Of a stretch of 64,000 bases of DNA, positions 1 through 64,000 are shown one piece after another (the first letter of the stretch is position 1; every line of letters begins with the position of its first letter). Below the pieces are notes generated by a model that worked only from the letters and a program-made list of their open reading frames with translations, was not told the origin of the DNA and searched no databases. Origin of the DNA: Nitrosovibrio sp. Nv4 (GTDB lineage: Bacteria; Pseudomonadota; Gammaproteobacteria; Burkholderiales; Nitrosomonadaceae); contig NZ_OCMZ01000002.1 in NCBI RefSeq assembly GCF_900215485.1, positions 744,001 through 808,000 on the forward strand, read 5' to 3'. Both the position numbers and the translations under genes were made by a program.

Positions 1-673
1 TTTCTTTGTGTCGAAATTCGATACAGGTAGTTGACCAATGCCGTGTCGAACCCGCCTGCAGCATCACTCACGCAGTTGATTTTTATGCCATCGTTCTACC
101 ACTGGTCAGGTGACAACGGGCATCAACGCCGACAAAGAAGTCTTTCCAAATTCTATAATCGGTACCAGCGCCAAACATGTCCGGGAATCGAGCGCTGTCA
201 TACCCTCACCACGACCGATCGAGCCCATCCCCAGTCTCGACGCGGTCGACTGCTGCTAGCTAGCAGCAGAAATCGCAAAATTCGGGCAGAATCATGTCTA
301 CAGCTTATACGAATCGCATTACGATGGTGCAACTGCGGTTTCAGAAATTGAAGACAGGCAAATTTTCATATCCGATAATCGATGTATAGCCACGGGCGGA
401 AAAAATATCCTGACGAAGATCAGCTTCCTGTAGCGTTGCAGCAGGGATTTGACGAGTCTGATTCCATCGGATAAGAAGAAATTTGCATTTGATGCGTCTG
501 AAACCGGAACGAGTCTTCCGTGGGAACGATATTGAAGCTGGTGAAGATTATCCGACTTTCGAAGAGCACATTATCAATGAAGTTAAGAGGCCCTTGCCAT
601 AGGACCACGCTTGCGCCGCCAGCAGAAAGGCTCAGCGATTTCCGAATTGACGGGAATTAAATGGATCGGCGCC
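1..673. other. Left-edge region without a convincing gene
   Basis: I see no gene I can support here. Two short plus-strand stretches look protein-like but are orphaned. One is an open frame from about 80 to 259 that ends in a stop inside a palindrome at 250-269. The other is a 36-codon frame at 492-602, rich in acidic and basic residues. Neither has a ribosome binding site, a full-length frame or a family I recognise. They may be remnants of decayed genes. The fnr-like gene on the minus strand ends just to the right. Confidence 0.4.
250..269. repeat. Perfect 20-bp palindrome
   Basis: CTGCTGCTAGCTAGCAGCAG is identical to its reverse complement over all 20 bases. The symmetry does not extend outward. 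It contains the stop codon of an orphan plus-strand frame. It could be a protein-binding site or a repair scar. No function can be assigned. Confidence 0.6.
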
Positions 674-1450
674 TCAGCGGGAGAGGGCCGGACGATTGTA
701 GCTGGGCCGATGATTGGCGATCTGCTGTAAGCGCGTTATATCGTTGAGCTTGATATGCCGGTATGCGCTGCTGATGATTCCGTCATCCTGAAAGCGCGCA
801 AACACGCGGCACACAGTTTCCTCCGCGATTCCCAGATGGTTGCCTATATCACTGCGGGACATGCTCAGGTTGAATTCCGTCGATGAACAATGACGCTTCG
901 CAAACTGTCGCGATAGACGGAGCAAAAAGATGGCCAGGCGCTCCTCGGCATTGTGCTTACCGAGCAGCGTCAGCAATTCATGGCTGTGCCGGATTTCCGC
1001 ACTCATGATCTTGAGAACTTCATATTGAATGGAGGGATCTTTTTTGGCCAATTCTTCAAAACGATCAATCGACACTTCGCAAACCGAGGTGACGCCCATT
1101 GCCCGAGCCTCGCAGTGATATTCCCTGCTCTCGATAGCATTCAGCCCCAGCAGTTCTCCCTCCACGTGAAAACCTATTACCTGTACCTGCCCGTCTTCGG
1201 TGCTGACACTGGTCTTGACCGACCCGCCCCGAATGACATACATGTGCTCCACGAGTTGCCCCATGCGGTACAGGACTTCCCCGCGTTTGAACACCTGCTT
1301 TTTCTTGACGACGCGCTCAAGCAGTGATGAATCGCCGGTTTTCAGCCAAAGGGACATACATAACTGATAGGCGCCGCAATTTTTGCAATCAATTGGCACA
1401 TTGGCCGATTCCGCGGTTGAGGATATCTTTTCAGGGGCATTTTTTAACAT
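674..1450 (-). CDS. fnr: FNR/CRP-family [4Fe-4S] transcriptional regulator
   Basis: This 258-residue protein is an oxygen-responsive activator/repressor of the FNR type. The N-terminal cysteine cluster is visible as C22-x2-C25-x5-C31, with a fourth cysteine at C113 (YHCEA). This matches the four ligands of the oxygen-labile [4Fe-4S] cluster in E. coli FNR. A cyclic-nucleotide-fold domain (about 50-150) is followed by a dimerisation helix and a winged helix near the C-terminus (SRSDIGNHLGIAEETVCRVFARF). In the recognition helix the usual ExxSR reads ExxCR, so the serine is a cysteine. The gene is the last of a same-strand series after coxBAC and the Rrf2 gene, 42 nt downstream of the latter, so it may be co-transcribed with the oxidase. 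Assignment to FNR rather than another CRP branch is firm because of the cysteine spacing. Confidence 0.92.
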   Translation of the reverse strand: MLKNAPEKISSTAESANVPIDCKNCGAYQLCMSLWLKTGDSSLLERVVKKKQVFKRGEVLYRMGQLVEHMYVIRGGSVKTSVSTEDGQVQVIGFHVEGELLGLNAIESREYHCEARAMGVTSVCEVSIDRFEELAKKDPSIQYEVLKIMSAEIRHSHELLTLLGKHNAEERLAIFLLRLSRQFAKRHCSSTEFNLSMSRSDIGNHLGIAEETVCRVFARFQDDGIISSAYRHIKLNDITRLQQIANHRPSYNRPALSR

Positions 1451-1492
1451 ATCAGGACCTGCAGGTAATAGAAATACAAACTATCCAGGCAA

Positions 1493-1966
1493 TTACAAGT
1501 CGCCTGGAACCTCACCAGGGAGAATTGCTCCTGGAAAATCGGTCAGTTGATACCTTCCGCTCGCCACCTTCGCAGCAAGCATTTCCAGGGTCTGGCCCTG
1601 CAGCAGTTTCACGATTTCCTGCTTGATCGGCCACCATCTCGCATGCATCGGGCAAGCGGTTTTGTCGCTGCAAACCTTGAGTCCCAGCACACAGTCTTCG
1701 GTAAACCCGGGGCCTTCCGTAATTGTGACAATTTGCATCAGATTGATTTTATCGCCGCTTTCCCGCAAACAGAAACCGCCTTGCTTGCCACGAAAAGAAT
1801 AGAGCAGATTGCCCCTGCATAATTCCTGCAGGATCTTGGCAAGATACGTGGGCGGCGACCTCAAACATTCGGCCATGGTGCGATTCAATACCGCCACGCC
1901 GGGAGGTTGTGTCGCCATGTAGATGAGCGCCTGAATGGCATACTGCGTTGTGCGAGACAGAATCAT
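1493..1966 (-). CDS. Rrf2-family iron-sulfur transcriptional regulator (NsrR/IscR-like)
   Basis: This 157-residue protein starts with the Rrf2 signature winged helix (MILSRTTQYAIQALIYMA; PTYLAKILQEL; RGKQGGF). It has the three-cysteine cluster-binding loop C-x6-C-x5-C around residues 92-105, followed by PMH. NsrR (nitric-oxide sensing) and IscR (Fe-S status) both bind a cluster through such cysteines, and the sequence alone does not separate them. It lies 64 nt downstream of coxC and 42 nt upstream of the FNR-like gene on the same strand, which suggests control of the oxidase operon by oxygen, NO or Fe-S status (inference). A 9-bp direct repeat lies immediately 5' of the start codon and may be its own operator. 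Confidence 0.88.
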   Translation of the reverse strand: MILSRTTQYAIQALIYMATQPPGVAVLNRTMAECLRSPPTYLAKILQELCRGNLLYSFRGKQGGFCLRESGDKINLMQIVTITEGPGFTEDCVLGLKVCSDKTACPMHARWWPIKQEIVKLLQGQTLEMLAAKVASGRYQLTDFPGAILPGEVPGDL

Positions 1967-1970
1967 CTAT

Positions 1971-1990
1971 GTATCAGTGCAGTATCACTG
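1971..1990 (-). promoter_or_regulatory. Direct repeat upstream of the Rrf2 gene, possible operator
   Basis: On the plus strand GTATCAGTG (1971-1979) and GTATCACTG (1982-1990) form a direct repeat with an 11-bp period, about one helical turn, four bases upstream of the Rrf2 start codon. CAGTG and CACTG within it also form an inverted repeat. The position suits repression of the regulator gene, but the binding protein is unknown. Confidence 0.3.
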
Positions 1991-2030
1991 TAGAGGTAGA
2001 CCTGAATAATCAGCATAAAATCCCCCGGCA

Positions 2031-2897
2031 TCATATCAACCAATAAACAAATATGAACAGTCCGAGCCAGACCACGTCCACGAAGTGCCAGTACCAGGCT
2101 ACTCCCTCAAAGCCAAAGTGATTCTCAGGGGTGAAGTGTCCCTTCAGCACACGGCAATAGATGACGAACAGCATGATGGAACCCAGCGTCACATGGAAGC
2201 CATGGAAACCCGTCAGCATGAAAAATGTTGCGCCATAGGCGCCGCTCGATAGTTTGAGATTGAGCTCGGAATAGGCATGGCCATACTCATATGCCTGCAG
2301 GCCGACAAAGAGAAAGCCCAGGGCGAAAGTGAGAAACAATCCCAATTTGAGCTGTCCGCGCTTGTTCAGCTTGAGTGCCCAATGCGCCCAGGTAACCGTC
2401 ACCCCCGAGGTCAGCAGCAGGACGGTATTGATGGCCGGAAGACCCCATGGTCCCATGGGCATGAACTTCTCGGTGACGCCGGGACCGGCGGTTGGCCAGT
2501 CCCCAGTGAAATTCGGCCATAGCGATTTATGCTCCAGGTCGCCAAGCTCGGGAACGGAATATATCCGCATATAATAGAGCGCACCGAAGAAGGCGGCAAA
2601 AAACATGACTTCGGAAAAGATGAACCAGCTCATCCCCCAGCGGAAGGATTTATCCACCTGCTGGTTGAACTTGCCGCTTTCGCTTTCCCGGGCAACGGTG
2701 CCAAACCAGCCGAACAGCATGTAAATGAGCACGGCAAAACCGAATGCCAGCAACCCGTAGCCCAGCGGCATCTTATTGACCGAAAATGCCGCACCGAAAC
2801 CCATGAATAACAGCGCTATCGACCCGGTGATAGGCCAAGTCGATGGCGCTGGAACGTAATAGTGACTCCCCTGGCTCATGCTCTTTCTCTCGCTCAT
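2031..2897 (-). CDS. coxC: Cytochrome c oxidase subunit III
   Basis: This 288-residue integral membrane protein is subunit III of an aa3/caa3-type haem-copper oxidase. It opens with a hydrophilic leader ending in HYYVPAPSTWPITGS. It has the seven hydrophobic segments of the family, including the second-helix region with SGKFNQQVDKSFRWGMSWFI and the conserved GFHGFHVTLG and WHFVDVVWLGLF motifs near the C-terminus. Subunit III stabilises the catalytic core and binds lipid; it carries no redox centre. The gene is the last structural gene of the minus-strand coxB-coxA-orf-coxC operon, 30 nt after the small membrane protein. No cox11 (ctaG) gene separates coxA and coxC, unlike many betaproteobacterial operons. 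Confidence 0.96.
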   Translation of the reverse strand: MSERKSMSQGSHYYVPAPSTWPITGSIALLFMGFGAAFSVNKMPLGYGLLAFGFAVLIYMLFGWFGTVARESESGKFNQQVDKSFRWGMSWFIFSEVMFFAAFFGALYYMRIYSVPELGDLEHKSLWPNFTGDWPTAGPGVTEKFMPMGPWGLPAINTVLLLTSGVTVTWAHWALKLNKRGQLKLGLFLTFALGFLFVGLQAYEYGHAYSELNLKLSSGAYGATFFMLTGFHGFHVTLGSIMLFVIYCRVLKGHFTPENHFGFEGVAWYWHFVDVVWLGLFIFVYWLI

Positions 2898-2927
2898 GAT
2901 GTCATTAAATAAATTTTCGTAAATCAG

Positions 2928-3080
2928 TTAGCAACAATAAGCTTGCCACAAATAATACGATATAGGGATGACCTGAGAGAAAGCCAGCAGGAACAGGGCG
3001 GTTTTGATTGCCGCAAGCCTTCTCTCTATTTCTGCGCTGTCCGGTATATCCGCGTTCGGCATGTTCATATCTGCTGGCAT
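2928..3080 (-). CDS. Small single-pass membrane protein in the cox operon
   Basis: A 50-codon frame between coxA and coxC encodes a small protein with a charged N-terminal half (about residues 1-26, with EIERR) and one predicted transmembrane helix (TALFLLAFSQVIPISYYLW), ending in Tyr-Cys-Cys. A good ribosome binding site (AGGAG, 7 nt before ATG) supports translation. It starts 19 nt after the coxA stop and ends 30 nt before coxC. Betaproteobacterial cox operons often carry a very short membrane protein at this place, annotated as a small oxidase assembly protein. I infer a similar role, as an assembly factor or accessory subunit, but no diagnostic motif is visible. The terminal Cys-Cys pair is worth noting for possible metal handling. 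Confidence 0.75.
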   Translation of the reverse strand: MPADMNMPNADIPDSAEIERRLAAIKTALFLLAFSQVIPISYYLWQAYCC

Positions 3081-3099
3081 GGTCCGCTCCTATCTCTGG

Positions 3100-4677
3100 T
3101 TACTTTATGACTGGGGATGTGTGGAAGCTGTGATAAGGCGCCGGTGATGGCAATGTCCACTCCAGCGTCTTCCCACCCTCCCACGCTTTGGCCGGTGCTT
3201 TCGCGCCGCCACGGATGCACTTCAGTACTATGTAAAGAAATAGTAACTGGGTGGAGCCGAAGCCGAAGGCGCCGATACTGGAAATCATGTTGAAATCCGC
3301 AAACTGCAGTGCATAATCGGGAATACGGCGCGGCATGCCTGCCAACCCCAGGAAGTGCTGGACAAAGAAGGTGAGGTTGAAGAAGAACATGGATAGCCAG
3401 AAATGCCACTTGCCCAGTGTCTCGTCATACATATGCCCGGTCCATTTCGGCAGCCAGTAGTAAGCCCCTGCGAATATGGCGAAGAGCGAGCCTGATACCA
3501 GCACGTAGTGGAAGTGTGCAATCACATAATAGGTATCCTGTACTTGAACGTCTATCGGGACGATTGCGCACACTACGCCGCTGAAACCGCCGATAACGAA
3601 CAGGAAAATGAAGCCGATGGAGAACAGCATGGGGGTCTCGAAAGTCATGGAGCCGCGCCACATGGTGGCGGTCCAGTTGAATACTTTCACTCCCGTCGGC
3701 ACAGCGATCAGCATCGTGCCATACATGAAGAACAACTGTCCGGTTACGGGCATGCCCGCGGTGAACATGTGATGCGCCCAGACGATGCATGACAGGATGG
3801 CAATCGAGGCGGTGGCGTAAACCATCGACGAATACCCGAACAATGGCTTGCGTGCAAAAGTCGGGATGACTTCGGAGACAATGCCGAATGAGGGCAAAAT
3901 CATGATGTAGACTTCCGGATGCCCGAAGAACCAGAAAATATGCTGGAACATCACCGGGTCACCGCCGCCCGCCGCATTAAAGAAGTTGGTGCCGAAGTTG
4001 CGGTCGGTCAGCAGCATGGTGACCACGCCCGCCAGCACCGGCATTACCAGCACCAGGAGGTAGGCGGTGATCAGCCAGGTCCAGACGAACATTGGCATTT
4101 TCATCAGCGTCATGCCCGGCGCGCGCATGTTCAGAATGGTCGTGATGATGTTGATCGCGCCCATGATGGAAGACGCGCCAAGGATATGAATGGCAAAAAT
4201 CATCATGTCCATCCCTATGCCCATTTGTACCGACAGCGGCGGATAGAATGTCCACCCGCCCGCCGCCGCACCGCCCGGCACGAAAAATGAAGTGATCAGC
4301 AGCAGGGCCGCCGGCGGCAGCAGCCAGAAGCTCCAGTTGTTCATACGGGCGAAGGCCATGTCGGGAGCGCCGATCATCATCGGAATCTGCCAGTTGGCAA
4401 AACCGACAAAGGCTGGCATGATGGCGCCGAAGACCATTATCAGGCCATGCATCGTGGTCAGCTGATTGAAAAACTCGGGATTGACAATCTGCAAGCCCGG
4501 CTGGAACAGCTCGGCGCGGATGGTCAGCGCCATCACCCCGCCCGTCAGGAACATGAGGAAGCTGAACCAAAGATACATCGTGCCTATATCTTTGTGGTTG
4601 GTGGTGGTTAGCCAGCGCATCACGCCGGTGGGATAATGTTCTTGCGTGTGCGGAATATCGTGCTCTACTGCTGCCAT
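3100..4677 (-). CDS. coxA: Cytochrome c oxidase subunit I (aa3/caa3 type)
   Basis: This 525-residue protein is the catalytic subunit that reduces O2 at haem a3-CuB while pumping protons. It shows the family core: TTNHKDIGTMYLW at the N-terminus, GAPDMAF (the D-channel aspartate), WFFGHPEVYIMILPSFG (CuB histidine cross-linked to tyrosine, and the proton-gating glutamate), VWAHHMFTAG, and DTYYVIAHFHYVLVSG (haem histidines). About 12 transmembrane helices are expected. These residues make it an A-type oxidase rather than a nitric oxide reductase. The start chosen (MAAVEHD) has GAGGAGA upstream. A decayed second copy of this start region lies just 5' of it. The gene follows coxB and precedes the small membrane protein and coxC. 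Confidence 0.98.
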   Translation of the reverse strand: MAAVEHDIPHTQEHYPTGVMRWLTTTNHKDIGTMYLWFSFLMFLTGGVMALTIRAELFQPGLQIVNPEFFNQLTTMHGLIMVFGAIMPAFVGFANWQIPMMIGAPDMAFARMNNWSFWLLPPAALLLITSFFVPGGAAAGGWTFYPPLSVQMGIGMDMMIFAIHILGASSIMGAINIITTILNMRAPGMTLMKMPMFVWTWLITAYLLVLVMPVLAGVVTMLLTDRNFGTNFFNAAGGGDPVMFQHIFWFFGHPEVYIMILPSFGIVSEVIPTFARKPLFGYSSMVYATASIAILSCIVWAHHMFTAGMPVTGQLFFMYGTMLIAVPTGVKVFNWTATMWRGSMTFETPMLFSIGFIFLFVIGGFSGVVCAIVPIDVQVQDTYYVIAHFHYVLVSGSLFAIFAGAYYWLPKWTGHMYDETLGKWHFWLSMFFFNLTFFVQHFLGLAGMPRRIPDYALQFADFNMISSIGAFGFGSTQLLFLYIVLKCIRGGAKAPAKAWEGGKTLEWTLPSPAPYHSFHTSPVIK

Positions 4678-4784
4678 GGTATTCTCCTCGACCCTGTTTT
4701 CGGAAATGTCTGTGATTGGTAATGATCAACCAGCGCATCAAGCCGACGGGATGACGGTGGCGGGCGTACCCAGTGTGCTGCCAT
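4665..4784 (-). pseudogene. Decayed tandem duplicate of the coxA 5' end, forming a 39-codon upstream frame
   Basis: Between coxB and coxA the minus strand holds a second start region: an AAGGAGG ribosome binding site, ATGGCAGCA as in coxA, then, after a shortened divergent stretch, bases that in another frame read HPVGLMRWLIITNH, mirroring YPTGVMRWLTTTNH of coxA. A deletion has shifted the frame, so from its own ATG (4782-4784) it reads 39 codons and stops at 4665-4667, just inside coxA. Its stop overlaps the true coxA start (4675-4677). It may therefore be translated and couple coxA to upstream ribosomes. The duplicate origin is seen in the sequence; the coupling is inference. Confidence 0.65.
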
Positions 4785-4801
4785 GGTTTTCCTCCTTGAT
4801 G

Positions 4802-5935
4802 CTATTTTCTGAGTTCGTTGATTTCCGATGGCTGCACTACGTCGCCTGCCGTATTGCCCCAGGCATTGCGCTCGTAGGTGACCACCGCCGCGATTTGTAC
4901 ATCCGACAGATGCTTGAATGCAGCCATTGCCGTGCCAGTCTTGCCGTTCATGACGATGTCGATGTGGCCGGCCTTCGGACCCGTGGCTACCTTCGATCCG
5001 TCCAGCGCGGCAAATGTGCCGGGAATACCCTTGCCATTGGCCTGATGGCAGGCAACACAGTTGGCGGCATACACTTTCTCGCCTTCGGCCTTCAACTCGT
5101 CCATCGTGAATTCCTTGCTGACATCCACTACTGCCGCAGCCGATTTGCTCTTCTGTTCCGCCACCCATTGGGTATATTTTTCAGGCTCCACCGCTTCCAC
5201 CACGATCGGCATGAAGCCGTGGTCCTTGCCGCATAGCTCCGCACACTGCCCACGGTAGGTGCCGGGCTTGTCGATCGTGAACCAGGCGTCGCGTATGTAG
5301 CCGGGGATGGCGTCCTGCTTGACGCCCAATGCCGGTACCCACCAGGCGTGCAGGACGTCGTTGGCGGTGATGATGATGCGAACCTTCTTGCCGATGGGCA
5401 CCACTACGGGGTTGTCCACTTCCAGCAGGTAGTTCTCCTCCTTGGGCGAGGCATTCTCTATCTGCGCCCGGGGTGTGGCGAGGTTGCTTAAGAAACTGAT
5501 CCCTTCCCCTTCTCCCGTCAGGTAGTCATACCCCCATTTCCACTGGTACCCGGTGGTCTTGATGGTAATGTCAGGACTGGAGGTGTCCTTCATGGCGATG
5601 ATGGTCTTGGTGGCAGGAAAAGCCATCCCGACCAGAATGAAGAACGGGATGATGGTCCAGATGATCTCGACCGTGGTGCTGTGATGGAAGTTTGCCGCTT
5701 TGTAACCAACAGACTTGCGGTGCTTGAGTACCGAATAAAACATGACGCCAAATACACCAATGAAGATCGCCAGGCAAATCCATAAAAGCATGGTGTGCTG
5801 ATCATATATCTGCCTGGCTATGATCGTCTGCGGCTCGGGCAAATTCAACTGGTAAGGATCCGCCGCCGCCATTCCCATTCCGGAATACAATGCGATCGCC
5901 ATCATCCCCACTATGCTTGCTGCTGCTCTGTTCAT
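4802..5935 (-). CDS. coxB: Cytochrome c oxidase subunit II fused to a cytochrome c domain (caa3 type)
   Basis: This 377-residue protein has a signal peptide (cleavage likely after GMGMAAA), two transmembrane helices (about 50-72 and 90-112), and a periplasmic cupredoxin domain. Visible CuA features are the TTGYQWKWGYDY aromatic patch, the histidine in LHAWWVP, and C-x3-C with downstream His and Met in GQCAELCGKDHGFM. A C-terminal cytochrome c domain follows, with one haem site CVACH at about 292-296. The fused haem makes this a caa3-type subunit II that accepts electrons from a soluble or membrane cytochrome c. It is the first gene of the operon. Direct CTCCCGACAC repeats lie in its upstream region but no convincing promoter could be fixed. 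Confidence 0.97.
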   Translation of the reverse strand: MNRAAASIVGMMAIALYSGMGMAAADPYQLNLPEPQTIIARQIYDQHTMLLWICLAIFIGVFGVMFYSVLKHRKSVGYKAANFHHSTTVEIIWTIIPFFILVGMAFPATKTIIAMKDTSSPDITIKTTGYQWKWGYDYLTGEGEGISFLSNLATPRAQIENASPKEENYLLEVDNPVVVPIGKKVRIIITANDVLHAWWVPALGVKQDAIPGYIRDAWFTIDKPGTYRGQCAELCGKDHGFMPIVVEAVEPEKYTQWVAEQKSKSAAAVVDVSKEFTMDELKAEGEKVYAANCVACHQANGKGIPGTFAALDGSKVATGPKAGHIDIVMNGKTGTAMAAFKHLSDVQIAAVVTYERNAWGNTAGDVVQPSEINELRK

Positions 5936-6329
5936 ATCATCCCCGCTTGATTACTGACTCGCCATGGAACCTGCATCTGGATCCAATAGACCAAAACTCC
6001 GAATCCTTTTATGGATCTCTCCCGACACCTCCCGACACGTCCGATCAAACATTAAAGAGATAATCGGATTTTCTTATCCGGTATCGAATCGTAGTGCGCG
6101 CAAGGCAATGAAACCTTGATCAATGTCAACTTTGGTGAATGTTTTTGGGAAGAGCTCAGCTCACCCACTATCGCAACACACAAAAGGGCATGCGAGCATA
6201 TGGCCAAATTAGCAAATGGCCATGCGGAGCGATCAAAATGGGACTTATCGGAGATCTTCCAGATAATGAAAGATACTGAGGGGGAGCTATCTACTTCTGG
6301 TCCGGTTTGAGTACGCGTGAAATTTTGCG
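5936..6329. other. Intergenic region upstream of coxB
   Basis: About 390 bp without a supportable gene. It should carry the coxB promoter, reading leftward. A 10-bp motif CTCCCGACAC is repeated in tandem around 6016-6036. An open plus-strand frame of 64 codons (6116-6310) exists, but it has no ribosome binding site and no recognisable family, so I do not call it. Confidence 0.45.
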
Positions 6330-7388
6330 TCAGTCTCTTCCGAAGATGCCACTATCATCGAGCCGCCAGGGTCCGACGGCGCTATCGCGGCACAGGCCGA
6401 ATACCAAAGACGGGGGGAGTGAAGGAACGGAGAAGCGCAGGTCAAAAAATGATACGCAAACACGACTCCCGCGAGACTCGATTTGATCGAGAACGGGAAA
6501 TGCCGCGAATTCGCGGAATCGCGCAAAAATGTCCTGCTCCCATGCTTCGCGGGCAAGGACATTCTGGGATTTTGTTTCGCCGAACCGTTTCCGGCGCACC
6601 CATGTAGCCGCTGAAACAGGCCGATAGCCCGCGGCGATCCTTCCCCACATACCCAGCAATCCGCTAGCTGGATCAGGTATCTGCCGGCTTTGTGTACGCC
6701 ACAGATTGACAAGCGCTATGTCATAGTTGCCTTCATGGCTGACGATGATCTTCCAGTTGAAAGGCGATAGTGGTTGAGGGAAAGCGTGAACTTCCGCTTC
6801 CATTAATCCGTGATTCTCCGCGTATGTCTCGCCAATGGTGACAGCACGGGAATGCAGAATGCCCTGAAACCCTACATAGCATCCCAGTACCAGGCAGGCG
6901 ATGACAGCCGCATGTCTCTTTTGCGGCTTGATCATGACAGCCGCCAGCCCCGTCGCAATAATTCCGGTGAAGTATGGGTCGATTATAAACGTGAAGGGAA
7001 TTGCGAAACGGTGGCTGGAAAAAGGCATTAGCAGCATTGTGCCGTAAGCGGTGAAAACATCCCCCGCGATATGAATGGCAATACCCAAGGCAGCCGTACC
7101 GAATATAGCCTGCCATGAATAGCGCCGATGTGTAAGGACGGAAAGCAGCCAAGCCACCAGCAATGCCCAAACAGGCAAAAGGATGATTGAATGAGTGACG
7201 CCCCGGTGCAGGCTTACATACGTAAGCGTATCAAACAGGCGCAGCACAAAGTCGCAGTCGGGAAACGCGGCTGCTACAAACCCGACCGTCATGCGCGCAC
7301 GTATCGTCAACTGGCCTGCGTAATGACCTACCGGGGCAGTTGCCCGCGCCAGCAATGCGCCGCTCAAAGCATGGGTCAGCGTATCCAC
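6330..7388 (-). CDS. YdjM-like membrane-bound metal-dependent hydrolase (DUF457 family)
   Basis: This 352-residue protein begins MDTLTHALSGALLARA and shows the family's metal-binding-like motifs in order: FPDCDF (about 42-47), HRGVTHS (about 61-67) and HIAGDVFTAYGTMLL with PFSSHRF (about 106-128). About four transmembrane helices lie in the first 180 residues, and a soluble C-terminal half follows. YdjM of E. coli is SOS-regulated, but the substrate of the family is not established. The last 70 residues or so are of low similarity to anything I recognise and could be an extension. No LexA box was identified upstream. It stands alone between the cox operon and the TetR-like gene. Confidence 0.85.
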   Translation of the reverse strand: MDTLTHALSGALLARATAPVGHYAGQLTIRARMTVGFVAAAFPDCDFVLRLFDTLTYVSLHRGVTHSIILLPVWALLVAWLLSVLTHRRYSWQAIFGTAALGIAIHIAGDVFTAYGTMLLMPFSSHRFAIPFTFIIDPYFTGIIATGLAAVMIKPQKRHAAVIACLVLGCYVGFQGILHSRAVTIGETYAENHGLMEAEVHAFPQPLSPFNWKIIVSHEGNYDIALVNLWRTQSRQIPDPASGLLGMWGRIAAGYRPVSAATWVRRKRFGETKSQNVLAREAWEQDIFARFREFAAFPVLDQIESRGSRVCVSFFDLRFSVPSLPPSLVFGLCRDSAVGPWRLDDSGIFGRD

Positions 7389-7713
7389 GTTGCTACGTTG
7401 GATATTTCATGAGACCGGCCCAGAAATTGTTGTAAATGAGATGAGCAATGGCCACCGGAGTTTCAAGGGCCACCAGAGCGTAAATGCAATTCTTTACCAT
7501 ACCGCAGGCCTTCGCCGTGACCGACGGTGCTTCTGCGGCATCTCTGCGTTCGGCCTGGCGCTAACAGACTCGGCTACTGGATTGGAAAGTGCGCGAGTCT
7601 CATCGCAAACACCTCATCGCCATCTGTGATCAGGATATTTCGTTGAGGATTATGGTACGCCATGCAGCCTGAAACGGAGACGCGATAACTGATTCCGCCC
7701 GAGAGGGGAGAAC
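7389..7713. other. Intergenic region, no gene seen
   Basis: About 325 bp between two minus-strand genes. A short plus-strand frame at 7390-7629 has no ribosome binding site or recognisable protein content. I see no hairpin followed by a T tract and no clear promoter. Confidence 0.4.
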
Positions 7714-8337
7714 TCAGATACTTTGCGGCATTTTTTCGCTGTCCATTCTGTCCCCCGAGCCACGTCGAGTAAACCGGGCCATGCGGTCCAGGTTCTCAGC
7801 CATAAGAAGGCATCCGTCCAGAAACCTGCTGGTTCTGGTCGCACCGGAAGAGTCATCGTTCATCCAGCGAAAAAAAGTGGCCAGATAAATCGTGGTGAGC
7901 GCCGTTTCCTCCATCGCTCGCCGGACGTAAGTCGCGTCCCGGCCGGCGGCCTCGCGCATCCATTGGACAGTGCGGCTTATGCGCATCAATCCGGGAACCT
8001 GGACATGAATATGCCCCGGTTCCAATTTGCCGTAGATCATTTCCCTGGTTGTCTTGCGATAAGGATAAAGTGCTCCAAGCCATGTCATGATTAACTTATG
8101 CAGGCGCTGACGCGGTGTCAGGTAGGAAAAGTTGGGGGCTTGCGTGATTTTGAGCATGGCTCTATCGGCGCGCTCAAACCAGGCATCGACGATGTCCTCT
8201 TTTTCGCGAAAATGCGCGTGCACATCGTCCAGGGTAATCTCCAGCGCAGCCGCCACGTCGTGCAGTCGCACGGCTTCCCAGGATTTCTGTTCGCCGAGTT
8301 CAACCGCGGTGTTAACAATCTGATCCGCTGTTACCAT
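7714..8337 (-). CDS. TetR-family regulator with COQ9-like C-terminal region
   Basis: This 207-residue protein has an N-terminal TetR-type helix-turn-helix (about 5-50: AVELGEQKSWEAVRLHDVAAALEI then a helix ending HAHFREKEDIVDAWFERAD). An all-helical C-terminal domain with WLGALYPYRKTTREMI and an amphipathic ATFFRWMNDDS segment resembles COQ9-type proteins, which bind lipids and are linked to ubiquinone biosynthesis. Whether it binds DNA or a lipid cannot be decided by eye. It lies 183 nt downstream of tamB on the same strand. An association with membrane lipid metabolism is possible but unproven. Confidence 0.72.
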   Translation of the reverse strand: MVTADQIVNTAVELGEQKSWEAVRLHDVAAALEITLDDVHAHFREKEDIVDAWFERADRAMLKITQAPNFSYLTPRQRLHKLIMTWLGALYPYRKTTREMIYGKLEPGHIHVQVPGLMRISRTVQWMREAAGRDATYVRRAMEETALTTIYLATFFRWMNDDSSGATRTSRFLDGCLLMAENLDRMARFTRRGSGDRMDSEKMPQSI

Positions 8338-8520
8338 ATTTCCACCGATGAGCTATTGATTCGGGAGAAGAAGGGCAATTTCCGCCCCGGTCGATTTGAA
8401 AGTAGCGCAAACCCGCGCAAAGTGTCAAGCACATCCGGGCATTATCAATGCCTTGCCACAATCGAAATCCACCGATAGCAAATGAGACAGGTTTCGCTAA
8501 TGGAGCGAGGGACGCAAGCC

Positions 8521-11500
8521 TTAATCAAAACGTAACGTGTAAAGCAGGTCTATCGCATTATCAAAACCAGCCCTCGTTACAAGCGTGATGTGAGGCGTCA
8601 GGGTATAGGTCAGTTTTGTTACGCCGACCACCGCCGTCATTCCCTGCTCATAGCTCAGATAGGCTCGCTTCGAAAGCCGTTTGCCGATAGTACCCACCTG
8701 CCCCATCAATGCATCGCTCCCCGCCTGCCGTATCGATAACTCATCCACGCCAAGCGCCTGACTGATCTTGTCCGTGACCCCGCCGGATTGCCCGCCCAGA
8801 ATGGAACCTGCTGCAGCGAGCAATAATGATGCGTCGGCTTTCCCGCCCGGGGCGCGGCCCAGTGCAATCCACGAGAGTTTCTCCAGATCCGAGACAACTG
8901 GCGTGGATACCAGTCGCACTTTGGGGTGACGCACGCTGCCCGTCACTTCAACGCCCGCCACCACCGGCAACCCCTTGCGCAGAGCGAGCACATTCAATGC
9001 AGGATCGTCTATCGGGCCCTGAAAATTCACGATCCCGCGCTCCACGACCAAACGCTGGCCATAAGCCTCAAAATTGGTATTGCGGGCGGTGATCGTGCCG
9101 GTGGCGCGCAGTTTCTGCCCAGGCTCGGCGCGCAAACGCAACTGGCCAGCCAGTCTTCCCTCCAGGCCGGAGGCACGTATGTGGAATTGCTCGCCGAGAT
9201 CAAGACCAGCCTCCGTGTCTATACGCAGTCCTCTACGCTCGGGTCGCTGCTGGTCCGCTGTTTCTCGTCCGGTAACGACGATGACATCGTCCGCCAGTTG
9301 TGGATGCCCGGCCGTGGGTTGGGCAAGTAAACCGGCATCTGCGTGGAGGCTGCCCCTCAAAGTGAGGACGTTGTTTTCCAGACTGGCGCGACCGTTCCCG
9401 GAGGCAATAATCCAGCGATCAGGCCGCTGCGCCAAGGGCACAAGGCTGGCGGTAATTTCCAGATTGCCGCGCTCACCTGTAAAGTCCATGATGCCCGATG
9501 CCCGCAATCTGCCCGGACCTTTCTCAAGCGACACGTTCTTAAGCAGCGGGTCATCGGGCCGCGGTAAGTGAGGAGCGATAAATTCCAGAACATCCATATT
9601 CAGAGATTCCTGGTCGAAACTTGCCGCCAGCTTTCCCTGCTCGAGCCGCACGCCCTGCTCCAGCAAAGCCATCGTCAGCTCATCGCCGCGTATCCGGCCT
9701 TTCAGGCGTGGCGCGCTGAAAGTTCCGATCACATCCGCTTCCAAAGCGAGCCTGCCGCCACTTCTGATGTTGTTATCGAAAGTATCGAGGGCGGGTCCAA
9801 CCCAGGAAATATCGTCCATATTGACGAATACATTCCCTGCCAAGGCTGCATCAGGCAGCACCGTCCAATGCATGGCCGACTCGGCTGATTTTGTAACGGG
9901 CACGGAGATGCCGGCATTTGCCTCCCCCAGACGCTTTCCTCGCGCTTTCAATTCTCCCGTGAACCTGCCGTCCACGGCACGGGCAACCAGCTGAAGCGTC
10001 TCCAAACCCAGGGGAAGCGGCGGGTCCGCCGGCAGCACCCAGTCGCCGCTTTCGCGTGCAACGCTAAGGGTACCCTTCAATTGGGCGCCGGCTGTGATAT
10101 CCCATTTCCCACCCAGACGAAGCGCCTCATTAACTGGCTCTTCACCGTCGGGTGTGTCAATACCGGGGCGCAATCCCACGCCGGTAAAATAGCCCCTGGT
10201 ACTCCACTTCTGAGGGGTCCATTCGGTTGAGCTGATCTGCATCTCGCCGCCGGCGACGACAAACTTCGTTGTGCCAAGCGATACGCGTTGCGAGCTAATC
10301 TCCAAGGGAGCGGCATCCGTTAGATGAAAGGGAAATCGACCGGCTGCCGATAATTCAGACAGCTCCCCGAGCCACTGCGCATCATGCCATTGCCGAGCCG
10401 GCTTGTTCAGTTCTCCCCTCGCTCGCAGGGTAAGATTCTGGTTATCGTCCAGACGTGCGGCAACTCGCACTTCATGTCGCGATCTCTGGCCTTCCACTTC
10501 AAGCTTCAGACTCTGCAAGCGCTTTTTTGCCCTGGTTCCATAGTCAGCGGCTGTTATCATCAACGCAACGGTGTCACCATGCAGGGCACCATCGGCGGCA
10601 AGGCTGCCAAGATGATGTTCGCCCGGAAGCGTGAGGCCATCTCCCTGGGCATTAAAGGTCATATCCGGCCATTCAAAATTACTGCTACCCATATTGACAG
10701 AACTGCTCTCCAGTATCGCCTCGGCAGTAAGGGCCCCGCTGAATCCGTATCCGATTTGCGCAAGCGCGGGTGCGACAAGCTCTAGCCGCAATTGGTCGCC
10801 CTTGCTACCAAAACCGCCGCGTGCAATAAGCTGATTGATACCAATGCGTAATTCCACTTCTCCTTTAGCCCGAGCAAGGCCCGCAAACTCTATTCGGCCA
10901 TTGCCGGACATGGGTTGTTCCGCAACGTGGCTGTTCGCCATCGCGAAATGAACTGTGCCTGCCGCACCGTCCCCCGCCTCAGGCTCCAATTCGCCTGCCA
11001 GTTTTAGCGTCGCGTTCAGATCGGTTCGCGGTGTCTGCACGAATGCGGAAAGATCGAAGTGCTGAAGCCTTCCGTCGAAAGCAAACGCTCGCCGTCCGGT
11101 CAACCCGAGCTTGGCGTGTCCTGCAAGCCGGGATCGGCCATGTCTGAGCTGCATCTTTTCCAGGACGAGCATGTTATCTGCTCTCGACACATCGGCATCC
11201 ATATGCAGTGCCCTGTCTCGGTCGTGGAGTGACAAGGTGCCCTGCTGGCTTGTTGCGTCGCCGCTGAGTCTCACCTTCCCGTTGAGGTTCGCCGTGCGGA
11301 GGCGCGTATCCAGCGCGGCGGGGTTGACACGATTGATCAGCAGATCGGCGGAAACAGTTCCCTGTTTATGCTGCCAGGCCAAATTTCCGGAGATCGAGCC
11401 ATCGCCGGGCGCAACCAGCATTAAATCGTCAAGCTGGAGCAATTCGGCCGAAAGTATCGGACGCGCCCGCATCTCGAGCAGAGGCAAGCCGCCTCGGTCG

Positions 11501-12474
11501 AGAGCCGCGGCAGCACTGTTTTTGGCCCTCATGTCACCCTCTAGCTGCCCGGCATCGTTTTCATGCAAATCCGCTTGCAATGAAAGACTGGCTTTGGGGG
11601 CGGCGGGTGAAAAGACGTGCGGGTCGAACCCGCTTACCGACAACCGCAGCCCAGCGACGATGAAAGGGGCGTAAGGCTGCAGTTGTGCCTCGCCTTTCCC
11701 CATCAAACCTGCGCCATTTCCTTCCAGTCTGACATCGAGCCACTCCAGGTTGCCGGTAATGGTGGCGGATATTCGCGCTTCCAACGTTTCGGGCGATACT
11801 CCGGACGTTTGCGACGGCACCGGTATGGAGACGCCAGCAAGCTTTGCCTCAGCATGCAGATCGAAAGGCCTGACGCCCTCTATCCGGCCCGACGCGATCA
11901 ATTTGCCAAATTCGAGGCTGGCACTCAACTCGGTCAACTCATGCATACGGCCGTCGCTTTTCAATCGCGCCGCAAGATCTGTCGCAGCAAAAACCAGCGT
12001 GCCGCCCTTCTCATGCAATACGCGTAGCGCCTCAATATCCACCTTTTGCACGAGCAACGACAATGGCAACTCCAGGTTATCAGGCGGTGAAGCGGGTGTT
12101 GACGAAGGGGGTGAAACGATCTCCACGTCCTCTGCTCTCAAAGCGATTATTTTCAGTTGCCTCGACTTCAGCGCATCGGGTTGCCAGTTGAGTTGCACAT
12201 TTCGAGCAACGACAAGCAGATCATCGCTTTTAAAACGCACGATATCCGCTTCGATCGATCCGAATAGCTTACCGTCCAGTCCTTCAAGCGATATCTTGCC
12301 TGTGCTCAGTTGCGATACGGTCGACCCAAGCCATCTAAGGCCGGAGTTGGTTGTTGCCAGCCAGACGCCAGCGCCCATGACCATGATGATGAGAACAGCA
12401 AGCAGCAGAACCGGACGCAACCATGGCTTATGCCTATCCGAGTTTTTGGTTTGATGTCCGTTGATCTGATTCAT
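8521..12474 (-). CDS. tamB: Translocation and assembly module inner-membrane protein TamB
   Basis: This 1,317-residue AsmA-like protein is anchored by one N-terminal transmembrane helix (about 20-42). It is followed by a very long repetitive beta-rich region and the C-terminal TamB domain (DUF490), which includes NTNFEAYGQRLVVERGIVNFQGPIDDP-type sequence and ends in a phenylalanine-containing beta strand. TamB spans the periplasm as a hydrophobic groove. It partners TamA in outer-membrane protein insertion and, in E. coli, also shares in anterograde phospholipid transport with YhdP and YdbH. It starts 6 nt after the tamA stop, so the two are translationally linked. The upstream pqi genes on the same strand encode another intermembrane lipid conduit. 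Confidence 0.93.
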   Translation of the reverse strand: MNQINGHQTKNSDRHKPWLRPVLLLAVLIIMVMGAGVWLATTNSGLRWLGSTVSQLSTGKISLEGLDGKLFGSIEADIVRFKSDDLLVVARNVQLNWQPDALKSRQLKIIALRAEDVEIVSPPSSTPASPPDNLELPLSLLVQKVDIEALRVLHEKGGTLVFAATDLAARLKSDGRMHELTELSASLEFGKLIASGRIEGVRPFDLHAEAKLAGVSIPVPSQTSGVSPETLEARISATITGNLEWLDVRLEGNGAGLMGKGEAQLQPYAPFIVAGLRLSVSGFDPHVFSPAAPKASLSLQADLHENDAGQLEGDMRAKNSAAAALDRGGLPLLEMRARPILSAELLQLDDLMLVAPGDGSISGNLAWQHKQGTVSADLLINRVNPAALDTRLRTANLNGKVRLSGDATSQQGTLSLHDRDRALHMDADVSRADNMLVLEKMQLRHGRSRLAGHAKLGLTGRRAFAFDGRLQHFDLSAFVQTPRTDLNATLKLAGELEPEAGDGAAGTVHFAMANSHVAEQPMSGNGRIEFAGLARAKGEVELRIGINQLIARGGFGSKGDQLRLELVAPALAQIGYGFSGALTAEAILESSSVNMGSSNFEWPDMTFNAQGDGLTLPGEHHLGSLAADGALHGDTVALMITAADYGTRAKKRLQSLKLEVEGQRSRHEVRVAARLDDNQNLTLRARGELNKPARQWHDAQWLGELSELSAAGRFPFHLTDAAPLEISSQRVSLGTTKFVVAGGEMQISSTEWTPQKWSTRGYFTGVGLRPGIDTPDGEEPVNEALRLGGKWDITAGAQLKGTLSVARESGDWVLPADPPLPLGLETLQLVARAVDGRFTGELKARGKRLGEANAGISVPVTKSAESAMHWTVLPDAALAGNVFVNMDDISWVGPALDTFDNNIRSGGRLALEADVIGTFSAPRLKGRIRGDELTMALLEQGVRLEQGKLAASFDQESLNMDVLEFIAPHLPRPDDPLLKNVSLEKGPGRLRASGIMDFTGERGNLEITASLVPLAQRPDRWIIASGNGRASLENNVLTLRGSLHADAGLLAQPTAGHPQLADDVIVVTGRETADQQRPERRGLRIDTEAGLDLGEQFHIRASGLEGRLAGQLRLRAEPGQKLRATGTITARNTNFEAYGQRLVVERGIVNFQGPIDDPALNVLALRKGLPVVAGVEVTGSVRHPKVRLVSTPVVSDLEKLSWIALGRAPGGKADASLLLAAAGSILGGQSGGVTDKISQALGVDELSIRQAGSDALMGQVGTIGKRLSKRAYLSYEQGMTAVVGVTKLTYTLTPHITLVTRAGFDNAIDLLYTLRFD

Positions 12475-12480
12475 GCGCTA

Positions 12481-14271
12481 TTAAAACGCCACGGCGATCG
12501 AAAAATGCAAACGTAATTTACCGTCGTTGTGTGCCCGGGCGAGATCCAGAGCAAGCGGCCCGACAGGGCTGCGCCAGCGGATTCCGCCGCCATATCCAAC
12601 ATTCAGGTCCAGCCGACGCATAGTGTCGGCCGCGTCGCCAATGTCGGTAAAGATGGCTGCGCCCCACTCGCGCGTGAACCAGTGATTGTATTCAATGGTA
12701 CCGGTAGCCATTGCCCGGCCGCCGACTATGGCCTGGCCTTCACGCACGCCTAAACGCTGAAAAGCGTAACCTCGTACGGACTGGATGCCCCCTGCCCGGA
12801 ACAGGTATTCCTGGGGGATGCCGAATCGTGATGGAGCGAACGTATACCCCAACTCGCCACGCAGGAACAACACATGGCGGTCTCCCACGGGATACCAGGA
12901 CTGATGCCTTACATAGGTGCGGATAAAATCCTGATCGGAGAGTAATTGCCGGCTTCCGCCGCCAACACGCAGTTCCGTTACGCTGCCATCCCGAGGAAAC
13001 AACGGATCGTCCACTGAACGGTAGCGCAACTGCCCGTCCAATACGAAAGTCTGATTGACCTGTTGCACGCCGCCCGTTGGTTGCCGGTCTTCCCGTTGCC
13101 AGTTCAGCGCAAGCCGGGTTTCCGCCTTGCCGGAAAGTTGATTACGGCTAACACCCGCTTTCTCGCGTATGGTTTCCAGTTCCTGTATAAAAGTTCTCTC
13201 GACCCCTGCTCCCAAAGAAAACCACTGGCCCGCCTGGTCAGGGACGCTGTCGATTGTAGTAGAGAGGGTCTGCCGCTTTTGCTCTATGCGCAGCCCGCCG
13301 TTCAGGCGCAAAGCGCGATCCAGAAAGTTGTTATTTGTATAGCTGAGCTCGCCTCTGGCGCCGGTATTGGAACTGTAGCCTCCGCCGGCTGACACACGCT
13401 GCGCCTGAGCTTCCGATAAAACCACCTCTACGGGCGCTGCCTGATGGGTTGCCGCGCCAGGGTCGATGTTGACGGCGACTGAGCTGAACTGGGGTAAATT
13501 CTGTAATTTGGTCTGGAACGAAAGCAGTTGGTCCCGGCGATAGGGATCGCCTGTCTTGAATGGGACCAGGCCGGTGATCAGCGATGGGTCGTAGCGATTG
13601 AGCCCTTTGATCATCAGATCTCCAAAGCGGAAAGCGGGTCCGGAATCCAGAATTACCGATAAGCGCGCGGTGGAAGAAGCGGAATCCACCTCCGCCTTGC
13701 TTTCCTCTATCTCTGCCGCGGCATAATCTTCCCCTGCCACACTGGATAACAATATCGCTTTGGCTTCTTCCCAGGCCGGGGAGCGAAATGGTTGACCTAC
13801 ACTCAGAGACCAGGCAGCTCTCAGCTTCTCAATACGGGCGTGTCGACTGGGTTCTTCAGTTGCCAGATCGCCCTTGAACTCGATACTGACCTCCGTGACG
13901 AATGTACGGGGTCCGGGGATGACCTCCAGGACCGGAGTTTTACTGGATGGGTCGAGATGCAGGTTTATGGCAGGAGTGAAATAACCTTCGGTAGCGAGAA
14001 GTTCGCTTATTTCCCGCTGCGCCCGGCGCATGAAAGTGGCACGAGCGGTTTCATCCAGAATCGGTGCGATTGGCAGCTGAAAATGATTCTTCAGCAAATC
14101 CTGCAATGGCTCAGGAGCGGAAATCGTGACATGTGGCGAACTGTTTTTAGCCCCAAATTGCTGTGCCTCGGCCCTGCCATTCCCCAGGGTAAAAAGGATG
14201 AGCCACAGGATGAGCGCTGATATCCATATTCGCCCTGGACAGGAATGAGTGAAATATTCGGGGACAGACAT
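12481..14271 (-). CDS. tamA: Translocation and assembly module outer-membrane protein TamA
   Basis: This Omp85-family outer-membrane protein has an N-terminal signal peptide (WISALILWLILFTLGNGRAEA), three POTRA domains (roughly 45-265) and a 16-strand barrel. It carries the family loop motif VRGYAFQRLGVREGQAIVGGRA and ends GKLRLHFSIAVAF with a terminal aromatic residue. I chose the start MSVPEYF at 14271 (596 residues) because it places the signal peptide near the N-terminus; the frame stays open to 14427, which would add 52 residues without signal-peptide character. Neither start has a strong ribosome binding site. tamB follows after 6 nt. TamA usually has about 580 residues. Confidence 0.9.
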   Translation of the reverse strand: MSVPEYFTHSCPGRIWISALILWLILFTLGNGRAEAQQFGAKNSSPHVTISAPEPLQDLLKNHFQLPIAPILDETARATFMRRAQREISELLATEGYFTPAINLHLDPSSKTPVLEVIPGPRTFVTEVSIEFKGDLATEEPSRHARIEKLRAAWSLSVGQPFRSPAWEEAKAILLSSVAGEDYAAAEIEESKAEVDSASSTARLSVILDSGPAFRFGDLMIKGLNRYDPSLITGLVPFKTGDPYRRDQLLSFQTKLQNLPQFSSVAVNIDPGAATHQAAPVEVVLSEAQAQRVSAGGGYSSNTGARGELSYTNNNFLDRALRLNGGLRIEQKRQTLSTTIDSVPDQAGQWFSLGAGVERTFIQELETIREKAGVSRNQLSGKAETRLALNWQREDRQPTGGVQQVNQTFVLDGQLRYRSVDDPLFPRDGSVTELRVGGGSRQLLSDQDFIRTYVRHQSWYPVGDRHVLFLRGELGYTFAPSRFGIPQEYLFRAGGIQSVRGYAFQRLGVREGQAIVGGRAMATGTIEYNHWFTREWGAAIFTDIGDAADTMRRLDLNVGYGGGIRWRSPVGPLALDLARAHNDGKLRLHFSIAVAF

Positions 14272-14708
14272 GGCAAGCGGGATATCACGCCTTGGAAAAC
14301 TGAGCCACAAACGCGTGAGATATTCGCGATTGTGACTGCAGTCAGATAGAGTTTTGGTATAGCTGCCCGGCAGGTATACGGCTGGAAAACTGGAATTCAG
14401 AAGGTACGTGCAGACAATCGACCGCAAAAGGGATAAAGGGATATTGCGGGATCAAATCGAAGACGGCCATGGCCGGCTGAACCGATAAGGGCGCTATCGG
14501 ATAATACCTAGCCAAGCCCGACATCGCAACTATCCAAACGGAAGGGAGGACCAACTCTTGCCCGCAGGGTCCCAAGCGAGTTCCCAGGAAAGCTGCTTCT
14601 GGACTACAAGCCGCTCTTTTTGCCTGGAGCGGCAACCACGCGTAGAGAAGCTATCCTGTGCGGTATCAATGGCAAATGGTTGCGCCGCCATTTAGCCAAG
14701 AGAACGTG
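14272..14708. other. Gap between pqiC and tamA with a hairpin
   Basis: About 430 bp without a supported gene. A perfect 7-bp inverted repeat GCCGCTC/GAGCGGC with a 10-nt loop lies at 14610-14633, and a weaker one CCGATA/TATCGG at 14482-14500. Neither is followed by a T tract on the transcribed strand, so I do not call a terminator. The gap leaves open whether tamAB is co-transcribed with pqiABC or has its own promoter here. Confidence 0.4.
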
Positions 14709-15377
14709 TCAATTAACCGTTTTATATGGCTTGCAGGTTACAGGATGGCCGGTATCCATTTCGATCAAATTCTTTGATATATCCTCTACCGCAGTCGACA
14801 CGACACGCTGAATGCCCTTTACCACGCCCGAGATACCAGCGTCAACCGGCTCTGAAATCGCTGCATAACAGGCTGCGCTACGTGTGTCGGTCAAACGCGT
14901 TATCGCCCAGCTGAATCTTGCCTTTACCCTCTCGCCAACTACTGCGTCGAATTGGCTAAGCTCGATCGCAATTCGATAGACCGGCTGATCCGGCGCATGC
15001 GCCGGGCGAGCACCGCGTGCTTCGCTTATCGCCCCGGTTTGACCGGCAATGCCGGCAGCAAACGCGTCACGCAATTCGTCATTGAAATGCGATGCCCATC
15101 GGTCCTGTTCAAGGACGAAAAGCTGTGTTTCCTGTCCCAAACCCTGGGAGCGCACAATCAGTTGCGGACGGGCCAGCCGCTCGGGCACACTGACCGGCAT
15201 CACCTCAATATAAACTGGTGTGATCGAGCGCGGCATCCTGTCTTCTACGGTAGATGGCCTGAACGGCGCCGATAGCGTGTAGAACCGGGTTTCCGGGACT
15301 GATGCACAGCCAGCAGCCCATAAGGCTGCCATTGATGCTGTCATTATGGCGAACACGCTGCGTGACAGACCTGTCAT
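14709..15377 (-). CDS. pqiC: PqiC-type ABC-transport auxiliary lipoprotein
   Basis: This 222-residue protein has a lipoprotein signal peptide (MTGLSRSVFAIMTASMAALW) with lipobox AAGC, the cysteine at about 24. It carries the PqiC/DUF330 domain that starts with the typical ETRFYTLS strand. PqiC is an outer-membrane lipoprotein that interacts with PqiB in an MCE-type lipid conduit across the periplasm. Its start overlaps the pqiB stop by 4 nt (ATGA), which shows translational coupling. It is the last gene of the pqi set before tamAB. Confidence 0.9.
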   Translation of the reverse strand: MTGLSRSVFAIMTASMAALWAAGCASVPETRFYTLSAPFRPSTVEDRMPRSITPVYIEVMPVSVPERLARPQLIVRSQGLGQETQLFVLEQDRWASHFNDELRDAFAAGIAGQTGAISEARGARPAHAPDQPVYRIAIELSQFDAVVGERVKARFSWAITRLTDTRSAACYAAISEPVDAGISGVVKGIQRVVSTAVEDISKNLIEMDTGHPVTCKPYKTVN

Positions 15378-17053
15378 TGGTTATCCCCCCGCTTACCCCG
15401 AATCACGGCTTCAGGATGACGCTCGAAATAGTCGGTTAAAATTCTAAGTGAAGCAGCTGCGCGCGTCAGTTCCTGTAACGTCTGACGCAAATCCTGTTGA
15501 AGCGGTGCATCTTCGGACAGCGTACGCTCAGCGGCGTTCAGGGTTTTACGTACATCCTGCATCGCCACGGTAATTTCAGGCGCAACATCGTTATTCAATT
15601 TTTCCGCCAGCTGTCCGGTGCTGTCCAGTGTCTCCTTGAGCACTTTTAACGATTGCTGCAACTCGTCGCCAATCTGGTCGAAGGGCACTTTACTTAACTT
15701 GAGCGCTATCTCTGAAACCTGGGTTTGAATTTCGTCAGTACTGCTGGGAATGGTCGGCAATTGCAATAATGAACCGGGCGTATCCAAACCGGCCATATTT
15801 TCGGCGCTGCCTTTTTTTGCTGGAACGATCTTTGGAAAAAAATCGAGGGCAATATAGACCTGCCCCGTAATGAGGTTGCCGATTCGTAATTGAGCGCCCA
15901 GGCCGCGATTGATCATCAGGTGTAAACGGTGTTGCGGTGTCAATTTTGACTGTCTTTGATATTCGATGAATTTCCGACCCAAGCGCTCCGGATAAACTTC
16001 GGCAAGTACCGGCATACTGAATTCCTGTCGCGCAGGATCATATTCGATGCCAATCGATTTAACCTGTCCCAATACCAGCCCGCGGAAGCTTACTTCGGCG
16101 CCCGGCGTCAAACCACGTACGGACTGCTTGAAATTTAGCAATACCATCTGCGCCTGGCCATCCTGTTCTCTTAACGCTTCAGCCTGGTTTTCCGCAAGAA
16201 CAAACGCAGTATTTTCTTTGGCGGGAGTACCGGGATTGTCTTCCGGTGCCTGAAACGAAAGACCACCGAGCACAACAGTGGCCAGCGCTTGCGTATTGAG
16301 CGTAAAGCCGCTGGCGTTTACTTGCATGTTGAAACCACTGGCATGCCAGAAGCGCGTATTAATCCCGACAAATTTGTCATAGGGAGCATTAACAAAAATA
16401 CGTACGGTAATGCCTTTGCCGTCGTCATCCAGATCGTACGCGGCCACCTGTCCCACTTTGATGCGGCGGTAATATACAGGCGAGCCGATATCCAGGGAAC
16501 CGATATCGTTGGCATGTAAAACATATTGTTTGCCCGAGGCATCGCGTGTAACGATCGGTGGCACTTCCAAGCCTGTAAAGTGGTCTGCTTTCTCTTTTGC
16601 GGCACCAGCGTCGGCTCCAATATAAGGGCCGAACAGCAACGTGCTAAGTCCGGATACGCCAGAGCCGGCAACCCTTGGGCGCACGACCCAGAAGCGGCTA
16701 TCCGCCGCGGTAAAGCTTTTGGCTTCTTTCTTCAATAGTACGGTAACCAGCACCAGAGCGTGATCTTCGCTCAACGTGATGGACTGCACTGTACCGATTT
16801 CCACCTCTTTATATTTGACCTTTGTCTTGCCCGCTTCCAATCCCTCGGCAGAGTGAAATGTAATCGTGATTTCGGGGCCACGCTGGACCCAGGTCTGAAC
16901 CGCCAGCGAAATGCCGATAACGGCCGCGAGTATGGGAATCAGCCAGATTAACGAGGGAATCCAGTCCCATTGCCGCTTCTTCACTGGCGCAGGTATCGCT
17001 TCTACCAGGTCATCTGCCACGTCATCCGTTGTTCCTGTCTTTTCTTTACTCAT
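15374..17053 (-). CDS. pqiB: MCE-domain intermembrane transport protein PqiB
   Basis: This 559-residue protein has a short cytoplasmic N-terminus, one transmembrane helix (about 30-55) and three MCE domains. Their starts are visible as PEITITFHSAEGLEAGKTKVKYK, VLHANDIGSLDIGSPVYYRR and SVRGLTPGAEVSFRG segments. A long C-terminal helical stretch (about 440-540) would form the needle of the hexamer. In E. coli PqiB forms a syringe-like channel for lipids between the membranes, with PqiA and PqiC. The length fits the family (546 in E. coli). It overlaps pqiA2 upstream and pqiC downstream by 4 nt each. Confidence 0.94.
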   Translation of the reverse strand: MSKEKTGTTDDVADDLVEAIPAPVKKRQWDWIPSLIWLIPILAAVIGISLAVQTWVQRGPEITITFHSAEGLEAGKTKVKYKEVEIGTVQSITLSEDHALVLVTVLLKKEAKSFTAADSRFWVVRPRVAGSGVSGLSTLLFGPYIGADAGAAKEKADHFTGLEVPPIVTRDASGKQYVLHANDIGSLDIGSPVYYRRIKVGQVAAYDLDDDGKGITVRIFVNAPYDKFVGINTRFWHASGFNMQVNASGFTLNTQALATVVLGGLSFQAPEDNPGTPAKENTAFVLAENQAEALREQDGQAQMVLLNFKQSVRGLTPGAEVSFRGLVLGQVKSIGIEYDPARQEFSMPVLAEVYPERLGRKFIEYQRQSKLTPQHRLHLMINRGLGAQLRIGNLITGQVYIALDFFPKIVPAKKGSAENMAGLDTPGSLLQLPTIPSSTDEIQTQVSEIALKLSKVPFDQIGDELQQSLKVLKETLDSTGQLAEKLNNDVAPEITVAMQDVRKTLNAAERTLSEDAPLQQDLRQTLQELTRAAASLRILTDYFERHPEAVIRGKRGDNQ

Positions 17054-17754
17054 ACGCGTTTCCGCGATTCCTGTTCATTAACGTCCCAGGTCAAACGGGG
17101 ATCAAAACTGAGCGACGCAAGCATGGTCAGCACCACCACCGCAGCGAAAGCGGCTATACCCGCGCCAGCGTAGACCGTGGCGAAACCTTTGATCTGTACG
17201 AGTCCGGCCAGGAGCGTTACGACAAAAACATCGAGCATGGACCAACGGCCTGTCACTTCAACAAGGCGATAAAGTTTTGCTCGTTGCAAAAGACGCCAGT
17301 TACTGCCCCGCTGTGCCGTTATTAATAACAGAATCAGGGCTGCCAGTTTGAACAGAGGCACCAGAAAGCTCGCAATAAAAACGATGACCGCCAATATCCA
17401 CGAACCGGAAACCCAGAAATAAATGATGCCGCTCATGATGGTGTCCGGCTGTTCCCCCAATAGGGAGGCGGTAGTCATGACAGGCAATGTATTCGCGGGA
17501 ACATACATTATGCAGGCCGCAATCAGAAAAGCCCAGGTTCGGTTCACGCTATCCGGCTTTCGCATATGCAGCCTCGCACCGCAGCGCCCGCAGCGATCAT
17601 GACCCTTGACATCTTTCCACAAGGTGGCGCAGTGATGACACGATACCATGCCCAGGCTGGCAGCAGTCCTGGCGGGCAATTCCTTCCCGGCTGATTCGCC
17701 CTTCAAGGTTTGTTTGACTGCTTGCGCTGTGTTCGGCGTGTTGTTAGCTGACAT
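17050..17754 (-). CDS. pqiA: Paraquat-inducible protein A, second half-gene
   Basis: This 234-residue protein matches the C-terminal PqiA domain. A zinc-ribbon-like CHHCATLWKDVKGHDRCGRCG motif (two CxxC pairs, about 41-65) is followed by four transmembrane helices with the characteristic MYVPANTLPVMT motif. E. coli PqiA is one ~417-residue protein with two such domains; here the halves are separate genes. The start at 17754 (MSANN) overlaps the preceding gene by 11 nt; an upstream in-frame start at 17862 would lie deep inside it and is less likely. PqiA is the inner-membrane component of the Pqi lipid transport system. Confidence 0.88.
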   Translation of the reverse strand: MSANNTPNTAQAVKQTLKGESAGKELPARTAASLGMVSCHHCATLWKDVKGHDRCGRCGARLHMRKPDSVNRTWAFLIAACIMYVPANTLPVMTTASLLGEQPDTIMSGIIYFWVSGSWILAVIVFIASFLVPLFKLAALILLLITAQRGSNWRLLQRAKLYRLVEVTGRWSMLDVFVVTLLAGLVQIKGFATVYAGAGIAAFAAVVVLTMLASLSFDPRLTWDVNEQESRKRV

Positions 17755-18454
17755 GGCTTCTCTCCGTTTTTTTCGACAAAGCCATCTTCCAGATATAGCG
17801 GGGATTAAAGGAAGACACGGCTGCAAGAAGGATTGTGAGGGCGCCAAAAGCCCATAGCGCAACGCCAGGCAATACGGTTGCCATATTGGTCAGTTTGACG
17901 AGTGCAACGATGGTGCCGAGCAGAAACACTTCCACCATGACCCAGGGCTGCAAGGTTTGAATCAAGCGCACCAGTAAATTGAAAGCCGGGTGATATCCGG
18001 ATCGCGTGACTGAGGCAAGCAAATAAATCAAAACAAGAAGTTGTATCAATGGAAACAGAATCGTTGTGGCAAGCACCAGGGACGCGACGAAAGGCATGTC
18101 CGCGGCGTTCAAGGATAAAACCGAGCCTATGAGCGTGGTTCGACTGACGATACCCTGAAGCTCCATTTCAACAATGGGGAAGGTATTGGCAATGATGTAT
18201 ATCAAGAAACTGGCAATCGCCAGTGGCAAAACACGTCTGCTATAGGCGCTCATATCGCGCTCCAGTTCAGCGCCGCAACGACTGCAGAGCGCAATTTCAT
18301 TGCGACCTGGCGCTGACCTGCTGTGAATTGCATCGCATTCTTCACAGGCGATCAAGTCTGCTACTTCCTGCATTTGATCCCTCGAGTTGGTTTTCAAGAT
18401 CCTCGTAAAATAGGAATACGTCCAGGCCCTACCTATGATATCGCTTAAATTCAT
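17744..18454 (-). CDS. pqiA: Paraquat-inducible protein A, first half-gene
   Basis: This PqiA-domain protein has a CxxC...CxxC zinc ribbon (ACEECDAIH ... ALCSRCG) followed by four transmembrane helices with the IIANTFPIVEMELQG motif that parallels the YVPANTLPVMT of the next gene. I chose the start MNLSDIIG at 18454 because AGGA lies 6 nt upstream; the frame extends to 18559, which would add 35 hydrophilic residues without a ribosome binding site. It is the first gene of the minus-strand pqi operon and is transcribed divergently from ftsH. It overlaps the second pqiA by 11 nt. Confidence 0.85.
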   Translation of the reverse strand: MNLSDIIGRAWTYSYFTRILKTNSRDQMQEVADLIACEECDAIHSRSAPGRNEIALCSRCGAELERDMSAYSRRVLPLAIASFLIYIIANTFPIVEMELQGIVSRTTLIGSVLSLNAADMPFVASLVLATTILFPLIQLLVLIYLLASVTRSGYHPAFNLLVRLIQTLQPWVMVEVFLLGTIVALVKLTNMATVLPGVALWAFGALTILLAAVSSFNPRYIWKMALSKKTERSHVS

Positions 18455-18625
18455 GACTTGTCCTGGATAAAACGCGCCCTGCTTCATGGCTTGGAATCCG
18501 GCATTTATCATCTGTGGCGCAATTCTGGACTGCGCCGTTGCTTGCCTGTTTTTTGCCATGTGCTACGCTGAAACAAACAGTTCTCCAAACTGTCTTTAAA
18601 AGGGGTGCATAGCAAGGAAAATTCA

Positions 18626-20461
18626 ATGGACAAGAAAACGCAAATCAACTTTTGGTACATCATCATTGCGGTATTCGGCATTTTGCTGATACAGAATCTG
18701 TACTCGCAATATACGAAGGTTGAGCCTATACCCTACAGCCGCTTTCATACATTACTGGATCAGGACAAGATAGCGGAGATCGCGATAACCGAAAATCATA
18801 TTTACGGCACGCTCAAGGAAGAAGGCTCGGATGGGTTCAAGGATTTCGTTACTACGCGGGTCGAACCCGAGTTGGCCGATAAATTGGATGAGCACAACGT
18901 TACCTATACCGGGGTGATTCAAAGTACCTGGATCCGCGACCTGCTGTCGTGGATAGTCCCCATGGCAATCTTTTTCGGGATATGGTTGTTTATCATTCGG
19001 CGCATGAATCCAGGCGGCATCAGCGGTGGACTGATGTCGATCGGCAAAAGCCGCGCAAAGGTGTTCGTGGAGAAAGAAACCAAAGTTACTTTTGCGGATG
19101 TGGCGGGCGTCGATGAAGCGAAGGAAGAGCTGGTGGAAATCATCAACTTCCTGAAGGACCCGACGGGATATAGCCGCCTTGGCGGTCGTGTGCCCAAGGG
19201 AATTCTGCTGGTGGGCCCGCCCGGCACCGGCAAAACCTTGTTGGCACGCGCCGTTGCCGGGGAAGCGAATGTTCCGTTTTTTTCGATCTCCGGCTCGGAA
19301 TTTGTCGAGATGTTTGTCGGTGTCGGCGCGGCCAGGGTACGCGACCTGTTCGAGCAGGCGCGTCAAATGGCCCCGGCAATCATCTTTATCGATGAACTGG
19401 ACTCGCTTGGACGAGCCCGCGGCGCATATGGATTGGGCGGCCACGACGAGAAGGAGCAAACGCTGAACCAGTTATTGGCTGAACTGGATGGTTTTGATCC
19501 AAAAAGCGGCGTGGTGCTGCTAGCCGCAACCAACCGGCCGGAGATCCTCGACCCGGCGTTGCTGCGTGCCGGGCGGTTCGATCGTCAGGTATTGGTGGAT
19601 CGGCCCGACAAATTGGGTCGCGAGCAGATTCTGGCGGTGCATCTGAAAAAAGTGAAGCTCGACACCGATGTGAAGCCGGAGCAGATCGCGGCATTGACGC
19701 CAGGCTTCACCGGTGCGGATCTGGCGAATCTCGTCAATGAAGCAGCGCTGCTTGCTACCAGACGTAATGGTATATCGGTAACAATGGGGGACTTCAATAA
19801 TGCGATTGAGCGGGTCGTTGCCGGCCTTGAGAAACGCAACCGCCTGCTTAATCCGGAGGAGCGCCGTGTGGTGGCATTTCATGAATTAGGACATGCGATG
19901 GTGGGACTGGCGTTGCCCGGCGCCGACGAGGTGCACAAGGTTTCAATCATTCCACGCGGGGTCGGCGCCCTTGGCTACACGATTCAACGTCCGACCGAGG
20001 ACCGATTTTTGATGACGCGAGCGGAACTTGAAAATAAAATGGCGGTGCTGCTGGGTGGACGCGCGGCAGAGCGCGTGGTGTTCGGCGAGATATCGACGGG
20101 CGCCACGGACGATCTCGTCAAGGCTACTGATCTTGCCCGTGCCATGGTACTGCGCTACGGGATGAGCGACGCCCTGGGCAACGTCGCCTATGATCGGGAG
20201 CGGTCCGTTTTTCTCCAACCAGGCATACCCATGCCTCAGAGCCGGGATTACAGCGAGGAAACCGCAAACGCCATCGATAATGCGGTGCGCGCACTTGTGG
20301 ACCATGCGCTGGAGCGTGCGGTAGCCATCCTGAAAGTCAACCGCGCACTGCTCGATCGGACTGCGGCAAAATTGCTCGAGGCCGAAACCCTGAATGAGCC
20401 TGAGATAGAAGCCATGAAGCGCGAGATCATCACCGGCTCAAAGATTCCGGCGATGGCATGA
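18626..20461 (+). CDS. ftsH: FtsH-family ATP-dependent zinc metalloprotease
   Basis: This 611-residue AAA protease is anchored by two N-terminal transmembrane helices (about 8-26 and 105-125). It shows Walker A GPPGTGKT (about 197), Walker B FIDELDS, the second region of homology ([19 protein letters not shown]) and the zinc site HELGH (about 418), all intact. It degrades misfolded membrane proteins and short-lived regulators. The start ATG at 18626 has AAGGA 7 nt upstream; a GTG 21 nt earlier is less likely. Walker B reads DELDS where most FtsH proteins have DEIDA. Together with the isolated position, away from rrmJ/folP/glmM, this suggests an additional FtsH paralogue rather than the main copy (inference). 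Confidence 0.93.
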
Positions 20462-20992
20462 CATTTGAAAGGGGCTTGAAGTAGTATGGGAAGGCAGCCC
20501 AGTTCGGCTCCCGCCTGTTTTTTTATTCGAGGAACAAAAATTCGAATAAAAAGTTTCTATACAGACTCTGATTCCTGTATACTCCGCGCTTCGATGAAAA
20601 TCCCTTATATCTTGTAGGGCTTTTTTTCGGTTCATCGTTCCTGACCTCTCTTCGATTTTCAAGTCTCCAACGGAAATTGTGCGGTACCGTGGTTAGCGGC
20701 GATGTCTTATATGTGCGCTAGCGGTACTTTGCCCATTCGTTTCCAGGAGTCATATCCTGCTTGCGCGCGTTAGGGCGTATCTATAATTCGAAAGTTCCAG
20801 GCAGAAAGGCGGATGCGAATTGAGGGGCAATGCGCCTTCAACGCGGATTTCGAAGAAATTTTGAAGCGCTGCATCGTATTTCCATCGTAATTCATATGCA
20901 AGCGGCAAAATCCTTTTGAGCAATGCAATAAAGCCACGGAATCAGGATTTATAGATGCACCATATTTTTTCATTTAATAGGAAAAAAACAAC
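20462..20992. other. Long intergenic leader upstream of the RhlE helicase
   Basis: About 530 bp without a gene. A fair -10 hexamer TATACT lies at 20578-20583 with a weak -35. About 20 nt downstream, CCCT...AGGG followed by a run of seven T (about 20605-20627) could act as an attenuator or end a short RNA. The remaining ~360 nt would be a long untranslated leader for the helicase gene. Long leaders are common in cold-responsive helicase genes, but folding was not computed. Confidence 0.35.
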
Positions 20993-22408
20993 GTGTCTTT
21001 TGAAAATCTGAATCTTCACCCACTCATTCTTAAAGCCATTATCGACTCGGGTTATACATCACCCACTCCCATTCAGGAACAAGCCATTCCGGAATTACTG
21101 GCCGGGCACGATATCATGGCCTCGGCGCAGACCGGCACCGGCAAAACCGCCGCATTCATGTTGCCGGCGCTGCATCGCCTTGCCACGCCTTCCGCAGTAC
21201 ACAGCCGTGGACCGCGTGTACTGGTGTTGACCCCGACGCGGGAGCTCGCGCTCCAGGTATCGGAAGCGGCCGCAAAATATGGTAAGCATCTGTCGCGTGT
21301 CAAGGTGGTGAGCATACTTGGTGGAATGCCCTACCCGCTGCAAAACAAGCTGCTCTCGCAGTCAGTCGATATTCTCGTCGCAACACCGGGTCGTTTGATT
21401 GATCACATTCAGCGTGGACGCATCGATTTTTCGCGCCTGGAAATGCTGGTGCTGGACGAGGCCGACCGCATGCTCGACATGGGTTTCATCGATGATGTGG
21501 AGCGAATCGCGTCAGCCACGCCTGCAACCCGCCAAACCTTGCTGTTCTCAGCCACCCTGGATAGCGCAATAAACAATGTTGCGGCGCGTCTGCTCAAATC
21601 GCCCAAGCGCATTCAGATCGCGACGCAGCAGGCAAAACTCGATAACATCGAACAGCGGCTGCATTATGTTGATGACATTTCGCACAAGAACCGTCTGCTG
21701 GACCATCTGCTTCGCGATATGGCGTTGAAACAGGCCATTGTCTTTACGGCGACCAAGCGCGACGCCGATACGCTGGCGGACAACCTTTCAGCGCAGGGGC
21801 ATGAAGCCGCCGCGTTGCACGGCGATATGAACCAGCGAGATCGTACCCGCACGCTTACGAAGCTTCGTGGTGGTGGGCTGCGCGTTCTGGTAGCCACTGA
21901 CGTCGCCGCACGAGGAATCGATGTGGCAGGCATAACCCATGTCATCAATTTCGATCTGCCGAAATTTGCCGAAGACTATGTGCACCGCATCGGCCGCACA
22001 GGTCGCGCCGGCGCATCGGGAATCGCGGTGTCATTCGCTTCGGGCAAGGATGGGATTAATCTGAAAAAAATCGAACGCTTCACTGGCCAGCGGATCGCCT
22101 CGCACGAGGTACCTGGTCTGGAGCCGCGATTCAAGCCACGCGTTGGCGCAGGCGGAGCATCCAGAAGCGCGCCGAGCGTCGCTCATAAACGTAGCCGTAC
22201 GTGGTCGAACGATAACCCACGCCACACCAGTAGCGCCAACAGCGCCAACGGAAATTGGGATGATAGCCGCAACCGTTCACCGAGCGCTGGCCGGGGTGAT
22301 ACGTGGGGTAATACACGGGGTGGCGCAAGGGGCAATAGCGGCGGAAATACCCGGAGCAACTCGTTCGGGAACAGCAGCACTGCCAGCCCTTATTCCAGAA
22401 CCAAGTAA
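20993..22408 (+). CDS. rhlE: DEAD-box ATP-dependent RNA helicase, RhlE type
   Basis: This 471-residue helicase has all core motifs: the Q motif (SPTPIQEQAIP), AQTGTGKT (about 44-51), PTRELA, TPGR, DEAD (about 155), SAT, and in domain 2 ATDVAARGID and HRIGRTGR. The first ~375 residues are the helicase core. The last ~95 are a low-complexity tail rich in Gly, Asn, Arg and Ser that probably binds RNA. Translation starts at GTG with AGGA about 10 nt upstream. RhlE-type helicases act in ribosome maturation and RNA turnover. An intrinsic terminator follows. Confidence 0.94.
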   Translation: MSFENLNLHPLILKAIIDSGYTSPTPIQEQAIPELLAGHDIMASAQTGTGKTAAFMLPALHRLATPSAVHSRGPRVLVLTPTRELALQVSEAAAKYGKHLSRVKVVSILGGMPYPLQNKLLSQSVDILVATPGRLIDHIQRGRIDFSRLEMLVLDEADRMLDMGFIDDVERIASATPATRQTLLFSATLDSAINNVAARLLKSPKRIQIATQQAKLDNIEQRLHYVDDISHKNRLLDHLLRDMALKQAIVFTATKRDADTLADNLSAQGHEAAALHGDMNQRDRTRTLTKLRGGGLRVLVATDVAARGIDVAGITHVINFDLPKFAEDYVHRIGRTGRAGASGIAVSFASGKDGINLKKIERFTGQRIASHEVPGLEPRFKPRVGAGGASRSAPSVAHKRSRTWSNDNPRHTSSANSANGNWDDSRNRSPSAGRGDTWGNTRGGARGNSGGNTRSNSFGNSSTASPYSRTK

Positions 22409-22423
22409 GCCGATCCGCTCTGA

Positions 22424-22472
22424 AAATGGCCACATTGCCCAGATGAATGGGACAATGCGGCCGTTTGTTTTC
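22424..22472 (+). terminator. Intrinsic terminator after rhlE
   Basis: A strong hairpin has GGCC-A-CATTG-CCC pairing with GGG-A-CAATG-C-GGCC across an 8-nt loop (22428-22462), followed by GTTTGTTTTC. It begins about 20 nt after the rhlE stop codon and fits a rho-independent terminator. Confidence 0.8.
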
Positions 22473-22607
22473 ATTCAGGACAGTAAGGTAAGATGGCCGC
22501 AGCTTGACGCAGCCATGAAATGGACATTCTGGTATAGCTTATAACCTCATTCGACCTTTCCAAAAAAATCATGTGAGAAGAACGACCTGAGAAGGGGCGA
22601 TCGCTTG

Positions 22608-22994
22608 CTACTCCGGCTGATTTCGCATGAAATCCGCTGTCTGATCAAACGCCATGTCAAGTTTTTTGCGCAGTTCATCATCGAGTCCGATGTCCACCAT
22701 TGCGCGACTCATACAAGACAACCACTGATCACGCTCGGGAACGCCGATAGGAAAAGGCATATGGCGGGTACGCAAACGTGGCTCGCCATATTTTTCCGTA
22801 TATAAGGACGGACCGCCCGTCCAGCCGCAAAGAAACATGAACAGCTTCTGCCGGGAATGGGTCAAATCCTGCGGATGAAGCTTGCGGACGGCGAAATAGT
22901 CCGGATCCTCATCCATCAGATCGTAAAAGCGGTCGACAAGGCGGCGTATGGCTGTTTCACCGCCTATCCGTTCGTATGATGTCGCGACGTGCAT
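22608..22994 (-). CDS. glbO: Group II truncated haemoglobin
   Basis: This 128-residue protein is a 2/2 haemoglobin. The proximal histidine is H78 in RTRHMPFPIG, and the group II hallmark tryptophan at G8 is W91 in RDQWLSCM. The YxRIGGE start, FYDLMDEDP and a LCGWTGGP segment complete the fold. Group II proteins bind O2 and NO and are linked to NO detoxification or oxygen chemistry. For an organism that generates NO this is a sensible protective protein (inference). It lies downstream of, and on the same strand as, the ceramidase-like gene. Confidence 0.93.
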   Translation of the reverse strand: MHVATSYERIGGETAIRRLVDRFYDLMDEDPDYFAVRKLHPQDLTHSRQKLFMFLCGWTGGPSLYTEKYGEPRLRTRHMPFPIGVPERDQWLSCMSRAMVDIGLDDELRKKLDMAFDQTADFMRNQPE

Positions 22995-23074
22995 TTGACT
23001 CTCTCCTTTTTCTTTGACAACCTCATAGCCTTATACTAAGCCATATTAAGCCATGCGGGAAAAACCCGCCTTAT

Positions 23075-23863
23075 TCATGGCAGTGGCCTGCGTTTTCTCA
23101 ACATGCGCACAACCAAGTAGATGGCCGCAGCGGCAAGCAAATGCTTTACGGTATGGCCGCTTATCACCTGTCCAATATCATAAATTGCCCGATCCCCGAT
23201 TTCAGCCAGCTTGGCAATGGCATAGAAGGCAAGCGCCATATAAATACCAGACCCATGGGTATATCGCGACGGGAAGTAAATCCCGAGCAGAATAATAACC
23301 AGCAGTGAATAGAACTGCACGACGATATAAAAGTTCAGATTGCCGGCCCCGCGCTGCTTGCTCCAATGCCAATGCATCACGCTTCCCACGCCTACCGCAA
23401 TCAGAACAGGCAGCAACAGCAATCCCGCCTTTGGATTGACCCGCTCGTTGAGCGCCGCAGCAAGCAGCGCCATTATGCCGATCGCTATCGGCAACCGATC
23501 CCACATCAATCGCTCATTGCCCGGTGCGAGGTGATAATAGGCTGAACCAATGCATGCCATCGCCACATTGAGGAAGAGAACCAGGTAGGGCCAGCGTTCC
23601 GATGAATCGACGAAAGCTTTGGCGATACGCGCTCCACCGGAGCATAGGAGAAAACCCAGACCCGCGATCCCGACAAGCAGAAAAGCGACGTTGGAAACAA
23701 CATTGAAAAAATTGGGAATACCGAAGTAAGTGCGCTGATCCGCAAACTGATGATATTCAAGCGGTTGGGGAATTGGCGGAATAATCACTGCAAGCAGCAG
23801 CATGCCTGCGGAAAGAAGGCTCAGCATCCATAAGCGGCGCTTGTCATTCATGGATAATCCCAC
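23075..23863 (-). CDS. Ceramidase-like membrane protein (alkaline ceramidase/CREST superfamily)
   Basis: This 262-residue protein has about seven transmembrane helices and the superfamily signatures DQRTYFGIPNFFNVVSN near the N-terminus, SAYYHLAPGNERLMWDRLP in the middle and GHTVKHLLAA near the C-terminus. In eukaryotic alkaline ceramidases these His, Ser and Asp residues hold a catalytic zinc. Bacterial members are poorly characterised and the natural substrate here is unknown. An alternative start MNDKRR, four codons in, is possible. It is transcribed away from the MazEF pair. Confidence 0.85.
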   Translation of the reverse strand: MGLSMNDKRRLWMLSLLSAGMLLLAVIIPPIPQPLEYHQFADQRTYFGIPNFFNVVSNVAFLLVGIAGLGFLLCSGGARIAKAFVDSSERWPYLVLFLNVAMACIGSAYYHLAPGNERLMWDRLPIAIGIMALLAAALNERVNPKAGLLLLPVLIAVGVGSVMHWHWSKQRGAGNLNFYIVVQFYSLLVIILLGIYFPSRYTHGSGIYMALAFYAIAKLAEIGDRAIYDIGQVISGHTVKHLLAAAAIYLVVRMLRKRRPLP

Positions 23864-23875
23864 ATCAATCGAAGC

Positions 23876-23917
23876 GTTGCATGTAACGATATTCTTGCTT
23901 ATAATGTTGCATGTAAC
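23876..23917 (+). promoter_or_regulatory. MazEF promoter with paired operator repeats
   Basis: TTGCAT (23877-23882), a 17-bp spacer and TATAAT (23900-23905) form a near-consensus sigma70 promoter. The 12-mer GTTGCATGTAAC occurs twice, at 23876-23887 overlapping the -35 and at 23906-23917 just after the -10, exactly 30 bp apart (three helical turns). Each copy is an imperfect palindrome. This is the layout expected for autoregulation by an antitoxin or antitoxin-toxin complex. The protein-DNA match is inference. Confidence 0.75.
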
Positions 23918-23937
23918 ATAATTCCATGGAGGCGATT

Positions 23938-24150
23938 ATGAGAACAACTACTTCAGCGCGTGTGCAAAAGTATCGAGCTGGGCTACGCGCCTCGGGTCTG
24001 CGCCCCGTACAGATCTGGGTACCGGACACTCGCCGTCCCGGCTTTGCGGAGGAATGCCGCCGTCAATCCCGCCTGTTGCGCGACGACCCGCACGAACTGG
24101 AAACATCAGCGTGGCTATCCGCCATTGCTGACACAGACGGATGGGAATGA
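23938..24150 (+). CDS. MazE-like antitoxin (DUF3018 family)
   Basis: This 70-residue protein begins MRTTTSARVQKYRAGLRASGLRPVQIWVPD, typical of the DUF3018 antitoxins found before PemK/MazF toxins. The basic N-terminal part should form a ribbon-helix-helix-like DNA-binding unit, and the acidic C-terminus (ELETSAWLSAIADTDGWE) should neutralise the toxin. GGAGG, with a 7-nt spacing, precedes the ATG at 23938; an in-frame ATG four codons earlier overlaps the ribosome binding site and is not used. Its stop overlaps the toxin start. Confidence 0.9.
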   Translation: MRTTTSARVQKYRAGLRASGLRPVQIWVPDTRRPGFAEECRRQSRLLRDDPHELETSAWLSAIADTDGWE

Positions 24151-24470
24151 GGCGCGGCGACCTGGTCACAATCTCGGTAAAAGGTGACTACGGCAAGCCG
24201 CGCCCGGCACTGATCATTCAGTCCGACCTATTCAATGAGCATTCGTCCGTTACCGTATTGCCCGTGACCAGTGTGCTTCGGGGAGCGCCCTTGTTTCGCA
24301 TCACAGTACAACCAAACTCAAATAATGGCCTACTCAAACCGTCTCAAATTATGATAGACAAGACACAAACCATTCCCTGCGAGAAGATAGGTGGGGTTAT
24401 CGGACATTTGGACGATGAAGCCCTACTAGCTATCAATCGCGCCCTGGTTGTGTTCCTGGGATTTGCATAA
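24147..24470 (+). CDS. MazF/PemK-family endoribonuclease toxin
   Basis: This 107-residue protein is a MazF-type mRNA interferase. It shows MRRGDLVTI at the N-terminus, GKPRPALIIQSDLFN with the conserved RP pair, the strand TVLPVTS, and KPSQIMIDKTQTIPCEKIGGVIGHLD with the typical D-K-x(n)-G-x-L pattern. The start at 24147 forms an ATGA overlap with the antitoxin stop, the usual coupling for such pairs. A slightly earlier ATG at 24141 exists in frame. The cleavage sequence cannot be predicted from the protein. Confidence 0.92.
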   Translation: MRRGDLVTISVKGDYGKPRPALIIQSDLFNEHSSVTVLPVTSVLRGAPLFRITVQPNSNNGLLKPSQIMIDKTQTIPCEKIGGVIGHLDDEALLAINRALVVFLGFA

Positions 24471-24550
24471 TCTATTTTTTTTGGTGGCAACCAAAACAGC
24501 GTTGAAACAGTAGCTGGCAACCCCCTGACGGGAGCGCATTAAAGTATTTT

Positions 24551-25900
24551 TCACCGCATTTTCGCTACTGCATCGTCCACCCGATCCACCGCAATAATCT
24601 CGATGCCGGCAATTCCCTGCTTCGGCTTGTTGGCCTTGGGAACGATGGCCTGAACAAAACCCAGCTTGGCCGCTTCTTTCAGCCTTTCGAGACCGCGCTG
24701 GACTGGACGCACTTCTCCAGCCAGCCCCACTTCGCCAAACACCACCATCTTTTCCGGCAGCGGCTTGTTCTTGAGGGAAGAAACAATAGCAAGCAATACT
24801 GCCAGATCCGCGCCTGGCTCTGTTATTTTCACGCCACCCACCGCATTGACGAACACATCCTGATCAAAACAGGCAATGCCAGCGTGGCGGTGTAATACCG
24901 CCAGCAACATCGCCAGCCTGTTCTGTTCCAGCCCCACGCTCAGCCGTCGAGGGTTCGGCGCGTGGGCTTCATCCACCAAAGCCTGAATTTCCACCAGTAA
25001 TGGGCGGGTGCCTTCCTGGGTCACCATTATGCAGGAACCCGGCACCTGACCGCCGTGGTGCGAAAGAAACAGAGCGGAAGGATTGCTCACTTCCCGCAAG
25101 CCTTTTTCCGTCATGGCAAATACGCCCAACTCATTCACAGCGCCAAAGCGATTCTTGAAGGCGCGGATCAGGCGAAAGCTGGAATGGGTATCCCCCTCGA
25201 AGTAAAGCACCGTATCTACCATGTGCTCAAGTACGCGAGGCCCGGCCAAGGTACCTTCCTTCGTGACATGTCCCACCAGAATAATACATGTGCCGCTGGC
25301 CTTGGCAAGCCGCGTCAGTTGGGCTGCGCACTCGCGCACCTGCGCCACCGAACCGGGCGCTGATTGCATGGCATCGGAATAAATGGTCTGGATGGAATCG
25401 ATTACTGCTATATCGGGTTTACGCTCCGTCAGCGCTGCCTGGATTCTCTCCAACTGGATTTCCGCCAGCAGATGCACCGCCTTTGCATCCAGCGCCAGGC
25501 GCTTTGCCCGAAGCGCCACCTGCCGCGCCGATTCTTCACCACTCACATACAGCACGTCGCGCATAACGGACATATGACATAGCGCTTGCAGCAGCAGTGT
25601 CGATTTGCCGATTCCCGGGTCTCCTCCCAGCAGTACAACCCCGCCATGCACCAGACCACCGCCCAATACCCTGTCAAATTCGGCCACACCAGTGGAATAA
25701 CGCTCTTCCTCCCCCGCCTCCACCTCGCTCAAATTCTGCACCTGGCCGGTTTCGGATACGGGAGTAAAACGCGATACCGTTTTCTCCGCGATTGCCTCGA
25801 CCAGCGTGTTCCATGCCTGACAATGCGGACACTGACCCTGCCATTTCAGAGTCTGGCCACCACATTCGGTGCAGGAATAAGTGGATTTTGTTTTAGCCAT
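24551..25900 (-). CDS. radA: DNA repair protein RadA (Sms)
   Basis: This 449-residue protein has a four-cysteine zinc finger (C10, C13, C24, C27), a RecA-like ATPase with Walker A GGDPGIGKST (about 92-101), the RadA-specific KNRFG motif (in RAFKNRFGAVNELG), and a Lon-protease-like C-terminal domain. RadA promotes branch migration in recombination and processing of stalled forks. The frame is open to 26008, but the conserved N-terminus MAKTKSTYSCTECGG fixes the start at 25900. The length matches the family (about 450-460). It is a lone minus-strand gene. Confidence 0.96.
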   Translation of the reverse strand: MAKTKSTYSCTECGGQTLKWQGQCPHCQAWNTLVEAIAEKTVSRFTPVSETGQVQNLSEVEAGEEERYSTGVAEFDRVLGGGLVHGGVVLLGGDPGIGKSTLLLQALCHMSVMRDVLYVSGEESARQVALRAKRLALDAKAVHLLAEIQLERIQAALTERKPDIAVIDSIQTIYSDAMQSAPGSVAQVRECAAQLTRLAKASGTCIILVGHVTKEGTLAGPRVLEHMVDTVLYFEGDTHSSFRLIRAFKNRFGAVNELGVFAMTEKGLREVSNPSALFLSHHGGQVPGSCIMVTQEGTRPLLVEIQALVDEAHAPNPRRLSVGLEQNRLAMLLAVLHRHAGIACFDQDVFVNAVGGVKITEPGADLAVLLAIVSSLKNKPLPEKMVVFGEVGLAGEVRPVQRGLERLKEAAKLGFVQAIVPKANKPKQGIAGIEIIAVDRVDDAVAKMR

Positions 25901-26290
25901 TTTCAAGAAATTAACATGCCGTAATCCGCATGACTGCGATCCAGAGCCAGATCGATCCTTCATCTGTTTCTGGGCGACAGCACGACGGCGCATGCCAATT
26001 CTGCTCAATCTGTTTTTCGATCAGCCATATATCGCCCATATCATCTCCATTAGTTTGATACTTTGATTACCATTCTAACTCGTTCACAAAGCGTGGCGGG
26101 ACTGGCGTTTAACCGCGCTACTGATTCTGTGCTCCCTGCGGCATGTACTGATATTCCAACGCCATGCTACAAACGAAGAAGCTGCGTCTCGAAAACTTGC
26201 TTCGAATAAGAGCTTGCTATTTAGATTGAATTGTTTATAAATGAAAACTACGCAGAAAAAATGAAGCATTAAAAAACTATTATTCCCTTG
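25901..26290. other. Divergent intergenic region radA / MFS exporter
   Basis: About 390 bp between two divergent genes, expected to hold both promoters. I find no supported coding frame. The part next to the MFS gene is AT-rich, but I could not fix a clear promoter pair. Confidence 0.35.
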
Positions 26291-27949
26291 ATGAGCAATC
26301 CAGCCGCAGATACCACCCCGAATACCTCGAACATTTCGAATCCCGGCGTATACTCGCCGCTCAAATTGCCCGTTTTTCGGGTTTTCTGGTTTGCCGCGCT
26401 CGGTTCCAACATCGGCACCTGGATCAATGTAGTGACATCCGGCTGGGTAATGACTGACCTGTCGCCCTCGCCCGTAATGGTGTCCCTGGTGCAGGCAGCA
26501 ACGTCCCTGCCGATGGTACTTTTCGCGCTGGCGGCGGGCGCCCTCACCGACATTGTGGATCGCCGCCGCTATCTGCTCATCACACAAATATGGATGGCAC
26601 TGACGGCGGCGATACTGGCTGTACTTGCCGCCACGGACCAGATTGATGTGTGGAATCTGCTGATCCTGACATTCGCCCTCGGTGTCGGTGCATCAATGGC
26701 CACGCCCGCGCTGAATGTTACTGCGCCCGAGCTCGTTCCCAGAAATCTGTTGCCTCAGGCTGTTGCCTTGAGTTCGCTGTCAATGAATCTCTCCCGTTCT
26801 ATTGGCCCTGCCATTGGCGGCCTGTTGCTGGTGCAGTTTGGAGCATGGGCGGCTTATAGCGTTAATGCTATCTCGTTTATCGGCATGATACTGATGTTGT
26901 GGTACTGGAAGCATGAGCCGGCTGAGCGATCTCTGCCGCCCGAGCGCTTCTTCCAGGCGTTGCGTGCCGGCCTGCGCTATGCGCATATGGCGTCGCCTTT
27001 CCGCGCTGTGCTGATTCGCGCCACAGCTTTCATTCTCTTCGCAACCTCCGTATGGGCACTGCTCCCGCTGATTGCACGAGTCGAACTGGCGGGAGGACCA
27101 GGAACCTATGGACTTCTCCTGGCCTTTGTCGGCATTGGAGCGGTTGGCGGCATTATTATCCTGCCGCGGCTACAAACGCATATCTCCCGGGATCGACTGG
27201 TGCTTGTCGCAAGCATAGTTTATGCCTTGACGGCTGCGGCCCTCGCGACGATCCGCAGCGAAGCGGTTTTGTATGGCGTTATGGCTGCTTGCGGCGCGGC
27301 GTGGGTCGGTGTCCTCTGGTCTCTGCAAGTAGCCGCGCAGATTTCGGTTCCAGCCTGGGTCCGGGGACGCGCGTTATCGCTCTACATTATGGTCTTCTCC
27401 GCCGGCATGGCGCTCGGAAGCCTGCTATGGGGTTGGGTGGCAGCCCAGACCAATATTCCCGCTGCATTGCTGCTGTCCGCTACCGGGGCTGTGCTGGCCG
27501 CCCTGGCCGTTCGTGGGTTCAGCCTAGGAACACAAGAGGCCCCCGATCTGGCTCCATCTTACCATTGGCCGCCCCACCCGCCAGAAGCGGAGGAGCTGGA
27601 CAAACGTCGCGGCCCTGTACTGGTCACCATCGAATATGAAATTGCGGTGGAGCAACGTGAAGCATTCCTGGAGGCAATCCAGCCGCTCGGTGCCATCCGG
27701 CGGCGCGATGGCGCATTTGCCTGGGGCGTTTTTGAGGATATTGCCATGCCCGGCCGTTATGTCGAATTTTTCCAGCACGATTCCTGGCTTGATCATTTGC
27801 GCCAGCATACTCGTGTCACCCGTGAGGACCAACGCGTCCAGGAAAATGTTCTCCGTTTTCATACCGGGAGTGCAGCACCCAAGGTATCCCATTTTGTCGG
27901 AGGCGCGCCGACGGCATCCACGGACAGCTCAATGGCAACCGGTCCGTAA
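26291..27949 (+). CDS. MFS transporter with C-terminal monooxygenase-like (ABM) domain
   Basis: The first ~420 residues form an MFS exporter of the EntS/DUF894 group (about 12 helices; LFALAAGALTDIVDRRRYLL is the loop 2-3 motif). The last ~110 residues (RGPVLVTIEYEI to FHTGSAAPKVSHF) form a soluble dimeric alpha-beta barrel-like domain of the antibiotic-biosynthesis-monooxygenase type. This fusion is a recurrent bacterial architecture. EntS-like members export siderophores and other small molecules; here the substrate is unknown and the gene is 15 kb from the siderophore locus. The start is taken at ATG 26291; a TTG codon immediately before it is less likely. Confidence 0.85.
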   Translation: MSNPAADTTPNTSNISNPGVYSPLKLPVFRVFWFAALGSNIGTWINVVTSGWVMTDLSPSPVMVSLVQAATSLPMVLFALAAGALTDIVDRRRYLLITQIWMALTAAILAVLAATDQIDVWNLLILTFALGVGASMATPALNVTAPELVPRNLLPQAVALSSLSMNLSRSIGPAIGGLLLVQFGAWAAYSVNAISFIGMILMLWYWKHEPAERSLPPERFFQALRAGLRYAHMASPFRAVLIRATAFILFATSVWALLPLIARVELAGGPGTYGLLLAFVGIGAVGGIIILPRLQTHISRDRLVLVASIVYALTAAALATIRSEAVLYGVMAACGAAWVGVLWSLQVAAQISVPAWVRGRALSLYIMVFSAGMALGSLLWGWVAAQTNIPAALLLSATGAVLAALAVRGFSLGTQEAPDLAPSYHWPPHPPEAEELDKRRGPVLVTIEYEIAVEQREAFLEAIQPLGAIRRRDGAFAWGVFEDIAMPGRYVEFFQHDSWLDHLRQHTRVTREDQRVQENVLRFHTGSAAPKVSHFVGGAPTASTDSSMATGP

Positions 27950-27952
27950 AAC

Positions 27953-27984
27953 CGCAGCCGACCTGCTGGGCTTATTTTTTTCCC
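27953..27984 (+). terminator. Possible intrinsic terminator after the MFS gene
   Basis: AGCC (27956-27959) and GGCT (27969-27972) form a short stem followed by TATTTTTTT, right after the stop codon. A longer competing stem, GCAGCCG with CGGCTGC, encloses the T tract. Weak but well placed. Confidence 0.4.
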
Positions 27985-28054
27985 GGCTGCCTGACAGTAT
28001 GATGTGCCGGTGCGTGTCTAGTCTTCAATCTTTATTCATACAAGGAGAATATTC

Positions 28055-28753
28055 ATGATGGAAATACGTCGAGCCCAGGAGCGTGGACATGCCGATCATG
28101 GATGGCTGAATTCCTGGCACAGCTTTTCTTTTGCCGATTACCAGGATCCCGAACATACCCAGTTTCGTGCGTTGCGCGTCATCAATGATGACACCGTCGA
28201 GCCCGGCGGCGGTTTCGGCACGCACAGTCACCGCGACATGGAAATCGTCAGCTACGTGCTGGAGGGGGCCTTGGCGCACAGGGACAATATGGGTAATGGT
28301 TCTGCCATTCATCCGGGCAGCGTACAACGCATGAGCGCTGGCACGGGCGTACAGCACAGTGAATTCAATACTTCATCAAGCGAACAGGTCCATTTTCTGC
28401 AAATATGGTTCCTGCCCAATAAAACGGGTATCCCCCCAGGCTACGAAGAAAAATATTTTGATGATGCGGCAAAGCGCGGCAGGCTATGTCTGATCGCCTC
28501 ACCGGATGGCGCTGATGGCTCTGTAAAAATTCACGCTGATGCAAAGATGTTTGCCGGGCTGGTGGATGACGGAGAACGCGTAGAGCATACGGTAGCAGAC
28601 GATCGTTTTATTTATGTCCATGTTGCACGCGGCAGCGTGTCACTCAATGGCACGCTTTTGCAGGCAGGCGATGGTGCCAAACTTACCGGAGAAAACCACC
28701 TGATTCTCGATCAGGGGAGGAAAGCAGAGGCGCTTGTTTTAGAGTTGTGGTAG
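28055..28753 (+). CDS. Pirin-family bicupin (YhaK/PA2418 type)
   Basis: This 232-residue protein has two cupin folds. The metal site of the N-terminal cupin is complete: H57 and H59 in GTHSHRDME, H101 and E103 in VQHSEF. These match the iron ligands of human pirin and of YhaK/YhhW. Some members have quercetinase activity and others regulate enzymes; the role here is unknown. AAGGAGA lies 8 nt before the ATG. It follows the MFS gene after a putative terminator and is probably its own unit. Confidence 0.92.
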   Translation: MMEIRRAQERGHADHGWLNSWHSFSFADYQDPEHTQFRALRVINDDTVEPGGGFGTHSHRDMEIVSYVLEGALAHRDNMGNGSAIHPGSVQRMSAGTGVQHSEFNTSSSEQVHFLQIWFLPNKTGIPPGYEEKYFDDAAKRGRLCLIASPDGADGSVKIHADAKMFAGLVDDGERVEHTVADDRFIYVHVARGSVSLNGTLLQAGDGAKLTGENHLILDQGRKAEALVLELW

Positions 28754-28962
28754 AGCCTATCTTGACTGTATCCCGCTTGGAATTCTGCAACGTCGCCCTA
28801 TTGTCATTACTACCAGCCGAATAAAGGATACAGATGTCATGTGACAGAGAGCCCCATACGCCGCTCAGGGCTGGTTTGAACGGATTTCGCGTCGAGCGGA
28901 ATGACGAACTTGTTATTTAATCTGTGAAACACACCTTTGCCGAACATGATCCCCGAGAAAAT

Positions 28963-30408
28963 TTATGATACCTTCTCACCGGTTAAAACAAGGTCTGGAG
29001 TAGGCTGCCACTCCACCAGCAAGCCGGGCTCTCCGGCTACCGCTTGAAAATCGCAATCCACACCGATTCCCGGCACACAGACGAGACGTTCTTCGCTGAA
29101 TATCAGCGGCAGCGCTTCCCGCTCCCATGGGGGTAGCGACGCTTCCCTTAGAAGGTTTTTGAGACTTCGGCGCGGACGGTTGCAATCCGGGCGCAAACGC
29201 TCCCCGCCGCGACGCGGTCGTATTGTGACTGCCTGCCCGGAGAGTTTTTGCAAGTTGAGCCCCGCGCCCTCGTGGCGCGTTAATTTGAGGGTGCCGCCAA
29301 GCTCGGCGATGGTGAGTTCCTGCTCTCCTTTCCATACCAGCCGCCATTCCGTCACTGGTGAGGTACCTTTTCTCAACGAGCGGGCGCTGCGCACGTGAAC
29401 CTCCCCCTTGAAGCAGCGAACCTCGGTATTTCCGAAAATCAAATGCAATTTTGTATCGGGACGCGAAGACAGCATTTGCCGCAGAATTTCTTCCAGCTTT
29501 ATTGTGCTGGGCAGAATCGCGCCCTGCTGCGCCAAGATGTAGCGCAATAGATTTTTGGCGCGCAAAAAACCCAGGTTCCGCAAGTCTTCAACGTGCAGTT
29601 TTCCCGGGACGACACATGCCTTGCTGTCGGCCTCGGCCAGTTCATCCAGCAGGCAGGATGCCTCCGCCATATGCCGGCTTGCGCGCATGAAAGTAGTGCG
29701 ATAAGAAGGGAAACGCTTTTCCAGCAGGGGGAAAAACTCGTGACGCAGGAAATTCCGGTCGAAAGAGATGTCATCGTTACTCTCATCGGTAATCCACTGC
29801 AACGCATGTTCGCTGGCGTAATCCTCGATTTCACGCCGCGACACTTCAAGGAACGGGCGCAGTATTCGGGGTCGACCTCCTGACAACTCTGACGTTCCGG
29901 CTCCGATTCCTTGCTTATTGATTTCTGCTGCAAAGTGACGAACTACCGGCATGGCTCCCAGCCCCCTCACACCCGCGCCACGCAGCAATTGCAACAGCAG
30001 CGTTTCAGCCTGGTCATCCAGGTGCTGAGCCAACACTACATAATCCGCTTTCAGTTTTCCGAATACCCGATAGCGCTCGTCGCGAGCGGTAGCTTCAAGG
30101 CTGACCCCAGGTTCCTGGTTGATTTTCAGCCTGACAACTTTAAGCGGGACGCCGCTGGACCGGCATAGATTGCGGCAGAATATGCTCCACTGGTCTGCAT
30201 TAATGCTAATGCCATGGTTGACATGAATGGCAGAGAGCGAAAACTGCATTTGGGCCGATAGCGGAACAAGAAAATCCAGCAGAACGACCGAATCCACTCC
30301 GCCGCTCAACGCTACAGCCAGATGATTGCCGCACTGAATTTGTTCACGCAAAACATTTTCAGCCTTGCTGAAAACACTATTTGATTTTGACTTCCTTGAA
30401 TTTGCCAT
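28963..30408 (-). CDS. tilS: tRNA(Ile)-lysidine synthetase TilS
   Basis: This 481-residue N-type ATP pyrophosphatase modifies C34 of tRNA-Ile(CAU) to lysidine, allowing AUA decoding, and is essential. The PP-loop SGGVDS is at 35-40. It is followed by the family's VNHGI and ARDERYRVF segments and C-terminal tRNA-binding domains (with [26 protein letters not shown]). The length is usual for the beta/gamma type. The start overlaps the end of accA by 32 nt, so the two are probably translated from one message. Confidence 0.95.
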
Positions 30409-31345
30409 ATCCCATCAGTCGCTCAAAGCGTTTCTCCAGCAGCAACTGTGTGGAGTAATCCTGCAAGTGCCTGAGCGATTCCTGCAACTCCTTCCTCACG
30501 GATTGCATGATAGTCATGTAATCGCGATGGGCACCGCCAGGAGGCTCGCTGATGATCTTGTCGATCAGCCCCATGGTCTTGAGGCGATGAGCAGTGAGGC
30601 CCATGATCTCGGCGGCTTCGGGCGCCTTGTCAGCACTTTTCCAGAGGATAGAAGCGCAGCCTTCGGGAGAAATGACGGAATAAGTCGCATATTGCAGCAT
30701 CTGTACCACATCGCCCACCGCCACTGCCAATGCTCCGCCAGAACCGCCTTCCCCCACAATGGTGCAGATCACCGGCACTTTCAGTTCCGCCAGAACATAG
30801 AGATTTCTTCCGATGGCCTCGGACTGACCACGCTCTTCGGCGCCAATACCCGGGTAGGCACCGGGAGTATCGATGAAGGTAATCAGCGGCACACCGAATT
30901 TTTCCGCGAGACGCATCAGGCGCAGTGCTTTACGGTAACCCTCAGGCTTGGGCATGCCGAAATTACGATGAATTTTTTCCTTGGTATCGCGTCCCTTCTG
31001 ATGGCCGATCACCATAACGGACTGACCGTTAAACCGCGCCAATCCACCGACAATTGCATAATCATCGGCAAAACTGCGGTCACCGTGAAGCTCTTCGAAA
31101 TCCGTAAACAGATGCTGGATATAATCAAGCGTATAAGGGCGTTGCGCGTGTCGGGCGACCTGTGAAATCTGCCATGGTGTGAGCTTTGCATATATGCTGT
31201 TGGTAAGCGAATGGCTTTTCTTCTGCAGACGCAGGATTTCGGCTGAAATATCCACCGCCGAATCGTCCTGTGCAAAACGCAATTCTTCTATTTTTGCTTC
31301 AAGCTCAGCGATAGGCTGCTCGAAATCCAGAAACGTAATTTTCAT
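30377..31345 (-). CDS. accA: Acetyl-CoA carboxylase carboxyltransferase subunit alpha
   Basis: This 322-residue protein transfers CO2 from biotin to acetyl-CoA in the first step of fatty acid synthesis, as an alpha2-beta2 complex with AccD. The characteristic N-terminus [22 protein letters not shown] fixes the start at 31345, although the frame is open to 31396. The carboxyltransferase core shows [29 protein letters not shown] and [17 protein letters not shown]. tilS overlaps its 3' end, an order (accA-tilS) that is common in proteobacteria. Confidence 0.97.
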
Positions 31346-31570
31346 GGAGCACGGGCATAAATTGAAACGTGCAATGATACAGGAATACCAAAACACCGAC
31401 GACTGTATCAGGAACGAATCAAACCGTTACGATTTCATATTCTCCGAAGCAGGTATATCGACAGCAAATTTAGCTTGATGCCAAGGGTTCTTATAGGATA
31501 CGCATGTGTTAATGCGGCTGTCGGCTGAGGTCAAAAAACATCCGGACACCTGACATGAGAATTAACCTTA

Positions 31571-32695
31571 ATGTTAAGAAACTCTTTCAATCCGATCGTT
31601 GCTACGCTTGTCGCGTTGGGCATCTGTCTGCTGACAAGCGAGAAAACCCATGCACAGCATGGCGCCGGAATTACCCGCAATCTCCTCTCCCCATTAACCG
31701 TTAGCGGTTACGTCGAAACATATTATGGCGTTGATTTCAATAGACCTGCCAACGATAGAAGGCCTTCCTTTTTGTATAATTTCACCAAGGATGAGGAAGT
31801 TTCGGTAAACCTGGCTTTCCTGAAAGGTTCGTACAACGCAAACAATATCAGGGCAAACCTCGCGTTAGCGGTCGGCAGCTATATCAATGCCAACTATGCA
31901 GCTGAGCCTGGGATATTGGGAAATTTTTATGAAGGTAATATTGGCGTAAAGCTGTCTAAAGAAAATAACCTGTGGCTGGACGTGGGTGTCTTCCCCTCAC
32001 ACATCGGTTTTGAAAGTGCAATGGGGAAAGAGAACTGGACTTTAAGCAGAAGTATCATGGCAGAGAACACGCCTTATTTTGAGACAGGCGCCAAACTCGG
32101 CTATAGATCAGACGATGAAAAATGGTTCTTCAGCGCATTGGTTCTGAATGGCTGGCAACGCATCAAACCTGTGGAGGGGAATACTCTGCCCGCATTCGGC
32201 ACCCAGGTTATTTATACGCCTTCCTCAGGAATAACCCTGAATAGCAGCACATTCATCGGCACGGACAAGCCTGACGATGCGAGGCAAATGCGCTACTTTC
32301 ATAATTTCTACGGTATTTTCAAAATAAATAGTGCTCTTGCTGCAACGCTTGGTTTTGATATTGGTATCGAGCAAAGAAACCGGAATTCCTCAGCCATGAA
32401 TACCTGGTTCAATCCAACGGTTATCCTGAGGTATACGCCTACCGCAAAAACCGCCATTGCCGTCAGGGCGGAATATTACGATGACAGGTACGGCGTAATC
32501 ATTGGCTCCGATACGCCCAATGGCTTTAAAACCTGGGGCTTATCAACCAATTTCGATTACCACGTTACGAATCACATATTGTGGCGTATAGAAGCGAGAA
32601 CATTGGGCAGTAAAGATCGCATTTTTACCCGAAATGATGGTCATACATCGGATAGAAACATATTTCTGACAACATCATTGGCCATCAGTTTCTGA
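31571..32695 (+). CDS. Outer-membrane beta-barrel porin, BBP2/OmpL-like family
   Basis: This 374-residue protein has a signal peptide (ending THAQ), then a barrel starting LTVSGYVETYYGVDFNRPANDRRPSF. That pattern, with the NLAFLKGSYN and LDVGVFPSHIGFESA strands, is typical of the putative beta-barrel porin-2 family common in Bacteroidetes. It ends in a C-terminal phenylalanine (TTSLAISF). The gene is visibly richer in AT and in AGA/AGG, AAT and TAT codons than its neighbours, suggesting acquisition by transfer. The substrate is unknown. It stands alone, upstream of a heptanucleotide repeat tract. Confidence 0.8.
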   Translation: MLRNSFNPIVATLVALGICLLTSEKTHAQHGAGITRNLLSPLTVSGYVETYYGVDFNRPANDRRPSFLYNFTKDEEVSVNLAFLKGSYNANNIRANLALAVGSYINANYAAEPGILGNFYEGNIGVKLSKENNLWLDVGVFPSHIGFESAMGKENWTLSRSIMAENTPYFETGAKLGYRSDDEKWFFSALVLNGWQRIKPVEGNTLPAFGTQVIYTPSSGITLNSSTFIGTDKPDDARQMRYFHNFYGIFKINSALAATLGFDIGIEQRNRNSSAMNTWFNPTVILRYTPTAKTAIAVRAEYYDDRYGVIIGSDTPNGFKTWGLSTNFDYHVTNHILWRIEARTLGSKDRIFTRNDGHTSDRNIFLTTSLAISF

Positions 32696-32708
32696 TGCGG
32701 CATCTCAA

Positions 32709-32757
32709 GGGTAATGGGTAATGGGTAATGGGTAATGGGTAATGGGTAATGGGTAAT
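32709..32757 (+). repeat. Tandem heptanucleotide repeat (GGGTAAT)x7
   Basis: Seven uninterrupted copies of GGGTAAT lie 14 nt after the porin stop codon. Such short perfect tandem repeats are prone to slippage. The tract is intergenic here (porin upstream, ABC-F gene 215 bp downstream), so length changes could affect transcription or mRNA stability but not a reading frame. Confidence 0.97.
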
Positions 32758-32971
32758 GACAATAATAATGGAGCATATTCGTCATCAAATAAATCAAGAG
32801 ACCGAATCCGTTCCTAACTGAGCCATTTCAAATAATGCACGTTGCGGATGCATGCCGCTTGACATTACTTTTCGCCCGCCTGGCCGACAGCCCAGCGCAA
32901 ATGAATTCGGAATTCACTGAAGAAACGTATAAAATAGAGGGTTTTTCCAAATCCTTTCCAAGGAAAAAGCT

Positions 32972-34645
32972 TTGATCACCACAGCCAACATCACTATGCA
33001 GTTCGGGGCCAAGCCCCTGTTCGAAAACGTCTCGGTCAAATTCGGCGACGGCAACCGCTACGGTTTGATCGGCGCCAACGGTAGCGGCAAATCCACATTC
33101 ATGAAGATTCTGGGCGGCGATCTGGAGCCGAGTTCCGGCAATGTCAGCGTAGACGCCGGCGAGCGGGTGGGCAAGTTGCGCCAGGATCAGTTCGCCTTTG
33201 AGAACTGTCTCGTGATCGATACCGTAATGATGGGGCACGATGAGTTGTGGCAAGTGAAACAGGAGCGCGACGCGATTTACGCCAATCCTGACGCCACCGA
33301 CGCCGACTATATGCATGCCGCGGAACTCGAAGCGCGCTTCGCCGAATTGGACGGATACTCCGCCGAGGCGCGTGCCGGCGAACTGCTGTTAGGGGTCGGT
33401 ATTCCATTGCCGCAACACCAGGGACCAATGAGCGCGATAGCACCCGGATTCAAGCTCCGCGTCCTGCTGGCGCAAGCATTATTTGCCGATCCGGACATCC
33501 TGCTGCTGGATGAGCCGACCAATAATCTCGATATCAATACCATCCGCTGGCTGGAAGATGTAATCAACACAAGCAAGAGTACCATCGTCATCATTTCGCA
33601 TGATCGCCACTTTCTGAACAGCGTCTGCACACACATGGCTGATCTGGATTATGGCGAAATCCGGATTTATCCCGGGAATTATGACGACTATATGACCGCG
33701 TCCACCCAGGTGAGGGAGCGCATGCTGGCCGATAACGCAAAGAAGAAAACCCAGATCGCGGAATTGCAATCGTTTGTCAGCCGCTTTTCCGCCAACGCAT
33801 CCAAGGCGCGACAGGCCACGAGTCGCGCGCGCCAGATCGAGAAGATAAAACTGGAAGATGTGAAGCCATCCAGCCGCCAGTACCCCTACATTCGTATTGA
33901 TGTGGACGAGCGTGAAAAGCTGCATCGCCTGGCGGTCTCCGTGCAAAGCATCAGCAAGCATTTCTCGGGCATGGAAAAGCCGCTGCTTCAGAAATTCAGC
34001 CTTAACGTCGAAGCTGGCGAGAAGATCGCCATCATTGGTCCCAATGGCATTGGCAAGACCACGCTGCTGCGCTGCCTTGCCGAGGATTTGGCTCCGGACG
34101 CGGGCGAGGTAAAGTGGGCGGAGAAAGCGCGCCCTGGTTACTTCGCGCAGGATCATGCCGCCGACTTTGAAGCGGAGATGTCGCTTACCGACTGGATGAC
34201 GCAGTGGCGGCGCGAACACGATGACGACCAGACTGTACGCAGCGTCCTCGGACGACTGCTGTTTTCCGGCGACGAAGTCAAGAAATCGGTAAAGGTCATT
34301 TCGGGGGGAGAGGAAGGACGCATGTTGTTCGGCAAGCTCATGCTGCAACGAAACAACGTGTTGCTCATGGACGAACCAACCAATCACCTGGACATGGAAT
34401 CGATAGAATCCCTGAACGCCGCGCTGGAGAAATATACGGGCACACTGATTTTCGTTTCTCATGACCGGGAATTCGTGTCATCACTGGCCAGCCGTATCGT
34501 TGAAATGAAACCGGATGGGATCACTGATTTCAAGGGCAGTTACGAAGACTATCTACGGGGCCAAGGTGTCGGTGCGGATAGCGCTGGCGCGCGTGGTGGC
34601 AGTTCAACGCCATCCAGGGAAAAACTTCGGGCGTCGTCCAGGTAA
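32972..34645 (+). CDS. ybiT: ABC-F family ATPase, YbiT type
   Basis: This 557-residue protein has two ABC ATPase domains and no membrane segment, the ABC-F layout. Domain 1 has GANGSGKST and [11 protein letters not shown]; domain 2 has GPNGIGKTT and [11 protein letters not shown], each with an LSGGE/ISGGE-like signature. A charged inter-domain linker (about 240-300) is the part that reaches into the ribosome. The N-terminus [25 protein letters not shown] is typical of YbiT. Translation begins at TTG with AAGGA about 8 nt upstream. A 25-residue Gly/Ser/Arg tail is extra. Its likely role is translation-factor-like rescue of stalled ribosomes. Confidence 0.93.
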
Positions 34646-34664
34646 TTCGTCGAGGCAATTCATC

Positions 34665-34691
34665 GAGATAACGCTTCCCGAGAGTTATCTC
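34665..34691. terminator. Hairpin between convergent ybiT and ampD
   Basis: GAGATAAC (34665-34672) pairs perfectly with GTTATCTC (34684-34691) across an 11-nt loop, 20 nt after the ybiT stop and before the ampD stop. There is no strong T tract on either strand, so it may be a weak bidirectional terminator or an mRNA 3'-end stabiliser. Confidence 0.4.
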
Positions 34692-34709
34692 TAACAGAGA
34701 AATGTGGAC

Positions 34710-35297
34710 TCAAGCCAGCCCGGTGCGGTAACGATCCCAGTCGAAACAAGGACCGGGATCGGTCTTTCTGGCTGGTGCGATATCGGAATGTCCCACAATG
34801 TCGGTAATGGGATAGGTCTTTTGTAGTGCCCGAGTAAGCACTGCCAATGCTTCATATTGGGTATCGGTAAAAGGCATGGTATCGCTGCCCTCAAGCTCTA
34901 TCCCGATGGAAAAATCATTGCAGCGACTCCTTCCCTGCCAGCACGATTCTCCCGCGTGCCAGGCGCGCTTTTCGCAAGGAACGAACTGGATGGTCTCGCC
35001 GTCCCGCCGGATGAAAAAATGCGCGGAAACCTGCAGGCCGCGGAGAGTCTGATAATAGGGATGAGCTTCGGGATCGAGTTTGTTGGTAAAAAATTCCACC
35101 ACCCCATCACCGCTGAACACCTCGGGGGGCAGGCTGATATTATGGATCACCAGCAGGCTTATCGCGCACCCGGCCGGACGTTCGTCGCAATTGGGTGAAA
35201 AAACAACACGTACATTGTGCAAGTAATCCGTTGCATCAACTTTATTGATTCGCTCGTTCCTGCACTCTGCTTCCAGTTGTTCGTATGCTGCCTTCAC
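34710..35297 (-). CDS. ampD: 1,6-anhydro-N-acetylmuramyl-L-alanine amidase AmpD
   Basis: This 195-residue cytosolic zinc amidase removes the peptide from anhydro-muropeptides during peptidoglycan recycling and so controls beta-lactamase inducers in some species. Zinc ligands H52, H170 and D180 are present, as is the catalytic-site lysine K178. The H170-K178-D180 spacing matches H154-K162-D164 of E. coli AmpD. The SIGIELEG strand is also intact. The gene follows the small PP0621-type gene by 33 nt on the same strand. Confidence 0.95.
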   Translation of the reverse strand: MKAAYEQLEAECRNERINKVDATDYLHNVRVVFSPNCDERPAGCAISLLVIHNISLPPEVFSGDGVVEFFTNKLDPEAHPYYQTLRGLQVSAHFFIRRDGETIQFVPCEKRAWHAGESCWQGRSRCNDFSIGIELEGSDTMPFTDTQYEALAVLTRALQKTYPITDIVGHSDIAPARKTDPGPCFDWDRYRTGLA

Positions 35298-35330
35298 TCT
35301 TCTTGAATCGCTTTTGTTTGGGAAAGAGAA

Positions 35331-35570
35331 CTACGGTTGCAAATGTAAACGCCGATGCTCTTCGCTACAAAAAAACTTGCCTTCCGAAGCGATGCTTTCA
35401 CTTCTGGGCAAATGCACGCCGCAATGGGTACAGCGAACCATATCCTCTCCCTCAAGGGATGACGATTCCCTATGCACTTCTTCGTCCCGCTTTTTAAGCG
35501 CGCGCCGATAACTTCTTATTACCCAGAAAGCCAGTACGGCAATAAGAGCGAAAAATAGCAGTCTACCCAA
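35331..35570 (-). CDS. PP0621-family small membrane zinc-ribbon-like protein
   Basis: This 79-residue protein has one N-terminal transmembrane helix (LLFFALIAVLAFWVI), a basic-acidic linker, and a C-terminal putative metal site: CTHCG at about 47-51, then FFCSEEHRRLH. This is the PP0621 family pattern of beta/gammaproteobacteria, with unknown function. It lies immediately upstream of ampD and is probably co-transcribed with it. Confidence 0.8.
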   Translation of the reverse strand: MGRLLFFALIAVLAFWVIRSYRRALKKRDEEVHRESSSLEGEDMVRCTHCGVHLPRSESIASEGKFFCSEEHRRLHLQP

Positions 35571-35899
35571 TGCGCCGCCTCCGTTGACGTATCAAAATCG
35601 GCCATATCCCGTTTAAAAGTATAATCACATTCTACTGGTTGTATGGTACTGCGCAAGCGTCATACGCAATGGCAGATGTTTTCAGAAAGGAGGAAGCATA
35701 GCGTTGATCGGAAAGTATTGCGATCGGCTAAACAGCATCACTTGACCCATTGATTCGCATCATTTGAGCCATTGTCCGTATCCCATTGCGCCAATGCTTT
35801 GAAGACGACAAAGATAATTCTGCTGGATCGTCGAATCACAGCTTTGTGATCCAAGGGGGGTCATACCCGCGAAAGTGAGAATCCAGTCAAATCCAGTCG
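35571..35899. other. Intergenic region with IS21-end-like direct repeats
   Basis: About 330 bp without a gene. Two 18-bp direct repeats, GCATCACTTGACCCATTG (35735-35752) and GCATCATTTGAGCCATTG (35757-35774), 16 of 18 bases identical, lie 22 bp apart. Their form recalls the multiple terminal repeats of some IS21-family elements, so this may be an orphan IS end. A diverged REP-like sequence follows at about 35862-35888. Confidence 0.4.
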
Positions 35900-36190
35900 C
35901 TAGACGATGTCCTGCCATAAATCTCGCCATAGAGGATTGGTCTTTTCGATCAATTCAATCTTCCAGGCTCTGTTCCACTTCTTGAATTGTTTCTCGCGCT
36001 GGATTGCCTCGACCATTTCGTGATGCATTTCGAAGTAAACGAGCGTATGCACACTATATCTTCGGGTAAAGCCTTCCACCAGATCATTCTTGTGCTCCCA
36101 TACCCGCTTCACCAGGTCGCTGGTCACACAGATGTATAACGTGCCGTTACGCTTGCTTGCCAGTATATAGACGGCAGGATTCCGTTCCAT
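35900..36190 (-). CDS. GIY-YIG domain protein (UPF0213-like) with altered motif
   Basis: This 96-residue single-domain protein matches the short GIY-YIG nuclease family: VYILASKRNGTLYICVTSDLVKRVWEHK at the start, then YSVHTLVYFEMHHEMVEAIQREKQFKKWNRAWKIELI, containing the catalytic-type arginine (KRVWEHK) and glutamate (EAIQREKQ). The first half-motif reads VYI and the second YIC instead of YIG, so a conserved glycine is cysteine. Function in vivo is unknown; such genes are frequent next to repeats and mobile DNA, as here. It may be active or decaying. Confidence 0.85.
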   Translation of the reverse strand: MERNPAVYILASKRNGTLYICVTSDLVKRVWEHKNDLVEGFTRRYSVHTLVYFEMHHEMVEAIQREKQFKKWNRAWKIELIEKTNPLWRDLWQDIV

Positions 36191-36208
36191 TCAACCATAT
36201 CCACGACT

Positions 36209-36288
36209 GTCATTCCCGCGAAAGCGGATTGTTCCGTCATTCCCGCGAAGGCGGCAATCACCCTTGCTTCGTCATTCCCGCGAAAGCG
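36209..36288. repeat. Cluster of REP-like palindromic repeats
   Basis: Three partial copies of a repeat beginning GTCATTCCCGCGAA(A/G)GCG lie at 36209-36228, 36236-36255 and 36270-36288. The full unit, seen when the IS is removed, contains ATTCCCGC-GAAA-GCGGGAAT, an 8-bp stem with a GAAA loop. The third copy is split by the IS and continues at 37599. An inverted copy lies at about 37638-37663. These resemble dispersed bacterial REP/RAYT-type intergenic repeats; no RAYT gene is in the window. Confidence 0.8.
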
Positions 36289-36328
36289 CACTGCTGTCCG
36301 GAATAAATTTATCCATAAATCTGGAAAG

Positions 36329-36393
36329 GGTTGCAGGCATTGGTTTAAAGGGTTAAAACCCTGTTTGCCAACTTAAAAACCAAACCTGCAACC
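36329..36393 (+). promoter_or_regulatory. Hairpin immediately before the transposase start codon
   Basis: GGTTGCAGG (36329-36337) plus TTGGTTT (36340-36346) pair with AAACCAA (36377-36383) plus CCTGCAACC (36385-36393), the last base before the ATG. An inner AGGGTT/AACCCT stem extends it. In IS10/IS50-type elements a hairpin at the start region limits transposase translation from read-through transcripts. The same purpose is likely here (inference). Confidence 0.6.
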
Positions 36394-37566
36394 ATGTTTA
36401 GGATAAGCCGATTTCAGGAATTAATGAAGGGGTTATCGCGTGGAGCGTTCGATCGCATTGTCGAGCAGCATCAAGCGGACAAATACAGCAAGAAATTCCG
36501 TTGCTGGGACCAACTGCTGACGATGGTATATGGCCAATTAAGCGGAGCAGGCAGCCTGCGGCAAGTGGAGGCGGGTTTTAATAGTCACATTGCTCACCAC
36601 TATCACCTCGATACCGGCTGCATCAAGCGCTCCACCCTGGCTGATGCCAACGGCAAGCGCAAGGAAGCGGTGTTTGCCGACACCGCGCAGTTACTGATGG
36701 GACAGGCATCACGGCAAATGCGCAAGCAGGTCAAACAATTGCTGTATCTGCTGGATTCGACCTCGATCACACTCAAAGGAGCAAAGTTTGATACCTGGAC
36801 ATTGGAGAATCGCACTCGCAATACCCAAGGCATCAAGCTGCACGTGCTGTTGGCTTCAGAGCCGCATGCGCCGGTCTGGCACGACTTCAGTGCTGCCAAC
36901 GTCAACGATGTAGAAAAAGCTATCGCTGTGCCACTGCGGGAGGGGGCATTGTATGTGTTTGACAAAGGCTACTGCGACTACAACTGGTGGCATCGGATCG
37001 ATGCGGCAGGGGCAAAATTCGTCACCCGCTTCAAACGCAATGCTGCGTTACGGGTCGAGCAGGAACTGCCTATCCCGCCGGAAGCTGCGCCCATCGTGCT
37101 GCAGGACCGGATCGTGCGCTTCAAGCACAAGCATCCACGCGGTGGCTGCGTGAACCTCTACGACAAGCCGCTGCGCTACATCAGTATTGCCAGATGCGAC
37201 AAGCCAATACCCCTGATATTGGCGACCAACGACCTGCGCAGCACGGCACTGGAAATTGCGCAGCGCTATCAGGGTCGCTGGCAAGTCGAACTGTTCTTCA
37301 AATGGATCAAACAGCATTTGAAGATCAAGCAATTTCTCGGATGCAGTGAAAACGCCGTGCGCATCCAGATATTGACCGCGCTCATCAGCTATTTGCTGGT
37401 AGTGCTCTATAAACAGGTGCAGGGCTTGAAGCAGAGCCTATGGGAGTGCCTGTGCCTGATTCGCGCCACGCTATTTCAGCGTCCCGATATCGACGTTTCT
37501 TTATATCGAAGGCGACGATCCCGGCTTGAACAATTGGCACAGGTACAGATAGGGCTGTTCTCATGA
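36394..37566 (+). CDS. IS4-family DDE transposase
   Basis: This 390-residue transposase has the DUF4372 N-terminal domain (FDRIVEQHQADKYSKKFRCWDQLLTMVYGQLSG) and a DDE catalytic core. The first Asp is in LLDSTSI (about 119), the second in YVFDKGYCDYNW (about 189), and the glutamate lies in the YREK signature YQGRWQVELFFKWIKQ (about 300). All are intact and the frame is unbroken, so the element may still be active. It lacks a clear ribosome binding site and is preceded by a hairpin. Confidence 0.95.
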   Translation: MFRISRFQELMKGLSRGAFDRIVEQHQADKYSKKFRCWDQLLTMVYGQLSGAGSLRQVEAGFNSHIAHHYHLDTGCIKRSTLADANGKRKEAVFADTAQLLMGQASRQMRKQVKQLLYLLDSTSITLKGAKFDTWTLENRTRNTQGIKLHVLLASEPHAPVWHDFSAANVNDVEKAIAVPLREGALYVFDKGYCDYNWWHRIDAAGAKFVTRFKRNAALRVEQELPIPPEAAPIVLQDRIVRFKHKHPRGGCVNLYDKPLRYISIARCDKPIPLILATNDLRSTALEIAQRYQGRWQVELFFKWIKQHLKIKQFLGCSENAVRIQILTALISYLLVVLYKQVQGLKQSLWECLCLIRATLFQRPDIDVSLYRRRRSRLEQLAQVQIGLFS

Positions 37567-37637
37567 ATTTGTCAACAGATTTATTCCGGACAGCAGTGCG
37601 CGAAAGCGGGAATCCAGCTGTTAGCTTTTAAAAAACA

Positions 37638-37663
37638 TGGATTCCCGCTTTCGCGGGAATGAA
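37638..37663. repeat. REP-like palindrome, inverted copy
   Basis: ATTCCCGCTTTCGCGGGAAT (37641-37660) is the reverse complement of the repeat unit hit by the IS 35 bp upstream. It forms an 8-bp stem with a 4-nt loop. With the restored target copy it makes a facing pair of palindromes, as in REP doublets. Confidence 0.75.
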
Positions 37664-37893
37664 GGAGCAAGGGGTGCCAGTTATACGCATTCTTTTGCCG
37701 AAGGCTCGTTCAGGCAGGTCAGTTTGGCTGGCACGAGCGTGCTGGACGTGCTTCACTTTGAAGGAGATGAACTGCTGGTCAATCTCAGCATAAAATCGAC
37801 CTCGTGCTGACAGGATTTTGAGCACCCCAAACCCTGAGGGATCGCTTCTCAGACGAGACTCGAAATTGGAAAAGGTCAGTATGAACAAACCGA

Positions 37894-37971
<78 letters not shown>

Positions 37972-38122
37972 AAACTATCTACCCCGTGCTTCTTCGCTCA
38001 TGGCGATTCGCGTCCGAGTACGTGGGCAGCAATTGTACGCAGGAAGGGATTTCCGAGCAAATCCAAATTTTTCGATGCGACCGATACTATTCAAACTGGA
38101 GATGCGCAGCACCAGGAACATC

Positions 38123-39091
38123 TCAATAATTTCGCGCTACCGCAAACGTACTCAGCTGTAACAAACTTTCCTTGTAATCGGAATCAGGCAACAATGAAAT
38201 CGTTGCGGAAGCCGTCTCGGATTCGGCTTGCGCCCTCTGCCGGGCATAATCCAGTGCGCCGGTCTGCTGGATAACTTCTAAAACTGGCTGAAACCCGCCT
38301 TCCCCGCCCTGCTCTATTGCACGTCGTATTATCCCTGCCTGCGCGCTTGACCCTGTTCTCATCGCATAAATAAGAGGAAGCGTGGGCTTGCCTTCAGCCA
38401 GATCGTCTCCCAGATTCTTGCCGGTTTCGTGATAATCCCCGGAGTAATCCAGCATGTCATCGGTTAATTGGAACGCTGTGCCGAGATGCATGCCGTAAGC
38501 GGCCATCGCCTCCTCCTCCGCCAAGGTGGCATTGCCGAGGATCGCGCCGAGCCGCGTCGCCGCCTCGAACAGCTTGGCAGTTTTATAACGGATTACCCGC
38601 AGGTAATTCTCCTCGTCAACATCGGGATCACGGCAGTTCAGCAACTGCAGCACTTCGCCCTCGGCTATGGTATTCGTGGCGTCCGCCAGTACCCGCATGA
38701 CGCGCATGTTGTCCACTTCAACCATCATCTGAAACGCGCGGGAGTATAGAAAGTCGCCGACCAGCACGCTGGCGGCATTTCCGAACAGGGCATTTGCGGT
38801 CGCCTTGCTGCGCCGCAATTCGGAAGCATCAACCACGTCGTCATGCAGCAGAGTCGCGGTATGAATGAACTCCACGATTGCCGCGAGATTGTAATGATAT
38901 TTTCCGGCATAGCGGAAAGCACCGGCGGAGAGGATTACCAGCGAGGGTCGCAAGCGTTTCCCGCCGCTGTTGATAATGTATTCGCTTACCTGCCGGATGA
39001 GCGCCACTTCGGAGTGGAGTTTCTCGCGGATAACGGTATCGACCGCCCCCATATCCTGGGCGATAAGGCTTCTTATACGTTCAATTGACAC
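38123..39091 (-). CDS. ispB: Octaprenyl diphosphate synthase
   Basis: This 322-residue trans-prenyltransferase makes the C40 side chain of ubiquinone. Both aspartate-rich motifs are present: DDVVD at 84-88 and DDMLD in QLTDDMLDYSGD at about 210. GGKRLRP near residue 43 binds diphosphate. The start is GTG at 39091 (MSIERIRSLI) with AGGA 7 nt upstream; the open frame to 39181 adds unrelated sequence. It is divergent from rplU-rpmA, the usual betaproteobacterial arrangement. The length matches E. coli IspB (323). Confidence 0.95.
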   Translation of the reverse strand: MSIERIRSLIAQDMGAVDTVIREKLHSEVALIRQVSEYIINSGGKRLRPSLVILSAGAFRYAGKYHYNLAAIVEFIHTATLLHDDVVDASELRRSKATANALFGNAASVLVGDFLYSRAFQMMVEVDNMRVMRVLADATNTIAEGEVLQLLNCRDPDVDEENYLRVIRYKTAKLFEAATRLGAILGNATLAEEEAMAAYGMHLGTAFQLTDDMLDYSGDYHETGKNLGDDLAEGKPTLPLIYAMRTGSSAQAGIIRRAIEQGGEGGFQPVLEVIQQTGALDYARQRAQAESETASATISLLPDSDYKESLLQLSTFAVARNY

Positions 39092-39201
39092 AGAGGTTCC
39101 TGCAAAAAAGATGCCATGGTAGAAACGTCCCTGCCAACGTGTCAAGTTCGGCAATCGGGACCTCCCGGCATTTTGACACAAAACTCATCCGCAACAGTCC
39201 T

Positions 39202-39230
39202 TTGACGTTGTATAGGGGACTATGTATAAT
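39202..39230 (+). promoter_or_regulatory. Sigma70 promoter of rplU-rpmA
   Basis: TTGACG (39202-39207), a 17-bp spacer and a consensus TATAAT (39225-39230) lie about 55 nt before the rplU start codon. This near-consensus pair fits the strong expression of a ribosomal protein operon. Confidence 0.85.
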
Positions 39231-39284
39231 TCGCGCTTACTCTTTTCAGGGTGCTTTCACAAGAGAGCAATAGGGAATCCAAAC

Positions 39285-39596
39285 ATGTATGCAATCATCA
39301 AAACCGGCGGAAAGCAGTACCGTGTCGAGGCCGGGCTAAAACTCAAAATAGAACAGATACCGGCGGACATCGGGAGCGAACTCTCGATTGATCAGGTGCT
39401 GATGGTTGCTGATGGCGACAATGTCTCCGTGGGCAAGCCTCTGCTAAGCGGCGCGTCGGTCCAGGCAACGGTGCTGGAGCAGGGCAGACACGACAAGATA
39501 CGTATTTTCAAGATGAAGCGGCGCAAACACTACCAGAAACATCAAGGCCACCGGCAGAATTACACCGAAATTCAGATTACCGGCATTTCGGTATAG
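39285..39596 (+). CDS. rplU: 50S ribosomal protein L21
   Basis: This 103-residue protein has the typical start [17 protein letters not shown] and the C-terminal [21 protein letters not shown] that binds 23S rRNA. The frame is open upstream to 39222, but the conserved N-terminus fixes the start at 39285. It is the first gene of rplU-rpmA, 12 nt before rpmA. Confidence 0.98.
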
Positions 39597-39608
39597 GGAG
39601 AGTTTACC

Positions 39609-39866
39609 ATGGCACATAAAAAGGCAGGCGGCAGTTCCAGAAATGGCCGCGATTCGAATTCCAAGCGTTTGGGCGTAAAAACCTTTGGCGGCGAGCTGAT
39701 CCCGGCTGGAAGCATCATCATTCGTCAACGTGGCACGAGGGTTCATGCCGGCGAGAATGTTGGAATGGGCAAGGACCACACGTTGTTTGCCAAGGTTGAC
39801 GGCAAAGTAAACTTCAGCACGAAAGGTGCGCAGCAACGAAAAACAGTGAGCGTCATACCGGTATAA
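39609..39866 (+). CDS. rpmA: 50S ribosomal protein L27
   Basis: This 85-residue protein opens [22 protein letters not shown], the flexible N-terminal tail that reaches the peptidyl transferase centre. The [21 protein letters not shown] segment follows. It needs no N-terminal processing, as is usual in proteobacteria. AGGGAGA precedes the ATG. A terminator separates it from obgE. Confidence 0.98.
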
Positions 39867-39872
39867 TTTTAA

Positions 39873-41039
<1,167 letters not shown>

Positions 41040-41066
41040 CCCCGGCAGGGTCTTCTTCTAAAGCCT

Positions 41067-42332
41067 TTATTCGGTTTTTGCGAGCATTTTCTTTCGTACC
41101 CAGCGTTTCTTCTGCCAGATGATCACGCCGGTAATGGAGAGCATCGCTACCAGCAGCCCCATTGCTGAAATGAAAATGCGTCCGGGCAGGCCGATGATGC
41201 GGCCGGAGTGCAAAGGGAACTGGGCCTGCATGAAGATGTCTCCCGCACTGCCGGTACCGGGTATTTTAAGCCCAGCGAGGTCTCCAGTCCTGCCGTCGAA
41301 GTACAGGGATGGATTACCCAGCCCGACATCGCCATGCTCGTGCCCCGGTTCAAAGAATGTTACCCCATAAATTCCATGCTCCGGCACATAAAATATCCCG
41401 CCTGGAGGGGCACTCCAGCCGAGCTTTCCAGCTTCCGCAATGGCAAGCTGGAGAATATGGCGCCGGCCGACTACCGGTTCGATGGGCTGGTCCGGTGGAC
41501 TGGGGGTACCCGTAAAAGGGCTCGGCGTTAGCGTCGAGAATAGCGACACCAGCGGTCGCATTACCTGCCGATTGAGGTTCATCGAGACAGCGGTGACCGC
41601 GAGAAGCAGCAGAAATCCCCACACCCAGACTCCACCGGAGCGGTGCAAGTCAAAATTCAGCTTTGAACGCCCCTGCCGCCAACGGAATGCAAACGATTTA
41701 GGCCACGCGCTCGCATTGGGAAATGAAATCCACAGTGCGATGAAGCAATCCAGAGCCCAGACCATTGCCAGAATACCCATGAACAAGATGCCAAGCTCAA
41801 CACCGAATCCATCGGGGATGTGCATGCTGTAGTGCAACTTGTACAGGAAAGGAAGCAGGTTCTCACGACTGAGCGAAATCTCCCCCCACATCCGTTTTCC
41901 TCGTACTTCCCCATCCACGGGATCAAGCGCAACATTGTTGAAGTTGAGCTCGAGCGCTTTGCCTGTGGCCGGATCCAGGCGCGGGCTCACCGCGAGGCCG
42001 AGATTGTGCCCGGGCTCGATCGTCAACGGCAGCCAGGTTATCAGCAACCGTGGGTCGGCCGCTTCCAGTTGTTCGGCGAGTACCAACGGGGACCGGGGAA
42101 CACCTTCGCTTTGCGCTTCAAATAAATCCGGATTGAGCCACTCATCCAGTTCATGGTCCCATGAGATGATCGCTCCGGTAAACCCGGAAATGAACAGGAA
42201 TGCAGCCAGAAAAAGTCCGGTCCAACGATGCATCAGGACAAAAATATTGCGGCCGATAGACCGTTTGCCAGCCGCTTGTCTCGCCGGTGAACCGACTGAG
42301 TCAGGCATCGCAGATGCGATAATTCGTTTCAC
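41067..42332 (-). CDS. PepSY-associated transmembrane protein (PiuB-like, siderophore locus)
   Basis: This 421-residue protein has the PepSY_TM layout: N-terminal helix with HRWTGLFLAAFLFISGFTGAIISWDHELDEWLNP, a periplasmic PepSY-like region, two central helices around FLYKLHYSMHIPDG and IALWISFPN, HRSGGVWVWGFLLLLAVTAVSMN, and a last helix before the basic C-terminus. The paired HRW/LHY/HRS histidines resemble haem-binding positions of related iron-uptake reductases. Such proteins are iron-regulated and thought to reduce ferric siderophores at the inner membrane. It begins 4 nt after the exporter stop, so the two are co-transcribed. Confidence 0.82.
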   Translation of the reverse strand: MKRIIASAMPDSVGSPARQAAGKRSIGRNIFVLMHRWTGLFLAAFLFISGFTGAIISWDHELDEWLNPDLFEAQSEGVPRSPLVLAEQLEAADPRLLITWLPLTIEPGHNLGLAVSPRLDPATGKALELNFNNVALDPVDGEVRGKRMWGEISLSRENLLPFLYKLHYSMHIPDGFGVELGILFMGILAMVWALDCFIALWISFPNASAWPKSFAFRWRQGRSKLNFDLHRSGGVWVWGFLLLLAVTAVSMNLNRQVMRPLVSLFSTLTPSPFTGTPSPPDQPIEPVVGRRHILQLAIAEAGKLGWSAPPGGIFYVPEHGIYGVTFFEPGHEHGDVGLGNPSLYFDGRTGDLAGLKIPGTGSAGDIFMQAQFPLHSGRIIGLPGRIFISAMGLLVAMLSITGVIIWQKKRWVRKKMLAKTE

Positions 42333-42336
42333 GGCG

Positions 42337-44010
42337 TTAAATTATGCTGTCAAGCGCTAGCGAAGGCGTCGTGCCGCTGTTTTTTGTCGCACTGTCTTTC
42401 ATTGGTCCCCGGCTATTGAAGGTCAAACATCCGCTTTCCATGCGCACAAGGCGGTCGGCGAGATGGAAGTAACGATCGTCATGCGAGATCACGAGTACAG
42501 CCTTACCCATCGCGCGAAGTTCCGGGAGCAGTTCGCGGTAAAACACTTCCTTGAATACGGGATCCTGATCCGCTGCCCACTCGTCGAAGATAAAAAACGG
42601 GCGATTTTCCAGATAGGCAACGACCAAAGCCAGACGCTTGCGCTGCCCTTGCGAGAGCGCGAGGGTGGTAAAAGCACCATTCTGCACCTTAACCTTGTTT
42701 TGCAAATGCAGTTTGGCCAAAAGATTGTTACCCTCGCTATCCAGATCAGCCCTGCCTGTTTCAAGCAAGCGGTCGAAAAGATGGAAATCGGAAAAAACCG
42801 TCGAAAAAAGCTGCCTGTAACGGTCACGATTGCTCTCATCCACCACGTCGCCGTTGAGAATTATCCGGCCTTCCTCCGGCGGATAAAGCCCGACCAGGAG
42901 CTTGGCCAAAGTGGTCTTGCCGCTGCCATTGCCGCCAACGAGAAAAGTGATCTCTCCCGGATGAAAATCGAGATCGATCGGACCCAGCGTAAAGAACTCA
43001 TCGCTCTGTTCATGATAATACCGGTGCAACACACCCTGAAGCAGGATGGACTGCAACCCAGGGGGGGAAGAACTATCGGACTCTATCTCCAATGTGGTCA
43101 TCTCCCGTGTTATTTCTTCTATTCTCTCCGCGGAAACCTTGGCCAGGTTGGCGCGCGGAATATGCAATAGAAGCGCTTCGAGCGGACCCACCATGTAGAC
43201 GAATACCAGCGCATAGCCCGTCATGATCAAAGCTCGATCGGGTCCGTCACTTACCAGGGCAAATAATACCATCCCAACAAACGCATAAAGCAGGAATTGC
43301 GCCCAACCACCAGAAGCAACGAAGACCGACATCCCAAAGGTCCTTTCACGGCGCACGGTTTCAATCGAGCTCGCGAGCACGTCATCATAAAACGCCTTTC
43401 GTTTTTTTTGGTTCAAGCGAAGTTCCTTGGCCCCATCTGTGAGGGAACGAAAGTAGGAAAATAACTTGTCCTGTTCCAGGGACGCATTATTGAGGTGGCG
43501 TATTGCGCGCAAATGCGCTAAATGGTACCCCACGGAGCCCAAGCCGACTACGATAATAGCAAGCAGGAACACTTGCGACGAGAGCCACGCCATATACAGA
43601 AGACACCCAGCGACGATGACGGCGTTCATCAGGATTACTGGAAAGCTGACAAAAAATTCCGCTACGCGGGTGCAATGCTCAGCCAGGACCGATTGTATGC
43701 GAGCGGCGCCGACAGTCTCGAGATTACGGTAATCAGCTGCCAGAACCTTTCTCGCGACAAAGCTGCGCAGGTCTGCGTGCGCGCGCTGGCCCAGGCGCTC
43801 AAAAAGAATCGCAGCGCCGACATAACTTAGCATTACCGCAACGGCGGTAGCAATGAACGTTGGCGCCATTGTTCCACTTTCCTGCTCTGTCGCGGTGAGC
43901 GCAGAACTGATCTGCGCAACCAGAAAAACGCTGCAAGCACCGTGAAACACGGTCACCAATGAAGCACCCGCCAACAATATCCGTGATTGGTTGATAAGAT
44001 ACTTGAGCAT
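42337..44010 (-). CDS. Cyclic-peptide/siderophore ABC exporter (PvdE/SyrD family)
   Basis: This 557-residue protein joins an ABC membrane domain (six helices, about 1-310) to an ATPase domain (Walker A VGGNGSGKTTLAKLL at about 367, signature LSQGQRKRLAL, Walker B FFIFDEWAADQDP, H-loop VISHDD). The DEWAADQDP ending after Walker B is typical of the PvdE/SyrD group, which exports pyoverdine precursors and lipopeptides to the periplasm. It lies between the PepSY gene and the divergent formyltransferase gene, so it is the likely exporter of the product made by the PKS-NRPS in this locus. Confidence 0.9.
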   Translation of the reverse strand: MLKYLINQSRILLAGASLVTVFHGACSVFLVAQISSALTATEQESGTMAPTFIATAVAVMLSYVGAAILFERLGQRAHADLRSFVARKVLAADYRNLETVGAARIQSVLAEHCTRVAEFFVSFPVILMNAVIVAGCLLYMAWLSSQVFLLAIIVVGLGSVGYHLAHLRAIRHLNNASLEQDKLFSYFRSLTDGAKELRLNQKKRKAFYDDVLASSIETVRRERTFGMSVFVASGGWAQFLLYAFVGMVLFALVSDGPDRALIMTGYALVFVYMVGPLEALLLHIPRANLAKVSAERIEEITREMTTLEIESDSSSPPGLQSILLQGVLHRYYHEQSDEFFTLGPIDLDFHPGEITFLVGGNGSGKTTLAKLLVGLYPPEEGRIILNGDVVDESNRDRYRQLFSTVFSDFHLFDRLLETGRADLDSEGNNLLAKLHLQNKVKVQNGAFTTLALSQGQRKRLALVVAYLENRPFFIFDEWAADQDPVFKEVFYRELLPELRAMGKAVLVISHDDRYFHLADRLVRMESGCLTFNSRGPMKDSATKNSGTTPSLALDSII

Positions 44011-44184
44011 GGCTCTCTCGCAATATAGTGATAGTGAAGAGACGAACCAGTATCGTAAATATTTATGAGCCGGTCTGAGTACCCCAAATCACTTTTGGCG
44101 AAAATCTTCACCAGGGGACACTAAACATTGTAGGTCGCAAATCGTCTTGAACGTAACGCACAACCTCATGGCGATTGCACGGAC

Positions 44185-45093
44185 ATGTCGAAAACGAAGC
44201 TTGCCTACATCTGTTCATTCAGGAACGCCGCGGCCGACAAGGCCGGGCAGTACGTCGAGTACAAGGGAGAGCGGCGGTACATGAAGTCCCCGCTCGAGTA
44301 CCTGGTCGAGGCTCTGAACGGGACGAAACTCGGTGCGGCCTATTCCCTGGAAGCGGTGATTTTCGACGACGACGAGGGATCGGCGCGGGATCGTGAGAAG
44401 GTCAAGGAGTACGGGTTCTTTTGCCGGCCGGGCGGGCTGTGGTTCTATCCCCCGGATCTCGAGGTACAGGGCCAGCGCCTGAACGATCTTCTCCACGGGG
44501 TTCCGTCCGTCTATCGCAGGCTTTCCCTCGATGCTGCCGATCGGCCGGCAGGCAAGAGCGCCTTCGAGGCGTGCCTTCAGGACACGCTGCTGGCCGTGGG
44601 GGCGGAACTCGTCGTGGTGGACGGGTTGCTCATCATCCTGGATGAGCTGGTCCGGCCGGGCACTCCATTCCATCGCAAGATGGTCAACATCCATCCGGGC
44701 ATCACCCGTCTGGACTCGCCCCATGAGCGCCGCGGCGCGTATGCGACGCTGGATGCGCTGTATGGGGCAAGGGGCCTCAAGGTGGTTGATTGGACGACGA
44801 TGGAAACCGCTCCCGTACCCGTGGCGGACATGACGGGTGCATCGTTCCATTACATGGACAACGGCGTCGACTCCGGCGAGGTGATCGTCGACGTCCTCAA
44901 CACGAAGATCAGTCCGCAGGACACCATCCTGGAACTGCGTTGGAACAACTTCAACAACAGCTTGTTTCCGGCGTTGTATCAGGGACTGGCCCAGATGGCA
45001 GGTATGTGTGAGGGAAGCTGGCCGATTCGGAGCATCGAGGGTGAGGGCTGCGATGAACGGGGTGCCATGGATTCGGCTTTCTGGGCCGGATAA
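44185..45093 (+). CDS. N5-hydroxyornithine formyltransferase-like protein (PvdF type)
   Basis: This 302-residue protein has a formyltransferase fold with the catalytic-type motif VNIHPGITRLDSPHERRG (about 171-188; Asn and His as in methionyl-tRNA and GAR formyltransferases) and the downstream Asp in HYMDNGVDSGEVIVD (about 231-236). PvdF-type enzymes move a formyl group from 10-formyl-tetrahydrofolate onto N5-hydroxyornithine to give a hydroxamate. The partner N-hydroxylase gene lies 0.9 kb downstream. The coding sequence is clearly more GC-rich than the neighbouring genes. A remnant of an IS21-like element abuts its 3' end. There is no obvious ribosome binding site. Confidence 0.82.
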   Translation: MSKTKLAYICSFRNAAADKAGQYVEYKGERRYMKSPLEYLVEALNGTKLGAAYSLEAVIFDDDEGSARDREKVKEYGFFCRPGGLWFYPPDLEVQGQRLNDLLHGVPSVYRRLSLDAADRPAGKSAFEACLQDTLLAVGAELVVVDGLLIILDELVRPGTPFHRKMVNIHPGITRLDSPHERRGAYATLDALYGARGLKVVDWTTMETAPVPVADMTGASFHYMDNGVDSGEVIVDVLNTKISPQDTILELRWNNFNNSLFPALYQGLAQMAGMCEGSWPIRSIEGEGCDERGAMDSAFWAG

Positions 45094-45101
45094 GGGAGTG
45101 C

Positions 45102-45420
45102 CTCGGCGATGGTGGAGAGCTTGAGCTGCCCGCAAAGTTCGGCGATACGTTCATGTGCCAGGTTCAGTCGCTACTCCCATGAACGTGCCGTAGAGTGATA
45201 ACGGTGCCGCAGCGGTGAAAGCCAGCTGCGGAAGCGCTCATGCAATTCCTGGCTGCTTGCCGGCTGCTGATTTCGACAAGGCTGAATACGTTGGCCATGC
45301 GCTTTGCAGGGCGATGCACTCCTCGCGCAATTGTTCCCCGGGCCGCTTGCCCGGTGGTGCCATGCGAACGCATATCTGCTACTTCCCGTAGCCAACGCCA
45401 GACCTCGGTATTTGGCCCCC
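45102..45420 (-). pseudogene. Remnant of an IS21-family istA-istB pair
   Basis: On the minus strand, 45102-45167 reads NLAHERIAELCGQLKLSTIAE, closely resembling the N-terminus of one type of IstB helper ATPase. Immediately upstream (45168-45420) lie frame-broken pieces that resemble the end of the IstA transposase, including VWRWLREVADMRSHGTTG and, in another frame, PGEQLREECIALQ. The order istA then istB on one strand is as in IS21. The istB piece is cut off at the formyltransferase gene end. Recognition is by eye only. Confidence 0.5.
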
Positions 45421-45567
45421 TTCAAACCACTCGAAACAGTTCACACGCCAGGAATGGAAGGAATGTGTGAGCGCGCGCTTGAATACCGCATACAGATTTT
45501 TTTCACAGCCTGGAAACAGAAAATAATTGAGCGGCATTGAAAGCAAACCAAACCACAATTGTAAAAA

Positions 45568-45586
45568 ATAATGTTTCTCATTCGTC
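45568..45586 (+). promoter_or_regulatory. Candidate Fur box in the siderophore locus
   Basis: AATAATGTTTCTCATTCGT matches the 19-bp Fur consensus GATAATGATAATCATTATC at about 12-13 positions, including ATAATG in the left half and TCATT in the right half. It lies about 390 bp upstream of the N-hydroxylase gene in an AT-rich stretch. Regulation by Fur would be expected for this locus, but the distance leaves the target promoter open. Confidence 0.4.
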
Positions 45587-45978
45587 TTTAAGCAGAATGA
45601 CCACCATAAGGGATCGAACTGGCGGTTCGCAATTGGCACCTATTCGCACTGGAAACACAACCGTTGGCTGGGAACTGATAGATGGGACATTTACATGAGC
45701 AAGGCCTGAATTTGCAGCGCTGTGCTACGCCTTTTACAAGTGGTCCCGACCAGGTCACTCATGTATCGAGCTGTGATGGCGGCAGACTGCTGTTGCAATC
45801 CAGGGACGGAGCGGAAATTTCCACGTGATGGCTTCGTCAGCAGGCAGATCAACTAAAACTCGAGTAAACGAACCACGCTGGGGATGCTGTTGCGGGAGCG
45901 CTTCTTCGGACAATGGCTGCGGGTACCGCGGGACGCTGTCGCAACAACCTATTCCACATCTTTATCCTGAGGACAGCT

Positions 45979-47286
45979 ATGCAAATACATGACCTGATCG
46001 GTATCGGCTTTGGCCCCTCTAACATTTCGCTCGCAATTACCCTGGAGGAAAAGAAACAGGAAGGATACGAAATAGACGCATTCTTTATCGAGAAGCAACC
46101 AAATTTCGCCTGGCATGCAAACATGATGCTGGATAACACACATATGCAGATATCCTTTCTGAAGGACCTGGCTACCCTGCGCAACCCATCCAGCCATTTC
46201 ACGTTCATCAATTATCTGCACCAGAAGCAGAGGCTCCAGGACTTCATCAACCTCAAGACATTTTTTCCCAGCCGCCACGAGTTCAACGATTACCTTGCCT
46301 GGGCTGCGTCCCACTTCGACGATCGCTGCGCTTATGGTGAAGAAGTGCTGGAAGTGCTGCCGGAAAAACGGAATGACGAAGTAACGCTGCTGCGGGTGCG
46401 TTCGCGCGATTCGCAGGGGGCGATCCGGGAGCGATTCGCACGCAACCTGATCGTCAGCGTGGGGGGAGTGCCCCGTATTCCCGAGTGCTTCCATCATTTG
46501 AGAAATGATGGGCGCATTTTTCATTCGAATAGCTATCTTCGTGAGATCGCCCGGCATGGGAACGCCGAAAAGATAGCGGTTGTCGGCGCGGGGCAAAGCG
46601 CCGCCGAAATCTTCATGGACCTACATAATCGCCCCGACGCCCCCCACGTCGACCTGATCATGCGCGCGCGCGCGATCAAGCCCTCTGATGACAGCCCATT
46701 CGTCAACGAAATTTTCAATGCGGATTTCACCGACTTTATTTTCAGCCGCTCCGAGCCGGACCGTACCGCCTTGCTGGAGGAAGTCTGGCACACCAACTAC
46801 GCCGCGCCCGATCTTGTCCTGATCGAACAAATCTTCAATGCCTTCTACCAGCAAAGGGTTACGGGCGATTTACGCCACCGATTCCTCAGGCGCCATGAAG
46901 TGGGCTCCGTCCGCACTTTACCTGAAGGACGAATCGAGCTGCTCCTTCGCGACCTCAATACGGACCGCGAGTACAACGCTTTGTACGACGTGGTGGTGCT
47001 TGCGACCGGTTACCGACGAGATTATCACAAGTCATTGCTGCGGCCACTTTCACCCTACATGGGCAGCTTCACCGTTGACCGCCACTATCGTTTGAAGAGC
47101 ACACCCAATTTCCATCCGGCTATCTTTCTTCAAGGAGCATGCGAAGAAACTCATGGTTTAAGCGATACGCTGCTTTCGGTGATTGCAGTGAGGACGGATG
47201 AGATAGGCCATGCCCTGTTTGACACGATCGAGCAGAAGGATGTAAGCCAGGCAGGAAGCCAGATACGCGCAGTGGCAAACCAATGA
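45979..47286 (+). CDS. L-ornithine N5-monooxygenase (PvdA/SidA family)
   Basis: This 435-residue flavoprotein hydroxylates the side-chain amine of ornithine (or lysine), the committed step of hydroxamate siderophore synthesis. It shows the FAD motif GIGFGPSN (8-15), the substrate-region WHANMMLDNTHMQISFLKDLATLRNP, the NADPH motif VVGAGQSAAE (about 198-207) and the C-terminal VVVLATGYRRD. The start ATG at 45979 has GAGGA 7 nt upstream; the frame extends 22 codons further without support. With the PvdF-like gene it would supply formyl-hydroxyornithine. The preference for ornithine over lysine is inferred from the PvdA-like sequence and the neighbouring formyltransferase. Confidence 0.93.
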   Translation: MQIHDLIGIGFGPSNISLAITLEEKKQEGYEIDAFFIEKQPNFAWHANMMLDNTHMQISFLKDLATLRNPSSHFTFINYLHQKQRLQDFINLKTFFPSRHEFNDYLAWAASHFDDRCAYGEEVLEVLPEKRNDEVTLLRVRSRDSQGAIRERFARNLIVSVGGVPRIPECFHHLRNDGRIFHSNSYLREIARHGNAEKIAVVGAGQSAAEIFMDLHNRPDAPHVDLIMRARAIKPSDDSPFVNEIFNADFTDFIFSRSEPDRTALLEEVWHTNYAAPDLVLIEQIFNAFYQQRVTGDLRHRFLRRHEVGSVRTLPEGRIELLLRDLNTDREYNALYDVVVLATGYRRDYHKSLLRPLSPYMGSFTVDRHYRLKSTPNFHPAIFLQGACEETHGLSDTLLSVIAVRTDEIGHALFDTIEQKDVSQAGSQIRAVANQ

Positions 47287-47397
47287 GTATAAAAATAGAA
47301 ACGAAAACAGAAACGAAAATCGCTCTCAGTCGCATTAAAGCGGTTAAAATATCGAATGCAGATACTTAACTTTTTTTAACTTCCAGCAAACAAAAAA

Positions 47398-49767
47398 ATG
47401 AAAGCCTATACAAAAACTATTAAAGGGCGCCGTCCACTTACCCACCGCATCCAACGCACCAAACTCGCAACCGCGCTACAGTACGCCCTCCTCAGCCTGT
47501 CGATGACAGGATATGCTCATGCACAACAGGCTTCTCCAGAACCGGCCAAGGCTGGGCAGTCCGAAAGGAAAATTCTTCCGGGAGAAGGTAGCACCGGGCA
47601 GTCCTCTGCAGAACCATCATCCGAATCGAAAGAAAAAACTTCAGAAGTGAAGGCTGCACCGGTTGCAAAAGATACTCAAACGCCGGCTGAACCGGGCAAG
47701 CAGGGGGAAACTGTCTTGCCAACAATGGTTATCAAGGATACAGGACTTGACAAAGTCGAGTATGGTACGAAAGATACCATGACAGCGACAAAGACGAAGA
47801 CCCCGATTATCGAAATACCCCAGTCGATGACCGTCATTACCCGCGATGAGATGACCATGCGCGGCGTGAACCTCCATTTCACCGAAGCACTGCGTTATAT
47901 ACCGGGCGTAACGGCAGACCAGTTCGGGTTTGATGGACGGGGTTTCGAGTATGTAAGCATGAGGGGCTTCAACTCCCTGAGCACTGCCAACTTCCGGGAT
48001 AATTTAAGCCAGCAGGGAAGAGGGCTCTTTTTCGCCGACTTCATCACCGATCCCTATTCTCTCGAGCGGGTGGATGTATTGCGCGGTCCCACCTCAGTCA
48101 CGTTTGGACGCGGCGATGCCGGAGGTATCGTGAACAGGATAACCAAGCTTCCCACTGCCGCTCCTATCCGCGAGATCGAACTCCAGTACGGCAATTTTGA
48201 CCGCAAGCGAATCGCGGGGGACTTCGGCCTGGCCAATGAAGATGGAACGCTGATGTTCCGGCTTGTGACCTCCGCGCTCGACACGGGTACCCAGCTACGC
48301 TTTGCCAATACAGGAGGAGACCGCGCCCAGATCAGGCGCTTTTACATCTCGCCGTCGCTGACCTGGCGTCCCACCGACAGGACATCCGTCACTCTTTTTG
48401 GTGATATCCTGAATAATCGCAGCGAAGCGTCTGCCTTTTACCAGGCTGCGCCAGATGGCCGCCCGACCAGAACAGTTCTGGGGGTACCCAACTATACGCA
48501 GTTTTCGACCGACCAGGCCTCCTTCAGCTATAAACTTGAGCACCATTTCAATGAAACCTTCACGGCGCGGCAAAACTTCCGTTTCATGCGGCTCGATGGC
48601 AGGTACAGAGACATTAATCCAGCGGGACTTGCCGCAGATGGAACCTTGGGTCGCAGTGCATTCGGTACCCGGGAACGAGTGGATCAAACGGTGCTCGATA
48701 CGCACGTGGAAGCTCGTGCTAACACAGGTCCTTTCAGGCATACGGCTTTGGTTGGAATCGACTGGAACCGCGTCGAATCCACCCTCAAATATTTTAACGC
48801 CAGTGCTCCAACACCCTCCATTAATGTTTTCAATCCCAACTATAACCTGCCAATACCCACACCGGATTCCCTGTTCATCGACGGCGTCCAGAAGATAGAC
48901 CAGGTTGGCTTTTACGTACAGGATCAAATCAAGTTTGATCAGCGCTGGGTTTTAACTCTAAGCGGCCGCCACGACAAGGTGTCGAGCGTTACTGACGTTA
49001 ATATTTTCAACCCGCAGCATACCGCGAGCAAAGATTCAGCGTACACCGGCAGGGCCGGCCTGACCTACCTTTTCTCCAACGGCGTCGCGCCTTATTTCAG
49101 TTATTCGCAATCTTTTCTGCCTCAATATGGGCTCGATTTTTTTAATAACAGTCCCTTCGAACCTACGCGCGCTTCCCAGTATGAAGTGGGCATCAAGTAT
49201 CAGCCTCCCGGCACCAGGAATTTGTTCACGGCAGCGTTGTTCGAGTTGACCAAAACCAACGTTCTGACTCCTGATCCTCGCACACCGCTTGGCTTGTCGG
49301 TAGCAGGTGCGGTTCGCTCCCGGGGCGCGGAACTGGAAGCAAGGACAGAGGTTTTTCGAGGCCTGAATGCGATCGGCGCTTTCAGCTATGTCGACGTCAA
49401 GGTAACCGAAAGTAGCCTTGGTTTTGAAGGTAACATGCCAGTCCGCGTTCCCAATCTGACAACCTCGGGCTGGCTCGATTATAACCTCGGCACGTTGAAT
49501 GTCGACGCGTTGAGAGGATTCTTCATTGGGGGCGGCGTACGCTATGTGGGCAGAGTGTTTAATGATGAGGCAAACACCAGCACTACGCCGTCGTTCACCC
49601 TGTTCGATGCGGTCCTTCGATATGATCACGGCCCCTGGCAGTTTCTCATCAATGCGAATAACATATTTGATGAAAAATACTTTACTGCAGGTCCCGCCTC
49701 AGGCAGCGGGAGCTTCTTCCTGGGGTCGCGACGTACTGTTGTAGGGACATTGAAACTGAGGTTTTGA
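47398..49767 (+). CDS. TonB-dependent siderophore receptor
   Basis: This 789-residue outer-membrane receptor has a long N-terminus with signal peptide (cleavage likely after YAHA, about 42), then an unusual ~70-residue linker rich in Pro, Lys, Glu, Ser and Ala. A TonB-box-like ETVLPTMVI and the plug domain follow (IEIPQSMTVITRDEMTMRG ... LRGPTSVTFGRGDAGGIVN). The 22-strand barrel ends in RRTVVGTLKLRF with the terminal Phe. There is no STN signalling domain, so control by an ECF sigma factor through this protein is unlikely. It follows the N-hydroxylase gene by 111 nt and is the likely uptake receptor for the siderophore of this locus. Confidence 0.95.
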   Translation: MKAYTKTIKGRRPLTHRIQRTKLATALQYALLSLSMTGYAHAQQASPEPAKAGQSERKILPGEGSTGQSSAEPSSESKEKTSEVKAAPVAKDTQTPAEPGKQGETVLPTMVIKDTGLDKVEYGTKDTMTATKTKTPIIEIPQSMTVITRDEMTMRGVNLHFTEALRYIPGVTADQFGFDGRGFEYVSMRGFNSLSTANFRDNLSQQGRGLFFADFITDPYSLERVDVLRGPTSVTFGRGDAGGIVNRITKLPTAAPIREIELQYGNFDRKRIAGDFGLANEDGTLMFRLVTSALDTGTQLRFANTGGDRAQIRRFYISPSLTWRPTDRTSVTLFGDILNNRSEASAFYQAAPDGRPTRTVLGVPNYTQFSTDQASFSYKLEHHFNETFTARQNFRFMRLDGRYRDINPAGLAADGTLGRSAFGTRERVDQTVLDTHVEARANTGPFRHTALVGIDWNRVESTLKYFNASAPTPSINVFNPNYNLPIPTPDSLFIDGVQKIDQVGFYVQDQIKFDQRWVLTLSGRHDKVSSVTDVNIFNPQHTASKDSAYTGRAGLTYLFSNGVAPYFSYSQSFLPQYGLDFFNNSPFEPTRASQYEVGIKYQPPGTRNLFTAALFELTKTNVLTPDPRTPLGLSVAGAVRSRGAELEARTEVFRGLNAIGAFSYVDVKVTESSLGFEGNMPVRVPNLTTSGWLDYNLGTLNVDALRGFFIGGGVRYVGRVFNDEANTSTTPSFTLFDAVLRYDHGPWQFLINANNIFDEKYFTAGPASGSGSFFLGSRRTVVGTLKLRF

Positions 49768-50107
49768 TATGCCGGCAAAACCCTGCTGTACTATAGCGGG
49801 GGAACGCCTGGCAGGACCTGACCCCCGATCTTGCCGTGTTGCTGGATCGGGTGAAAGTGGGCGTCGGCAATGCCAGCACTTGATAGTTCCGGAATAAAGA
49901 TCGTGAGCGTCAACCCGATCAGCATCCCTTGTTGCGGTGAAGGAAGCGGAAGTTGGGGGCTGATCACCCAGCCATCCACGTCTTACAGGCGTCTATTCCT
50001 GAAATTGATCGTTCAAAGCTGACTACATAAAACCCGCTGTTGAGTTGGTCGTAACTGGACCGTTCCCTCCAATTTCATGGCATCTTCTGGCCACTGATTG
50101 CGCTGGA
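49768..50107. other. Convergent intergenic region, no clear gene
   Basis: About 340 bp between the receptor gene and the convergent NRPS gene. A minus-strand open frame (49791-49979) with proline-rich content and short plus-strand frames exist, but none has a start signal or recognisable family. It could be decayed insertion-sequence DNA. No clear intrinsic terminator was found for either gene. Confidence 0.4.
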
Positions 50108-53100
50108 TCAGAGCGCCATCTCTGTCTCCATTGGTGTGGGAAGCGAATCTTCCAATGCAGACTCGACCCCTAGCAGCAAGGCGTTATGACGCACAATGGC
50201 GAAATGATCAGTATCCACTTCGATCGATTGCAATTTATCCTGGTCTATTTGCGAGGCAAGTGCCAGCCGATCCGACGATGTACGTTCCGCCGCCCACCAG
50301 CAAACAGGTTGCACTTGTAGAGGATTTAGGGCTTCCGCCTGCCAGGCAAGGGCTTTCAATCGACGCGTTACAATAAAAATTTGCGCCAACTGCTCTGCTC
50401 CCATATCAGCATAGCCAGGAGTCCGCGCACCTCTTGTCTGCTCGCGTTTACGCATCTGCTCGGCTGAAATCAAATGTTCCAGCACGCTAATAATCGTCTT
50501 CTCCGATTCCACGCCCCACAACGCGGCGTTCATGACGTCTCCCGTCTCGCTGCCCGGAATGACCACCGAAAGAAAATCCAGAAAATCCGCTTGCCAATCA
50601 TCGTTGCCTCGCTCCGCATTACCAGGAATAAATGGATCAACCAGGCCGAGGAATGAGACTGATTGCGCATCCGCCTCAAGGAAAGCCGCTATCATGGCTG
50701 CAAGGGCACCGCCCAGGGACCAGCCTAGCAGGTGGTATGGACCTTCAGGCTGAACGCGTCGAATGCTTTGACAATAATCGGCCGCCATCCGATCGAGAGA
50801 AATGTCACGGTGTGCGGGATCAGTAAGCATACGGGAGGGTAGCCCATAAACATTCCACTTTCCCTGTAAATGCCGTGCTAATGGCTGGTAGTCAAATACT
50901 GTGCCTGATCCTCCATGGACGCAGAATAACGATCTGGTTTCTGTTTTCTTATGAGAAAGGTTCAATGTCAAGGGCATGTATGGCCCGTTTTGATTTTGCG
51001 GTTCCAACTGGAGCAATGTGGCAATGGTAGGCCGCTCCATCAGATCACGAATTTTGAAGTTGAATTTGATGCTTCCCAGACTGCTCATTCGTGACATTAC
51101 TTTCAGGCACAATAACGAATCTCCTCCCAGAGCGAAAAAATTGTCCGTTTCCCCTACTCGCTCTATGCCTAGAACTTCCTGCCAGATTTCAGCCAACAAC
51201 CTGCCTTCCTCAGTGGATGGAGGTACATAGGTTCCCATCTCAGTATAATCGGAGTCAGGTAAGGCCTTGCGGTCCACCTTGCCGCTCGGGTTGAGAGGCA
51301 GACTCTCCAGCACTATAATCGCGGAAGGAAGCATGTAGTCAGGCAAAGCCTTGGCCAGGGCTTCGCGCAGTCGCGCAACCTCCAATTCCGCACCCGTGTG
51401 GAAGGAAACATAGGCAATGAGCCTTGCTCCGCCTGTTGCACCTTGCCCTTCCCGCGCAACCACCACCGCTTCCCTGACTTCAGGCTGAGCCAGCAATTGC
51501 GTTTCAATCTCGCCCAGCTCGATCCGGAATCCCCGTATCTTGACCTGATGATCCAGCCGTCCCAGGTATTCGATCTGTCCATCCGCGCGCCATCTTGCCA
51601 AATCTCCTGTGCGGTAGAGACGCCCTCCTCTCTCATCGAAGGGATCAGCAATGAAACGTTCCGCTGTCAGCCCGCCGCGGTTGAGATAGCCGCGTGCCAA
51701 CCCAGTGCCGCCAAGATACAGCTCTCCAGCCACCCCCTGAGGAACCGGACTGAGGTTCGCGTCAAGGATGTACGCTGTCCTGTCGCCGACAGGACTGCCG
51801 ATCGGCAGGTAGGCGCACTCGAAGCGCGTTCCGGGATAAGCTTTTGAAATGAGCGGTGTGATAACGGCTTCCGTCGGCCCATATCCGTTGATGATACGGG
51901 GAGGTTGCAGCGTCTCCTGGATGAATTCGAAGCTCGCCCGACTCGTCGCTTCCCCACCTACGATATAGAAACGGATCGGCAGATTTCGACCCGCACTACC
52001 CATCAGTTCGGCAAGCTGATGCAGATAGCTCGGCATGAAACAGGCGATGGTGATGCCATGCCTTGCGATTTCGGCAGCCGTCCGGTCCACGGGCCAAAGC
52101 TCGTTATCGCGCGGCATCAGGCCCGAGCCGAAAGCCAGGGGGACCAGCGAGCGCTCGTGCGCGCCGTCGAAATTGATCGAGGCAAATTGCAGCTCCCGGT
52201 CAGCCGGGCCCATGCCATAAGCTTCGCCTATCGCCTGGACATGCATTGCGAGAGGGCCATGCGCCACGCCCACGCCTTTTGGTTTTCCGGTGGAGCCGGA
52301 GGTATAGATGACATAGGCGAGGTTTTCACCATGCAGGCAGACTTGTGGGTTCCCCTCAGGCTCATCCTCGAGATCGAGCACATCCAGTTCCAGCACCTGG
52401 CACTTGGACGGATGCGGAATGCGGGATTGAATATGGCTTTGCGTCAAGAGCAGTTCAATGGCGCTGTCCGCTACCATGTGGGCTAGCCGCTCCTGCGGAT
52501 ACTCGGGATCCAGCGGGACATACGCGCCGCCTGATTTCAGGACGGCAAGCAGCCCAACCACCATGTCGATGGAGCGCTCCACCGCAATGCCCACCCTGGT
52601 CTCGGGCTCAACCCCTAATCCAATCAGCCGGTGCGCCAGCCGGTTCGCCCGCCGATTCAACTCGGCATAGCTCAGTTCGGTATCGCCAAAAATCAGCGCA
52701 ACTCCTTCCGGCCGCGCTTCTACCTGCCGCTCGATCAGCCTGTGTACAGGTTCTGTATCCCCATAACGCTTTTCATTGATGCCCCAGGCCTTAAACTGCG
52801 CACGCTCGCCTTCACCCAGTATGTCAATGTCGCCCAGACGCTTCGCAGAGCCAGTCAAACCATCCGCAATCTCCCCCAGCAACTTGATAACATGCGTAGC
52901 GATAGAACTTACCAAATCCGCGGAAAAATGGTTGGTAGCGTAAATATATTCCAGGTATAGAGTATCGCTTTGCATCACCGATACGGTTATCGGATAATTT
53001 GTCGCCTCCCTGCTTCTGACTTCCGAGAAGGCAAGCCCCCCGCGGGCGGATTGCTGCAAGACCTCGTCTATTGGATAGTTCTCGAACACCAGAATGGTGT

Positions 53101-56100
53101 CGAATAATCCCTGACCGCTTTGCCCCAGCCAGCGCTGGATTTCGTACAAGGGTGTATGCTCGTGTTCTCGGGAGGCGAGATTCTGCGCTTGCAGATCGCG
53201 CAACCAGCCACCTATCTCTTGCTCCGGCTTAAGCATAACGACCACTGGCAGCGTATTGATGAATAGCCCAAGCGTGCGCTCCGCTCCCGCCAAATCTGCA
53301 GGTCTACCAGCCACGGTAGCGCCAAAGACAACAATTTGTTTCCCGGTATACCGATTAAGCAAAATTGCCCAGACTGCTTGTATCAGGGTGTTGAGCGTAA
53401 CGCGTTCGCGCCTTGCGAACTGAATTAACCTTTCGGTAAGAGCCGGCTCCAGTTCACTGATATGCTTCCCATGGCTCGAATCATCGGGAAGCACAGGTAC
53501 CAAGCCGGCCAATCGGGTCGCCTCGATGCCATCCAGCCGCTCCCTCCAGTATGCTTCCGACGCCTTCGTATCGCGGCCCAGGAACCATTCGATAAAACTC
53601 CTGTAGCGGAGCCGGCTTCCGGATTCCGGTGCCGGCAGGGCGTTGCCTCCATGTTGCCGGACGACTTCCCCCATCAGTTGTGCGATGCTCCACCCATCAA
53701 GCAGCAGGTGATGGACCGTCCAGATGAGGTGATATCTATCCTCCGCCAACCGCACAAGCGTGAGGCGCATAAGCGGCGGCTTCGCAAGATCAAAACCTGA
53801 AGCGTGCTCTGATTGCGCCAGTTCATCAAGTTCACGCTCCTGGTCCTCACGTACGTATTCAGCCTGATGAGACCAGTCGTATACTCTAAACGGCAACCCG
53901 ACGGACTTGGCAACCCATTGCAAGGGTTTGCCATCCTGAACGACAAAACCTGTACGTAATACTTCATGACGCTCCAATGCCGTCTGCCATGCCGACTTGA
54001 ATCGTGCTACGTCCAAACCCTCGATGTCAGCTCTCAACTGGTTAAGATAAACGCCGCTGTTCATATCCAGTACGGCGTGGAACAGCATCCCCGTTTGCAT
54101 CGGAGAAAGCGGATAAAGGTCTTCAAGTTGCGCCGGGGGTATCCGCAAACCGTCCAGCTCCTGCTGGGTGATGCCCGCCAGGGGAAAATCCGATGGGGTA
54201 ACATTGTGGATACCGCTGGTGCAATGGGCAATCAGCGTTTCAAGCTCGGTGCGGTAGACGTTGATAAGCGCTTCGATAGTGCGCTTGTGGTAGCGCCTCT
54301 CGCTATAGCTTACCGTGAGCCATAGTTCACCCTGGTACACATGCCCGTTTATGGAAATATCGTGACTGAGGGGCGCATTTTCAGCGGTCAAATCCCCTAC
54401 CGGCTCGGTCGCCAACGTCCACAGGGCACTTTCGTCAAAACTCGCATCGAGTTGCCCCAGGTAGTTGAACACGATTTCAGGTTTAGGCAGCGACGTCATG
54501 GCTTCACGCTGTTCGGGTGTTCCATGGTATTTGAGCAGCCCGTAGCCCAGTCCTTTATTCGGAATTCTCCGCAGGTTTTCCTTGATGCACTTGATTCTCT
54601 TATCCAGATCGCCGGATGGATCGAGCATCACTGGATAGAGGCTGGTAAACCAGCCGACCGTTTGCGAAAGGTCGATATCGTATAAATCTTCCCGTCCATG
54701 GCCTTCCAGGTCAATCAGAATTCTCTTGCGGCCACTCCACCGGCAGAGGGCGCTTCCCAACGCGGTGAGCAAAAGGTCATTCACCTGGGTACGATACGCT
54801 GCGGGCGCCTGCTTAAGCAAGGCCAGGGTCTGCGCGCGGCCTAGCTTAAGTATTGCACTGGACTGATGGCGAGCGGTGCTGGCGCCATAGGGATTGTCGC
54901 AAGGCAGCGTGACGGGCACCCCCGCCAACGCCCGCCAGTAAACCAACTCTTCTGCATGTTCGCACGCGTAAGCCTGCAGTCGCCGGGTCCAGTCCTCATA
55001 GCTTTCGGTTTTTTCCGGTAGAGTAATCGGATTGCTGCCGCGGGCCTGACTGTAAACACTCTGCAAATCTTCGAGCAGGACGCGCCAGGAAACGCCGTCG
55101 ATCACGAGGTGATGGATGACCAACAGCAAGCGTTGACTACCATCCGCCATATGGACAAGCAAGGCACGCAGCAGCAGGCCTTCTGCGAGATTCAGGCTCC
55201 GCTGGGCCTCGTTGCATAACGCTTCCAGCTCCTTTTCAGTCCCAGCCTTCCGGACCCGCAGCAAATCACCTGGAACCGATTTCCCACAAAACTGCTGCCA
55301 GTCGCCACTCGCATTTTTCACATAGCGAAAGCGAAGCGCCTCATGATGATGTACCACGGCTTCCAATGCTTGTGCAAGATTGACAGGGTCTAAAGGCTCT
55401 CGGCTTTTCAGCAATGCGACCTGGTTCCAGTGATGTCGTGCTGGAATTTTCTGTTCAAAGAATTCAGCCTGAATAGGGAGCAGCGGTATGAAGCCATCCC
55501 TGGTTCCTTTATTCCTGTCTGCATTTATTCCTTCCTTCGATGTCACAACCGAGGCTACATTTGGGTTTGGGTTTGCGGTTGCAGTTGCCAATGATGCCTT
55601 GAGCGATGTCGTGACGCTCGCGAGCTCCGCGACGGTCTGCCGTTCGAACAGTTGGCGGGGTGTGATCTTCCAGCCGGCCCGCCGTGCTTTGGTGACAATC
55701 TGAAGGCTGAGAATGGAATCTCCCCCCAGTTCAAAGAAATTGTCGTGCCGTCCCACCCGTCCCACTCCCAGCACCTGCCCCCAGATGCCAGCCAGCACTT
55801 CCTCCACTTCTCCTTGCGGCACTTCATAATTATCCGTATTGGCGAATTCCGGCTCAGGCAGGGCCTTGCGGTCCACCTTGCCGCTCGGGTTGAGAGGCAG
55901 ACTCTCCAGCACTATAATCGCGGAAGGAAGCATGTAGTCAGGCAAAGCCTTGGCCAGGGCTTCGCGCAGTCGCGCAACCTCCAATTCCGCACCCGTGTGG
56001 AAGGAAACATAGGCAATGAGCCTTGCTCCGCCTGTTGCACCTTGCCCTTCCCGCGCAACCACCACCGCTTCCCTGACTTCAGGCTGAGCCAGCAATTGCG

Positions 56101-58873
56101 TTTCAATCTCGCCCAGCTCGATCCGGAATCCCCGTATCTTGACCTGATGATCCAGCCGTCCCAGGTATTCGATCTGTCCATCCGCGCGCCATCTTGCCAA
56201 ATCTCCTGTGCGGTAGAGACGCCCTCCTCTCTCATCGAAGGGATCAGCAATGAAACGTTCCGCTGTCAGCCCGCCGCGGTTGAGATAGCCGCGTGCCAAC
56301 CCAGTGCCGCCAAGATACAGCTCTCCAGCCACCCCCTGAGGAACCGGACTGAGGTTCGCGTCAAGGATGTACGCTGTCCTGTCGCCGACAGGACTGCCGA
56401 TCGGCAGGTAGGCGCACTCGAAGCGCGTTCCGGGATAAGCTTTTGAAATGAGCGGTGTGATAACGGCTTCCGTCGGCCCATATCCGTTGATGATACGGGG
56501 AGGTTGCAGCGTCTCCTGGATGAATTCGAAGCTCGCCCGACTCGTCGCTTCCCCACCTACGATATAGAAACGGATCGGCAGATTTCGACCCGCACTACCC
56601 ATCAGTTCGGCAAGCTGATGCAGATAGCTCGGCATGAAACAGGCGATGGTGATGCCATGCCTTGCGATTTCGGCAGCCGTCCGGTCCACGGGCCAAAGCT
56701 CGTTATCGCGCGGCATCAGGCCCGAGCCGAAAGCCAGGGGGACCAGCGAGCGCTCGTGCGCGCCGTCGAAATTGATCGAGGCAAATTGCAGCTCCCGGTC
56801 AGCCGGGCCCATGCCATAAGCTTCGCCTATCGCCTGGACATGCATTGCGAGAGGGCCATGCGCCACGCCCACGCCTTTTGGTTTTCCGGTGGAGCCGGAG
56901 GTATAGATGACATAGGCGAGGTTTTCACCATGCAGGCAGACTTGTGGGTTCCCCTCAGGCTCATCCTCGAGATCGAGCACATCCAGTTCCAGCACCTGGC
57001 ACTTGGACGGATGCGGAATGCGGGATTGAATATGGCTTTGCGTCAAGAGCAGTTCAATGGCGCTGTCCGCTACCATGTGGGCTAGCCGCTCCTGCGGATA
57101 CTCGGGATCCAGCGGGACATACGCGCCGCCTGATTTCAGGACGGCAAGCAGCCCAACCACCATGTCGATGGAGCGCTCCACCGCAATGCCCACCCTGGTC
57201 TCGGGCTCAACCCCTAATCCAATCAGCCGGTGCGCCAGCCGGTTCGCCCGCCGATTCAACTCGGCATAGCTCAGTTCGGTATCGCCAAAAATCAGCGCAA
57301 CTCCTTCCGGCCGCGCTTCTACCTGCCGCTCGATCAGCCTGTGTACAGGTTCTGTATCCCCATAACGCTTTTCATTGATGCCCCAGGCCTTAAACTGCGC
57401 ACGCTCGCCTTCACCCAGTATGTCAATGTCGCCAAGGCTCTGTTCAGGGTGCTCGGCCAGTTGCTGCAGAAGATGAAGGTAATGCCCGCCCAGCCGCTCG
57501 ATGGTGGCAGACTCAAACAGCTCAGACGCATAGGTGAAGGTCGCCTCTAACCTTCCGTCCGGCTGCTCAGCAGTGTCCAGGGTCAATTCGAACTGGGCCG
57601 CCTGCTCACTCAGTTCATGATTTTCCACCGTAAGTCCGGGCAATTGCTCAAGCGCCCGGTAGTCTTCGCGCAAGTGGTTGTACATTACCTGGAACAGCGG
57701 ATTCTGATTCAGGTTGCGTTCAGGCTGCAGTGCTTCAACCAGTTGTTCGAACGGCAGGTCCTGATGGGTCTGGGCGCCAAGCGCGGCTTCACGGGCCTGA
57801 TCGAGAATGGCCCTGAGCGGCATGCGCCCGTCAATATGGTTGCGCAATACCTGCGTGTTTACGAAGAAACCAACTATGTTTTCTATTTCAACCCGGTGGC
57901 GGTTGGCAATCGGCACGCCCACACGGATATCCTGCTGCCCGGTATAGCGGTGCAGCAAGGCCTGGAAACCCGCCAGCAATACCATGAAGAGAGTTGCCCC
58001 CTGGCTTTGGGCCTGGCGCTGCAAGCGTGTAACCAGACCGGCCGGTAGCGTAAACGTATGGCGTGCAGCCCGGTAGTTGGCGTTGGATGGCCGCGGGTAA
58101 TCGGTGGGAATCTGTAGTACCGGATGTTCTTCCCCTAACTGGCTGCGCCAATAGGCAAGCTGGCGCTCTTTTTCTCCCGCTTCCAGCCAGTTGCGTTGCC
58201 ATATCGCATAATCGGCGTACTGGATCGGCAGCGCCGGTAAAGAAGGTTCTCGTCCGTTAATTCGTGCTCTGTACTGGACGGCAAATTCGTCAATGACGAT
58301 GCGATTGGACCAGGCATCCGATATGATGTGGTGCATCACCACCACAAGAAGGTGTTCTTCCGGTGCTATCCGGATAAGGGCTAGCCTGAGCAGCGGACCG
58401 TGTGTCAGGTCAAATGGGGTGGCGCTTATCCGGCTGGCTTGTTCGTGCGCCCGTGCCGCGCCTTGCTCCCTCGGCAGACTGGAGAAGTCAATCAGCGGAA
58501 TATCGAGCTTGGGTTCGTCTTCAATGATCTGCTCGGGCAGCCCTTCCGCATTGGCACAGAATACCGTGCGTAGCGATTCATGCCGCCTTCTCAATGCCTC
58601 AAAACTCGAACGCAACGCGTCAATATCCAGCTTCCCCACCAGCCGCAATCCACCGCTCAGGTGATAAGCCGTACCCAAGGGCTCCAACTGCCATAAAAAC
58701 CAGTGACGCTGCTGCGCATAGGAGAGAACCCGCCGGTTTCCCGCTTTTTGCGGGACAATGGGAAGAAGAGAAAAATCGAATCCCCGTTTTTTCAGCGCGC
58801 TCAGGAATTCTTTCTGCTTCTCCGGAGCAAGGGCCGCAAACCGCTCGGCAATATCCTGCTTGTTCAATTCCAT
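50108..58873 (-). CDS. Nonribosomal peptide synthetase, C-A-T-E-C-A-T-TE
   Basis: This 2,921-residue synthetase holds two modules and the release domain. Order with rough positions: C1 (40-475; HHIISDAW near 172), A1 (480-1004), T1 (GGDS near 1053), epimerase (about 1100-1530; HHLVIDG, EGHGRE, FNYLGQLD), C2 (about 1550-2005; HHLLLDGW near 1722, of the type accepting a D-residue), A2 (2013-2537), T2 (GGDS near 2586), thioesterase (GWSLGG near 2719). A1 and A2 have the same sequence; the specificity code I read is D-G-E-C-I-G-G-I-T-K. The start follows the preceding NRPS stop directly. It should add two identical residues, the first turned to D, and release the product. An MbtH-like partner is not seen in the window. 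Confidence 0.95.
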   Translation of the reverse strand: MELNKQDIAERFAALAPEKQKEFLSALKKRGFDFSLLPIVPQKAGNRRVLSYAQQRHWFLWQLEPLGTAYHLSGGLRLVGKLDIDALRSSFEALRRRHESLRTVFCANAEGLPEQIIEDEPKLDIPLIDFSSLPREQGAARAHEQASRISATPFDLTHGPLLRLALIRIAPEEHLLVVVMHHIISDAWSNRIVIDEFAVQYRARINGREPSLPALPIQYADYAIWQRNWLEAGEKERQLAYWRSQLGEEHPVLQIPTDYPRPSNANYRAARHTFTLPAGLVTRLQRQAQSQGATLFMVLLAGFQALLHRYTGQQDIRVGVPIANRHRVEIENIVGFFVNTQVLRNHIDGRMPLRAILDQAREAALGAQTHQDLPFEQLVEALQPERNLNQNPLFQVMYNHLREDYRALEQLPGLTVENHELSEQAAQFELTLDTAEQPDGRLEATFTYASELFESATIERLGGHYLHLLQQLAEHPEQSLGDIDILGEGERAQFKAWGINEKRYGDTEPVHRLIERQVEARPEGVALIFGDTELSYAELNRRANRLAHRLIGLGVEPETRVGIAVERSIDMVVGLLAVLKSGGAYVPLDPEYPQERLAHMVADSAIELLLTQSHIQSRIPHPSKCQVLELDVLDLEDEPEGNPQVCLHGENLAYVIYTSGSTGKPKGVGVAHGPLAMHVQAIGEAYGMGPADRELQFASINFDGAHERSLVPLAFGSGLMPRDNELWPVDRTAAEIARHGITIACFMPSYLHQLAELMGSAGRNLPIRFYIVGGEATSRASFEFIQETLQPPRIINGYGPTEAVITPLISKAYPGTRFECAYLPIGSPVGDRTAYILDANLSPVPQGVAGELYLGGTGLARGYLNRGGLTAERFIADPFDERGGRLYRTGDLARWRADGQIEYLGRLDHQVKIRGFRIELGEIETQLLAQPEVREAVVVAREGQGATGGARLIAYVSFHTGAELEVARLREALAKALPDYMLPSAIIVLESLPLNPSGKVDRKALPEPEFANTDNYEVPQGEVEEVLAGIWGQVLGVGRVGRHDNFFELGGDSILSLQIVTKARRAGWKITPRQLFERQTVAELASVTTSLKASLATATANPNPNVASVVTSKEGINADRNKGTRDGFIPLLPIQAEFFEQKIPARHHWNQVALLKSREPLDPVNLAQALEAVVHHHEALRFRYVKNASGDWQQFCGKSVPGDLLRVRKAGTEKELEALCNEAQRSLNLAEGLLLRALLVHMADGSQRLLLVIHHLVIDGVSWRVLLEDLQSVYSQARGSNPITLPEKTESYEDWTRRLQAYACEHAEELVYWRALAGVPVTLPCDNPYGASTARHQSSAILKLGRAQTLALLKQAPAAYRTQVNDLLLTALGSALCRWSGRKRILIDLEGHGREDLYDIDLSQTVGWFTSLYPVMLDPSGDLDKRIKCIKENLRRIPNKGLGYGLLKYHGTPEQREAMTSLPKPEIVFNYLGQLDASFDESALWTLATEPVGDLTAENAPLSHDISINGHVYQGELWLTVSYSERRYHKRTIEALINVYRTELETLIAHCTSGIHNVTPSDFPLAGITQQELDGLRIPPAQLEDLYPLSPMQTGMLFHAVLDMNSGVYLNQLRADIEGLDVARFKSAWQTALERHEVLRTGFVVQDGKPLQWVAKSVGLPFRVYDWSHQAEYVREDQERELDELAQSEHASGFDLAKPPLMRLTLVRLAEDRYHLIWTVHHLLLDGWSIAQLMGEVVRQHGGNALPAPESGSRLRYRSFIEWFLGRDTKASEAYWRERLDGIEATRLAGLVPVLPDDSSHGKHISELEPALTERLIQFARRERVTLNTLIQAVWAILLNRYTGKQIVVFGATVAGRPADLAGAERTLGLFINTLPVVVMLKPEQEIGGWLRDLQAQNLASREHEHTPLYEIQRWLGQSGQGLFDTILVFENYPIDEVLQQSARGGLAFSEVRSREATNYPITVSVMQSDTLYLEYIYATNHFSADLVSSIATHVIKLLGEIADGLTGSAKRLGDIDILGEGERAQFKAWGINEKRYGDTEPVHRLIERQVEARPEGVALIFGDTELSYAELNRRANRLAHRLIGLGVEPETRVGIAVERSIDMVVGLLAVLKSGGAYVPLDPEYPQERLAHMVADSAIELLLTQSHIQSRIPHPSKCQVLELDVLDLEDEPEGNPQVCLHGENLAYVIYTSGSTGKPKGVGVAHGPLAMHVQAIGEAYGMGPADRELQFASINFDGAHERSLVPLAFGSGLMPRDNELWPVDRTAAEIARHGITIACFMPSYLHQLAELMGSAGRNLPIRFYIVGGEATSRASFEFIQETLQPPRIINGYGPTEAVITPLISKAYPGTRFECAYLPIGSPVGDRTAYILDANLSPVPQGVAGELYLGGTGLARGYLNRGGLTAERFIADPFDERGGRLYRTGDLARWRADGQIEYLGRLDHQVKIRGFRIELGEIETQLLAQPEVREAVVVAREGQGATGGARLIAYVSFHTGAELEVARLREALAKALPDYMLPSAIIVLESLPLNPSGKVDRKALPDSDYTEMGTYVPPSTEEGRLLAEIWQEVLGIERVGETDNFFALGGDSLLCLKVMSRMSSLGSIKFNFKIRDLMERPTIATLLQLEPQNQNGPYMPLTLNLSHKKTETRSLFCVHGGSGTVFDYQPLARHLQGKWNVYGLPSRMLTDPAHRDISLDRMAADYCQSIRRVQPEGPYHLLGWSLGGALAAMIAAFLEADAQSVSFLGLVDPFIPGNAERGNDDWQADFLDFLSVVIPGSETGDVMNAALWGVESEKTIISVLEHLISAEQMRKREQTRGARTPGYADMGAEQLAQIFIVTRRLKALAWQAEALNPLQVQPVCWWAAERTSSDRLALASQIDQDKLQSIEVDTDHFAIVRHNALLLGVESALEDSLPTPMETEMAL
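51263..52834 (-). repeat. A-domain direct repeat, copy 1 (in module A2)
   Basis: This 1,572-bp stretch is matched base for base, wherever I compared it, by 55862-57433, with an offset of 4,599 bp (1,533 codons, in frame). It covers the adenylation domain from the C-A linker (DIDILGEGERAQFKAWG) through the A10 lysine motif (NPSGKVDRKALP). Outside these limits the two copies diverge at once. Confidence 0.93.
55862..57433 (-). repeat. A-domain direct repeat, copy 2 (in module A1)
   Basis: This is the partner of the repeat at 51263-52834. The limits are sharp: at the left the bases at 55861 and 51262 differ, and at the right those at 57434 and 52835 differ. Encoding the whole A1 domain, it shows that both modules of this synthetase activate the same amino acid. 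Confidence 0.93.
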
Positions 58874-61800
58874 TCAGCTCTCCAGTAAATCGAGTAATTC
58901 CGACATCCCCAGCAGCTCAGCATGTTCGGCAGATTCATCCGATATTAAAGAACGTTTCTCCCCTACGGCCGCGGCAATATCTTTCAGCACGGGATTTTCG
59001 AAATGCAGGCGCAAAGGCAGTGAAACGGATAATGCCTGTTGCACCTTCTGTTGAACTTGCAGGATCGCAAGCGAGTGGCCGCCCAGTTCGAAGAAATTAT
59101 CATTTCGCCCGACTTGCACAGTGCCAAGCACTTCAGCCCAGATGCCAGCCAGCGCTTCTTCCATTTCATCCTGGGGCGCCTCATAACTGTCGAAATTGCC
59201 GATATTGGCAAATTCAGGTTCCGGCAGCGCCTTGCGGTCGACCTTGCCGTTGGGATTGAGCGGCAGGCTTTCCAGCACCACGATCGCCGAAGGAATCATG
59301 TAATCGGGTAGCGCCTTGCATATGGCACCACGCAAGGCGACAGCGTCCGCCCCAGTACCGGCATGCAGGGATACGTAGGCCACAAGCCTTGCACCCCCTG
59401 TGCCCCCTGTTCCATTGAGCCATTCCCCGGCAATGACAACAGCTTCTCTCACCTCGGGCCGCGCGAGCAGCTGGGCTTCGATTTCGCCCAGCTCTATGCG
59501 AAAGCCCCGCACCTTGACCTGGTGATCCAGACGCCCCAGATACTCGATCTGCCCATCTGCGCGCCATCTCGCAAGGTCTCCGGTACGGTACAGCCGCCCT
59601 CCCCGCTCATCAAAGGGATCGGCTATGAAACGCTCCGCGGTCATACCTCCTTTATTGAGATAACCCCGCGCCAACAGATCTCCTCCGATGCATAGCTCGC
59701 CTGGAATTCCAGGTGCGACAGGAGCGAGATTTGCATCAAGCAGATGGATACGGCGTGCTGCGAGTGGCCTTCCGATAGACACTTGTGCAGGTATCGCGCC
59801 CTCATCCACTTGGTAATCGCTGCAATCCGATACGGTAGCTGTCACGATTGCTTCGGTCGGTCCATAGGTATTCAACAGGGTAACAGCGCCAAGTCCCGCC
59901 CGATGCCAGGCTTTGATACCTTCTGGCGACATGGCTTCCCCGCCCGCGTGAACCTGCCGCAGCAAGCCATAGTTCCGCGATCCATACCTTGCGAAATCCT
60001 GCACCAGCAGAAACCAGTACGCCGTAGTCAGATCGGCCACGGTTATCCGTTTATCGATCAGCTCACGGTAGAAGGTTTCGCTATCCCATAACATGGGACC
60101 TCGCAAGACGATGGCCGCGCCCATGGACAAGGGCGGAAAAAGCTGCTCGATAAAACCGTCAAAGTTGATGGTGGAAAACTGCAGCATTCGATCCATTGGA
60201 GTCAGGCCAAAGAAGTCGACCGCTATCTGGGCATGTTCGGCCAGGGCATGATGAGGCACGCCCACGCCTTTTGGATTTCCGGTAGAGCCGGAGGTATAGA
60301 TGACATAGGCGAGATTATCCCCATGCAGGCGTACCGCAGGGTTATAGTCCGGCTCGCCGCCCAGCTCCAGCGTATCCAGCTCCAACACAGTGCATCCCCC
60401 GGAATGCGGTATCCGCGCCCGAAGATGGCTTTGTGTCAGCAGCAGTCCAATGACGCTGTCCGACACCATGTAATTCAGGCGCTCCTGCGGATACTCGGGA
60501 TCCAGCGGCACATAAGCGCCACCGGCCTTCAGTATCGCCAGCAGGCCCACGATCATGTCGATGGAGCGTTCCACCGCCATGCCCACCCCGGTCTCCGCCT
60601 CAACGCCAAGCGCAATCAACCGGTGCGCCAGCCGGTTTGAGCGCTGGTTCAACTCGGCATAGCTCAGTTCGGCATCCCCAAAGATCAGTGCGGTCGCTTC
60701 GGGGTGCGCTTCCACCTGACGCTCGATCAGCCTGTGTACAGGCTCGGCATCGGCGTAGCGCTTCTCGTTGATGCCCCACACCCTGAGCTGTGAGTGCTCG
60801 GCCTCATTAAGAATGTCAATGTCGCCCAGGCTGCGTTCGGGATGCTCGGCCAGTTGCCGAAGGAGATGAAGATAATGCTCGCCCAGTCGTCTGATGGTGC
60901 CCGGCTCGAACAACTCGGGGGCATAGGTCAAGGTCGCCTCAAGCTGGCCGTCCGGCTGCTCGACAGTGTCCAGGGTTAATTCGAACTGGGCCGTCTGCTC
61001 ACCCAGTTCATGGTTCTCCACCATGAGTCCGGGTAACTGCTCCAGCGCGCGGTAGTCCTCGCGCAGGTGGTTGTACATGACCTGAAACAGCGGGTTCTGA
61101 TTCAGGTTGCGTTCAGGCTGCAGCGCTTCGACCAGTTGCTCGAATGGTAGGTCCTGATGGGTCTGGGCGCCAAGCGCCGCTTCGCGGGTCTGATCGAGAA
61201 TGGCCCTGAGCGGCATGTGCCCCTCGATACGGTTGCGCAGCACCTGGGTATTTATGAAGAAGCCGACGATATTTTCTATTTCAACCCGATGGCGGTTCGT
61301 TATCGGTACGCCGACGCGAATATCCTCTTGTCCGGTATAGCGTTGCAGCAGAGCCTGGAAGCCCGCCAGCAATGCCATGAAGAGGGTCGCACCCTGGCTC
61401 TGGGCTTGGCGCTGCAGGCGAACAACCAGCGAGACTGGTAACACAAAAGCATGGCGTGCGGCGCGATAATCCGCTTTGGATGGCCGGGGATAATCGGTGG
61501 GAAGCTGCAATACCGGGTGTTCTTGTCCCAATTGATTGCGCCAGTAGGCCAGTTGCCTCTCTTTTTCTCCCGCTTCCAGCCAGTTGCGCTGCCATATCGC
61601 ATAATCGGCATACTGAATTGGAAGGGGGGTAAGAGAAGGTTCCTGCCCCTGTCTTCCCTGCCCTGCTTTTGCGCGGTATCCGGCGGCAAACTCGTCAATG
61701 ACGATGCGATTGGACCAGGCGTCCGATATGATGTGATGCATTACCACGACGAGCAGGTGCTCTTCCGGCGCAACCCGGATGAGTACGACCCGCAGCAGCG

Positions 61801-62278
61801 GACCTTGTGTGAGATCAAACGGCGTGGCGCTTATCCGGCTGGCTTCCGCATGCGCGCGCGCCGTCCGTTGCCCAGCAGGCACATCGGAGAGGTCAATTAC
61901 CGGAATATCCAGCTTACCTGCCGCCGCAATGATCTGCTCGGGCAGCCCTTCCGCATTGGCCCGGAAACTTGTGCGCAGCGATTCGTGCCGCGCGACCAGC
62001 GCCTGAAAGCTCGAACGCAGGGCTTCCATATCCAGCTTACCGGCCAAACGCAATCCGCCGCTCAGGTGATACGCCGTGCTCAACGGCTCCAGCTGCCATA
62101 AAAACCAGTGACGCTGCTGCGCGTAAGAGAGCGGCGCCGGTCCCGAGGATTCCCTGCGAGAAATGGTTAGTTCCTGCCGGACCGAAGAACTGCCAACTGC
62201 CAGGCGCTGTGCCAGCCTGTCCCGCTGCTCGGGAGTCAGGCGCGAACGCCTTTGCGCGAGATCGCTGCTATTCAACAT
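58874..62278 (-). CDS. Nonribosomal peptide synthetase, single module C-A-T
   Basis: This 1,134-residue synthetase has a condensation domain (about 50-485; HHIISDAW), an adenylation domain (about 510-1010; YTSGSTGNPKG, NTYGPTEA, GRLYRTGD, GKVDRKALP) and a carrier domain with the phosphopantetheine serine at about 1069 in ELGGHSLAIL. There is no epimerase. The specificity code read by alignment to GrsA is D-G-E-D-V-A-T-V-T-K; the acidic residues at positions 239 and 278 suggest a basic or hydroxamate side chain, but this is tentative. Its flanks resemble those of the next protein's A domains while the substrate-binding core differs. AGGA precedes the start codon; the PKS stop is 81 nt upstream. 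It adds the first amino acid to the polyketide or acyl starter. Confidence 0.94.
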   Translation of the reverse strand: MLNSSDLAQRRSRLTPEQRDRLAQRLAVGSSSVRQELTISRRESSGPAPLSYAQQRHWFLWQLEPLSTAYHLSGGLRLAGKLDMEALRSSFQALVARHESLRTSFRANAEGLPEQIIAAAGKLDIPVIDLSDVPAGQRTARAHAEASRISATPFDLTQGPLLRVVLIRVAPEEHLLVVVMHHIISDAWSNRIVIDEFAAGYRAKAGQGRQGQEPSLTPLPIQYADYAIWQRNWLEAGEKERQLAYWRNQLGQEHPVLQLPTDYPRPSKADYRAARHAFVLPVSLVVRLQRQAQSQGATLFMALLAGFQALLQRYTGQEDIRVGVPITNRHRVEIENIVGFFINTQVLRNRIEGHMPLRAILDQTREAALGAQTHQDLPFEQLVEALQPERNLNQNPLFQVMYNHLREDYRALEQLPGLMVENHELGEQTAQFELTLDTVEQPDGQLEATLTYAPELFEPGTIRRLGEHYLHLLRQLAEHPERSLGDIDILNEAEHSQLRVWGINEKRYADAEPVHRLIERQVEAHPEATALIFGDAELSYAELNQRSNRLAHRLIALGVEAETGVGMAVERSIDMIVGLLAILKAGGAYVPLDPEYPQERLNYMVSDSVIGLLLTQSHLRARIPHSGGCTVLELDTLELGGEPDYNPAVRLHGDNLAYVIYTSGSTGNPKGVGVPHHALAEHAQIAVDFFGLTPMDRMLQFSTINFDGFIEQLFPPLSMGAAIVLRGPMLWDSETFYRELIDKRITVADLTTAYWFLLVQDFARYGSRNYGLLRQVHAGGEAMSPEGIKAWHRAGLGAVTLLNTYGPTEAIVTATVSDCSDYQVDEGAIPAQVSIGRPLAARRIHLLDANLAPVAPGIPGELCIGGDLLARGYLNKGGMTAERFIADPFDERGGRLYRTGDLARWRADGQIEYLGRLDHQVKVRGFRIELGEIEAQLLARPEVREAVVIAGEWLNGTGGTGGARLVAYVSLHAGTGADAVALRGAICKALPDYMIPSAIVVLESLPLNPNGKVDRKALPEPEFANIGNFDSYEAPQDEMEEALAGIWAEVLGTVQVGRNDNFFELGGHSLAILQVQQKVQQALSVSLPLRLHFENPVLKDIAAAVGEKRSLISDESAEHAELLGMSELLDLLES

Positions 62279-62359
62279 AGCAGCGATCCTGGACGAGCAT
62301 GTAAGTATGATGGATACGGCAAACCGACAGGATCACGGATACGAAACAAACGGGTGAAA

Positions 62360-64000
62360 TCATGAGCATTCGATCTCATCCAGCAATTTTGTCTCGACCA
62401 ATGCCGCGAGACCCGTAACAGTGGGCGATCTGAAGAAGTCCGCGGGACGCAAGTCAACGGCAAAAGCGGACCGAACCCTGGAAAGAAGCTGAATACCCAG
62501 CAAGGAATCGCCGCCCAACTCGAACAGGTTATCATTAATGCCGACAGCATCCATTCCCAGCAGGCTCTGCCAGATCTCCGCGATGCGCTTCTCCAGCTCG
62601 CTGTCCGGCGATATGAAAATTGTCTGCAATGCCGGCCTTGGGTATCTCCCCTGCTCCTCCTGTTCCTTGTACTTGCGCGCGGTAGCAAATGCCAAAGGCT
62701 GAGCGACGAGATCCTCCTGAGTCTGGCTGAGTCGGGCACCCAAATCCAAGGTCGAAACGATTACTTGAGGTCGCATCAACCCGCTCACGATGCGCTCGAA
62801 CGCCCCGACCCCTTCGTTCGGTGCAATTCCTACGCCTTCCGGCATGGCCATATTTGCCGCCATGCCGACATCTCGCCAGCTATCCCAGTTAACCGAAACC
62901 ACGGGAAACGCCGATTCGCGATGGGCAACGCGAGCAACCGCATCAAGGTAGGCGTTGCCAGCACAATAATCCACTTTGCTGAGGCCCCCGGCGATGGCTG
63001 CCAGCGATGAGCATAAAAGCATGAAATCCAGGGGCTCGTCCTTGAACACGGTATGCAATGCGCGCGTTCCCTGTATCTTGGGCGCAAATACTTTTTCGAC
63101 CATCTCCCTTGTTTTTGCCGAAATCAACCCGCTACCGACTTCGCCAGCTGTGTGAATCACACCGTGAATGGCGCCGAAGCGCCGATGCGCCTGGACAACG
63201 GCAGCCTCCAATTCCGCCTGAATTGCGACATCCGCTTGCAATACCAGCACTTCTGCGCCCAAGGCCTCCAGGTGCATGATCTTCTCGATCTTGAGACGGG
63301 TGGAATCCGCTTTTTCAGCAGTTGACAGCACTTTCGGCCAATGTTCGCGCGATGGAATGGGAGACCGGCCCAACAGCGCCAGTTTCGCTCTCCGGGTCCG
63401 GGCCAGGTGTTCGGCCAGTGTCAATCCAATGCCGCCCAGTCCGCCGGTAATGAAATAAACCCCCGCCTGCCTGAGAAAGGTCTCACTGTGTGGAGGGCAT
63501 TGCATGGGCTCAAAGGTCTGAATCCAGCGATGCGGCCCCCGATAAGCCACCACCGACGCAACTGTATCTGCCTGCGATTCTCCAAGAATCTGCTTGACCA
63601 GCCGAATATTTGCAAGGCTGTCAGCGATCTGCAGTTCGACGTCGACAATGCGGCATACAAGATAAGAGTATTCTTGTGGGATAACTTTGCACGGACCGAG
63701 CAGCAGCGCTTTATCCGGACGCAGCTGTTCGTTGCCTGTGACATCTTCCAACTGATTGGTGATAACCGTGATTTCCACCGATGTACCTGGGCGAATAAGC
63801 GCTTTGGCACTTTCCAGCGCCTGGGCGAGATAAAACAGACTGAAGAAATTTTTTGCCTGGCTCTCGGCGTGAGAGGGCGCATCGTTATCTGTAGTCACGC
63901 TCCAAAGATGAAAGATATGGCCAATGTTTCTGCCATCATCCCGCATGCCGCGCAGCAGAAGGTCATAATCATGGCGCTCCCCGGCGCGCACGGTATAGTG
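62360..64000 (-). CDS. Polyketide synthase, C-terminal part with KR and ACP (runs off the right edge)
   Basis: The frame is open to the window end, so only the last ~547 residues are seen. They comprise a ketoreductase structural subdomain (about the first 170), a catalytic KR domain with the NADPH loop TGGLGGIGL, the active-site Ser in LLCSSLAAI and Tyr-x3-Asn in DYCAGNAYLDA, then a C-terminal carrier domain with serine in ELGGDSLLGIQL about 50 residues from the end. The KR looks active. The protein passes a beta-hydroxyacyl chain to the C domain of the next gene. Ketosynthase, acyltransferase and any loading domain must lie beyond the edge. Confidence 0.93.
   Translation of the reverse strand, partial: HYTVRAGERHDYDLLLRGMRDDGRNIGHIFHLWSVTTDNDAPSHAESQAKNFFSLFYLAQALESAKALIRPGTSVEITVITNQLEDVTGNEQLRPDKALLLGPCKVIPQEYSYLVCRIVDVELQIADSLANIRLVKQILGESQADTVASVVAYRGPHRWIQTFEPMQCPPHSETFLRQAGVYFITGGLGGIGLTLAEHLARTRRAKLALLGRSPIPSREHWPKVLSTAEKADSTRLKIEKIMHLEALGAEVLVLQADVAIQAELEAAVVQAHRRFGAIHGVIHTAGEVGSGLISAKTREMVEKVFAPKIQGTRALHTVFKDEPLDFMLLCSSLAAIAGGLSKVDYCAGNAYLDAVARVAHRESAFPVVSVNWDSWRDVGMAANMAMPEGVGIAPNEGVGAFERIVSGLMRPQVIVSTLDLGARLSQTQEDLVAQPLAFATARKYKEQEEQGRYPRPALQTIFISPDSELEKRIAEIWQSLLGMDAVGINDNLFELGGDSLLGIQLLSRVRSAFAVDLRPADFFRSPTVTGLAALVETKLLDEIECS

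What the first reader, a model, noticed from the sequence alone, without database searches (positions are those of the whole stretch)
51263..57433. Two adenylation domains of one NRPS carried on an apparently perfect 1,572-bp in-frame direct repeat
The copies at 51263-52834 and 55862-57433 match wherever compared, with sharp ends in the C-A linker and just after the A10 lysine, while the flanking C, T, E and TE domains are unrelated. This marks a recent A-domain transplant or ongoing gene conversion, with natural breakpoints that define an A-domain exchange unit. Both modules must activate the same residue.
Basis: seen in the sequence. Interest (0 to 1): 0.8.

Follow-up and report, generated by a model that had tools for sequence, protein, structure and literature searches.

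The report
Twin siderophore-synthetase domains kept identical
Two building-block-selecting domains of one siderophore-making enzyme in an ammonia-oxidising bacterium are letter-for-letter identical, most likely because the cell keeps copying one over the other; a sister species shows the same, and the process is of a kind known from other peptide synthetases.

Summary
The reading as a recent A-domain transplant needs correcting.

A sister species (Nitrosovibrio sp. Nv6) carries the same pair, identical over 1583 bp, yet differs from ours at 52 of 1572 positions; all 52 differences occur in both copies. So the copies evolve in concert, best explained by gene conversion in both lineages.

The two ends have different origins. 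The 5' end (C-A linker) is a boundary also seen in six congeners. The 3' end is a fusion point: 17 of the 19 genomes of the genus that hold the terminal T-TE have an extra T-C-A block there, missing in the other two, the window's genome and its sister. The terminal module carries module 2's pocket, one letter from a published code for N-modified ornithine.

Exact tracts of 0.5-2 kb recur between other module pairs in relatives; 7 of 10 module-1/2 tracts end at the P-loop before the pocket. Closest precedent: microcystin mcyB1/mcyC. A clean new case of a known process.

The parts
55862..57433 (-). Repeat copy 1: C-A linker end plus complete A domain of module 2 (C-A-T-E)
   Evidence: Identical to copy 2 over 1572 bp; AMP-binding domain; full-length counterpart of A2 in 8 of 9 other genomes, the pocket of G014 being the exception
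51263..52834 (-). Repeat copy 2: A domain of the terminal module (C-A-T-TE), here called A3*
   Evidence: the 8 relatives with full genes hold other pockets in the A3 position
52834..52835 (-). 5' junction of copy 2 (C-A linker, LGDIDIL)
   Evidence: Similarity between A2 and A3 begins at or within a few codons of this point in each of the six congeners shown (G001, G007, G012, G014, G017, G022)
51262..51263 (-). 3' junction of copy 2: fusion of A10 (GKVDRKALP) to the T-TE of the former module 4
   Evidence: Downstream T is of the M4 type (FFALGGDS...), and 17 of the 19 genomes of the genus with the terminal T-TE keep an intervening block
50108..58873 (-). NRPS gene, 2921 aa, C-A-T-E-C-A-T-TE
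58874..62278 (-). Upstream NRPS gene, module 1, C-A-T (code DGEDHGTVTK)
55619..55798 (-). T domain of module 2
   Evidence: Pfam PP-binding at aa 1026-1085
54164..55486 (-). Epimerisation domain of module 2 (approximate limits)
   Evidence: One of the three Pfam Condensation stretches; labelled E from recalled motifs and its place after T; orthologous in relatives
52844..54151 (-). C domain of the terminal module, orthologous to C3 of the relatives (approximate limits)
   Evidence: Contiguous match of the T-E-C segment in relatives
50282..50932 (-). Terminal thioesterase (approximate limits), orthologous to the M4 TE of the relatives
   Evidence: Pfam Thioesterase and Abhydrolase_6; T-TE found in 19 of 23 genomes of the genus, the window's included
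62360..64000 (-). PKS gene end: KR and carrier domain (KS and AT lie outside the window)
45913..47286 (+). L-lysine/L-ornithine N-monooxygenase (hydroxamate former)
   Evidence: Pfam PF13434, E 6.8e-126
44185..45093 (+). Formyltransferase-like protein
   Evidence: Pfam PF00551 just above cutoff, 26.7 versus 26.1 bits; TIGR00639 far below its cutoff; weak
47398..49767 (+). TonB-dependent siderophore receptor
   Evidence: TIGR01783 above cutoff
42337..44010 (-). Cyclic-peptide export ABC transporter
   Evidence: TIGR01194 above cutoff

Best explanation
The perfect repeat is a pair of A domains kept identical by gene conversion (concerted evolution) inside a lipopeptide hydroxamate-siderophore NRPS of a Nitrosospira/Nitrosovibrio ammonia oxidiser. 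The ancestral gene had three modules here: C-A2-T-E, C-A3-T and C-A4-T-TE (inferred from the relatives). In the common ancestor of the window's genome and Nitrosovibrio sp. Nv6 a homologous recombination removed the T3-C4-A4 block (event inferred; shown: the block is absent in both and present in the other 17 genomes of the genus that hold the terminal T-TE). The terminal module then carried module 2's A domain, pocket included, either in the same event or by later conversion (order not shown). Because A2 and A4 both carry codes of the N-modified-ornithine type, the terminal iron-binding residue would be kept while the variable M3 residue is dropped (inferred). Since the species split, conversion has copied one domain over the other in each lineage (inferred from the 52 shared differences). 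The tract ends where homology drops: unlike C domains on one side at the linker, T2 versus T4 after A10.
For: Exact identity. Sister genome: the same pair identical over 1583 bp; 52 of 1572 positions differ between species, identically in both copies (524 of 524 codons show the same pattern), with 0 differences between the copies inside the 1572-bp tract in either genome; third-position divergence in the tract (7.25%) is like that of the flanks (7.35-10.4%). If the pair predates the split and no conversion followed, about 52 within-genome differences are expected; Poisson P(0) is 2.6e-23, and, on a clock, homogenisation falls within roughly the last 6% of the split time (95% bound). Two-module versus three-module gene: 2 of 19 versus 17 of 19 genomes of the genus with the terminal T-TE. 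Donor: G000's A2 matches the A2 of 8 of 9 other genomes over all three parts (pocket identity 70-98%; G014, with a Ser-type pocket, 38%); the A3 pockets of the 8 relatives with full genes match at only 39-48%. Exact tracts of 564-1982 bp join other module pairs in 5 other genomes of the same cluster (G007, G012, G017, G022, G033). Own C-domain paralogue closer than the best orthologue among the set in 5 of 8 genomes. Siderophore context; DGECTGGITK named in a passage on N-modified-ornithine codes.
Against: No raw reads. Only two genomes carry the state, so independent parallel copying after the split cannot be separated from ancestral copying plus conversion (both need conversion-like transfer). 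In the window's genome the M1/M2 C domains are not homogenised (79.7%; own paralogue loses in 3 of 8 genomes: G000, G020, G001), so conversion is patchy. The C-terminal part of A sorts by code rather than by species (20 species changes, 7 code changes), and even the N part needs 14 species changes against a minimum of 9. Whole-A identity is not general: within-genome A2/A3 pockets of the 8 relatives with full genes are 38-49% identical. G036 shows no exact repeat of 40 bp or more in the stretch taken; nor do the fragments of G004, G005 and G015. The substrate is predicted from codes only.
Confidence: 0.85

Rival explanations
1. One recent A-domain transplant (module 2 into the terminal module) in this genome alone, not followed by conversion.
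For: Zero differences in 1572 bp; module 2 is the likely donor.
Against: The sister species has the same junctions and its own identical pair, with 52 species differences shared by both copies.
Confidence: 0.04
2. Independent copying of A2 over the terminal A domain in each species after the split, on an inherited two-module gene; parallel replacement rather than continuous homogenisation.
For: Predicts the same 52-of-52 pattern; multiple recent independent A-domain overwriting events are proposed for mcyB1/mcyC (PMC2174460 passages).
Against: Needs the same whole-domain event twice. It differs from the best explanation only in the number and timing of events.
Confidence: 0.08
3. Assembly artefact: one real A domain duplicated, or two diverged domains forced to one consensus.
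For: No reads seen; in 11 of 19 genomes of the genus the gene is interrupted by a contig end or an N run in this region, so assemblers do struggle here.
Against: The same pair in a second named genome with 52 consistent differences; distinct flanks on both copies, all in frame; exact tracts also in single-contig assemblies G022 and G033.
Confidence: 0.03

Closest known systems
mcyB1/mcyC adenylation-domain replacement in microcystin synthetase (PMC2174460, 2007; passages seen)
   Same: Within-strain overwriting of one A domain by another of the same assembly line; very low divergence of the A domains relative to their C domains in some strains; the authors speak of sequence homogenization; breakpoints span A1-A10 into T, or A2-A10, or only A3-A8.
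   Different: Different genes and product; the passages seen describe no module loss coupled to the copied domain and no sister-species test like the 52 shared differences here.
Concerted evolution of NRPS/PKS domains (PMC4256081, 2014; passages seen)
   Same: Gene conversion homogenises domains within one cluster; stated for A and most C domains of calcium-dependent lipopeptide clusters. [quoted passage not shown]
   Different: For the NRPS cases in the passages seen it is inferred from cluster-specific branching; here from exact tracts with end points.
A-core subdomain swapping (PMC8097286, 2021; PMC9205934, 2022; PMC7486941, 2020; passages seen)
   Same: Pockets are exchanged while flanking parts stay; hotspots between C and A and on both sides of the pocket; linker plus A domain works as an engineered unit.
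Module deletion in NRPS evolution (microcystin to nodularin, cited in PMC8097286; passage seen)
   Same: Loss of modules shortens the product.
   Different: Here the fused module carries a copy of another module's A domain.

Membership tests
Concerted evolution by gene conversion of NRPS domains | Paralogous copies within a genome more alike than orthologous copies between species | tested here: met
   0 versus 52 differences in 1572 bp
Concerted evolution by gene conversion of NRPS domains | Species-specific variants present in both copies | tested here: met
   52 of 52 positions
Concerted evolution by gene conversion of NRPS domains | Recurs in other lineages | tested here: met
   Other exact tracts in 5 other genomes of the cluster; of the 80 named loci kept (of 199 relatives), 9 of 15 from Nitrosomonas/Nitrosospira/Nitrosovibrio and 0 of 65 others hold an exact direct repeat of 500 bp or more; lengths unequal, loci not independent
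Concerted evolution by gene conversion of NRPS domains | Dependence on homologous recombination (RecA) | not testable with these tools
   Needs experiment
A-core subdomain (pocket) swapping | Pocket phylogeny follows substrate code, not species or position | tested here: met
   Middle segment, 28 A domains counted: 7 code changes (minimum for 8 codes), 22 species changes, 10 position changes; quick tree with long branches
A-core subdomain (pocket) swapping | Native C-A linker and Asub kept in the exchanged module | tested here: not met
   In the window's pair the linker end and Asub are included in the identical tract
Hydroxamate lipopeptide siderophore NRPS | N-monooxygenase, TonB siderophore receptor and peptide exporter next to the NRPS; fatty-acyl-AMP-ligase-like loading domain | tested here: met
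   the ligase label rests on NCBIfam hits below their cutoffs
Hydroxamate lipopeptide siderophore NRPS | Product binds iron through N-modified ornithine | not testable with these tools
   Codes only

The most novel reading that the evidence does not exclude
In this siderophore assembly line of Nitrosomonadaceae, conversion continually homogenises the frame around the pocket (C domain to the P-loop, and in some species from just after the pocket through T into E) but is stopped at the pocket unless two pockets already match. This keeps modules interchangeable, so pockets hop between positions and modules can be lost without breaking the line: a standing diversification engine of which the window's perfect repeat is the pocket-matched case.
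Probability: 0.4. Interest if true: 0.62.

Novelty: new member of a known kind. Interest (0 to 1): 0.48.

Why it matters
NRPS engineers look for natural domain borders that work. This gene family offers a natural series: a 5' border in the C-A linker seen in several congeners, a natural T-C-A deletion that left a functional-looking fusion at A10, and pockets that sit at different positions in different species of one genus. It also shows that identity between two A domains need not mean a recent graft: it can be upkeep, so dating such events by similarity misleads. For ammonia oxidisers it points to a quickly diversifying siderophore; judged from listings and abstracts, my two searches for it showed no paper on this cluster in a library that holds open-licence papers only.

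Tried and rejected
Rejected: a single recent transplant (sister species). Rejected: the 3' end as a plain graft border (it is the T-C-A deletion point). Not supported: homogenisation of both A-domain flanks genus-wide; the C-terminal segment sorts by code, and in the window's genome the M1/M2 C domains are not homogenised. Not decidable: one event or two for module loss plus pocket copying.

Led nowhere: literature searches for Nitrosospira with NRPS and siderophore gave no paper that looked, from listings and abstracts, to be on this cluster. Of five codes searched, one paper was found; it holds DGEDHGTVVK, DGEDHGTVTK and DGECTGGITK but not DGEAVGGVTK or DGECIGGITK. The passages of PMC2533009 added nothing used here. 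The PDB sequence search gave ordinary A-domain relatives, and its five printed alignments did not include 1AMU, so code positions rest on recalled motif spacing. No structure prediction was run.

Caveats on counts: trees are quick ones with several long branches, from 36 A domains of 10 genomes (8 of the genus, 2 of another genus of the family); fragmentary genomes were left out, and the 8 A4 rows were left out of the change counts. In one search I placed 10 tracts of the siderophore cluster and 7 of the 9 named loci with tracts of 500 bp or more (L093 and L094 are G020 and G017 again); tracts of other NRPS genes (G006, G009, G010, G011, G021, G049) were not placed. N runs in G003 and G008 may be assembly gaps or withheld stretches; their repeat lists are flooded by those N runs and were not used. 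In one search locus lengths vary from 3 to 23 kb, and the 80 loci are the best of 199. One search listed 20 of 50 papers.

Full report
Observation. Window 51263-52834 and 55862-57433 are identical over all 1572 bases, 4599 bases apart, and the next base differs at each end. Both lie in frame in one minus-strand gene (58873..50108, 2921 aa) with domains C-A-T-E-C-A-T-TE; E versus C labels rest on position and recalled motifs, since Pfam calls all three Condensation. The tract encodes 524 residues from GDIDIL in the C-A linker to GKVDRKA at A10. It occurs exactly twice in the 3.27-Mb genome. The claim that all flanking domains are unrelated is slightly overstated: the T domains are homologous, 93 of 180 nt next to the tract being identical.

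Where it is. So the window is from this group of ammonia oxidisers; its own species name was not given. Around the gene lie an ornithine/lysine N-monooxygenase, a weak formyltransferase match, a TonB siderophore receptor, a cyclic-peptide exporter, module 1 (C-A-T), a PKS, and a 1766-aa protein with two AMP-binding domains, the first resembling fatty-acyl-AMP ligases. This is the set-up of a hydroxamate lipopeptide siderophore (inference).

Concerted evolution. In the sister genome the same two modules hold copies identical to each other over 1583 bp. Between the species the tract differs at 52 of 1572 positions (3.3%), each difference being present in both copies: all 524 codons show the same pattern at both places. 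Flanks differ by 4.6-5.9%; third positions differ by 7.25% in the tract and by 7.35-10.4% in the flanks, so the tract itself is not frozen. If the pair had simply been inherited, each genome should show about 52 differences between its copies; none is seen inside the 1572-bp tract (Poisson P 2.6e-23; on a clock, homogenised within about the last 6% of the split time, 95% bound). One copy has overwritten the other in both lineages.

The two ends. 5' end: in the six congeners compared (G001, G007, G012, G014, G017, G022) the similarity between A2 and A3 begins at or within a few codons of LGDIDIL, often in a wording particular to the species; in G033 and G036, of another genus, the A2 and A3 linkers are not homogenised. 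3' end: 19 of 23 genomes of the genus, the window's included, have the terminal T-TE at E 1e-40 or better. Two of the 19 (window genome and Nv6) have the two-module gene. The other 17 have a further block: six in full-length genes C-A-T-E-C-A-T-C-A-T-TE and eleven in fragments, of which five show A-T-C-A-T-TE (two of them with more upstream), five T-C-A-T-TE and one (G015) only C-A-T-TE; all eleven carry the A4-type code. In the two-module gene the terminal C is the orthologue of C3 and the terminal T-TE that of module 4. Hence a T3-C4-A4 block is missing, and the 3' end of the repeat is the fusion point, within GKVDRKALP.

Pockets. Codes (positions by recalled motif spacing): A2 is DGECIGGITK in the window genome and Nv6, DGECTGGITK in 7 of the other 8 genomes, and Ser-like DVWHISLIDK in G014. 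A3 varies (DGEDHGTVTK in 5, DVWHISLIDK in 2, DADDNGVVTK in 1 of 8 full genes; in fragments also DILQLGMIWK and DSDDHGLVTK, with two A domains unreadable through N runs). A4 is DGEAVGGVTK in 8 of 8 full genes and in 10 of 11 fragments (DGEVVGGVTK in G018). A 2025 survey names DGECTGGITK, with DGEACGGVTK and DGEGSGGVTK, in its passage on codes that accept N-modified ornithine, as codes not readily told apart, and DGEDHGTVTK as derived from ornithine-activating domains (PMC12283262, passages and section 11; its tables were not seen). So A2 and A4 probably choose the same kind of iron-binding residue, and copying A2 into the fused terminal module would keep two hydroxamates while dropping the variable M3 residue. 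This is inference from codes.

Wider pattern. In the same cluster of five other genomes exact tracts join other pairs: G007 1727, G012 up to 1982, G017 1829, G022 1874, G033 1569 bp; between A2 and A3 of G001 and G014 the longest are 395 and 366 bp. Placed on the domains, ten tracts lie in the C domain and first part of A of the M1/M2 type: 7 of 10 (G012, G017, G022 and Nitrosomonas loci L101, L102, L121, L126) end at or just before the P-loop (SGSTGKPKG), G007 and G033 end some 45 residues earlier, and L105 ends within C. In L096 and L104 a tract begins just downstream of the pocket and runs through T into E. Tracts cross the pocket in the window genome, in Nv6 and in one G012 pair. Own C-domain paralogue beats the best orthologue in 5 of 8 genomes; it does not in the window genome, Nv6 and G001. 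In trees of 36 A domains from 10 genomes, with the 8 A4 rows not counted, the N part needs 14 species, 16 position and 14 code changes (minimum for species 9); the pocket 22 species, 10 position and 7 code changes (7 is the minimum for 8 codes); and the C part 20, 11 and 7. So the N part is partly homogenised within genomes, while the pocket, mostly together with the C part, travels by code. Among the 80 named loci kept of 199, 9 of 15 from Nitrosomonas/Nitrosospira/Nitrosovibrio and 0 of 65 others have an exact direct repeat of 500 bp or more (unequal lengths, not independent, and L093 and L094 are G020 and G017 again).

Artefact check. No reads. In 11 of the 19 genomes the gene is interrupted by a contig end or N run between A2 and T3 (G002, G003, G004, G005, G008, G009, G013, G015, G016, G018, G019), as expected if long identical repeats defeat short-read assembly; 8 of 19 run through. 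Single-contig genomes (G022, G033) show exact tracts too.

Known or new. Overwriting and homogenisation of A domains within one synthetase is known for mcyB1/mcyC (PMC2174460, passages), and concerted evolution of NRPS/PKS domains is stated in PMC4256081 (passages). Pocket swapping and linker hotspots are known (PMC8097286, PMC9205934, PMC7486941; passages). Gene conversion as a route to a new A specificity is named for McyA2 (PMC3640908, passages). What is added here is an unusually clean sister-species test, the pairing of module loss with a copied A domain, and tracts that mostly stop before the pocket. Searches for gene conversion, concerted evolution or homogenisation in NRPS showed, by titles and abstracts listed, no such case for nitrifiers; one search listed 20 of 50 papers, and the library is open-licence only.

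Noticed in passing
L063 (G012:C1:1684659-1688071): G012 has an extra C-A-T module before module 1, split over two overlapping reading frames (possible frameshift), with a 1982-bp exact tract shared with the next module.
   Followed up: partly
L096 8380-10278 and L104 72-1638: Nitrosomonas ureae Nm13 and N. halophila Nm1 carry 1.6-1.9-kb exact tracts beginning just after the pocket and running through T into E, a different unit from that of the window.
   Followed up: partly
L091 (G049:C1:280127-286677): A genome of the same order has an NRPS with two consecutive stretches of about 3.3 kb sharing exact pieces of 740, 1231 and 1201 bp, nearly whole modules.
   Followed up: no
L080, L087, L088, L089, L090: A different NRPS in G009, G010, G011, G006 and G021 (open frames of 3461-4929 aa in the stretches taken) also has internal exact repeats, the longest 449-994 bp.
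   Followed up: no
L198 and L072 (G003:C14:72410-73076, G008:C14:590287-591015): Runs of N of 667 and 729 bases lie inside an A domain of the orthologous gene (assembly gap or withheld stretch). In G003 the domains go from C-A across the N run to A-T-C-A-T-TE with no E segment, as if two A domains had been collapsed into one.
   Followed up: partly
window 36394-37566: A DDE transposase gene with a DUF4372 domain lies a few kilobases from the siderophore cluster.
   Followed up: no
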